Below are positions 1 through 36,703 of a DNA stretch of 36,703 nt, one piece after another. A program made the translations under genes and the position numbers. The notes under the pieces are model-generated. The model was not told where the DNA came from. It searched no databases and was given only the letters and a program-made list of their open reading frames with translations. The DNA comes from an uncultured Clostridia bacterium (GTDB lineage Bacteria > Bacillota > Clostridia > Christensenellales > Borkfalkiaceae): contig CANRFW010000004.1 in assembly GCA_947630035.1 (NCBI GenBank), forward strand, positions 1 through 36,703. The letters are read 5' to 3'. Every line of letters starts with the position of its first letter. Within the stretch, counting starts at the first letter, position 1.

Positions 1-20
1 GTCACCCTGCTCGGCCCGAG

Positions 21-428
21 CCGCCCGCGTGACCCGCTACGTCATGTCTCGACTACGCTCGACATGACGTGAAAGAGTGCGTCTGCCACGCCACCCCTCG
101 CCGCCCGCGTGACCCGCCACGTCATGTCTCGACTACGCTCGACATGACGTGAAAGAGTGCGTCTGCCGCGCCACCCCGCGCCGCCCGCGTGACCCGCTGC
201 GTCATGTCTCGACTACGCTCGACATGACGTGAAAAAGTACGTCTGCCACGTCACCCCGCCCCGCCCGTTTTCTACAACTTGCCCTCCCCCTGCGTCAGGG
301 GGAGGGGGAGGGGTGAGGGTCGCCCCCGACCGCGTCATCCCGAGCCGCCCGCATGACCCGCTGCGTCATGTCTCGACTACGCTCGACATGACGTGAAAGA
401 GTGCGTCTGCCACGCCACCCCGCGCCGC
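21..428. repeat. 80-bp tandem repeat array with internal palindrome
   Basis: Three near-identical units lie head to tail: the core GTCATGTCTCGACTACGCTC starts at 41, 121 and 201, an exact 80-bp period. A fourth copy of the core starts at 366 after an 85-bp interruption. Each unit contains the arms GTCATGTC and GACATGAC around a 12-base centre. The core is related to palindromes at 14333, 14573 and 14726. No convincing gene lies in bases 1-660; the ORFs reported here run through repeats and lack ribosome-binding sites. Confidence 0.9.
282..306. repeat. Perfect 11-bp stem-loop inside the repeat region
   Basis: CCCTCCCCCTG and CAGGGGGAGGG are exact reverse complements around a 3-base loop. It sits in the segment that interrupts the 80-bp array. 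No T-run follows, so it is more likely part of a dispersed palindromic element than a terminator. Confidence 0.7.
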
Positions 429-450
429 TCGGCTTCCCCAACCACGTCAT

Positions 451-548
451 CCAGAGCCGCCGCGCCGCCCACTGCTTTGGGCGGCGCGGCGTGTCGAGGG
501 ATCTCCCGGCAACAAAGGGCGAGATTCCTCACTTCGTTCGGAATGACG
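451..548. repeat. Composite palindromic repeat (GC hairpin plus GATTCCTCA element)
   Basis: GCCGCGCCGCCC (459-470) and GGGCGGCGCGGC (479-490) form a perfect 12-bp stem with an 8-base loop. The same hairpin with one G-T pair recurs at 14665-14696. It is followed by GAGATTCCTCACTTCGTTCG and GGAATGACGT, which resemble the 39-nt direct repeats at 27091 and 27388. This is a mosaic of dispersed elements, not coding sequence. Confidence 0.75.
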
Positions 549-679
549 TTCGGGGCCGTCCCTCGCGGGGTCACCGCGCTGTCCCTCACGGGGTCACTGC
601 GCCGTCCCTCGCGGGGTTACCGCGCCGCCCCTTCGGGCCCCCGTGTGCGAAATTTCCCTAAACGGCAATCAAATAAAAC

Positions 680-708
680 TTGAGTTCTCCGTAAAGATAT
701 GCTATAAT
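680..708 (+). promoter_or_regulatory. Sigma-A type promoter of the GH2 gene
   Basis: TTGAGT (680-685) and TATAAT (703-708) are separated by exactly 17 bases. They lie about 80 nt upstream of the start codon at 792, downstream of the repeat-rich region. This is the only plausible promoter between the repeats and the gene. Confidence 0.8.
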
Positions 709-791
709 AGGGAAAACGCGAGAAACGGTCGCTCCGCCGCGCAAAAGCGGAGGCCGTGCATCATCCGAATAACAAGAACAAGGAGACGGTC

Positions 792-2531
792 ATGCAGCAG
801 AGAACAGAATACCCCCGCCCGCAATTCCGGCGGAGCGATTGGCTCCCCCTCAACGGCGAATGGGAATTTGCCTTCGACGACGGGGACGAGGGCTATAAAA
901 AGGGTTACGATACGGGGCGGGTCCCGCTGCCTCTCAAGATCAACGTCCCCTTCTCCTATCAGTACCCCGCGAGCGGGATCGGCGACACCGCCTTCCACCC
1001 CTATGTGTGGTACAGGCGCACCTTCGAGGCAAGGGCGGGCAAGCATGCCCTCCTCTCCTTTAACGCCGCGGACTACGCGACGGACGTATGGATCAACGGC
1101 AAGCATGCCGTGTATCACGAGGGGGGTTACACGCCCTTCTCGGCGGATATCACCAAACTCCTGAAGAGGGGCACAAACACGATCGTCGTGCGGTGTTACG
1201 ATCCGCTCGACCCCGTCTTCCCGCGCGGAAAGCAGAGCTGGACGGGGGAGCGCTTCGCCTGCTGGTATATCCCGAACACGGGCATCTGGCAGAGCGTCTG
1301 GATCGATTGGGTGGGGGAGGACGCCATCCTTTCCCACACCCTTGTCCCCGATTTCGAGAGCTGTTCCGTCTCGGGGGAGATCGTCACGGCGGGTCTTGCG
1401 GACGAGGCGGAGATTGCCGTCTCCCTCCGCGGGGAGGAGGTAAAACGGGTCCGTTTCGGGCTTGACGGCAAGCGCACCCGCTATTCCTTCAACCTGAAGG
1501 AGCAGAACGCGGTGGACGCCGAACACGCATGGACCCCCGATCATCCCGTCCTCTTCGACGTGCAATTCTCCCTCTACAGGGGCGGGAAACTCGCCGACGG
1601 CGCCGCGGCGCGCTTCGGCTTCCGCAAGATCGCTACGGACGGGAACAACGTCACCCTCAACAACAGGCCCCTCTATCAAAGGCTCATCCTCGACCAAGGC
1701 TATTGGGAGGAGAGCGGGCTGACGCCGCCGAGCGCAGAGGCGCTGAAGGAGGATATCCTCCTCGCCAAGTCGATGGGATTCAACGGGGCGCGCAAGCATC
1801 AGAAATTCGAGGATCCCTATTTCTATTATTACGCGGAGGAGTTGGGCTTTCTCACATGGTGCGAGATGCCCTCCGCCTATGAGTTCTGCGCGGAGGAAGA
1901 ACAGCGTCTTTCCGCCGAATGGGCGGCCATCGTGCGCGAGGCGAGCCTGTTTACGAGCGTCGTCGCCTACGTCCCGCTCAACGAGAGCTGGGGGGTGCGC
2001 AATATCGTTTCCGACCCCGCCCGGCAGAATTTCGCCCGCGCTCTCTACCGCATGACCAAGGCGCTCGATCCCACCCGCCCCGTCTCCACGAACGACGGCT
2101 GGGAATCCCCCGATACGACCGATCTGCTCGGCGTCCACGACTACTCCGTCGACAGCAGCCGCTTTGCGGAGAAGTACCGCGCCGACCGCTACGACGCCCT
2201 CTACCCGCAGGGGAGGCGGCTCATGGCGGAGGGTTGCGCCTACCGCGGGCAGCCCGTCCTCCTCACCGAGTTCGGCGGCATCGCCATGTCGGCGGAGGTG
2301 AAGGACGGCAACTGGGGGTACAACGACGGCGCGCAGGACGCGGAGGCCTTCTATGCCCGCTACGCAAACCTCATGCGCGGGATCTACGCCCACCCCGAGT
2401 TCCGCGGCTTCTGCTACACCCAGCTTACCGACGTACAGCAGGAAGTGAACGGGCTTCTCTATCCCGACCGCACGCCCAAGTTCGACTGCGCCCGTCTCAA
2501 GCGCCTCACCGAGGGGAAAGAGCAGGAATAA
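792..2531 (+). CDS. Glycoside hydrolase family 2 protein
   Basis: This 579-residue enzyme is predicted to be cytoplasmic (no signal peptide) and to hydrolyse beta-linked sugars with retention of configuration. A jelly-roll sugar-binding domain spans roughly residues 10-165, with WLPLNGEWEFAFDDG near the start. An Ig-like beta-sandwich lies at about 170-275 and a TIM barrel at about 280-575. The acid/base is in VPLNESWG (E398) and the nucleophile in LLTEFGG (E493), both intact. The ATG at 792 is preferred over 756 because AAGGAGACGG sits just before it. The length is on the short side for GH2, with no C-terminal extra domains. The exact substrate (galactoside, glucuronide, mannoside) cannot be read from the sequence. 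It is a single-gene unit with its own promoter and terminator. Confidence 0.93.
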   Translation: MQQRTEYPRPQFRRSDWLPLNGEWEFAFDDGDEGYKKGYDTGRVPLPLKINVPFSYQYPASGIGDTAFHPYVWYRRTFEARAGKHALLSFNAADYATDVWINGKHAVYHEGGYTPFSADITKLLKRGTNTIVVRCYDPLDPVFPRGKQSWTGERFACWYIPNTGIWQSVWIDWVGEDAILSHTLVPDFESCSVSGEIVTAGLADEAEIAVSLRGEEVKRVRFGLDGKRTRYSFNLKEQNAVDAEHAWTPDHPVLFDVQFSLYRGGKLADGAAARFGFRKIATDGNNVTLNNRPLYQRLILDQGYWEESGLTPPSAEALKEDILLAKSMGFNGARKHQKFEDPYFYYYAEELGFLTWCEMPSAYEFCAEEEQRLSAEWAAIVREASLFTSVVAYVPLNESWGVRNIVSDPARQNFARALYRMTKALDPTRPVSTNDGWESPDTTDLLGVHDYSVDSSRFAEKYRADRYDALYPQGRRLMAEGCAYRGQPVLLTEFGGIAMSAEVKDGNWGYNDGAQDAEAFYARYANLMRGIYAHPEFRGFCYTQLTDVQQEVNGLLYPDRTPKFDCARLKRLTEGKEQE

Positions 2532-2562
2532 CCGATTGCGGCGGAAAGACGCCGAACTTTTT

Positions 2563-2590
2563 GCCCCGACGGCCCGTCGGGGCTTTTTTG
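2563..2590 (+). terminator. Rho-independent terminator after the GH2 gene
   Basis: GCCCCGAC pairs with GTCGGGGC in a compact hairpin followed by TTTTTT, about 30 nt after the GH2 stop codon. Confidence 0.92.
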
Positions 2591-2620
2591 TATGACGGAA
2601 GGTTTTTCATGTTAAAATTA

Positions 2621-2649
2621 TTGACAAACGAACGAAAAAGGAGTATGAT
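2621..2649 (+). promoter_or_regulatory. Strong sigma-A promoter of the DegV gene
   Basis: TTGACA (2621-2626) matches the -35 consensus and TATGAT (2644-2649) is a near-consensus -10, with a 17-base spacer. The predicted transcript has a leader of about 175 nt before the start codon at 2830. The leader contains a possible hairpin (GGGGAAAGG with CCCTTCCCC) followed by AT-rich sequence. No known riboswitch class was recognised. Confidence 0.85.
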
Positions 2650-2829
2650 AACGCGCGGAGGATGGGGGAAAGGCAGGCGGGCGGCGCCCTTCCCCATACC
2701 AGAGCGCATCGCAAGCGGCCCGAAAAAAGTTTGCAAATAATATTACGGTAAATGGAAAAATCCGCGCAAACCGTACCCATTATCGGATTTTATTTGCATA
2801 AAAATATTATACTTTTCAAGAGGAGTGAG

Positions 2830-3681
2830 ATGGTAAGAATTCTGATAGACAGCGCTTCCGATATCGAACAGGAAGAGGCAGAGCGGATGGGGATCGCAAT
2901 GATCCCGATGGAGATCGGGTTCGGGGAGGAGACCTATTTGGACGGGGTCAACCTTTCGCACAGGCAGTTCTTCGAGAAACTTCTCGGGGGCGACGTCTTC
3001 CCGAAGACGAGCCAGATCAACGAATACCGTTGGGCCGAGGCGTTCGGGCGCATGACGGAAGGAGGAGACGAGGTCATCGCGATCACCATTTCCTCCAAAC
3101 TCTCGGGGACGTTCGCCTGCGCCGTGAAGGCGGCGGAGCGCTTTGCGGGGCGGGTGATCGCAGTGGACAGCCTGAACGCCGCCGCGGGGGAGCGGATCCT
3201 CGGCGAGTATGCGCTGCGCCTTGTAAAGGAGGGGCGGGACGCGGGCGCGATCGCGGCCGAACTGAACGAAAAGAAGAAAAAGATACAGGTGCTTGCCGTC
3301 GTCGACACCCTGAAATACCTCCGCAAGGGGGGCAGGATCTCGGGCGCGGCGGCGCTCGCGGGGGAGATGCTCTCGGTGAAGCCCGTCGTCTCGGTCATCG
3401 AGGGGGAGGTGCGGCTCGTAGGGAAGGCGATCGGCAGCAAGCGGAGCAATAATTTGCTAAAGCAGCTCGTGCAAAAGTGCGGCGGGATCGACTTTTCCAT
3501 GCCTTACGCGCTCATGTATTCGGGGCTTTCCGACGACTACCTCAAGCGGTACCTGCACGACAGCGAGGCGCTCTGGAAGGACCGCGTTGACCCCGAAAAG
3601 ATCCCCGTCCACCTCATCGGCAGCGCGATCGGGGCGCATATCGGTCCCAACGGCGTGGGCGTCGCCTTCTTTTCCAAGTAA
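2830..3681 (+). CDS. DegV family protein (FakB-like fatty-acid-binding)
   Basis: This 283-residue protein has the DegV family layout. It opens with VRILIDSASDIEQEEAERMG, has the KTSQ segment near residue 60, SSKLSGT in the middle, a KKIQVLAVVDTLKYLRKGGR segment, and the closing GAHIGPNGVGVAFF. DegV/FakB proteins bind a fatty acid in a buried pocket and present it to the kinase FakA in Firmicutes; no fakA is present in this window. The ATG at 2830 is chosen because AAGAGGAGT precedes it and because the protein then begins at the conserved strand. The ORF-track start at 2752 would add an unrelated leader. The length is normal for the family. It is a single gene with promoter and terminator. Confidence 0.93.
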   Translation: MVRILIDSASDIEQEEAERMGIAMIPMEIGFGEETYLDGVNLSHRQFFEKLLGGDVFPKTSQINEYRWAEAFGRMTEGGDEVIAITISSKLSGTFACAVKAAERFAGRVIAVDSLNAAAGERILGEYALRLVKEGRDAGAIAAELNEKKKKIQVLAVVDTLKYLRKGGRISGAAALAGEMLSVKPVVSVIEGEVRLVGKAIGSKRSNNLLKQLVQKCGGIDFSMPYALMYSGLSDDYLKRYLHDSEALWKDRVDPEKIPVHLIGSAIGAHIGPNGVGVAFFSK

Positions 3682-3735
3682 TGCCGCGGGGGGTACGGCG
3701 CCCCGCCGAAAAAAATTTCTTTTGTGAACGATCGT

Positions 3736-3776
3736 GCCCCGCGGCTTCGAAGCTCCGCGGGGCTATCCTTTTGTTT
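3736..3776 (+). terminator. Rho-independent terminator after the DegV gene
   Basis: GCCCCGCGG (3736-3744) pairs with CCGCGGGGC (3755-3763), followed by TATCCTTTTGTTTT. It lies about 55 nt after the stop codon. Confidence 0.88.
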
Positions 3777-3909
3777 TCCGACCCCATGTTGTGATTTTGG
3801 GGAAGAGGGGCCGGAAAAGGGCGGGGTGAAAAGGGGGTGAAAGTTTTGGAAAAAGGGCGAAAAATGCGGAAAAATGCCAACATGGGCAAAAATTCCTGCG
3901 TAATTTTTA

Positions 3910-3938
3910 TTGACAACCCCCGCATATTATAGTATAAT
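3910..3938 (+). promoter_or_regulatory. Consensus promoter of the minor-pilin operon
   Basis: TTGACA (3910-3915), 17 bases, TATAAT (3933-3938): a perfect match to both sigma-A boxes. The start codon of the first prepilin gene is at 4148, so the leader is about 200 nt. The leader is purine-rich and contains a GCGGG/CCCGC hairpin near 4081-4097. I could not match it to a c-di-GMP (GEMM) or other known riboswitch by eye. Confidence 0.9.
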
Positions 3939-4147
3939 TCGCTCTGTATAAAGGTTTCGCGCGGCTGCGCGCATCGCAATGCGGCCCCGCACGCGCAAGG
4001 AAAACGCGTAGGAAAGCGGGGGGGAAGTGCGCGGGGGAAACCGAAAAAGCGGAAGAAAGCGCGAAAAAAGAGACGAAACGGCGGGGGAAACCCGCGGAGA
4101 TACACAGAATGTTTTTGAAAGGGAAAAGCCCGAAAGGGGGGCACGGT

Positions 4148-6397
4148 ATGAAGATACGGGAAAAACTTCGCGAAAGGCGCGGCTTCAGCCTCACGGAACT
4201 TCTCATCGTCGTGGCGATCATCGCACTGCTTGCGGGGATCGGCGCGGCGGTCATCAGCCCGCTCAAAATCAAGCGTGTGGAATACAACCGCAACGCCGAG
4301 TCCATTGCGACTGCGGTGCAGAACCGCTTGACTTCTCTGCGCAACGCGGGGCAGCTCGATATGCTGCGCGATCTCGGCGAGCCTGCAGCCAAGGACGGCG
4401 CGTCGGGCGGCATGCGGTATCTCTTCAGCTACACGGAGGAGGGGGACGGCACCTCGCCTAATCCCGATATGAACCTCATCCTGCCCTTCGGCTCCATCGA
4501 GACGGAGATCGCGGGCAAGTACTACGCCGTCGCATTCCATGCAGAGAGCGGGCTTGTCGAGAGCGTCTTCTGGAGGGAGACCCCCTTCCCGACCCGCTCC
4601 GCCGAATACCTCGAAGGCCTTGCGGACGATTCCGCCACACGCGAGGCGGAGAAGATCGGCTACTACGGCTTTGAGGCAACGGGCACGGGGGAGGTCGCTC
4701 CCGCCCAGCTCCCCACGCCGCAGATCACCGTCTCCAACTATGAGGAACTCATCGTCTCCGTCTATCTCCCCGAAGTGCGCCAACTCAAGGGCAAAAAGCT
4801 CGCCCTGCGCTTCTCCCTCGGGGACGAGAAGGACGAGGTTTACGCAAAAGACAGTAGCAATCACGCGGCGCTCACCTACGACGACACGGCCATCTACCGC
4901 ACCTATACCTACGGCGACGAGCCCGTCAACAATTTCGCGGACGACATTTCGATGGGGGTGACCTATAAGATCATCCTCGACACGCCCGACGACACCTTGA
5001 CCGAAACCGCCGTTATCCGCAATGCGCTTGCGGCAAACGGCACGAGCGACACGCCGCCGAGCGGGAAGTTCGAGGCATGGGCGCGGCGCACCAAGGCGTT
5101 TGCGGGGTACGCGGGCGCCGATGCTTCTTCGCATGAAAAGCTCTTCAAGCTCGGCGACAACGTCAAGCTCACGGTTACCGTGTTCTGCTTGAAAGCGGAC
5201 GGCACGGGCATCGACAACGCGTTCATGCCCCGCATGGGCACGGCCACCTTCAACGGTTGGTTCGAGAGTTACAACGGGAGCAGCACCGTCACCATCGCGA
5301 GCGGGCGGCACCTGCAGAACCTCGCCAAGCTCACCGAGATGAACTCCAAGTTCGAGGGGTATCTCCCCTCCTACACGGTGGACGCGGCGGGCAACTATAC
5401 GTACAAAGACGCGAGCAGCGGCGGCGGCTATTACTTCACCGATAACGGCGGAAGCTCCGATATCAGCAAGAAGTACAAGTACCGCGCCAATGTGCAGAGC
5501 AAGATTACGAAAGCCAAGCAGATGATGGCGATCGACTTCAACTGTCCCGAATGGAAGTCGAAGAAAGCGGGCAAAACCAGCGAGCAGATCCCCTTTGACC
5601 CTATCAATCTCTATGAGGGGTTCGAGTACTACGGGAACTATCTCTCCGTCAAGCATCTCTATGTGGACGCTCCCTACTATGCGGGGCTGTTCGGCTATGC
5701 AAACAACGCAAAACTTTACGATATCCTCCTCGTCAACCCGAGCGTGAACTCGCACATGCCCGACTATGTGGCGCAGTATTACGAGATGGGGGTGGGCGCC
5801 CTCATCGGCACCTCGCGCGATTCCAACGAGATCGCCAACTGCCAGACGTACGTCGAAAAGGAGAACGGGAAGGACGTTTCCGATTTGTACCGCGTAACGG
5901 GCGGCGCCTATGTGGGAGGGCTCATCGGGTTCTGCGAGGATGAGAGCATCCGCCAGAATTCCGCCTCCGTCAACGTGGGGGACGAAAACTCCCTCTATGT
6001 GGGCGGGGTGATCGGCTGTATCACGGGCGATTCCACCATCAAGCGTTCCTATGGTGCGGGGAGCCTCATGGGGCAGTATGTCGGCGGGCTTGTCGGCATC
6101 GTCTTGCAGGACTCCGAGCCTTCGGGCGACGAGTATTATATCGAATCTTGCTATACGGCGGGGCACATTGAAAAGGCAACGGTAAGCGCCGCGGGGATCA
6201 TCGGCTGCGTCGACGAGCAGAACGGCCTCATGAAGTCCGCCCTCCGCGTGACGGGGAACTACTGCGCCGTCATTTACGGCGTGGGGTCGGGTTCGGCCTA
6301 CACATGGGATTCCACGCGCGCCGACGGGACGCTACCCCCATCTACGGCACGTTTGAGGGGGACGGCTTCGAGTGGCTCGCCTCCGATGGGGACGTAG
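4148..6397 (+). CDS. Giant GLUG-repeat minor prepilin, N-terminal part (frameshifted)
   Basis: The protein begins with a type IV prepilin leader, MKIREKLRERRG, then FSLTELLIVVAIIALLAG with Glu at +5, so it should be cut by the peptidase at 28344-29132 and enter the pilus. ATG 4148 has AAAGGGGGG upstream. A long exported region follows. Residues about 580-690 carry repeated glycine-rich segments such as YVGGLIGF, YVGGVIGC and YVGGLVGIV, the GLUG type found in large bacterial surface proteins. Near 6326 the coding frame moves to the 6304-8379 frame. This frame runs on for about 23 unrelated residues to a TAG at 6395. Adding one G to the GGG at 6326-6328 would restore a continuous reading frame. 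The whole gene would then be 4148-8802, apart from a TGA at 8377. Other minor pilins are usually under 250 residues, so the size is unusual. Confidence 0.85.
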   Translation: MKIREKLRERRGFSLTELLIVVAIIALLAGIGAAVISPLKIKRVEYNRNAESIATAVQNRLTSLRNAGQLDMLRDLGEPAAKDGASGGMRYLFSYTEEGDGTSPNPDMNLILPFGSIETEIAGKYYAVAFHAESGLVESVFWRETPFPTRSAEYLEGLADDSATREAEKIGYYGFEATGTGEVAPAQLPTPQITVSNYEELIVSVYLPEVRQLKGKKLALRFSLGDEKDEVYAKDSSNHAALTYDDTAIYRTYTYGDEPVNNFADDISMGVTYKIILDTPDDTLTETAVIRNALAANGTSDTPPSGKFEAWARRTKAFAGYAGADASSHEKLFKLGDNVKLTVTVFCLKADGTGIDNAFMPRMGTATFNGWFESYNGSSTVTIASGRHLQNLAKLTEMNSKFEGYLPSYTVDAAGNYTYKDASSGGGYYFTDNGGSSDISKKYKYRANVQSKITKAKQMMAIDFNCPEWKSKKAGKTSEQIPFDPINLYEGFEYYGNYLSVKHLYVDAPYYAGLFGYANNAKLYDILLVNPSVNSHMPDYVAQYYEMGVGALIGTSRDSNEIANCQTYVEKENGKDVSDLYRVTGGAYVGGLIGFCEDESIRQNSASVNVGDENSLYVGGVIGCITGDSTIKRSYGAGSLMGQYVGGLVGIVLQDSEPSGDEYYIESCYTAGHIEKATVSAAGIIGCVDEQNGLMKSALRVTGNYCAVIYGVGSGSAYTWDSTRADGTLPPSTARLRGTASSGSPPMGT

Positions 6398-8379
6398 GGC
6401 TTCTCACGGGGAACGATGAGAACGGCACGCGTGTGGTCCTCGGCGCGGATTACGGGTACGACAACGAGAATTACTACTTCCCGCAGAAGGGGATCACCTA
6501 TTCGAACAGCGACTATTTCAACGATATCCACGGGGTCGCGGAGAATTTCGTGACCGAGCTTCAGAAGAAAACGGCGAACACCCAGCGGCAGGCGCTCCTC
6601 GAGGAGACGCGGGAAAAACTCCGTTGGGCGAAGCAACGCAACGCCCTCGAGGCGCTGAAGAAGAATTTCGAAAATCTCATCAAGGAATTCTCCAACGAGA
6701 CGGCGGTTTCCCCCGTTTCGAAAAAGCCTTACCGCGACGGCGGATATGGCAACTATGCGCAGGTATACATTGACTTGAAGAGCGAGTCGACGAAAGAAAA
6801 CGGGCAGATGATCGTCCACACGGGCGATAATTATGCGCTGAATGTTACGGGACGCTGTCTCGCCGTGACAACATACACCGCCCTCGAGTATATCTACGAC
6901 GGCGACTACGATGGGAAAACGGTTCAAATCCAAGTAACGGACGGAGCGCATGAGGAAGCGACGAATAATACTTTCATGTATTATTACAACCTCGCTCACA
7001 ATGCGCTCGACAGACTGATCGGCGGTACAAGTACCGACGCAGCGGGCGATAAGGCGCTCCTTACCCGCGTTCTCGGGCCCGACAACGACTATACAAATGG
7101 GTATCTCTATAAATATACCTACGATAAATTGCTCCGCAAGGTATTTAGCGAATCGTATAGCTATTATTCTTATTACCAAGTAGACCGCGTCGGCGAAGCA
7201 ATGTTCAGCTACTATAGCGATCGTTTGGCGAAGAGAAGGATCCGCGATCTTTTGGATTCGATAACGACGACGTCGTCCTCGTTGAAGACGTTGGCGCAGG
7301 CCAAGAAAAATGCCCTTATGACCGCGACGACGAAATACCTCACGGAACTTGAAAATATCCTTGCGGATTGGGCGGACACGACAATGGGTTCCTATACGGC
7401 ACAGATCACGGAATTGTTGACGACGGCAAAATCCTCGGTGAAGGCTCTATCCGATCTCGTCTCGGGGCTTGACTATACGCCGGGGACGTCCTCGCCCACC
7501 ACCGATCCCGCACAACTTCGGGCCGCCGCGTCCACGGCGTATACAGACGTCTACGCTCTCTACAGCTTTTTCGATTCCGTCAAGAATACCGAGGTAGACA
7601 AAACCGTTGTACTCCAGAAGAGTGAGTCCGGCGGCTCAATCACCAATTCGTACGGCTACTACGAGAAAGACAACGGATATATCCTCGGCAAGGGAGATAT
7701 GCGCGGGTTCCGCGATATTTTCGAGTCGGTCATGTACGATCTCGATAAGACGGTCACCGTCGTTAATTCGGGGTTGGACGGCGCAATGGATCAGTTCGAG
7801 TACTCCATGTATTTAAGCCCTGCCGAAGTGAAAGCCGCAGAGGAGGAGTGCGTGAAGAACTTCGACCTGCTCCTCGCCGTGAATTGGGAAGGGCGCGATT
7901 CGGGGCACAGGATCTATTCCGCCTACGAGCTTCGCAGGATCAGACAACAGCACTTTATCAACTCCGATTTCGTCTACGATTACCACAGCGTTTCGGCGTA
8001 TAGCAGCAAGTGGGCCTCGGGGTCGTACGTCGATAAAGATAACGGCATTTACAACAACGTGCTTCCTTTCAACGAACAGGGCGACGCTACCAAGTATTAT
8101 CCCTACCTCTTCATCAAGGGCAGGGGGATCATGAATGCCTCCACGGGCAAGGAATCCGACGATAAGGCGACGGGCGTCCTCTTCCACTACGGCGATTGGC
8201 TCACTTCCGATATGATCGCAGAGGACCAGAGCAACCACGCCTACCACACCGTAAGCGAGGCGACGGATGTCGCAGCGGAGGCAAAGGAAGCCATTGCCGA
8301 GATCATCGAACTTTCCGCCACCGATTCGGGTATGTGGACGAGCAGCAGCGGCATGGGCAGCTATAAAACGCAGGTGTGA
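6304..8379 (+). CDS. Giant minor prepilin, middle part (downstream of frameshift)
   Basis: This frame continues the protein above: after the shift it reads TPIYGTFEGDGFEWLASDGD, the same style as the region before it. The ATG at 6304 is very unlikely to be a real start, because it has no ribosome-binding site and lies within the upstream coding frame. The segment is rich in Tyr, Asp, Ser and Thr, with alpha-helical stretches such as KTLAQAKKNALMTATTKYL that may form coiled coils. Three 60-base lines between 6961 and 7200 count to about 37-42% GC, against about 63% in a sample at 9241. It ends in a TGA at 8377-8379, after which the same frame stays open to 8802. No enzymatic motif was recognised; an adhesive or structural role is inference. 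Confidence 0.75.
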   Translation: MGFHARRRDATPIYGTFEGDGFEWLASDGDVGLLTGNDENGTRVVLGADYGYDNENYYFPQKGITYSNSDYFNDIHGVAENFVTELQKKTANTQRQALLEETREKLRWAKQRNALEALKKNFENLIKEFSNETAVSPVSKKPYRDGGYGNYAQVYIDLKSESTKENGQMIVHTGDNYALNVTGRCLAVTTYTALEYIYDGDYDGKTVQIQVTDGAHEEATNNTFMYYYNLAHNALDRLIGGTSTDAAGDKALLTRVLGPDNDYTNGYLYKYTYDKLLRKVFSESYSYYSYYQVDRVGEAMFSYYSDRLAKRRIRDLLDSITTTSSSLKTLAQAKKNALMTATTKYLTELENILADWADTTMGSYTAQITELLTTAKSSVKALSDLVSGLDYTPGTSSPTTDPAQLRAAASTAYTDVYALYSFFDSVKNTEVDKTVVLQKSESGGSITNSYGYYEKDNGYILGKGDMRGFRDIFESVMYDLDKTVTVVNSGLDGAMDQFEYSMYLSPAEVKAAEEECVKNFDLLLAVNWEGRDSGHRIYSAYELRRIRQQHFINSDFVYDYHSVSAYSSKWASGSYVDKDNGIYNNVLPFNEQGDATKYYPYLFIKGRGIMNASTGKESDDKATGVLFHYGDWLTSDMIAEDQSNHAYHTVSEATDVAAEAKEAIAEIIELSATDSGMWTSSSGMGSYKTQV

Positions 8380-8385
8380 TCCCTT

Positions 8386-8802
8386 GTGACAAAGGCGAAT
8401 ACGGCGCTGCAGACGTTCATAGACAAGGCGACCGCCTACGCAAAAGTGCAAAATGCGACGACCGTCAGCGAATATAACACCGCTCTGAAAGCCGCGCAGG
8501 ACGCATACAACGACCTGTTCCTGCTCTTCGATGCGGGCGATAGAGACAAGATCACGTTCTCCGACGGCACTACGCAGACGGGCGGGGTCAAGAATATCGT
8601 CGACGCCGTCAACATGCTCGGGCAGACCGTTCCGAAACTTTCGGGCGATGATTATCACGGCTATCTCACCGATTCGTCGGGGAAGCAGGTCTTGGATGAA
8701 AACGGCGCCCCGATCAAACTTGAGAGCTGTATGCGGACGCTCCGTACGGCAATCGAAGATCAGCTCAAATATCTCAACCGCATTCAGCCCGTATCGCTGT
8801 AA
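8386..8802 (+). CDS. Giant minor prepilin, C-terminal fragment after in-frame stop
   Basis: This is in the same frame as 6304-8379, two codons after its TGA. The GTG at 8386 has no clear ribosome-binding site, so it is best read as the C-terminal tail of the same gene cut off by a nonsense change. The sequence TKANTALQTFIDKATAYAKV and the following KAAQDAYNDL resemble short helical FIVAR-type modules of Gram-positive surface proteins; this is a weak visual similarity. It ends 12 nt before the start of the next gene, whose AAAGGAGG follows directly. An independent small protein starting at GTG is possible but less likely. Confidence 0.6.
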   Translation: MTKANTALQTFIDKATAYAKVQNATTVSEYNTALKAAQDAYNDLFLLFDAGDRDKITFSDGTTQTGGVKNIVDAVNMLGQTVPKLSGDDYHGYLTDSSGKQVLDENGAPIKLESCMRTLRTAIEDQLKYLNRIQPVSL

Positions 8803-8814
8803 AAGGAGGCGCAG

Positions 8815-9756
8815 ATGAAAAAGGTTTTGAAAAAACTGAATAACAGGCGCGGCGCGTCCGTCATCGTGGCGATCCTCCTCTTCATGCTCTGCGCCCTCGC
8901 GGGGGTCTCCGCCCTCACCATGGCGGCCGCCAACGCGGGCAGGTATTCCCACGCCGACGAAGACAGGCAGCCCTACTACTCCGTCACCTCCGCCGCCTTC
9001 CTCATCGCCGACCTCCTCGACGGCATGAACTACAAGTCCGAGATGATCGAACACTCCTACACGCATGCGTGGACGTATGACAGTGCGAGCGGCGGACGGG
9101 TCGCGACGGACGAATATACCCTCAGCATCCTCACCGATGCCCGCGATCCCGTAACGGGCGCCTACACCCTCGCCCCTCTCACGGGGACGACGTACGGCGA
9201 AAGCGGCTACCGCATCGAGATCCCGCACCGCATGGATGGCGACGTCGATCTCGAAACGGCGACCGACACTTCCGCCCGCCATTCGCTCGAGAAGTGGCTC
9301 GCGAAGGAGATCCTCTTGCAGTGCGACCGTATCGTGCCCTACCTCTCCGTCCCGCGCGAGTGGTACAGCTCGGTGGATAAGGTCACGGCAGACGGGCAGG
9401 GGGGGAAGACGAGCCCCGAGAGCTACATGCCTTCGACCCTCAACTACTCCTTCTCGGTCGTTCCCGAGGGCGGCAACCCCGTGGACGTGAAGCTCGTGAT
9501 GAATGCGACTTACGACCTCCTCTTCTCCTTTGCCTACCGCGGAGCGGACGGCGCTTCCTACGGCGTCAACCTCTATTGGAGGGCGACGGTCGAGGAGACG
9601 GCGGAGAAGGGGGAACCCATCTACAGCTATACGGAAAGCGGCGAAACGGCGTCCATCACCATCAAAGACTCCAAGCAGGTGAGAGTGACGTGGAACAAGG
9701 CGGACGTGACGATCTCGCGCGGCGCCGTCGAAGAAACGGAGGGGACCAATGCGTAA
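8815..9756 (+). CDS. PilX/GspK-like pilus assembly protein
   Basis: This 313-residue protein has AAAGGAGG five bases before its ATG. The N-terminus, MKKVLKKLNNRRG then ASVIVAILLFMLCALAGVSA, is a prepilin-like leader plus hydrophobic helix, but Val stands where pilins have Glu at +5. That pattern fits the PilX and GspK-type minor subunits, which lack Glu5 and sit at the pilus or pseudopilus tip. The rest is a soluble exported domain with many beta-type segments and no motif I can name. It lies between the giant prepilin and two short prepilins and overlaps the next gene by 8 nt. The assignment to PilX/GspK is by N-terminus, size and position only. Confidence 0.75.
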   Translation: MKKVLKKLNNRRGASVIVAILLFMLCALAGVSALTMAAANAGRYSHADEDRQPYYSVTSAAFLIADLLDGMNYKSEMIEHSYTHAWTYDSASGGRVATDEYTLSILTDARDPVTGAYTLAPLTGTTYGESGYRIEIPHRMDGDVDLETATDTSARHSLEKWLAKEILLQCDRIVPYLSVPREWYSSVDKVTADGQGGKTSPESYMPSTLNYSFSVVPEGGNPVDVKLVMNATYDLLFSFAYRGADGASYGVNLYWRATVEETAEKGEPIYSYTESGETASITIKDSKQVRVTWNKADVTISRGAVEETEGTNA

Positions 9757-10072
9757 ACTCATGAAAAAATTGCGCTCCCGCAGGGGAGATACCTTTGTCG
9801 AAGTTTTGATCGCCGTTCTCATCGTCGCCTTCGGGTGTCTCGTGATCGGCACCATGTTCGCCTCCGCCATGACGTTGAACCTCTCCGCCAAGGCGAAGGA
9901 CGATGCCTACTACGAGGCGCTCTCCCAGATGGAGCAGGCGGATAAGAATGCGGGCACCCAGAAGGTGGAAGTCACGGACGGCACGAACTCCGCGACCGTT
10001 GAGACCGATAAATACGGCAACGACGAGCTTTATTCCTATCGCAAAAACTACAAAGAGCAGGGGAAGAGCTAA
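9749..10072 (+). CDS. Minor prepilin (PilV/GspI-like)
   Basis: This 107-residue protein has the prepilin cleavage signature MRKLMKKLRSRRG then DTFVEVLIAVLIVAFG, with Glu at +5. It should be processed by the prepilin peptidase and inserted in the inner part of the pilus or its tip complex. The gene starts inside the last codons of the preceding gene (8-nt overlap), with GGAGGGG upstream, which points to translational coupling. The C-terminal domain is short and Lys/Thr/Asp-rich, without cysteines. The first mature residue is Asp rather than the usual Phe or Met, which is acceptable for minor pilins. Confidence 0.85.
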   Translation: MRKLMKKLRSRRGDTFVEVLIAVLIVAFGCLVIGTMFASAMTLNLSAKAKDDAYYEALSQMEQADKNAGTQKVEVTDGTNSATVETDKYGNDELYSYRKNYKEQGKS

Positions 10073-10075
10073 ACC

Positions 10076-10597
10076 ATGAGAAAGAGACTTTTCGGCAAAA
10101 AGGGGATGACCGTCGTCGAAGTTCTCGTCGCGGTCGCCATCCTCGCGATCTTCGTCTCCATGGCGGCGGTGGGCACCTCCGCCCTCTTCGGCACGAGCGA
10201 AAAGATGATGTCGGTCTCCAAGGCCGCCGTCCTCGGCGCAGACCTCATGGACGTCATGCGCAACGAGATAAGCTACGGCGAGAATGTGGAAGATATCGCG
10301 TCCTCCTCCGAACTCCGCTACGACAGCGCCTCTTACGGGGACGGCTGCACGCTGACGGTGCGGGAGGGGAGGCTCGTCATCCTCCGCACGGAGACGGGTT
10401 CCGGCACGGCGGAGACCGAGACCTATTCGGCCGTCGGCGAGGCCGCATACGACGAGGTCTCGGTCGGCACCCTCTCCTTTGCAAACGGGACGAACGGCGC
10501 GATCGTCGTGACCCTCTCCATTTGCACGGGGGACGGCAAGACGCTCTGGCAAAACACCGCCGCCATCTGTCCCCTCTATCTCAAAGCAACCTTCTGA
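10076..10597 (+). CDS. Minor prepilin (PilW/GspJ-like)
   Basis: This 173-residue protein begins MRKRLFGKKG then MTVVEVLVAVAILAIF, a standard class III leader with Glu at +5. It starts 3 nt after the previous stop, so the three small pilin genes form one translational block. The exported domain has regularly spaced beta-strand-like segments ending in SICTGDGKTLWQNTAAICPL, with two cysteines that could pair. Gene order (large pilin, GspK-like, GspI-like, GspJ-like) recalls minor pseudopilin sets that form an initiation complex at the fibre tip. The PilW/GspJ label rests on size and position, not on a distinctive motif. Confidence 0.85.
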   Translation: MRKRLFGKKGMTVVEVLVAVAILAIFVSMAAVGTSALFGTSEKMMSVSKAAVLGADLMDVMRNEISYGENVEDIASSSELRYDSASYGDGCTLTVREGRLVILRTETGSGTAETETYSAVGEAAYDEVSVGTLSFANGTNGAIVVTLSICTGDGKTLWQNTAAICPLYLKATF

Positions 10598-10645
10598 ACC
10601 GCGCACGCTGAAAAAGCCACTTGATTTTACCCGAGGAAACCTTCC

Positions 10646-12811
10646 GTGAAGAACAAAACCGCACGCTTTCTGATCATCAGCATCATCTGTATTTCGCTGC
10701 TTCTCGTGGCGGTTTTTTCGGTTATGGCGTACCTCATGAACAGGCGGGGCGCGAACGCCATCGGGCAGCTCGGCGCGCTCTACATGTCGGCGATGAGTGA
10801 ACAGGCGGCGACCCACTTCGATTCCACCTTCGAACTCCGTCTCTCGCAGGTGCGGAGCCTCACGGACGCCGTCCCCAACCGCCCGATGAACGAGGAAAAC
10901 CGCCACGTCCTCCTCAACAACTTTGCCAAACAGCGCGGGTTCGACCACCTCGCCTATTGCAAGACGGACGGCTCCTTCGAAATGCTCTTCGGCGGGACCC
11001 TCGTCTCCGATGCGGAGTTTGCCGCACGGCTCACCGAGGGCGAAGAGGTGATGGCGCTCGGCTCCGATTCCAACGAGAGCGAACTCATCCTCATGGGCAT
11101 TCCCGCCGCCTATCCCTTAAAGGACGGGGGAGAGAGCGTGGGGCTTGTCGCCGCCCTCCCCGTCGACTATATCCGCGATATGCTCTCCGTCACCTCCGCG
11201 AGTTCTTCCGTCTACTATATCATCGTCACGGACGACGGCTCGATCGTCCTCCACGACGGCAGCAGGGAAGTCCCCGAGAGCAACTATTTCGAGCGTGTGG
11301 AGAACAAATACACGAATATCCGCAAGGACGGCGAGGAGCTTGACAAGGCGGCATACCTTGCCGAACTCAAGGAAAAAATGGCAAATGGGGAGGAATATTC
11401 GGTCGAATTCACCCTCGACGGCGAGCGCCGTTTCCTCTATGAGACCAAGCTCCCCGGCTCCGATTGGTTCTTCTTCCTCTTCCTTCCCTACGGCCCTCTC
11501 GATGCGACGGTCAACTCCCTCGGCAAGGCGTGGAGCATTGCCTCCGTCCTCACCTGCGGCATCATCCTCATCGCCCTCGTTGCGGTGTTCGCCGTCTACT
11601 TGCACCTCACCCGCAGGCATGTCCGCGAACTCGAGGAGACGAGGCTCGCCGCCGAGCGCGCCAACCGCGCCAAGAGCGAGTTCCTCTCCAACATGTCGCA
11701 CGATATCCGCACCCCCATGAACGGCATCGTCGGCATGACGGCGATCGCCTCCGCCAACCTCGATAACAGGGAACAGGTCAAAAACTGCCTCGGCAAGATC
11801 GCCGTTTCGAGCAAGCACCTTTTGGGCCTCATCAACGATATCCTCGATATGTCCAAGATCGAGAGCGGCAAGCTCGATCTGCGCGAGGACACGGTGGGGC
11901 TTACGGAGACGGTGGAGAGCGTCGTCAATATCGTCCAGCCGCAGGTGCAGGTCAAGGGGCAGACCCTCACCCCCGAAGTGGGCGAGCTTTTGTGCGACAG
12001 CGTCCGCTGCGACGGCGTGCGCCTCAACCAGATCCTTCTGAACCTCCTCGGCAATGCCGTGAAATTCACCCCCGAGGGAGGCAATATTTATCTCACCTGC
12101 ACGGAGACGCCCTCCCCGCGCGGGGAACAATATGTATGCGTCCGCTTCTGCGTACGGGATACGGGCATCGGCATGTCCGAAGAATTCCAGAAGAAAGTCT
12201 TCGAGGCATTCGCCCGCGAGGACGACGGCAGGGTGCGGCAGATCGAAGGCTCGGGGCTCGGCATGGCGATCACAAAATATCTTGTGGACGCGATGCACGG
12301 CACCATCGAACTCGACAGCGCCCCCGAACAGGGCACGGAATTCCGCGTCGCCCTCGATTTGATGCGCGCAGAGGCGAAGGCCCTTCCCGCCTCTCCGGAG
12401 ACGGAGGAGGCCGATTTCGGCGGGAAGCGGGTGCTGCTCGCCGAGGATAACGAGCTGAACCGCGAGATCGCCGAGGAGCTTTTCTCGGAGATCGGGCTTT
12501 CCGTCGATTCGGCGGCGAACGGCAGGATCTGTGCGGACATGTTCGCTTCCTCCCCCGCGGGGTATTACGACGCCGTCTTCATGGACCTCCGCATGCCCGA
12601 GATGAACGGCTACGAGGCGACGGAGGCGATCCGCAAAATGGACCGCCCCGATGCGAAGACCGTCCCCATCATCGCCATGAGTGCGGACGCCTTCTCCGAC
12701 GACGTGGAGCATTGCCTCGCCTGCGGCATGAACGCGCACACCGCAAAGCCCATCGATATGGCTATCGTCAAGAAACTGCTCGCGGAGTTCCTCTTCCGCG
12801 GGGAGGAGTGA
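10646..12811 (+). CDS. Hybrid sensor histidine kinase (HisKA-HATPase-REC)
   Basis: This 721-residue membrane kinase starts at GTG 10646 with GAGGA upstream. A transmembrane helix at about residues 8-30 and a second at about 296-321 bracket an external sensor of some 265 residues, probably Cache-like. The H-box [13 protein letters not shown] has the phospho-acceptor His at 352. The N-box [20 protein letters not shown], the G1 box [10 protein letters not shown] and the G2 box [10 protein letters not shown] are all intact. A receiver follows at about 593-715, with EDN, the acceptor in [11 protein letters not shown], and AKPID. Such kinases pass phosphate His to Asp and then need an Hpt protein; one is encoded at 19527-19883. 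The gene is 49 nt after the last minor pilin and 2 nt before a binding-protein gene. Confidence 0.94.
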
Positions 12812-12813
12812 AT

Positions 12814-14136
12814 ATGAAGAAAATCGCGACCCTTGTTGCCGTTTCCGCCCTTCTTTTCTGCGCGGCATGCGCGCCGCTCACCCCGAATAACCCCGAAGAT
12901 CCCGCTACGGGCGGGCAGACGACTATCACCCTCTGGACCTATCCCATCGGCGGATGGGGGACGGCAAGCTCCGTTGCTCCCATCCTCACCGCCTTTCACA
13001 GGGCGAACCCCGGGATCCGTGTCACCGTCGAGTATGTGAACTACAACGGCGCGAGCGATCCGCAGAGCGGCGATACCCTCATCGAGGCCGCGATAAAGGA
13101 TGGGGGACTGCCCGACCTCGTCCTCGAAGGCCCGGAGCGGCTCGTCGCGAATTGGGGCGCGCGCGGGGTGATGGCTCCCCTCAACGACCTGTGGGAGAGC
13201 GATACGGCAAAGGCGGTGGACCAAAGCGTCGCCGCTGCCTGCCGCGATGCATCGGGGACCTACTACACCGTCCCCATCTGCATGACCACCCACTGCATGG
13301 CGATCAACCGCGAGATTTTCGAGGCGGCGGATGCCCTTCAATATCTCGATATAGAAAGCCGCACGTGGACGGCGGAGGGATTCCAAAACGCCGTTGCCGC
13401 AATCAAGGCGTATTATAACGAAAACGGCATCAAGGACGACGTCGCCGCGGTCTACTGCGGAGGACAGGGGGGAGACCAGGGCACCCGCGCCCTCGTCAAC
13501 AACCTCTGCGGGGGGACGTTCACCAACCCCGAACACACCGAATACACCGTAAACAGCCCCGAAAATATCAAGGCGCTCACCCTTCTTAAGGGAATGGACG
13601 GGATCCGTTTCGACGAAACCATCCTCGGCGCGGCCGAGCAGGACGCCTTTTGCGAGGGCAAGCTCGCCATGTCCTTCTGCTGGAACGTGGCGGCGGAGAC
13701 CAACCACATTATGGATAACCCCGATTTCGCGATCGATATTCTCCCCATGGCGTTCCCCTCGAAGGAGGGGGAGGCGCCCAAACTGCAGGGGGGGATCTGG
13801 GGCCTCGGCATCTTCGACAGCGGCAACAAGGCCCGCCTCGACGCGGCGAAGAAGTTTATCCGCTTCGTGACGGAGACGGACTACACCCGTGCCGTCACCA
13901 CCTCCTCCTATTTGCCGGTGCGGGAAATAAGCCCCGACCCCTATGAGAACGACGCCCTCATGACGGAGTACGGTATTTTCAAGCGGTACTTCGGCGATTT
14001 CTACCAGACCACCCCCCATTGGCAGGAAGCGCGCACCGCGTGGTGGCAGCTCCTGCAGGCGGTGGGAAAAGGCGAAGATATTGCGGCGGCGGTTGCGAGA
14101 TTCCCCGCAACCTTCGATACCTCCTCGGCAGAATAA
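12814..14136 (+). CDS. Extracellular solute-binding lipoprotein (family 1 type)
   Basis: This 440-residue protein has a lipoprotein signal, MKKIATLVAVSALLFCAAC, with Cys19 as the likely lipidated residue. The box is slightly atypical, with Cys at -3. The mature part starts with TITLWTYPIGGWGTASSVAP and follows the two-lobed fold of family 1 binding proteins, which usually bind sugars or oligosaccharides. ATG 12814 is preceded by GGGGAGGAGT and lies 2 nt after the kinase stop codon, so the two are surely co-transcribed. No ABC permease or ATPase gene is present in the window. A sensory role feeding the upstream kinase is therefore a fair inference, similar in idea to known binding-protein/kinase pairs in Firmicutes. 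The ligand is unknown. Confidence 0.93.
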   Translation: MKKIATLVAVSALLFCAACAPLTPNNPEDPATGGQTTITLWTYPIGGWGTASSVAPILTAFHRANPGIRVTVEYVNYNGASDPQSGDTLIEAAIKDGGLPDLVLEGPERLVANWGARGVMAPLNDLWESDTAKAVDQSVAAACRDASGTYYTVPICMTTHCMAINREIFEAADALQYLDIESRTWTAEGFQNAVAAIKAYYNENGIKDDVAAVYCGGQGGDQGTRALVNNLCGGTFTNPEHTEYTVNSPENIKALTLLKGMDGIRFDETILGAAEQDAFCEGKLAMSFCWNVAAETNHIMDNPDFAIDILPMAFPSKEGEAPKLQGGIWGLGIFDSGNKARLDAAKKFIRFVTETDYTRAVTTSSYLPVREISPDPYENDALMTEYGIFKRYFGDFYQTTPHWQEARTAWWQLLQAVGKGEDIAAAVARFPATFDTSSAE

Positions 14137-14153
14137 TGCTTTATTGCCTCTCG

Positions 14154-14180
14154 GCTCCCCCTCTCGGGGAGCTTTTATTT
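14154..14180 (+). terminator. Rho-independent terminator 1 after the binding-protein gene
   Basis: GCTCCCC (14154-14160) pairs with GGGGAGC (14166-14172), followed by TTTTATTTT. It starts 18 nt after the stop codon. Confidence 0.9.
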
Positions 14181-14195
14181 TCGGTTACTCTCTTG

Positions 14196-14224
14196 GCTCC
14201 CCCATTTGGGGGAGCTTTTGTTTT
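14196..14224 (+). terminator. Rho-independent terminator 2 (tandem)
   Basis: GCTCCCCC (14196-14203) pairs with GGGGGAGC (14208-14215), followed by TTTTGTTTT. Two strong terminators in a row close the pilin/kinase/binding-protein unit and insulate it from the block starting at 15040. Confidence 0.9.
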
Positions 14225-14290
14225 GCTCCGCATACGCCCCCCGACGCCCTATGCGTCACCCCGTCCAATACGTCACCCCCGACGCCTAAC

Positions 14291-14760
14291 ACGTCACCCC
14301 GAGCGTAGTCGAGGGGTGACATGAAAAACCGCGTCATGTCTCGACGATGCTCGACATGACGTGTGCCCCGCCGCGCCGCCCTTACCCCTTGGCTTCCCCT
14401 CGAGGGGAAGCTCCGCCGCTCGCGGCGGTGATGAGGTGTATAAAATTGTTCACCACCTCATCCGTCCCCTGCGGGGACACCTTCCCCTCACAAGGGGAAG
14501 GCAAGGGTCGGTCGCGCCGCCTGCCCAATACGTCACCCCGAGCGTAGTCGAGGGGTGACATGAAAAACCGCGTCATGTCTCGACGATGCTCGACATGACG
14601 TGTGCCCCGCCGCGCCCGCCCGCCCAATACGTCACCCCGACGCCCCAATACGTCACCCCGAGCCGCCGCGCCGCCCGTTGCTTTGGGCGGTGCGGCGTGT
14701 CGAGGGGTGACATGAAAAACCGCGTCATGTCTCGACGATGCTCGACATGACGTGTGCCCC
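14291..14760. repeat. Three copies of a nested palindromic repeat
   Basis: Each copy joins the palindrome GTCACCCC...GGGGTGAC, the linker ATGAAAAACCGC, and the palindrome GTCATGTC...GACATGAC. Copies lie at about 14291-14374, 14530-14613 and 14650-14760. In the third copy the short loop of the first palindrome is replaced by the 12-bp GC hairpin also found at 459-490. Between copies one and two sits a MITE-like element. The rest of 14225-15039 shows no gene; 14761-15039 contains further palindrome fragments and becomes AT-rich near the promoter. Confidence 0.85.
14387..14506. repeat. MITE-like inverted-repeat element, copy 1
   Basis: About 120 bp. The left half reads CCTTGGCTTCCCCT...GATGAGGTG and the right half CACCTCATCCGTCCCC...GGGGAAGGCAAGG. 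The halves are imperfect reverse complements, and each contains smaller hairpins. The centre is AT-rich. Related copies lie at 25579-25724, 28175-28244 (half) and 36629 to the window end. No open reading frame is carried. Confidence 0.8.
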
Positions 14761-15039
14761 TCGCCCGTGATACACGGTACACCCCGCGCCGGGGGACCGC
14801 GTCATTCTGTGCCGCCCTTCGATAGCATTCATGGCTGCGGGCGGGGCGACATGACGTGGTAGGGCGGGGCGACATGACGTATACAGGGGGGCGGGACAAA
14901 CTTCGCACATGGGGGCGAGTGCGCGGGGGAAAAGTGCCGAACAGGGTAAAAAATCGCCACTTGGGGTGAGATTTTTCCAAAAAAATCCCGATTTTCCAAC
15001 CACATATCAAAATAATTATAAAATCACCTCGTAAAACTC

Positions 15040-15068
15040 TTGCGTTTTGCCGAAGTTTGTTTTATAAT
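15040..15068 (+). promoter_or_regulatory. Sigma-A promoter of the signalling/pilus-motor block
   Basis: TTGCGT (15040-15045), 17 bases, TATAAT (15063-15068). The start codon at 15186 is about 110 nt downstream. The leader holds GC-rich palindromic stretches (for example ACCGATCGGT) but no riboswitch that I recognise. This may be the main promoter for the genes through 25487 or beyond. Confidence 0.82.
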
Positions 15069-15185
15069 AAGCATACCGATCGGTTTTCATATACGGGTCG
15101 ATGCGCGCGCGAGCGCGATTCGGAACGCGCGGACCGCGTCACGGAAACACCGCATATCGGAAAAGATTTCGGGAAGGAGCAAACT

Positions 15186-17483
15186 ATGTCGGATCTACTC
15201 GTCGTCATTTTCGGCCAAGAACTCGATATGACAGTCTCAACGGTGGTTCTCATCCTCATGCTCGTGCAGCTTGCGTTGGTCGCTGTCGCGCTCGTCGCGT
15301 TCGTCCTCCTCACGATGCGCAAGTACGCCATCACGAAGAAGAAGCAGAACATCCTCGTCACCCACGCGGCCGCCGCGGAGAAGGAACACAGCCTCGTCGG
15401 CATTTCCCTCGATACGGTCGTCGTGCAGCGCAGGTTCAAGGTGGGCGAGCCGTTCAACTGCGAGGGCCTCGTCGTCACCGCAAGCTACAACAGCGAGCCT
15501 TCCACGGAGACGGTCACCGATTATTCGGTGGAGGCGCCCCGCACCGATGCGGAGGGCAAGCCCAACGTCACCGTCCGCTACGGCGGCTTCTCCGCGTACT
15601 ACACCGTCGAGGTCGTCGCGGAGGAAGAGCGCATCCCCGTTGGCATGGAACTCGATACTTCCGCAGTCCGCAAGGAGTTTACGGCGGGCGAGGCGTTCGA
15701 GTGCGCGGGTCTTAAAGTGCGCGTCCGCTACAACCGCGAGCCGCTTTCCGAAGAAGTTTACAACTACTCCGTCGAGTCGCCCGCGACGGACGAGACCGGC
15801 GAAAAGCAGGTCATCGTCCGCTACGGCGATTTCGTGGAGCTTTACAACATAACCGTCCTCCCCGCAAAGAAGGAGCGCCACCTTATCGGGATCGATCTCG
15901 ATCTCGAAGTCGTCAAGACGGATTTCCTCGTCGGCGAGCCCTTCGATTGTTCGGGCCTCGGCGTCGTCGCCCGCTACGACGAAGAGCCTTATGAGGAGAG
16001 GGTGGAGGACTTCACCGTCGAAGCCCCCGATCTCGACCGCAAGGGGATGACGAACGTCATCGTCCGCTACGGCGAATTCACCCAGAGCTATCCCGTGTTC
16101 GTCGCCGAAGGGCGCGCCCTCGTGGGCATTTCCCTCGATACGAGCGTGGTGCGCCGCGAGTTCACGGCGGGGGAAGAATTCAACTGCATGGGTCTTATCG
16201 TCACCGCCGATTACGACGCGGAGCCGTACACCGAGGAGCTTTCCGATTACGAGGTCGAGGCCCCCGATATGGCGGAAGAGGGCGAGCGCGAAGTGAGAGT
16301 CAGCTACCTCGGGAAGACGGCGTCCTACACCGTCACCGTGGTGAAGCCCGCACCCGCACCCGCACCCGTGCCCGCAGGCGAAGAGACGGGCGTCCTCCGT
16401 TACGACAAGAGCTTCACCGCCCGCCTCATCCAGTCGAGCGATGAGATAAAGAATTGGTACACCCTCCTCAAAAACGAACTCCTCTCCTACAAGAAGGTCA
16501 AGGACCGCATGAGTTGGAAGAAGGAGTCCTACCGTCTCGGCAAGGAGCCTGTCGCAAAGTTCGGGTTCCGCGGGAACACCCTCTGCCTCTTCCTTGCTTT
16601 GAATCCCGCAGATTACGAGGGGGAGAGCAGGTATAAAGTGGAGGACGTCTCCACCAACAAGTCCTTTGAGGACACCCCTTGCATGTACCGCATCAAGAAC
16701 GACATGCGCGAGAAGCGCGCCGTCGAACTCATCGCCGCCGTGATGGAAAAGCTCGGCGCCGAGCGGTACGACCGTCTCGCCGAAGACTACTATCTCCCCT
16801 ACGAGGGCATCTACGAACTCGTCAACAAGGGGCTTGCAAAGCGGCTCATCGTCAGCGGGGAGACCTTTGAGGGTCTCCGCTCGGAGGCGGGCGAAGAGGT
16901 CGCCGCCGATGCCGTCGTCTACAAGAAGACGGAAGCTCCCGTCCTTGCACCCATGGTCATCGAGGAAGAGTCCGTCGAGGGCGGCACCCTCCGCTACGAC
17001 AAGAGCTTCCGCGCCAAGGTCATCCAATCGGACGACGAGACGAAGAAATTCTATTCCGCCATCAAGAACGAACTCCTCTCCTACAAGAAGGTACACGACC
17101 GTATGAGTTGGAAGAGGGAGACGTATAAGGGGACGGGCGGCGTCGTCGCGAAGATCAGCTACCGCGGCAGCACCCTCTGCCTCTTCCTGCCCCTCGACCC
17201 CGCCGCGTATGCGGACAGCCGCTACAAGGTGGAGGATGCCTCGGGCAACAAGTCGAACGAAGATACCCCTTGCCTTTTCCGCATCAAGAACGAGAAGCGT
17301 CTCCGCCTCTCCTTCGACCTCATCGCACAGGTGATGGCGGACAGGGGGATCCCCAAGACCGACCGTCCCGAAGAGGACTATGCGGAGCCTTATCAGGACA
17401 TCGTGAAACTCATCGAGCAGGGGCTTGTGCGCCGCGAGATCAGCACGAAAGAGGACGAAAAAGTTTTCGGGAAGGGCGAATAA
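15186..17483 (+). CDS. Membrane protein with four Ig-like repeats and a duplicated C-terminal domain
   Basis: This 765-residue protein of unknown function starts at ATG 15186, which has GGGAAGGAGC upstream. It has one transmembrane helix at about residues 18-40. Four repeats of about 75-80 residues follow (about 70-380), each opening like LVGISLDTVVV and containing a GEPFNCEGL-type turn and VRYGGF-type strand. They look like bacterial Ig-like group 3 (Big_3) domains. After a Pro/Ala linker come two copies of a domain of about 170 residues (about 400-560 and 600-755), sharing ELLSYKKV..RMSWK, a GxTLCLFL core and DTPC(M/L)(Y/F)RIKN. I have no name for this domain. Basic residues (RKYAITKKK) directly follow the helix, while the short N-terminus is acidic, which by the positive-inside rule would place the repeats in the cytoplasm. 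The next gene, a c-di-GMP regulator, starts 4 nt downstream. Confidence 0.85.
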   Translation: MSDLLVVIFGQELDMTVSTVVLILMLVQLALVAVALVAFVLLTMRKYAITKKKQNILVTHAAAAEKEHSLVGISLDTVVVQRRFKVGEPFNCEGLVVTASYNSEPSTETVTDYSVEAPRTDAEGKPNVTVRYGGFSAYYTVEVVAEEERIPVGMELDTSAVRKEFTAGEAFECAGLKVRVRYNREPLSEEVYNYSVESPATDETGEKQVIVRYGDFVELYNITVLPAKKERHLIGIDLDLEVVKTDFLVGEPFDCSGLGVVARYDEEPYEERVEDFTVEAPDLDRKGMTNVIVRYGEFTQSYPVFVAEGRALVGISLDTSVVRREFTAGEEFNCMGLIVTADYDAEPYTEELSDYEVEAPDMAEEGEREVRVSYLGKTASYTVTVVKPAPAPAPVPAGEETGVLRYDKSFTARLIQSSDEIKNWYTLLKNELLSYKKVKDRMSWKKESYRLGKEPVAKFGFRGNTLCLFLALNPADYEGESRYKVEDVSTNKSFEDTPCMYRIKNDMREKRAVELIAAVMEKLGAERYDRLAEDYYLPYEGIYELVNKGLAKRLIVSGETFEGLRSEAGEEVAADAVVYKKTEAPVLAPMVIEEESVEGGTLRYDKSFRAKVIQSDDETKKFYSAIKNELLSYKKVHDRMSWKRETYKGTGGVVAKISYRGSTLCLFLPLDPAAYADSRYKVEDASGNKSNEDTPCLFRIKNEKRLRLSFDLIAQVMADRGIPKTDRPEEDYAEPYQDIVKLIEQGLVRREISTKEDEKVFGKGE

Positions 17484-17487
17484 GGGT

Positions 17488-19524
17488 ATGACGGCGGTCA
17501 GGAAAACGAAAGAAAAGATCCTCATTGTGGACGATTCCGAGATGAACCGCTCCATCCTCGCCGATATGCTGGCGGACGAATTCGACGTCGCCGAGGCGGA
17601 GGACGGGGAGGCGGCTCTCGAAATTCTCGGAAAGTCCGCGGATGAGTTTTCTCTCGTGCTTCTCGATATCGTCATGCCGAAAAAAGACGGGTTCGAGGTG
17701 CTTGCGGAGATGAACCGCACCCGCCTCATCGAGGACCTTCCCGTCATCATGGTCTCGGCGGAAACGGCGTCCGCGCAGATCGAGCGGGCATACGAGCTGG
17801 GCGCGACCGACTTCATCATGCGCCCGTTCGACGCTTCCATCGTCCACAGACGCGTCCTCAACACCATCTTCCTCTACGCCAAACAGCGCAACCTCATCGG
17901 CATTATCGAGGCGCAGATCAACGAAAAAGAGCAAAACAGCAGCCTCATGGTAGATATTTTAAGCCATATCGTCGAATTCAGAAACGGCGAGAGCGGGCTT
18001 CATATCCTCCATGTGCGCACCATCACCGAGCTTCTTCTGCGCAAGGTCATGCGGAAGACGGACCGCTATCCCTTTACCGATGCGGATATCTCCGTCATCA
18101 GCATGGCGTCCGCGCTCCACGATATCGGCAAGATCGGGATAGACGATAAAATTCTCAACAAACCCGGCAGACTCACGGACGAGGAGTTTGCCATCATGAA
18201 GACGCACAGCATGATCGGCGCGAAGATGCTCGAGGGACTTGCCGCCCACAGGACGCACCCCCTCGTGCGGCACGCCTACCAAATTTGCCGCTGGCACCAC
18301 GAGCGGTGGGACGGCAGGGGGTATCCCGACGGGCTGAAGGGGGACGAGATCCCCGTTTCGGCGCAGATCGTCGCCCTTGCGGACGTGTATGACGCCCTCA
18401 CGAGCGAGCGGGTCTACAAGCCGCCCTTCTCCCCCGAAGCCGCAAAAGAGATGATCTTCGCGGGCAAGTGCGGCGCGTTCGACCCCTTCCTTCTCGAGTG
18501 CTTTGAGGAAGAGTTCGAGAGGATCCGCGAGGCCCTCTCCCGCAACGCGAGCGAACAGGCGGCACAGCGGGAGATCCGCAACTATGCGGAGGCGGTGCGC
18601 CACACGGGCGGGACGGCGGGCGCCTCCGAGCGCACTTTGAAGCTCCTCGACTACGAGCGCATGAAGTACAACTTCTACGCCGAACTCACCGAGGAGATCC
18701 AATTCGAATACCTCGTCTCCGAAAATATCTTAAAGCTCTCCTCGTGGGGGGCGAAGAAGCTCGGCGTGGAGCAGGAGATCTCCGATCCCGCAAACGACAG
18801 AAGGCTCCAAGAGCAGCTCGGCAAGGATTGGTTCCGCGATCTTGAAAAGGTTTTTGCGGGGGCATCCCCCGAAAATCCCGAATTCAGGCGGGAGTGCGAG
18901 CTTGCGATCGGCGGAGAGCTGCGGTGGTACAGCGTCATCATGCGCGCCTTCTGGACGGACGGCGCCGTCCCCGCGATCGAGAGCGCCATCGGCAAACTCG
19001 TGGATGTCCACGACACCCACATTGCCATGAACGAACTCAAGGAAAAGTCCATCCGCGATCCGCTCACGGGGCTTTTGAACCGCGAGGGCGCGGGGGAGGA
19101 ACTTCCCGCAAAGCTCGCGAATTACCCCGCCCACAAGTACGCGGTCGCCGTGTTCGATATCGACCTCTTCAAGCGCGCAAACGATACCTACGGGCATCTC
19201 TTCGGGGATAAGGTCCTCTGCGAAGTGTCGGAGCGCCTCGTCCACAGCACGAGAGTACACGATCTCTGCGCCCGCATCGGCGGCGACGAGTTCCTCATCG
19301 TGTTCGAGTACGACGCGGATATCCATCCCATCATCGCCCGTGTCTTCAAGGCGCTCTGCGGCCCCGTGGGGGAATTCGACCTCACGGTCAGCATGGGGGT
19401 CGCCGAGATGACGAGGGCGGGGCAGAGTTTCCGTTCCCTCTTCAAAAAGGCGGACGAAGCCCTCTATGCGGCGAAGAACGGCGGCAGGGCGGGCTATCGG
19501 TTTTACGGCGAAAGCAAGGAGTGA
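17488..19524 (+). CDS. REC-HD-GYP-PAS-GGDEF response regulator (c-di-GMP turnover)
   Basis: This 678-residue cytoplasmic protein starts at ATG 17488. A receiver spans about residues 8-125 (VDDSE, acceptor in LLDIVMPKKDG). Its conserved C-terminal Lys is replaced by Arg (FIMRPFD). An HD-GYP phosphodiesterase domain at about 150-345 has HDIGK (H211, D212) and HHERWDGRGYPDG intact. A PAS-like segment lies at about 375-500. A GGDEF domain at about 515-675 has GGDEF at 598-602 and an RxxD inhibitory site (RVHD) five residues before it. The protein therefore has motifs for both making and degrading cyclic-di-GMP. As the only response regulator with an output domain here, it is the likely end point of the local phosphorelay. 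Which activity dominates cannot be told from sequence. Confidence 0.94.
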   Translation: MTAVRKTKEKILIVDDSEMNRSILADMLADEFDVAEAEDGEAALEILGKSADEFSLVLLDIVMPKKDGFEVLAEMNRTRLIEDLPVIMVSAETASAQIERAYELGATDFIMRPFDASIVHRRVLNTIFLYAKQRNLIGIIEAQINEKEQNSSLMVDILSHIVEFRNGESGLHILHVRTITELLLRKVMRKTDRYPFTDADISVISMASALHDIGKIGIDDKILNKPGRLTDEEFAIMKTHSMIGAKMLEGLAAHRTHPLVRHAYQICRWHHERWDGRGYPDGLKGDEIPVSAQIVALADVYDALTSERVYKPPFSPEAAKEMIFAGKCGAFDPFLLECFEEEFERIREALSRNASEQAAQREIRNYAEAVRHTGGTAGASERTLKLLDYERMKYNFYAELTEEIQFEYLVSENILKLSSWGAKKLGVEQEISDPANDRRLQEQLGKDWFRDLEKVFAGASPENPEFRRECELAIGGELRWYSVIMRAFWTDGAVPAIESAIGKLVDVHDTHIAMNELKEKSIRDPLTGLLNREGAGEELPAKLANYPAHKYAVAVFDIDLFKRANDTYGHLFGDKVLCEVSERLVHSTRVHDLCARIGGDEFLIVFEYDADIHPIIARVFKALCGPVGEFDLTVSMGVAEMTRAGQSFRSLFKKADEALYAAKNGGRAGYRFYGESKE

Positions 19525-19526
19525 AT

Positions 19527-19883
19527 ATGACCATTCAGGAATGTTACAAGGCCCTCGGCGGCGATTACGACGAGGTCATCGGAAGGCTCAGAAGCGAACG
19601 TCTCGTGCAGAAATTCGTCTTAAAATTCCCCGCGGACGGGAGCTATGAACTCCTCCTCCGTTCCCTCGAAGAGGGGAACGCGCCCGAGGCGTTCCGTGCG
19701 GCGCACACCATCAAGGGCATGTGCCAGAATTTGGGATTTACGACTCTCGGAGCGTCCTCCTCGGCGCTCACGGAAAAACTGCGCGGCGGGAAACTTGCGG
19801 GGTATGAGGCCCTCCTTTCCGCCGTGAAAGAGGACTACGCGCGCACGGTTGCGGCGATCAAAGATTTCGAAGCGAACCTCTGA
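19527..19883 (+). CDS. Stand-alone Hpt phosphotransfer protein
   Basis: This 118-residue helical protein has the Hpt signature AHTIKGMCQNLGF, with His60 as the phospho-acceptor. Hpt proteins carry phosphate from the receiver of a hybrid kinase to the receiver of a response regulator. ATG 19527 is used because AAGGAGTGAAT precedes it; the ORF-track GTG at 19521 overlaps the previous stop. The gene starts 2 nt after the c-di-GMP regulator and is followed 28 nt later by a hybrid kinase, so donor, carrier and receiver are adjacent. No kinase or output domain is present. Confidence 0.92.
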   Translation: MTIQECYKALGGDYDEVIGRLRSERLVQKFVLKFPADGSYELLLRSLEEGNAPEAFRAAHTIKGMCQNLGFTTLGASSSALTEKLRGGKLAGYEALLSAVKEDYARTVAAIKDFEANL

Positions 19884-19911
19884 CGGGGAACGCCCGCGGG
19901 GCGGAAAAACT

Positions 19912-22620
19912 ATGGCGGAAGAAAAGAAAAAGAGCAAAAAGATCGGATTCAAGAATCTGATCATGGGCGAAAAAAGTCTGCTTGCGACGGTGCTGCTTAT
20001 CATCCTCGTCATCGCCAGCCTTGTTGCCGCCTACCTCGGATGCACGAGGATCGTGTACGACCGCGCCTACAAACAGCTCGAGGATGCGGCGAACACGGTG
20101 ATCGATCAGGTCCGTTCCAAATTCCAGCGCGACAAGGAAGTCCTCGACGCGACGGCGGAGATCATTGCGGATTCGCACGCATTCGACAGTGAGGATATCG
20201 GCGCCGACGAGTTCAGCAAAGAGCTTGCGGACTATATCAAAAACGTCGCTCCCATCCAGAACATGATGAACCTCCGCATCTATACTGCAAGCGGAGACGT
20301 CTTCCTTCCCGACGAAGGGTTAAGCGAAACCTTCAAAATCCCCAAGGAGGTCTACGACCAGCTCGTCCCCTTGATGGAGACGACCGGCGACTTCATCTCC
20401 TCGCGGGAGATCAGCAAGCGCACGGGGATGGTGGGCGCGCAGATCGTACAGCAATATGTTCCCGTCCGCCGCGGCGACAAGGTCGTGGCGCTCCTCTGCG
20501 GCGTCACCGATCTTGCCAAGCTCCCGCAACTCCTCCGCGTGGGGAATATCTATAACGGCAATGCAGACGTGGCGATCGTCGACGTGAAGTCCGAAAACGA
20601 CAGCGGCGATCCCGCCAAGAAATACGAGATGATCATGGACACCGTGAAAACGGGCATGGACGGGGCAAATGAACTCGGCTATTTCACCGATTACCTCAAC
20701 CTCAAAGTCCGCGGGTTCAAGTCTATGGCGGACTTTCAGGCGGACGTCGTCGGGTTCGGCACGGGGGATGCGCAGGTCTGGTCGGCAGAGGAAAAGGAGT
20801 GGATGTACCTCTACTATAAGCCGGTCGGCGGCTCCGCAACGAGGTGGAGCGTCATCATCTCCGTCCCGAAGAGCGTCGTGTTCACCAACGTGAAGAACGT
20901 GCAGATCGTCTTCGTCGTGATAGGTTCGGTCGTCGCCGTCGCCCTCGTCCTGTATTTCTTCATGATCAGGCGGAACGCGAAGGCCGCCATCGAGAAATCG
21001 GTGGAGCGCGCCGTCCTCGAAGAAAAGCTCATCAAGGCAGAGGCGGCGGAGCGCGCCAAGACCGCCTTCCTCTCCAACATGTCCCACGATATCCGCACCC
21101 CGATGAACGCCATTTTGGGCTTTGCGGCGCTCGCGGAGACCAACATCAACGACAAGGAGAAGGTGCAGGATTACCTCGCGAAGATCCTCTCCTCGGGCAA
21201 TCACCTCCTCTCCCTCATCAACGACGTCCTCGATATGTCCCGCATCGAGAGCGGGAAACTCAATATCGAGGAGAAGCCTTGCTCCATCTCGGATATCTTC
21301 CGCGATCTCCGCAATATCATCCAGACGCAGATGAAGAGCAAGCAGCTGAATTTCTACATGGACACCCTCGACGTTGTGGACGAGGAGATCTGCTGCGACA
21401 AGCTGCACGTCAACCAGATCCTTTTGAACCTCCTCTCCAACGCCATCAAGTTTACGCCCGCGGGAGGGTCCATTTCCCTCACCATCCGCCAGAAAGCGGG
21501 TGCGCCCACGGGGTACGGGGCGTATGAAATGCGGGTGAAAGATACGGGCATCGGCATGAGTGAAGAGTTCGCCGTGCATATCTTCGAGCCCTTCGAGCGG
21601 GAGCGCACCTCCACGGTCAGCGGCATACAGGGCACCGGCCTCGGCATGGCGATCACCAAGTCCATCGTCGATGCAATGGGCGGCACCATCGAACTTGTCA
21701 CGGAGAAAGACAAGGGCACCGAGTTCATCGTCAACCTGCAATTCCGTCTGCAGACGGAGGAAGAAAGGCCCGCCGCCATCCGCGAACTTGCGGGACTGCG
21801 CGCCCTCGTCGTCGACGACAATTTCGACACCTGCGACTCCGTCTCCAAGATGCTCTTAAAGATCGGCATGCACGCCGAGTGGACGATGCACGGCAACGAG
21901 GCCGTCCTCCGCGCAAAGCAGGCGGTGGAGACGGGGGAGGGCTTCTCCGTCTACATAATCGACTGGGTGATGCCCGATCTTTCGGGCTTCGAGATCGTGC
22001 GGCAGATCCGCAAGATCGTGGGGGAGGATATCCCGATCATCATCATTACGGCATACGACGTGGCGGCGATCATGGACGAGGCGAAGGATATCGGCGTCAC
22101 GGCCTACTGCAACAAGCCCATCTTCCTCTCCGAACTCCGCGAGACCCTCGTCTCCTGCCTCGAAAAGGGCAAGGAAAAGAAGACGGAGGACGCGGTGATC
22201 GTCTCCGCGGAGGAAGCGGAGGCATTCAAGGGCAAGCGCATCCTCCTCGTGGAGGACAACGAACTCAACCGCGAGATCGCCGAGGAACTCCTCGGGGAGA
22301 GCGGGTTCGAGGTGGAGACGGCGGAAGACGGGTCCATTGCCGTCGAGAAAGTGAAGGCGGCGGAGGCGGGATACTACGACCTCATCCTCATGGACGTGCA
22401 GATGCCCGTGATGGACGGGTACGAGGCGACAAAATCCATCCGCGCCCTCGGAGGCGAAAAGGCGGAAGTGCCCATCATCGCGATGACGGCGAACGCCTTC
22501 GACGAAGACAGGCGCAAGGCGGCGGAGTGCGGCATGAACGCCCACGTCGCCAAGCCCATCAATATCCCGCAACTCATGCAGGTTTTGAAAATACACCTGT
22601 TCGGCGAAGAGGAAAAATAG
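19912..22620 (+). CDS. Hybrid sensor histidine kinase with two receivers
   Basis: This 902-residue membrane protein starts at ATG 19912, with a weak GGGGCGG upstream; the earlier start at 19849 would overlap the Hpt gene. It has a basic N-terminus, a helix at about residues 23-45, an external sensor of about 285 residues (probably double-Cache) and a second helix at about 333-353. The H-box has His392 in [13 protein letters not shown]-box [21 protein letters not shown]1 [10 protein letters not shown] and G2 [10 protein letters not shown] are intact. Receiver 1 (about 631-755) has acceptor IIDWVMPDLSG; receiver 2 (about 773-893) has LMDVQMPVMDG. Both keep the acidic pair, Thr and Lys. Position beside the Hpt gene argues that it drives the local relay. 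Confidence 0.94.
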   Translation: MAEEKKKSKKIGFKNLIMGEKSLLATVLLIILVIASLVAAYLGCTRIVYDRAYKQLEDAANTVIDQVRSKFQRDKEVLDATAEIIADSHAFDSEDIGADEFSKELADYIKNVAPIQNMMNLRIYTASGDVFLPDEGLSETFKIPKEVYDQLVPLMETTGDFISSREISKRTGMVGAQIVQQYVPVRRGDKVVALLCGVTDLAKLPQLLRVGNIYNGNADVAIVDVKSENDSGDPAKKYEMIMDTVKTGMDGANELGYFTDYLNLKVRGFKSMADFQADVVGFGTGDAQVWSAEEKEWMYLYYKPVGGSATRWSVIISVPKSVVFTNVKNVQIVFVVIGSVVAVALVLYFFMIRRNAKAAIEKSVERAVLEEKLIKAEAAERAKTAFLSNMSHDIRTPMNAILGFAALAETNINDKEKVQDYLAKILSSGNHLLSLINDVLDMSRIESGKLNIEEKPCSISDIFRDLRNIIQTQMKSKQLNFYMDTLDVVDEEICCDKLHVNQILLNLLSNAIKFTPAGGSISLTIRQKAGAPTGYGAYEMRVKDTGIGMSEEFAVHIFEPFERERTSTVSGIQGTGLGMAITKSIVDAMGGTIELVTEKDKGTEFIVNLQFRLQTEEERPAAIRELAGLRALVVDDNFDTCDSVSKMLLKIGMHAEWTMHGNEAVLRAKQAVETGEGFSVYIIDWVMPDLSGFEIVRQIRKIVGEDIPIIIITAYDVAAIMDEAKDIGVTAYCNKPIFLSELRETLVSCLEKGKEKKTEDAVIVSAEEAEAFKGKRILLVEDNELNREIAEELLGESGFEVETAEDGSIAVEKVKAAEAGYYDLILMDVQMPVMDGYEATKSIRALGGEKAEVPIIAMTANAFDEDRRKAAECGMNAHVAKPINIPQLMQVLKIHLFGEEEK

Positions 22621-22628
22621 CTTATTTG

Positions 22629-22687
22629 CCCCATAATAGATACATGGGGTGGAAAAATCTCAAAATCGGACGCGGAGCAACTCCGCG
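22629..22687 (+). promoter_or_regulatory. Two hairpins in the gap before pilB
   Basis: The 82-nt gap holds CCCCAT/ATGGGG (22629-22634 and 22644-22649) and CGCGGAG/CTCCGCG (22671-22677 and 22681-22687). The second ends just before the AAAGGGG that serves pilB. There is no T-run, so these are not clear terminators. They could tune expression or RNA processing between the signalling genes and the motor genes; that is inference. Confidence 0.45.
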
Positions 22688-22702
22688 AAAGGGGTAGTGC
22701 GC

Positions 22703-24403
22703 ATGGAATATTTTCGGTTAGGCGATATCCTCGTCAACAACGGCGCGATCACAAAAGAGCAGCTCGATAAGGCGCTCGAATTGCAGAAGACGAGGCACGA
22801 GCGTCTCGGCACCATTCTCATCGACGAGGGCATCATCAACGAACAGCTCCTCATCGAGACCCTCGAATTGCAGCTCGGCATAGACTTTATCGATCTCTCG
22901 AAGGTCCGTATCCCGATCGAGCTTGCTTCCCTCGTGCCCAAGAGCATTGCGCGGCGGCACGGGGTGGTGCCCGTCCGTCTCAATAAAGACGAACTCACCC
23001 TCGCAATGTCCGATCCTCTGAACTTCGTCGCCCTCGAGGAAGTGCGCACGGCGACCCGCAAGCGCATCCTTCCCAAGATCGCGACGACGGTTGCCGTCAA
23101 CAAGGCGATCTCCACTCTCTACGGCAACGAGGGCGTCGCCCGCGCCATCGAGGAGATGCGCAGCGATACCTCCGCCCAGACGGCGGCAGCCGCCCGTCCC
23201 CACAGCGAGGAAGTCACGGAAGACGGCGCCCAGCAGTCCGCCCCCACCGTAAGGCTCGTCAACTCCATTTTGGAACGCGCCGCCAACGAGCGCGCGAGCG
23301 ACGTGCATATCGAACCCCGTGCCGACGAAGTGGTCGTCCGCATGCGGATAGACGGCAAGCTCCGCACCGTGCTTACGGTGCCCGACGAGCTGAAGCGCAC
23401 CGTCGTCTCCCGCCTCAAGATCATGGGCGGCATGGATATTTCGGAGTCCCGCACCCCGCAGGACGGCCGCGCGAACGTCCTCGTAAAGGGGCACAATATC
23501 GACCTGCGTATGTCCACCCTTCCCGCCATGTACGGGGAGAAAGTGGTCATCCGTCTCCTCGATAAGTCCGCCCAGCTCCTCGATGCGAAGGCGATCGGCC
23601 TCGAGGGGGAGAACCTCGAAAAATACAACAAGCTCCTCACCAATGCGCACGGCATGATCCTCATCGTCGGCCCCACGGGTTCGGGCAAATCGTCCACCAT
23701 GTATACGATGATCCGCTCCCTCAACACCGACGAGGTCAACCTCGTCACCCTCGAGAACCCCGTCGAGTACGATATCGACGGCGTCAACCAGGTGCAGATC
23801 AACGAGAAGACGGGCATGACCTTTGCGGAGGGCCTCCGCGCCATTCTCCGTCAGGACCCCGATATCATCGCGGTCGGCGAGATCCGCGACAGCGAGACGG
23901 CGGAGATCGCCATCCGCTCCGCGATCACGGGCCACCTCGTGCTTTCCACCGTCCACACCAACGACGCGCTCTCCGCCATCGACCGTCTCGTCGATATCGG
24001 CACCGCGCCCTACCTCATTGCGGATGCCCTGAAAGGGGTCATCTCCCAGCGGCTCGTCCGCCGTATCTGCCCCCACTGCAAGGAGGCATACTCCCCCACG
24101 GAGGAGGAGCTTGCGGCGCTCGGGTGCGACGTGGACGACGAAGATATCCGCTTCTACCGCGGCAAGGGCTGCCCCCATTGCTATCACACGGGTTACGTCG
24201 GGCGGACGGGCGTCTTCGAAATTCTCCTCATCGACAAGGATTTCAAGCGCGCCATCGCCGAGGGGCACCACACCGCACAGCTCTCGGAGTACGCGGAGAA
24301 GGGGACCTTCTCCCCGCTCGCGGAGGATTGCCGCAGGCTCGTTCTCGCGGGGGTCACCTCCGCGGAAGAGGCGATCGGCGTCCTCAATTCCACTGTAAAA
24401 TAA
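22703..24403 (+). CDS. pilB: Type IV pilus extension ATPase PilB with MshEN domain
   Basis: This 566-residue motor ATPase powers pilus extension from the cytoplasmic face. ATG 22703 is preferred for its AAAGGGG site and because the MshEN domain begins at once. It has two successive 24-residue motifs starting RLGDILVNNG and RLGTILIDEG, each ending in LELQ, separated by five residues. That is the spacing known for c-di-GMP binding in MshE-type ATPases. The ATPase core has Walker A GPTGSGKSS (323-331), a Walker B-type segment RQDPDIIAVGEIRD and the His box STVHTNDALSAIDR. A zinc site follows, with CPHC in RRICPHCK and CPHC in GKGCPHCYHTGY. The length is normal. It is followed by pilT and pilC. 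Confidence 0.96.
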   Translation: MEYFRLGDILVNNGAITKEQLDKALELQKTRHERLGTILIDEGIINEQLLIETLELQLGIDFIDLSKVRIPIELASLVPKSIARRHGVVPVRLNKDELTLAMSDPLNFVALEEVRTATRKRILPKIATTVAVNKAISTLYGNEGVARAIEEMRSDTSAQTAAAARPHSEEVTEDGAQQSAPTVRLVNSILERAANERASDVHIEPRADEVVVRMRIDGKLRTVLTVPDELKRTVVSRLKIMGGMDISESRTPQDGRANVLVKGHNIDLRMSTLPAMYGEKVVIRLLDKSAQLLDAKAIGLEGENLEKYNKLLTNAHGMILIVGPTGSGKSSTMYTMIRSLNTDEVNLVTLENPVEYDIDGVNQVQINEKTGMTFAEGLRAILRQDPDIIAVGEIRDSETAEIAIRSAITGHLVLSTVHTNDALSAIDRLVDIGTAPYLIADALKGVISQRLVRRICPHCKEAYSPTEEELAALGCDVDDEDIRFYRGKGCPHCYHTGYVGRTGVFEILLIDKDFKRAIAEGHHTAQLSEYAEKGTFSPLAEDCRRLVLAGVTSAEEAIGVLNSTVK

Positions 24404-24437
24404 GAGGGAGCAAAAAGGCTTTCAGGGAGAGAAGAAT

Positions 24438-25487
24438 ATGCCCATGGATCTCAACACGCTCGTTGCACAGGCAAGAGCATCCCGCGCATCGGATATCCAC
24501 CTCGTGAGAGGACTGCCCGCCCGCATCCGTGTGGACGGCGAACTCGTCAACTTCGGCACCCCGCTCACGGCCGCCGACTGCGAATATTACGCACGGCAGA
24601 TGGCGGGTGCGGAGTACGCCAAGATCGAGAAGATGGGGGAGCTTGACCTTGCCCTCACCTTCCCGGGGCGCATCCGCTGCCGTATCAATCTCTTCCGCCA
24701 GCAGGGGGCGATCTCCGCGGCGATCCGTATCCTCTCCGATAGGATCCCCGAACTCGATTCCCTCGGCCTCCCGCCCATGGTGCAATCGCTGCCCTCCTTA
24801 AACCGCGGCATTGTGCTTGTCACGGGTGAGACGGGGTCCGGTAAATCCACCACCCTCGCCGCCATGCTCAACCGCATCAACCGCACCAAAAACGCACATA
24901 TTATCACGTTGGAAGACCCGATCGAGTATATCTATGAACCCGATAAGTGCGTCATCAACCAAAGGGAGATTGGCTCGGACACCGAGAGCTACGCGACGGG
25001 CCTCCGTGCCATTCTCCGCGAAGACCCCGACGTCATCCTCATCGGCGAAATGCGCGACCTCGCCACCATCGAGACGGCGCTTACGGCGGCGGAGACGGGG
25101 CACCTCGTGTTTGCCACCCTCCACACCAACTCCGCACCCGACTCCATCGACCGCATCGTGGACGTGTTCCCCGAAATGCGGCAGAAACAGATCCGCATGC
25201 AGCTCTCGACGACGCTCATGGCCGTCCTCTCCCAACAGCTTCTCCCGAAGAAGATGGGGGGCAGGGTCGCGGCGTGTGAACTCATGATGGTGACGCCCGC
25301 CATCCGCAACCTCATCCGCGAGGGGAAGACGCCGCAGATCGCAAGCTCGATGGCGACGTCCGCCTCGGAGGGGTCGGTGACGATGGACAATTCCCTCATT
25401 GCGCTCTTCCGCCAGCGGGTGATCTCGGGGGACGTAGCCAAGGCCGCCGCACACGACGCGGAGTACGTCCGCAAGAACGTGTATTAA
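24438..25487 (+). CDS. pilT: Type IV pilus retraction ATPase PilT
   Basis: This 349-residue motor ATPase drives pilus retraction (twitching, DNA uptake). It begins with LVAQARASRASDIHLVRGLP, the PilT N-terminal domain. Walker A is GETGSGKSTT starting near residue 130. The Asp box, REDPDVILIGEMRDLATIET and the His-box sequence FATLHTNSAPDSIDRIVDVFP are all present. It lacks the zinc-binding cysteines of PilB, as expected. ATG 24438 lies 34 nt after pilB with GGGAGAGAAG upstream. The presence of PilT implies dynamic, retractable pili. Normal family length. Confidence 0.96.
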   Translation: MPMDLNTLVAQARASRASDIHLVRGLPARIRVDGELVNFGTPLTAADCEYYARQMAGAEYAKIEKMGELDLALTFPGRIRCRINLFRQQGAISAAIRILSDRIPELDSLGLPPMVQSLPSLNRGIVLVTGETGSGKSTTLAAMLNRINRTKNAHIITLEDPIEYIYEPDKCVINQREIGSDTESYATGLRAILREDPDVILIGEMRDLATIETALTAAETGHLVFATLHTNSAPDSIDRIVDVFPEMRQKQIRMQLSTTLMAVLSQQLLPKKMGGRVAACELMMVTPAIRNLIREGKTPQIASSMATSASEGSVTMDNSLIALFRQRVISGDVAKAAAHDAEYVRKNVY

Positions 25488-25503
25488 CCCCGTCCCCTTG
25501 GAA

Positions 25504-25593
25504 GGGAGCGCGTTCAACCCTTGCCTTCCCGGAGGGAGCGCGTTCAATCCTTGCCTTCCCGGAGGGAGCGCGTTCAATCCTTGCCTTCCCCTT
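25504..25593. repeat. 30-bp tandem repeat, three copies
   Basis: GGGAGCGCGTTCAA followed by (C/T)CCTTGCCTTCCCGGA repeats at 25504, 25534 and 25564 with an exact 30-bp period. The last copy runs into the MITE-like element that starts at 25579, and the unit contains the first bases of that element (CCTTGCCTTCCC). No coding function. Confidence 0.88.
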
Positions 25594-25724
25594 GAGGGGA
25601 AGGTGTCCCCGCAGGGGACGGATGAGGTGTTGTAAATTGTGTTCACCTCATCACCGCCGCAAAGGGTGCGGCGGAGCTTCAGCGCAAGGCACGCCTACGG
25701 CGCCCTCAAGGGGAAGCCGAGAGG
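25579..25724. repeat. MITE-like inverted-repeat element, copy 2
   Basis: It starts CCTTGCCTTCCCCTTGAGGG and continues through GTCCCCGCAGGGGAC and GGATGAGGTG. The other half reads back from CACCTCATCACCGCCGC to AAGGGGAAGCCGAGAGG. It matches the element at 14387-14506 in reverse orientation, with extra sequence (CTTCAGCGCAAGGCACGCCT) in the second half. It separates pilT from pilC. The remaining bases to 25863 hold another GCCCCC/GGGGGC hairpin and the pilC ribosome-binding site. Confidence 0.8.
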
Positions 25725-25863
25725 ATGGATAGCAAACCCGCCCCCTTTGAAGGGGGCGGGGTAGGGGTGGGGGTTGCCCACGAATTACAGTGTCCCCCCG
25801 ACCCTCATACCGACGCCGCATAGCGGCGGAGTGTATCTTGATCTTGTCTTTTAAGGAGGTCGT

Positions 25864-27081
25864 ATGCAGACTTTCAAATATCGCGCGATCGCGCAGGACG
25901 GCTCCACCGTCGACGGCGTGATCGAGGCTTACGATGAATTCGAAGCCGTCAACGAGATCCGCAAGAGCTGCGCGGTCGTCGAGTCGATAAAGCCCGTGCG
26001 CAAGCAGCGGCGGACCATCGATATCAACGAGCCGCTGTGGGTCAGCAATAAGACGCTCGCCATCACCGCGAACCAGTTCTTCATCATGTTGAAGGCGGGT
26101 CTCACGATGACGCGCACCATCGAACTCATCGCCGACCAGTGTAACGACCGTTTGATGAAGCGCATCCTCCGCGCCTGTGCGGGGGACGTGGCTGCGGGCT
26201 ATTCCCTTGCGGGCAGTCTCGAGAAGAACGGCAAGAAGATCCCCGCCGTGTTCATCGAAACGGTGCGCGCGGGGGAGGAATCGGGCACGTTGGAGCAATC
26301 CTTCCGCAGTCTCGAGACCTACTATAGCCGTGCGAACAAAACGCAGAAGAAGGTGAAATCGGCACTCACCTATCCCATCCTCGTCCTCGTCGTGGCGGTC
26401 ATCGTCATCGGCGTCGTGATGGTGGTGCTTGTCCCCCGCATGACGGAGACCCTCACCTCCTTCGGCACCGAGCTGCCCCTCGTCACCCGCATCCTCATTG
26501 CGATCTCCGATTTCTTCAAGAATTGGTGGTACCTTGTGGCGATCGTGCTTGTCGCGCTCGTGTTGGGGCTGTACTTCTTCGGCAAGTCCGAAAAGGGGAA
26601 GATGGCGTATTCCAAACTCCGCTTCAAACTCCCCGTCATCGGAAAGATCACCCGCTTCAATTCCGCGGCGCAGGTCGCGAACACCCTCTCCACCTTGCTT
26701 GCCGCAGGGCTCCCCGTCACCCGCGCGCTCGATATCGTCAGCCGCGTCGTCGACCAACGCTGTTTGGGCAAGGAACTCAGCGAGGCGATCGTAAAACTCG
26801 AGGGCGGCATCAGCCTCGGCGAAGCGCTCAAAGAGTCCAAATACCTGCCCGCGATGCTCATTGAGATGATCACGGTAGGGGAGTCCTCGGGTATGTTGGA
26901 GGAGACTCTCCGCACGATCGGGCTGTTCTACTCGGACGAAGCGACCTCCGCATCCGACTCGGCGCTCGGCCTCATGGAGCCGATCATTACGATTATTTTG
27001 GGCGTTGTCGTTGGATTCATCGTGATCGCGATCTACGTGCCGATCTTCTCCATGTCCACGGCCGCCGGCAGCGGGATTTAA
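25864..27081 (+). CDS. pilC: Type IV pilus inner-membrane platform protein PilC
   Basis: This 405-residue GspF/PilC-family protein starts MQTFKYRAIAQDGSTVDG, the classic N-terminus. It contains two T2SSF repeats (about residues 65-190 and 270-395) with the signature turns VRAGEESGTLEQ and ITVGESSGMLEE. Three membrane segments are visible: about 171-192, 221-241 and the end segment PIITIILGVVVGFIVIAIYV. It forms the platform on which PilB and PilT act. The ribosome-binding site TAAGGAGGT is very strong, which makes sense because a repeat-filled gap separates it from pilT. Family-typical length. Confidence 0.96.
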   Translation: MQTFKYRAIAQDGSTVDGVIEAYDEFEAVNEIRKSCAVVESIKPVRKQRRTIDINEPLWVSNKTLAITANQFFIMLKAGLTMTRTIELIADQCNDRLMKRILRACAGDVAAGYSLAGSLEKNGKKIPAVFIETVRAGEESGTLEQSFRSLETYYSRANKTQKKVKSALTYPILVLVVAVIVIGVVMVVLVPRMTETLTSFGTELPLVTRILIAISDFFKNWWYLVAIVLVALVLGLYFFGKSEKGKMAYSKLRFKLPVIGKITRFNSAAQVANTLSTLLAAGLPVTRALDIVSRVVDQRCLGKELSEAIVKLEGGISLGEALKESKYLPAMLIEMITVGESSGMLEETLRTIGLFYSDEATSASDSALGLMEPIITIILGVVVGFIVIAIYVPIFSMSTAAGSGI

Positions 27082-27090
27082 GGCAAAGGA

Positions 27091-27426
27091 CGAGATTCCT
27101 CATCCCGCGAGGGGGTTCGGAATGACGTAGTAGGACTTCGCCGCTCGTTCGCACCGGTACGTGCGCCCCTGCTTCGGTTACGTTGTGTCGAGCGACAGAC
27201 TTCGGTCGCGGTGTGTCGAGCGACCTACTTCGGTTACGGTGTGTCGAGCGACCCGCTTCGGTTACGGTGTGTCGAGCGACCCGCTTCGGTTACGGTGTGT
27301 CGAGCGACCTACTTCGGTTACGGTGTGTCGAGCGACCCGCTTCGGTTACGTCATTTCGACGACCGTAGGGAGGAGAAAACTCAAATTCGAGATTCCTCAC
27401 CCCGCGAGGGGGTTCGGAATGACGTA
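27091..27426. repeat. 28-bp tandem array flanked by 39-bp direct repeats
   Basis: GTGTCGAGCGAC recurs at 27185, 27213, 27241, 27269, 27297 and 27325, an exact 28-bp period, with variation only at two or three bases in the middle (AGAC, CTAC, CCGC) and in the first copy. The array (about 27168-27350) is bracketed by two 39-nt direct repeats (27091-27129 and 27388-27426) starting CGAGATTCCTCA and ending GGAATGACGTA, with one mismatch. No spacers exist, so it is not a CRISPR. The ORFs in all three frames here are artefacts of a 28-bp period. Confidence 0.9.
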
Positions 27427-27521
27427 ACCCCCGTAAAATCCTCAACCACGGTTTCAACGTTGTATCATCCCTGCAACGTCGAAATAAATAAAAATCTTTC
27501 ATGAAAGGAGTAACAAAACCC

Positions 27522-27932
27522 ATGAACAAGAAACTGAAAAAGGGCTTCACCCTTGCCGAGCTCTTGATCGTCGTCGCGATCATCGCGGTCCTTACCGCTA
27601 TCGCGGTCCCGCTTTTCGTGACCTCGATCAACAAAGCGCAGAATGCGACCAAAGATGCGAACATCCGTTCCGTCCGCGTTGCCGCTGTGTACTACATTCT
27701 CAGCCATGACGAAGATCCAAATCTTTATGCCGATAACAAACTGATTGGCGATAAATTCCAAGTTGATGCTACGTTGGATACGAGTGGCAACATCTCGGAT
27801 CTCAAGGTCGCAGTGACGGAAAAGGATGTCACGGAGAAGTATGATACGTCTACCGAGGGCAAAATTGTCATTTGCACCAGCGTTACGGCGACGCAGGTTG
27901 AATCCCAGCAAAAAATCGGAGCTGGTGGTTGA
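27522..27932 (+). CDS. pilA: Major type IV pilin (PilA-like prepilin)
   Basis: This 136-residue prepilin has leader MNKKLKKG, then mature FTLAELLIVVAIIAVLTAIA with Glu at +5, the textbook pilin N-terminus. The ATG at 27522 is chosen over 27501 because GAAAGGAG lies between them and the leader is then of normal length. The mature part continues through an amphipathic helix (FVTSINKAQNATKDANIRSV) and a small, Thr/Asp-rich globular domain. It has no cysteines, so there is no disulfide loop. It sits between the motor genes and the peptidase gene and is probably the main fibre subunit. Codons after about 27710 use A/T at third positions more often than neighbouring genes. Confidence 0.92.
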   Translation: MNKKLKKGFTLAELLIVVAIIAVLTAIAVPLFVTSINKAQNATKDANIRSVRVAAVYYILSHDEDPNLYADNKLIGDKFQVDATLDTSGNISDLKVAVTEKDVTEKYDTSTEGKIVICTSVTATQVESQQKIGAGG

Positions 27933-27955
27933 TTTTCTCTGATACAAGAACGTAA

Positions 27956-28054
27956 TTTCTCCCGAATGAGCCGAACGGGATGAAGGGATGCGGCTGAATA
28001 ACAGGAGAAAAGGAAGCGCGGGCGGCGCGTTCGCCGTGTCGCCCGCATACTTCC
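27956..28054 (+). promoter_or_regulatory. Structured region downstream of the major pilin gene
   Basis: TTTCTCC (27956-27962) pairs with GGAGAAA (28004-28010), enclosing AGCCG/CGGCT (27969-27973 and 27991-27995). Directly after lies GGAAG...CTTCC (28012-28054) enclosing GCGGGCG/CGCCCGC. There is no T-run. It may protect the pilin mRNA 3' end or attenuate read-through into the peptidase gene; this is inference. Confidence 0.45.
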
Positions 28055-28174
28055 GAACGTAAGAACGTCCTGCGTTCCCCTCCGCATAGGACGAATTTGA
28101 AAGCTACACACCCCCTCAGTCACGCCCAAGGGCGGCGTGACAGCTCCCCCTCAAGGGGGCGCCAAGAGACGGGT

Positions 28175-28244
28175 TGGCCGCAAAGGGCGCGGCGGAGCTT
28201 CAGCGCAAGGCACGCCTACGGCGCCCTCAAGGGGAAGCCGAGAG
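28175..28244. repeat. Partial MITE-like element (half copy)
   Basis: The segment from GGCGGAGCTTCAGCGCAAGG to AAGCCGAGAGG is nearly identical to the second half of the element at 25579-25724. A related CTCCCCCTCAAGGGGGC hairpin sits at 28144-28160. No gene is seen between 27933 and 28343. Confidence 0.75.
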
Positions 28245-28343
28245 GCGGGTTGGCTGCAAAAGGTGCCGTGCCACCCTCCCCCTTGGAAAGGGGTAGGGCA
28301 TCAACAAACCGAACAATCCGAACCAAGGAGACCGGAGGTACTC

Positions 28344-29132
28344 ATGTCAATCGATTTGCCGCTCGCGGCGGATATTTACCTCTCGGTCCTTCTCTTCTGC
28401 CTCGGCGCGTGCATGGGAAGTTTCATCACCTGCGCCGCCGACCGCTATGTCGCCAAAGAGAGCGTGCTCCGCGGCAGGAGCAAGTGCCCCGTATGCGGGC
28501 ACACCCTCTCCGCATTCGAGCTTATCCCCGTCCTCAGCTGGCTGTTTTTGGGGGGCAGGTGCCGAAAATGCGGTGCGCCCATCCCCGTGCGGTGCTTCTT
28601 CACCGAACTTTTAACGGGACTTCTGTACCTCGTCACATACCTCAAATACGGCTTTGGGTTTGTGACGCTCGAATATCTCATCCTCTTCTCCCTGCTGCTC
28701 GCCGTCGGCCTCATCGACTACGACACCATGGAGATCCCCGACGGGCTTACCCTCGCGGGGGCCGTAACCTTCCTCCTCTTCCTCTATCCGCACGGCGGGT
28801 GGGGCGAGCGGGTGACGGACGGTCTTCTCGGCGGGTTGGTCTACGGCGGGGGCATGCTCCTCATCTCCCTTGTGATGGACTTCCTCTTGAAGAAGGATAC
28901 CCTCGGGGGAGGGGACGTAAAGCTGTTCGCGATGCTCGGCCTCTTCACGGGGCTTGCCCGCGGGCTGCTGATGCTCCTCATTTCGTGCATTACGGGGCTG
29001 CTCTTCGCCCTCTCCGCAAGGGGAGGCAAGAAGAAGGAGTTCCCGTTCGGACCCGCCATCGCGGTCGCGGCCATGTTTACCTTGATCGCGGGGCAGGATC
29101 TCATAAATTGGTATCTCTCGCTGATTTCATAA
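28344..29132 (+). CDS. pilD: Prepilin peptidase (PilD, A24 aspartic protease)
   Basis: This 262-residue polytopic membrane enzyme cleaves prepilin leaders and usually methylates the new N-terminus. The start at 28344 follows CCGGAGGTACTC; the ORF-track start at 28137 runs through a repeat. The N-terminal domain has GSFITCAADR and the zinc-type pairs in KCPVCGH and RCRKCGAPI. LIPVLSWLFLGGR between them is characteristic. The catalytic aspartates are in LIDYDTMEIPDG and in the LGGGDVKLFAMLG motif. Both domains are present, so the enzyme looks complete. It should process all prepilins in this window. Confidence 0.96.
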   Translation: MSIDLPLAADIYLSVLLFCLGACMGSFITCAADRYVAKESVLRGRSKCPVCGHTLSAFELIPVLSWLFLGGRCRKCGAPIPVRCFFTELLTGLLYLVTYLKYGFGFVTLEYLILFSLLLAVGLIDYDTMEIPDGLTLAGAVTFLLFLYPHGGWGERVTDGLLGGLVYGGGMLLISLVMDFLLKKDTLGGGDVKLFAMLGLFTGLARGLLMLLISCITGLLFALSARGGKKKEFPFGPAIAVAAMFTLIAGQDLINWYLSLIS

Positions 29133-29148
29133 TACAAGGAGAACGTTC

Positions 29149-30135
29149 ATGAAGCATTGCATCGGTTTCGACATCGGGAATCATGCGGTACACGTCGCGG
29201 TCCGCAAGGGCGATTCCATCGTGCGCGGATTGACCGTGCGTCTCGCGCAGGATCTCGTGAAAAACGGCACGATCACCTCTTACGAGGCGATGACGGATTT
29301 CCTCAAAGAACTCCGCCGCGTGCAGAAGCTGACGTCCACACGGAACGCCGCGCTCATCTTGCCCGCCCCGCTCTGCTATTGCCGCAGGTTCTTTGTGGCG
29401 GCGAACACCCGCGACCAGCTCATGTTCAACCTGCCCTACGGCTTCCGCGATTTCATCACGGACGACAAGAGCAATTATTTCTTTGACTGTGCCGTCCTCA
29501 ACGCCGTCCGCTACGGCGACGAGCGTCCGCCCGAATTCGACGTACTTGCCGCGGCGACGAGGAAGGAAGTCGTCGAGGACTATGTCAACATGTTCAAGAA
29601 GGCGGGCTTCAACTTAAAGACCATTATCCCCGAGGAGTTTGCCTATGTCAACCTCTGCCGCAGGGCGGAGGGGGAGCCCCACCACCACGGCATTCTCGAT
29701 ATCGGGCACAACGCGGTGAAGCTCTTCCTCTACGACGGCGAACTCTTCGAGAGCGTGCGCGTCATCGATTACGGCTGTAACGCGCTCGACGAGGTCATCT
29801 CCGAACACTTCGGCGTCGATACCTTCATGGCGGGCACCTACCGCGAGAACGACTTCGGCGGGGCGAACAGCCTCGAGGGGTGCCGCACCATCTACGGCGC
29901 AATGGCGCTCGAAGTTCTGAAAGCGCTCAACTTCTACCGCTTCAACGGCGGCGGGAGCATCGAGCATCTGCACTGCTGCGGCGGCGGCGCGCACAACGCG
30001 GCGCTCATGGATACCCTCCGCAGCACCCTGCCCATTCCGCTCACCGACCTCGGCGAGTTCTTCACGGGCAACAAATCCAAGGAAGGGATCGACTTCCCGC
30101 TCATCGCCGCGGCGGCGGGCGTGGCATTGCAATAA
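29149..30135 (+). CDS. pilM: Type IV pilus assembly protein PilM (actin-like)
   Basis: This 328-residue cytoplasmic protein has an actin/FtsA-like fold. FDIGNHAVHVAV at the start is the phosphate-1 loop, LDIGHNAVKLFLYDGE near residue 180 the phosphate-2 loop, and HCCGGGAHNAALMD near 280 the adenosine motif. PilM binds the cytoplasmic tail of PilN and links the PilN/O ring to the motors. It starts at 29149 after AAGGAGAACG, 16 nt after pilD, and is followed by PilN- and PilO-like genes in the canonical order. Length is slightly below that of proteobacterial PilM. Confidence 0.92.
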   Translation: MKHCIGFDIGNHAVHVAVRKGDSIVRGLTVRLAQDLVKNGTITSYEAMTDFLKELRRVQKLTSTRNAALILPAPLCYCRRFFVAANTRDQLMFNLPYGFRDFITDDKSNYFFDCAVLNAVRYGDERPPEFDVLAAATRKEVVEDYVNMFKKAGFNLKTIIPEEFAYVNLCRRAEGEPHHHGILDIGHNAVKLFLYDGELFESVRVIDYGCNALDEVISEHFGVDTFMAGTYRENDFGGANSLEGCRTIYGAMALEVLKALNFYRFNGGGSIEHLHCCGGGAHNAALMDTLRSTLPIPLTDLGEFFTGNKSKEGIDFPLIAAAAGVALQ

Positions 30136-30150
30136 AGGAGGAAAGCGTTC

Positions 30151-30774
30151 ATGGCAGTTTCCAAGAAAGAGGCGGACGTGCAGGTGACTTTTTACGACGT
30201 CGCCAACCGCACCACGAACAGCGCACGCGCTTCGGCGATCGCCTCGAAGTATTCCACCAAGGAGACGGTGAATCTCTGCATAAAGGAGAGGAAGGGGATG
30301 TCTTTCGAGCTGTTCTTCCTCATCCTTGCGGCGATCCTTGTCTTCCTTCTCATCATGGAATTCTTCGGGATCTACCGTCCCTACCTTGCCCTCGAACAGG
30401 CGGAGGCACAGCTCACCGAAGATCAGGCCCGGCTCGAGCAACTCTACGGGGAGATGTCGGACCGCGAGAGCGTCCGCGAACAGTATCGGCTCTATAACTA
30501 CGAAAACTTCCCGCGGGACCTCGTTGACCGTGCGGACGTCCTCGACCTTCTCGAAAAGGAGGTGTTCCCCCACGGCAAGGTGGTGACGTTCTCCATTACG
30601 AGGAACGCGCTCACCCTCACCCTTACGGGCATTCCGGACGCAGAGGGCGCCGCCATGCAGAAGGCGCTCCGTGAGAACAAGATCGTGCAGACCGCTATCG
30701 TCTCGAGCGAGGATGAGGCGACGGGTATCGTAAGCATGACGATCATTTTCAAGGACGCAACGGAGGTGGAATGA
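30151..30774 (+). CDS. pilN: PilN-like pilus alignment protein
   Basis: This 207-residue protein has one transmembrane helix (about residues 52-74, FFLILAAILVFLLIMEFFGI) after a polar cytoplasmic tail of about 50 residues. A coiled-coil stretch follows (LEQAEAQLTEDQARLEQLYGE) and then a small alpha/beta domain. This is the PilN layout, and the gene is directly after pilM, whose product binds the PilN tail. AAGGAGG precedes ATG 30151. Sequence identity to known PilN is not obvious by eye; order and architecture carry the assignment. Confidence 0.8.
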   Translation: MAVSKKEADVQVTFYDVANRTTNSARASAIASKYSTKETVNLCIKERKGMSFELFFLILAAILVFLLIMEFFGIYRPYLALEQAEAQLTEDQARLEQLYGEMSDRESVREQYRLYNYENFPRDLVDRADVLDLLEKEVFPHGKVVTFSITRNALTLTLTGIPDAEGAAMQKALRENKIVQTAIVSSEDEATGIVSMTIIFKDATEVE

Positions 30775-30775
30775 C

Positions 30776-31360
30776 ATGGCTAACAAGTATTTGAAGCGGA
30801 AATTTACCCTGCGCGAGAGCATTCTCCTCATCATTCTCTTTGTGGTACTCGTCCTCGGGCTCTACTTCGGGTTGGTGTATTACCCCATCGCGAGCCGTAC
30901 CGCGGATCTCAACCAGAATCTTGACGACGTGCAGTTGCAGCTCACCGTCGCCGAGAGCCTCAAAAAGCAGTACGACGACATGAAGGCGGAACTCAACACG
31001 ATGGATAAGACCACCGTCATGCCGCAGTACAAGAACAACGAGCAGCAGGAGACCCTCCGCGCCCTCTTCGAGACCATTTTCTCGGGCGTCACCAATTACA
31101 GGATCACCTACAACACCTCCGAGCCTTCGGACGGCGTGCGCACCCGCACCGTCGGTTTCATCTTCACCATCGACGCGAGCAACGCGGGGGAGGGGCAGAC
31201 CGTCTACCAAAAGGTGAAAGAGCTTCTTGCCAGCGTTATGACGACGGGCTACCGCTGCTGCATGCAGAACCTTTCTCTCTCGCCCGACGGCGGCGATTTG
31301 GAGAAAGCCACCCAAATTTCGGTGAACTGCAACGTGGAATTCTACGAACTCGACAGCTGA
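30776..31360 (+). CDS. pilO: PilO-like pilus alignment protein
   Basis: This 194-residue protein has a short basic N-terminus, one helix (about 16-38, LLIILFVVLVLGLYFGLVYY), a coiled coil (about 40-80) and a ferredoxin-like C-terminal domain, the PilO pattern. It begins 1 nt after the PilN-like stop, with GGAGGTGGA upstream, implying coupled translation and likely heterodimer formation with the PilN-like protein. It is the last gene before the terminator at 31560. PilP and PilQ are absent, as expected without an outer membrane. Confidence 0.82.
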   Translation: MANKYLKRKFTLRESILLIILFVVLVLGLYFGLVYYPIASRTADLNQNLDDVQLQLTVAESLKKQYDDMKAELNTMDKTTVMPQYKNNEQQETLRALFETIFSGVTNYRITYNTSEPSDGVRTRTVGFIFTIDASNAGEGQTVYQKVKELLASVMTTGYRCCMQNLSLSPDGGDLEKATQISVNCNVEFYELDS

Positions 31361-31414
31361 CCGATCCCGCCCCTGCGTGCGGCCGATTTTCGGCGGTGCA
31401 ATAAGGATAGCCCC

Positions 31415-31550
31415 GCCGCACGGATTGATAACCTGCCGCGCGGAATGGATAGCCCCGCCGCATGGTTGGAATTGATTGATTTGCCGCACGAGCGGAATGG
31501 ATAGGCCCGCCGCACGAGCAGAATTGATTGACCTGCCGCGCGATTGAACG
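31415..31550. repeat. Degenerate short tandem repeats
   Basis: About six units of 20-30 nt, each opening with GCCGC(A/G)(C/T)G and containing GGAATGGATAG or GAATTGATTGA, lie between the pilO-like gene and its terminator. Unit length varies, so this is an old or slipping array. No gene is seen. Confidence 0.7.
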
Positions 31551-31559
31551 TTTGAACAC

Positions 31560-31602
31560 AAAACCCCTCTGCCGCTTTATTCGGAACGAGGGGTTTTCTT
31601 TT
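31560..31602 (+). terminator. Rho-independent terminator of the pilus block
   Basis: AAAACCCCTC (31560-31569) pairs with GAGGGGTTTT (31588-31597) and is followed by CTTTTG. The 18-base loop is long but has an inner CCG/CGG pair. It lies 200 nt after the last pilus gene. Confidence 0.8.
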
Positions 31603-31610
31603 GCACTACC

Positions 31611-31960
31611 GCCTGTTCCACGCGTCATTCTGAACCTCGGCCCGTTGTTTCGGGGCTGCCGCCTGTCCCACGCGTCATTCTGAACCCCCGCGTACTACTT
31701 CGTTATGCGGAATGCTCGGTGGGGGTGAAGAATCCCGAGGATATAAGCGACGAGTATGTAATGCGGACTTCGTACTTCGGGATCCTTCGCACGATAGGCT
31801 TTTACGGTTCTATTCCTACTCTGTCGGCTCAGGATGACGCGTTTATCGGGGCGCGCACGACCGCTTGTATACGTCATGTCGCCCTTCTCCTCATCCCGAG
31901 CCTGCCCTGCCGCCCGCATACGCGGGCGGCAGGGCAGGCGAGCGGATCTTTGTACCAAGC
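31611..31960. repeat. Mosaic of dispersed repeats with a perfect 18-bp palindrome
   Basis: CACGCGTCATTCTGAACC occurs twice (near 31619 and 31670). AGAATCCCGAGGATA and CTCAGGATGACGCG look like halves of dispersed elements. GCCTGCCCTGCCGCCCGC (31900-31917) and its exact complement (31922-31939) form an 18-bp stem around ATAC. No T-run follows. No coding sequence was accepted between 31361 and 32129. Confidence 0.8.
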
Positions 31961-32005
31961 CGCATGAAAAGAGCGCAAGCAAAGAGCGCATGAAAAGAGC
32001 GCAAG

Positions 32006-32031
32006 CAAAAAGCCCTCCCGAGGGGGAGGGC
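32006..32031 (-). terminator. Rho-independent terminator of the minus-strand kinase/binding-protein unit
   Basis: Read on the minus strand: GCCCTCCC, loop CCTC, GGGAGGGC, then TTTTTG. It lies about 100 nt after the stop of the binding-protein gene. On the plus strand the same hairpin is followed by CATCATTTT, so it may also stop opposing transcripts. Confidence 0.88.
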
Positions 32032-32129
32032 ATCATTTTGCCTACATGGGGTCGGAAAATCCGCAATGCGGGGCTTTCACGGCGGGGCAGAATCCGCAGC
32101 GGCGTACCCGCGCTTTTCGCTATGGGGTC

Positions 32130-33398
32130 TTAAAATCCCGCGATGCCGAGCTTTTTCGCGGCGGCTTTGCGGTCGGCGTCCATCTTCTCGATCACGCCCT
32201 TCACGGTCCTTTTGCCGCCGAACATTTCGTTGATGGCGCCCACCGCCTCCTCCGCGCTGTACCCGATGATCTTGGTACTCGCCGTAGAGACGCGCTCGTG
32301 TGCTGCAATGGAGGCCTGTGCGTCCGTCACCATCTGCGATTGGATATTGGTCGTCTGCCCCTTGAACACACTCACGGTGGAGATATCCTTGAAGGCGACA
32401 TTGTAGTTTTCGGGGGTGGCGCAGAACCGTAAAAATTCAAGGGCCTCCTCCTTCTTTTCGCTCTTCGCGTTCACCATCATCATGTTGAGGTTGCCGCCCT
32501 CGTAGGTGCCGCCATCCGCCGTATTCATGAAGACGGGCATGAGGGCGAAGTCTTCCTTGGTGTATTCGCCCGGCGTGAAGTCGGTGTAGAACCACGTGTC
32601 CCAGATGAAGGTCATCGCGGCCTCGCCCGAAGCGAGGGCGGGGGAGATCTCGTCCCACCCCGTATCGAGGGACTTGTTTCCGAACCAGCCGCTCTTAAAA
32701 GCGTTTTCGATCCACGTCATCATGTTCGTGACGGCGGGGATCTCCGCATAAGAAGTCTCGTTCTTGTTGAGGCTCTCGAGGAGGGCGGGATCGTCCGCGA
32801 AGACGGGGTCAAGCCCGAACTGCACCATCCACGAACAGCCCTTGGCGGGCCAGAGAATGGGGGTGACCCCCAAGTCCTTCAGCCCTTCGCACAGCCCGTC
32901 GAACGCCGCCTGCGTTTCGACGGCATTCGTCATCCCTAATTTTCCGAGCAGTTTCTTGTTGTAGTAGCATCCCGAGACCGAACTCTCCCAGAAGGGCAGC
33001 CCGAGGAGCCGCCCGCCCGCATCAGTGCAATACGCCTTCGCACTGTCGGTGAGGTCGGAGACCCATGCCTCGTCCTTGAGGTCGAGGAAGTTCTCTTCCA
33101 CGTCGAAGTTGTTGAGATCGGCGTTGTGGAAGTGGAGGAGGATATCGGGCGCCCTGTCCGTTTTGAGGCGTTTTTGCGCCTCCGTCTCGAACTTTGCGTC
33201 CTCAACCTTCACGATATTGAGATTTTCGCCCGTCGTCTCCTTGAAGTGGTCGAAGATCTCCGTCATGTAGGGCTTATTGAGATCGCTCTTCTTGCCCATA
33301 ATCGTGAGGGCGTTCGGGTCGTATTTCTCGCCGCCGCATCCCGCGAGAATGAGGGGAGGGAAGAGGGCGAGCGCGAGAAGAAGTCGGGGCTTTTTCAC
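32130..33398 (-). CDS. Extracellular solute-binding lipoprotein (second)
   Basis: This 422-residue lipoprotein has the signal KKPRLLLALALFPPLILAGC and a clear lipobox LAGC. The mature part (ALTIMGKKSDLNKPYMTEIF) has family 1 binding-protein features, including a FWESSVSGCYYNKKLLGKLG segment. The start is GTG at 33398, overlapping the upstream kinase's TGA by 4 nt (GTGA), with AAGGAGAG on the minus strand, so translation is probably coupled. As with the pair at 10646-14136, no permease or ATPase follows; a terminator does. Ligand unknown; a sugar is likely from the family. It is only distantly similar to the other binding protein here. Confidence 0.93.
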   Translation of the reverse strand: MKKPRLLLALALFPPLILAGCGGEKYDPNALTIMGKKSDLNKPYMTEIFDHFKETTGENLNIVKVEDAKFETEAQKRLKTDRAPDILLHFHNADLNNFDVEENFLDLKDEAWVSDLTDSAKAYCTDAGGRLLGLPFWESSVSGCYYNKKLLGKLGMTNAVETQAAFDGLCEGLKDLGVTPILWPAKGCSWMVQFGLDPVFADDPALLESLNKNETSYAEIPAVTNMMTWIENAFKSGWFGNKSLDTGWDEISPALASGEAAMTFIWDTWFYTDFTPGEYTKEDFALMPVFMNTADGGTYEGGNLNMMMVNAKSEKKEEALEFLRFCATPENYNVAFKDISTVSVFKGQTTNIQSQMVTDAQASIAAHERVSTASTKIIGYSAEEAVGAINEMFGGKRTVKGVIEKMDADRKAAAKKLGIAGF

Positions 33399-36334
33399 TT
33401 GGTCTCTCCTTTTTTGCGTTTTTCAAAGATACGCGCCACGGTCGCCCGCACCGCGTCCATGTCGATGGGCTTTGCAAGGTGGGCATCCATGCCCGCGTCG
33501 AGGGCGTTTTTCACGTCCTCCGCAAAGGTATTCGCCGTCATCGCGACGATGGGAATGCTCTTCGCCTCGGGGTGGCCGGAGGCGCGGATGGCGCGGGTCG
33601 CCTCGTACCCGTTCATCACGGGCATCTGCACGTCCATGAGGATCATGTCGTAATAGCCGGGTTCGGACTTTTCGAACATCTCCGCGGCGATCTTGCCGTT
33701 TTGCGCCACTTCGCAGTGCGCCCCCTCGATGAGGAGCATCTCGGTGAGGATCTCGGCGTTGAGTTCGTTGTCCTCCGCCACGAGGAAGAGCTTGCCGTCC
33801 ATCGCGCCCTCGGCGTTCTTCTGTTCGGGTTCCTTCTCGGGCTCGGCGAAGAGGGGCTTTATGGTCTGGAAGAAGGTGGAGGTGAAGAAGGGCTTGGGCA
33901 TGAAGGCATTGATACCCGCCTCCCGCGCCTCCTGTTCGATATCGCTCCAATCGTAGGAGGTAAGCACGAGGATGGGCACGTCCGCACCCACCTTTTCACG
34001 GATGCGCCGCGCCGTCTCCACGCCGTCCATTCCGGGCATCTTCCAATCGAGGAGGATGACGTTGAACCCGTCCCCGCGGTCATGCGCCTTCACGGCGGCC
34101 TCCACGGCGGAGGAGCCGTCCGTCGCATAGCTCACGTCCACCCCCGTATCCCGCATCATCTCGCGGATATTGAGGCAAATCTCCTCCTCGTCGTCCGCCA
34201 CGAGCATGCGGGTGATCTTGCGGCGGAACCACGCGTCCTGCGAGTCCTCTCCGACGGGGGAGAAGGAGAGTTCCACCGTAAAGGTGCTGCCCTTTTGGGG
34301 CTCGCTCTCCACGCGGATGATGCCGCCCATGAGGTCGACGAGGTTCTTCGTGATCGCCATGCCCAGCCCCGTGCCCTGTATCTTGTTGACGACGGAATTC
34401 TTCTCGCGGCTGAAGGGCTGGAAAATTTCCTTTACGAATTCCTCGCTCATGCCGATGCCGTTGTCTTTCACGATGAAGCGGAGCTTGACGAATTGGTTGG
34501 AAGGGTCGGGAAGTTCCCGCACCGTGAAGTCCACTTTTCCGCCGACGGGTGTGTATTTTACGGCATTGGAGAGGAGGTTTATGAGGATCTGGTTGAGGCG
34601 GAGCCTGTCTCCCATCAGCTCGTCGGGCGGGGTGCCCTGCGTGCGGATGGAGAACTCCTGGTTTTTCGCCTTCGCCTGCGGCATGATGATGATATTGATC
34701 TCCTCGAGGAGATCGGGCAGGCTGAAGCGGTCTACGTTCAGAGAGGTCTTCCCGCTCTCGATCTTGCTCATGTCAAGCACGTCGTTGATGAGGGAGAGGA
34801 GGTGATGGCTCGACGCCATGATCTTTCTTGTGTATTCGCGCACCGTGTCCGCATTGTCGGCGTTCCGCTCGAGGAGGACGGAGAAGCCGACGATGGCATT
34901 CATCGGGGTGCGGATATCGTGGGACATGTTGGAGAGGAAGTTGCTCTTCGCCTCGTTCGCGCTCTTGGCGGCGTCATACGCCCCCTGCAGTTTTTCGTTC
35001 AGCTGCCTGTCGAGGGTACGGTCGGACATGACGACGATATACTTTTCCGTCTTCTCGATGGTCATGTGATAGATGGCGACGCGGTACCAACGGCGTTCCC
35101 CCGTCTTCTGGTGCATGTATTCGCACTCCCAGCTGCGGTTCTCGCCGAGGGGGATGGCCTGCAATTCCTCGTTGGGGACGATGATGTTGTAGTCCACGGC
35201 GCACGCCGCCATGGCGCGGATATTCTCCCGCGCCGTCTTCTTGGAGATGCCGATCAGCCGCTCGATATTGGGACTTATGTAGTCCACCTTCTCGGTCTGC
35301 GGGTCGAGCATGAGGAAGATATCGTCGACGGTGGAGGAGAGAACGTCGAACATGCGCTCGCGGTACAAAAGCTCCTTCCTGCTCCGCTGCGATTGCGTCA
35401 CGATGCGGAGGACGAGGACGATGATGAGGGCGGCGATGATGACGGAGAAGATGATGATGAACACCCTCGTCGAGGCGCGCTGCGCGAGGAGGAAGCCTTG
35501 GCTTACCGCCGTCTGCGGCACGTCGGAGAGGAGAAAGTAGTCCTCATAGCCGATGGGCATGTAGTTGATACAGCGTTCCTCCCCGCCCTGCTTGTATGTG
35601 AGGAAGCCGCCCGTTGTAAGGTTGCTCTTGATCTCTTCGAGCTTTTCCTCCCCCAAGCCGCCGGAACGGAGGTAGTCGAAGTAGTTGCTGTATGCACTGC
35701 CGCCCTCCGCGGTGGCGATGAGAACGGACCCGTCGGGGAGGAGGATAAAGCTCCTCGCAAGGTTCTTGCCGTCCTTTTCGAAGGCGTTCGCATTGAGGGA
35801 GAGGGAGATATCGGCGTTCGTGTAGCTGATGCCGACGGCGGTAAAGGGGAAATCCTTGTAGACGCCCTCCGAGGAAATGGCGAACATGGTGACGTTTCTG
35901 CCGCCGATCGTCTCCCCGATCATGATGGGCTTTTTCTCTTGGATGAGGGAATCGGAACCGTTTTTGAGAGGCGCATCGCCCTGCTTGTCGCTGCCGACGG
36001 AGTAGTATTCCCTGTTCTCGTTGAGGAAGTAGAAATCGGAGAATCCCCAATATTTCTTCTTGCTCTCGACGAACGTCTTCATCTGCTCGTCGCCCGTCTC
36101 CTCTTCGGAGACGAGTGCGTAATAGTCGCCGCAGCTCTCGAGAAGCCCCCAGTTGCGGTTGAGGAAATTCTGGAAAGTATGGCGGACCTGCCCGTACACT
36201 TCCTCGAGATGACGTTTACTGTCCTCGAAGACCCTGTCCGAGATATACCCGAAATATCCGACGAGCATTGCCGTAACGACGGCGATCACGATGCACGCGA
36301 TGGCGGGCGGTAAGATGCGTTTCAGCCATTTCAT
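33395..36334 (-). CDS. Hybrid sensor histidine kinase with PAS and two receivers
   Basis: This 979-residue protein has helices at about residues 8-30 and 290-312 flanking an external sensor (probably Cache) of about 260 residues. A PAS domain lies at about 325-450 (FDVLSSTVDDIFLMLDPQTE). The H-box [12 protein letters not shown] carries His472. N-box LNQILINLLSNAVKYTPVGG, G1 [10 protein letters not shown] and G2 [10 protein letters not shown] are intact. Receiver 1 (about 703-825) has LLDWKMPGMDG and receiver 2 (about 846-970) LMDVQMPVMNG; both keep the acidic pair, Thr and Lys. The start has AAAGGGGAACG on the minus strand. No Hpt gene lies beside it; the one at 19527-19883 could serve. It overlaps the downstream binding-protein gene. 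Confidence 0.95.
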   Translation of the reverse strand: MKWLKRILPPAIACIVIAVVTAMLVGYFGYISDRVFEDSKRHLEEVYGQVRHTFQNFLNRNWGLLESCGDYYALVSEEETGDEQMKTFVESKKKYWGFSDFYFLNENREYYSVGSDKQGDAPLKNGSDSLIQEKKPIMIGETIGGRNVTMFAISSEGVYKDFPFTAVGISYTNADISLSLNANAFEKDGKNLARSFILLPDGSVLIATAEGGSAYSNYFDYLRSGGLGEEKLEEIKSNLTTGGFLTYKQGGEERCINYMPIGYEDYFLLSDVPQTAVSQGFLLAQRASTRVFIIIFSVIIAALIIVLVLRIVTQSQRSRKELLYRERMFDVLSSTVDDIFLMLDPQTEKVDYISPNIERLIGISKKTARENIRAMAACAVDYNIIVPNEELQAIPLGENRSWECEYMHQKTGERRWYRVAIYHMTIEKTEKYIVVMSDRTLDRQLNEKLQGAYDAAKSANEAKSNFLSNMSHDIRTPMNAIVGFSVLLERNADNADTVREYTRKIMASSHHLLSLINDVLDMSKIESGKTSLNVDRFSLPDLLEEINIIIMPQAKAKNQEFSIRTQGTPPDELMGDRLRLNQILINLLSNAVKYTPVGGKVDFTVRELPDPSNQFVKLRFIVKDNGIGMSEEFVKEIFQPFSREKNSVVNKIQGTGLGMAITKNLVDLMGGIIRVESEPQKGSTFTVELSFSPVGEDSQDAWFRRKITRMLVADDEEEICLNIREMMRDTGVDVSYATDGSSAVEAAVKAHDRGDGFNVILLDWKMPGMDGVETARRIREKVGADVPILVLTSYDWSDIEQEAREAGINAFMPKPFFTSTFFQTIKPLFAEPEKEPEQKNAEGAMDGKLFLVAEDNELNAEILTEMLLIEGAHCEVAQNGKIAAEMFEKSEPGYYDMILMDVQMPVMNGYEATRAIRASGHPEAKSIPIVAMTANTFAEDVKNALDAGMDAHLAKPIDMDAVRATVARIFEKRKKGETK

Positions 36335-36394
36335 GAAGCGTTCCCCTTTCTTCGCGCGTGGCGAAGGACCCGTAAAATAACGGTACGCGAAACT

Positions 36395-36423
36395 ATTCTA
36401 CCATACCCGCGCGGAAAAAGCAA
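36395..36423 (-). promoter_or_regulatory. Sigma-A promoter of the minus-strand kinase gene
   Basis: On the minus strand TTGCTT (36423-36418), 17 bases, TAGAAT (36400-36395). This lies about 60 nt upstream of the start codon at 36334. Confidence 0.78.
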
Positions 36424-36509
36424 CCCCTGCGGCACGATTTCCGCACATATGCCGCGCATTTTCGCATCTTTTTTGCCCTTTTCCGCCCGTCCGTCGTCGC
36501 CATATCCGC

Positions 36510-36641
36510 GCCCGTCCCCTTGCCTTCCCCGCAGAGCATGGATACGCGCCCGCCCCTTGCCCGCCCCGCAGAGCATGGATACACGCCCGCCCCTTGTCCA
36601 CCCCGCAGAGCGTGGATACACGCCCGCCCCTTGCCTTCCCC
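36510..36641. repeat. 37-bp tandem repeat, three copies
   Basis: GCAGAGC(A/G)TGGATAC starts at 36531, 36568 and 36605, an exact 37-bp period, with CGCCCGCCCCTTG between. The third copy runs into a MITE-like element beginning CCTTGCCTTCCCCTTG at 36629, as the 30-bp array does at 25579. No gene. Confidence 0.87.
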
Positions 36642-36703
36642 TTGTGAGGGGAAGGTGTCCCCGCAGGGGACGGATGAGGTGTTATCACAGAACTGCATTT
36701 ATG
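36629..36703. repeat. MITE-like element, cut by the window end
   Basis: CCTTGCCTTCCCCTTGTGAG, then GTCCCCGCAGGGGAC and GGATGAGGTG: the same half element as at 25579-25630, and the reverse complement of 14455-14506. The other half would lie beyond the window. Confidence 0.75.

What the first reader, a model, noticed from the sequence alone, without database searches (positions are those of the whole stretch)
4148..8802. Giant GLUG-repeat prepilin, a candidate adhesive pilus tip
A standard prepilin leader is fused to an exported region that, with the frame repaired, would total about 1,550 residues, with GLUG-type glycine repeats, long Tyr/Ser/Thr-rich stretches and helical modules. It leads a set of minor pilins ordered like a tip-initiation complex. 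Minor pilins of this size are rare; a tip adhesin is the natural hypothesis.
Basis: partly seen in the sequence, partly recalled or inferred. Interest (0 to 1): 0.65.

Follow-up and report, generated by a model that had tools for sequence, protein, structure and literature searches.

The report
Giant modular type IV minor pilin
A gut bacterium carries a broken copy of a gene for a very large pilus subunit; related gut bacteria carry intact copies, nearly always beside the small subunits thought to build a pilus tip, which makes it a plausible but unproven sticky tip.

Summary
Confirmed. Positions 4148-8802 hold one giant prepilin gene, broken here by a frame break near 6317-6331 and an in-frame TGA at 8377-8379. 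Architecture: class III leader with Glu5, pilin module, Ig-like domain, GLUG beta-solenoid, an alpha-helical insert of about 500 residues that one homologue lacks, a closing HYGDW motif and a variable tail. The GLUG region matches the beta-helix of the pneumococcal IgA1 protease, but no giant has HExxH: a binding scaffold, not a peptidase. Small minor pilins (one without Glu5) sit directly beside the giant in nearly every cassette seen, also in other families of the class, where giants reach 5,153 residues. PilB, PilT, PilC, PilD, PilM and a major pilin lie downstream; no secretin. Best reading: a modular minor pilin in the H slot of an HIJK-like tip complex, acting as a retractable adhesin. 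Modular pilins, including this domain pair, are already described; size, fixed cassette, helical insert and likely exchange between families make it a new variant. Ligand and tip location are inferred.

The parts
3910..3938 (+). sigma-70/sigma-A promoter-like site TTGACA-17-TATAAT, 12 of 12 matches, 210 nt before the start codon
   Evidence: also 12/12 upstream of three homologous cassettes, L032, L036, L062. Consensus match, not proof of function
4148..6330 (+). giant prepilin, first half: leader 4148-4183, helix alpha1 4184-4345, pilin sheet about 4412-4717, Ig-like about 4718-5257, GLUG beta-solenoid about 5285-6307
   Evidence: AlphaFold2 pLDDT 79.6; profile match to IgA1 protease beta-helix
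5678..6217 (+). six GLUG-type quasi-repeats (YAGLFGY, GVGALIG, YVGGLIG, YVGGVIG, YVGGLVG, AAGIIG)
6317..6331 (+). frame break beside a short C run; intact homologues read straight through
6331..8376 (+). giant prepilin, second half in the other frame: end of solenoid (PIYGTFEGDG), alpha-helical insert, closing motif YP.PF-LFHYGDWLT (HYGDW near 8185-8199)
8377..8379 (+). in-frame TGA inside the variable tail, after the conserved core
8380..8802 (+). C-terminal helical tail, continues the same frame
   Evidence: aligns with the tail of L032 and L064
8815..9756 (+). K-like minor pilin (313 aa), no Glu5 (RRGASVIVAILLFMLCALAG)
   Evidence: GspK hit only for a paralogue, E 0.11
9749..10072 (+). I-like minor pilin (107 aa)
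   Evidence: PilV E 5e-5, ComGE E 3e-4, below cut-offs
10076..10597 (+). J-position minor pilin (173 aa)
   Evidence: N_methyl 2e-5, PilV 5e-7 below cut-off
22649..24403 (+). PilB extension ATPase (MshEN + T2SSE)
24438..25487 (+). PilT retraction ATPase
25864..27081 (+). PilC platform protein (T2SSF)
27501..27932 (+). major pilin candidate (143 aa, ComGC/GspG-like)
28137..29132 (+). prepilin peptidase PilD
   Evidence: A24_N_bact 1e-26, Peptidase_A24 8e-17
29149..30135 (+). PilM
30151..31360 (+). PilN-like (30151-30774) and PilO-like (30776-31360), by position and size
   Evidence: weak family hits only

Best explanation
A giant modular minor pilin of a retractable, secretin-free type IV pilus. 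The prepilin peptidase would cut after Gly12; Glu5 and helix alpha1 insert it into the filament like any pilin (established for pilins in general). It takes the H/FimU position in a four-part tip complex with the K-, I- and J-like pilins encoded directly after it, the Glu5-less K-like one capping. The grafted part (Ig-like spacer, GLUG beta-solenoid, alpha-helical insert, tail) then projects from the tip and binds a surface or ligand; PilB extends and PilT retracts it. Shown: gene, domain order, cassette, machinery, intact homologues. Inferred: H slot, tip position, adhesion. In this genome the gene is interrupted, so this copy is probably off or decayed unless the breaks are assembly errors.
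For: Single open ORFs in 11 MAGs; giant next to K, I, J homologues in nearly every cassette where the contig reaches, and in Oscillibacter L067, with the same layout in other families; K-like gene lacks Glu5 in all cassettes inspected; PilB, PilT, PilC, PilD, PilM and major pilin on the same contig; PilT and PilB adjacent in 11 of 11 genomes, no secretin in 11; model with alpha1, pilin sheet, Ig-like, beta-solenoid; GLUG region matches the IgA1 protease beta-helix (E 4e-5), whose N-terminal domain contacts IgA1 Fab (PMC7695701); S. sanguinis PilB is a proven modular pilin adhesin (PMC8179133).
Against: No functional data. I, J and K labels rest on order, size and Glu5; curated models do not reach cut-offs. 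Foldseek gives no significant match. The second-half model is poor (pLDDT 57.6). The window copy cannot make the whole protein as read.
Confidence: 0.62

Rival explanations
1. The grafted module is a peptidase: the 2021 survey called IPR012902-IPR011493 pilins predicted M26 peptidases.
For: GLUG region is related to the beta-helix of an M26 IgA1 protease; text of PMC8179133.
Against: No HExxH in any of 25 giant proteins (24 complete or partial homologues and the two window pieces); no M26 catalytic domain in Pfam scans. The shared part is the non-catalytic beta-helix.
Confidence: 0.04
2. Structural or initiating role only: the giant primes pilus assembly or blocks retraction at the base, without binding a ligand.
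For: It always sits with core minor pilins that start assembly; HIJK pilins are needed for assembly in model systems (PMC10191384).
Against: A 1,000 to 5,000-residue exported, modular and variable region is costly for a primer; the tail and insert vary between homologues while the pilin and GLUG parts are kept.
Confidence: 0.15
3. It is a cell-surface protein held by its N-terminal helix, never built into a filament.
For: Very large size; no filament data.
Against: Canonical class III leader with Glu5, fixed place in a minor-pilin cassette, complete pilus machinery on the contig.
Confidence: 0.12
4. In this genome it is simply a pseudogene or an assembly error and has no function now.
For: Frame break and TGA; the same genome's second giant on C66 is also frame-broken; G060's copy has several stops and its K gene is split, G003 has one TAG.
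Against: Promoter match, ribosome site, K, I, J and the machinery are intact in the window; the TGA falls after the conserved core; 11 of 14 close homologues are open. Says nothing against the family.
Confidence: 0.5

Closest known systems
Modular type IV pilins, type example PilB of Streptococcus sanguinis (vWA) with PilC (lectin); PMC8179133, PMC9934059
   Same: Class III leader and pilin module with a large grafted C-terminal module; secretin-free pili; minor pilin partners.
   Different: PilB is about 50 kDa; here 1,100-5,150 residues, several modules, GLUG solenoid instead of vWA, and K-, I- and J-like partners all present rather than an I-like PilA with two modular pilins.
IPR012902-IPR011493 (prepilin plus GLUG-type) entries of the same survey
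   Same: Same domain pair, by my recollection that IPR011493 is the GLUG entry.
   Different: The survey read it as an M26 peptidase; no zinc motif here. The helical insert, closing HYGDW motif and cassette context are not described in the text read.
HIJK minor pilin complex (FimU-PilV-PilW-PilX; GspH-I-J-K)
   Same: Four adjacent minor pilins, one large one lacking Glu5.
   Different: The Glu5-bearing H-position protein is the giant; gene order is giant-K-I-J or K-I-J-giant.
PilC/PilY1 tip adhesin of diderms
   Same: Large modular tip protein with exchangeable binding modules; works-like comparison only.
   Different: PilY1 is not a pilin and carries a C-terminal beta-propeller; none found here.
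M26 IgA1 protease beta-helix domain (PDB 6xjb)
   Same: Related GLUG-type beta-helix sequence.
   Different: No protease part, no HExxH.

Membership tests
Type IV prepilins (class III leader) | Short basic leader ending in Gly, Glu at +5, about 20 hydrophobic residues | tested here: met
   MKIREKLRERRG|FSLTELLIVVAIIALLAG; TIGR02532 28.7 bits over cut-off 16.3, PF07963 26 over 21.2
Modular pilins | Pilin module followed in the same chain by a domain not specific to pilus biology | tested here: met
   Single open ORFs in 11 relatives; pilin sheet, Ig-like, GLUG solenoid. Not intact in the window copy itself
Modular pilins | Grafted module has a direct function, such as adhesion, displayed on filaments | not testable with these tools
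   Needs protein and filaments
GLUG-motif proteins (PF07581) | GLUG repeats scoring over the Pfam cut-off | tested here: met
   Met in homologues L033 (35.2), L107 (32.6), L067 (45.3 bits); window copy alone 16.8, below 20.5
M26 peptidases | HExxH zinc motif and M26 catalytic domain | tested here: not met
   No HExxH in 25 giants, no M26 domain
HIJK tip complex, H position | Adjacent I, J and K minor pilins, K without Glu5 | tested here: inconclusive
   Three adjacent minor pilins, one without Glu5, conserved; curated I, J, K and H models do not reach cut-offs
Type IVa-like pilus system | PilB, PilT, PilC, PilD, PilM with a major pilin | tested here: met
Type II secretion system | Secretin | tested here: not met
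   PF00263 absent in 11 genomes, positive in 6 of 14 controls
PilC/PilY1 | C-terminal beta-propeller (IPR008707) | tested here: not met
   No such domain in Pfam scans of six giants

The most novel reading that the evidence does not exclude
Gut Clostridia commonly build pilus tips around a giant H-position pilin of 1,100 to over 5,000 residues whose GLUG solenoid, helical inserts and tails are exchanged between bacterial families in one host's gut, and which is switched or lost by frame breaks. It would be a class of retractable giant tip adhesins not recognised as such.
Probability: 0.35. Interest if true: 0.68.

Novelty: new variant of a known kind. Interest (0 to 1): 0.5.

Why it matters
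What uncultured gut Clostridia hold on to is largely unknown. A recognisable cassette (giant prepilin with K-, I- and J-like pilins) gives a sequence handle for finding tip-adhesin candidates in MAGs, and a set of natural swaps (helical insert present or absent, tails of different kinds) for working out which part binds. It also corrects a published guess that prepilin-GLUG proteins are peptidases.

Tried and rejected
Foldseek of both models against PDB: nothing at E below 0.001; weak best hits were beta-helix pectinases and Ig/FN3 receptors for the first half and helical bundles for the second. Rfam on the window: none, so no known riboswitch in the 210-nt leader; leader folding z -1.9 is not convincing. 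phmmer of the solenoid alone against PDB: none; only the family profile finds the IgA1 protease. Peptidase reading rejected. TGA read as a residue was used only to read the tail for alignment and folding; it is not proposed as recoding. Horizontal exchange: giant identity does not fall between GTDB families (50-67% within f1, up to 68% between f1 and f19) while a conserved RpoB stretch falls from 94-97% to 75-80%; but PilT shows no clear family signal either (78-89% within, 80-84% across), so this is kept as likely, not shown. In the first RpoB table G039 was read in a wrong frame; three minus-strand loci were read in the wrong strand; only correctly read rows are used.

Full report
What is there. 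The window is one whole contig (36,703 bases) of an uncultured Clostridia MAG (75.7% complete); its closest named relatives are MAGs from rabbit gut, titled Lapin. At 4148 a gene begins with a good ribosome site and a canonical class III leader. It stays open in one frame to 6397, but homology leaves that frame near 6317-6331 and continues in another up to an in-frame TGA at 8377-8379, and then on to 8802. In GC-rich DNA long open frames are common on both strands, so the gene rests on conservation, not on length.

Intact relatives. Five same-genus genomes carry the gene as one open frame of 1,546-1,900 codons. A scan of species genomes found 13 close relatives (44% identity or more), all rabbit-gut Clostridia; 11 are open single frames, ten of them 1,503-1,900 residues long and one cut by its contig end after 1,183. 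Two are broken (G003, one TAG; G060, several stops and shifts), as is the window.

Architecture. The first half models well (AlphaFold2 pLDDT 79.6): alpha1 helix (residues 15-66), pilin sheet to about 190, an Ig-like stretch to about 370, and a beta-solenoid from about 380 with six GLUG-type repeats. The family profile matches the beta-helix of the pneumococcal M26 IgA1 protease (E 4e-5), a domain described in PMC7695701. No giant has HExxH, so this is the scaffold without the protease. Family members then share PIYGTFEGDG and, further on, YPFP...LFHYGDWLT. In the related type C giants (L040, L041) these two motifs lie about 100 residues apart, whereas here about 550 mostly helical residues lie between them; G003's copy lacks about 515 of these. 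The helical part is thus an insert in the end of the solenoid domain. The tail after HYGDW varies: absent in L038, helical in the window, and Flg_new-like plus a Hint-type domain in L033 (below Pfam's cut-off). The window's TGA only trims this variable tail; the frame break is the serious lesion.

Cassette. K-, I- and J-like minor pilins follow the giant at 8815, 9749 and 10076, with 12-nt or shorter gaps or overlaps. tblastn finds the same three beside the giant in every type A and B cassette whose contig reaches, and upstream of the giant in type C. The pattern extends to Oscillibacter (L067, 2,249 residues) and to other families of the class: 3,752, 3,284, 2,780, 2,449, 2,224 and 1,893-codon prepilin frames, nearly all with small minor pilins alongside. 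The largest is a 5,153-codon frame in G192 with a prepilin start, GLUG repeats, eight Flg_new repeats and a K-like neighbour. The K-like protein lacks Glu5; published work puts such a subunit at the cap of the tip complex (PMC10191384). That leaves the H/FimU position for the giant. Curated models for H, I, J and K do not reach their cut-offs, so the slot is inferred from order, size and Glu5.

Machinery. PilB, PilT, PilC, a major pilin, PilD, PilM and PilN/PilO-like genes lie at 22.6-31.4 kb. PilT and PilB are adjacent in all 11 genomes tested, none with a secretin: a retractable pilus without an outer-membrane pore. A perfect TTGACA-17-TATAAT lies at 3910-3938 and recurs upstream of three homologous cassettes.

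How it works. Established for pilins in general: leader cleavage and polymerisation through alpha1. Inferred: the giant joins the tip complex, projects its solenoid and helical modules, binds a ligand, and is pulled back by PilT. The ligand is unknown; mucosal proteins, mucin or plant fibre are all possible.

Compared with what is known. Modular pilins are an established idea: more than 1,200 proteins and 264 architectures, including IPR012902-IPR011493, which the authors read as M26 peptidases (PMC8179133). By my recollection IPR011493 is the GLUG entry; if so this domain pair was already counted. What I did not find described: members of this size, the fixed K-I-J partnership, the helical insert, and the apparent movement between GTDB families f1, f19 and f32 (tempered by PilT). 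I cannot say these are the largest pilins known, because no full protein database was searched.

The broken copy. Two giants in this genome are both frame-broken near short homopolymers (window, C run; C66, G run), while neighbouring genes are open. Decay, switching and assembly error remain open. No base was put back; pieces were searched apart, with the TGA read as a residue only to align and fold the tail.

Noticed in passing
G000:C66 (L039) 1877-5295, minus strand: A second giant prepilin (type B, related to L043, L047, L050) in the same genome, also frame-broken, near a run of G, followed by its own K, I, J set.
   Followed up: partly
L107:881-16339, minus strand (G192): Open frame of 5,153 codons with a prepilin start, seven GLUG-type motifs and eight Flg_new repeats, followed by a K-like minor pilin.
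   Followed up: partly
L033:6268-11922, minus strand, residues 1648-1783: The homologue in G039 ends in a Flg_new-like repeat and a Hint (hedgehog/intein-type) domain with N-terminal Cys, suggesting self-processing or cross-linking of a pilin; below Pfam's cut-off (23.2 vs 29.7 bits).
   Followed up: partly
window 10646-12811 and 17425-22620: Between minor pilins and pilus machinery lie hybrid histidine kinases, a response regulator with HD and GGDEF domains, and a 120-aa gene at 19521 that may be a phosphotransfer protein; G003 has a similar layout. Possibly c-di-GMP control of the pilus.
   Followed up: no
window 14284-14768, also 15-428: Repeated palindrome-rich intergenic units (CGTCACCCCGAGCGTAGTCGAGGGGTGACATG and similar), three copies of 94 nt and a tandem array of 80-nt units.
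   Followed up: partly
window 15057-17483: Frame with three Big_3 Ig-like domains next to the signalling cluster.
   Followed up: no
window 25503-25590 and 27163-27350: Short tandem repeats (30-nt units, 2.9 copies; 28-nt units, 6.7 copies) between PilT and PilC and between PilC and the major pilin.
   Followed up: no
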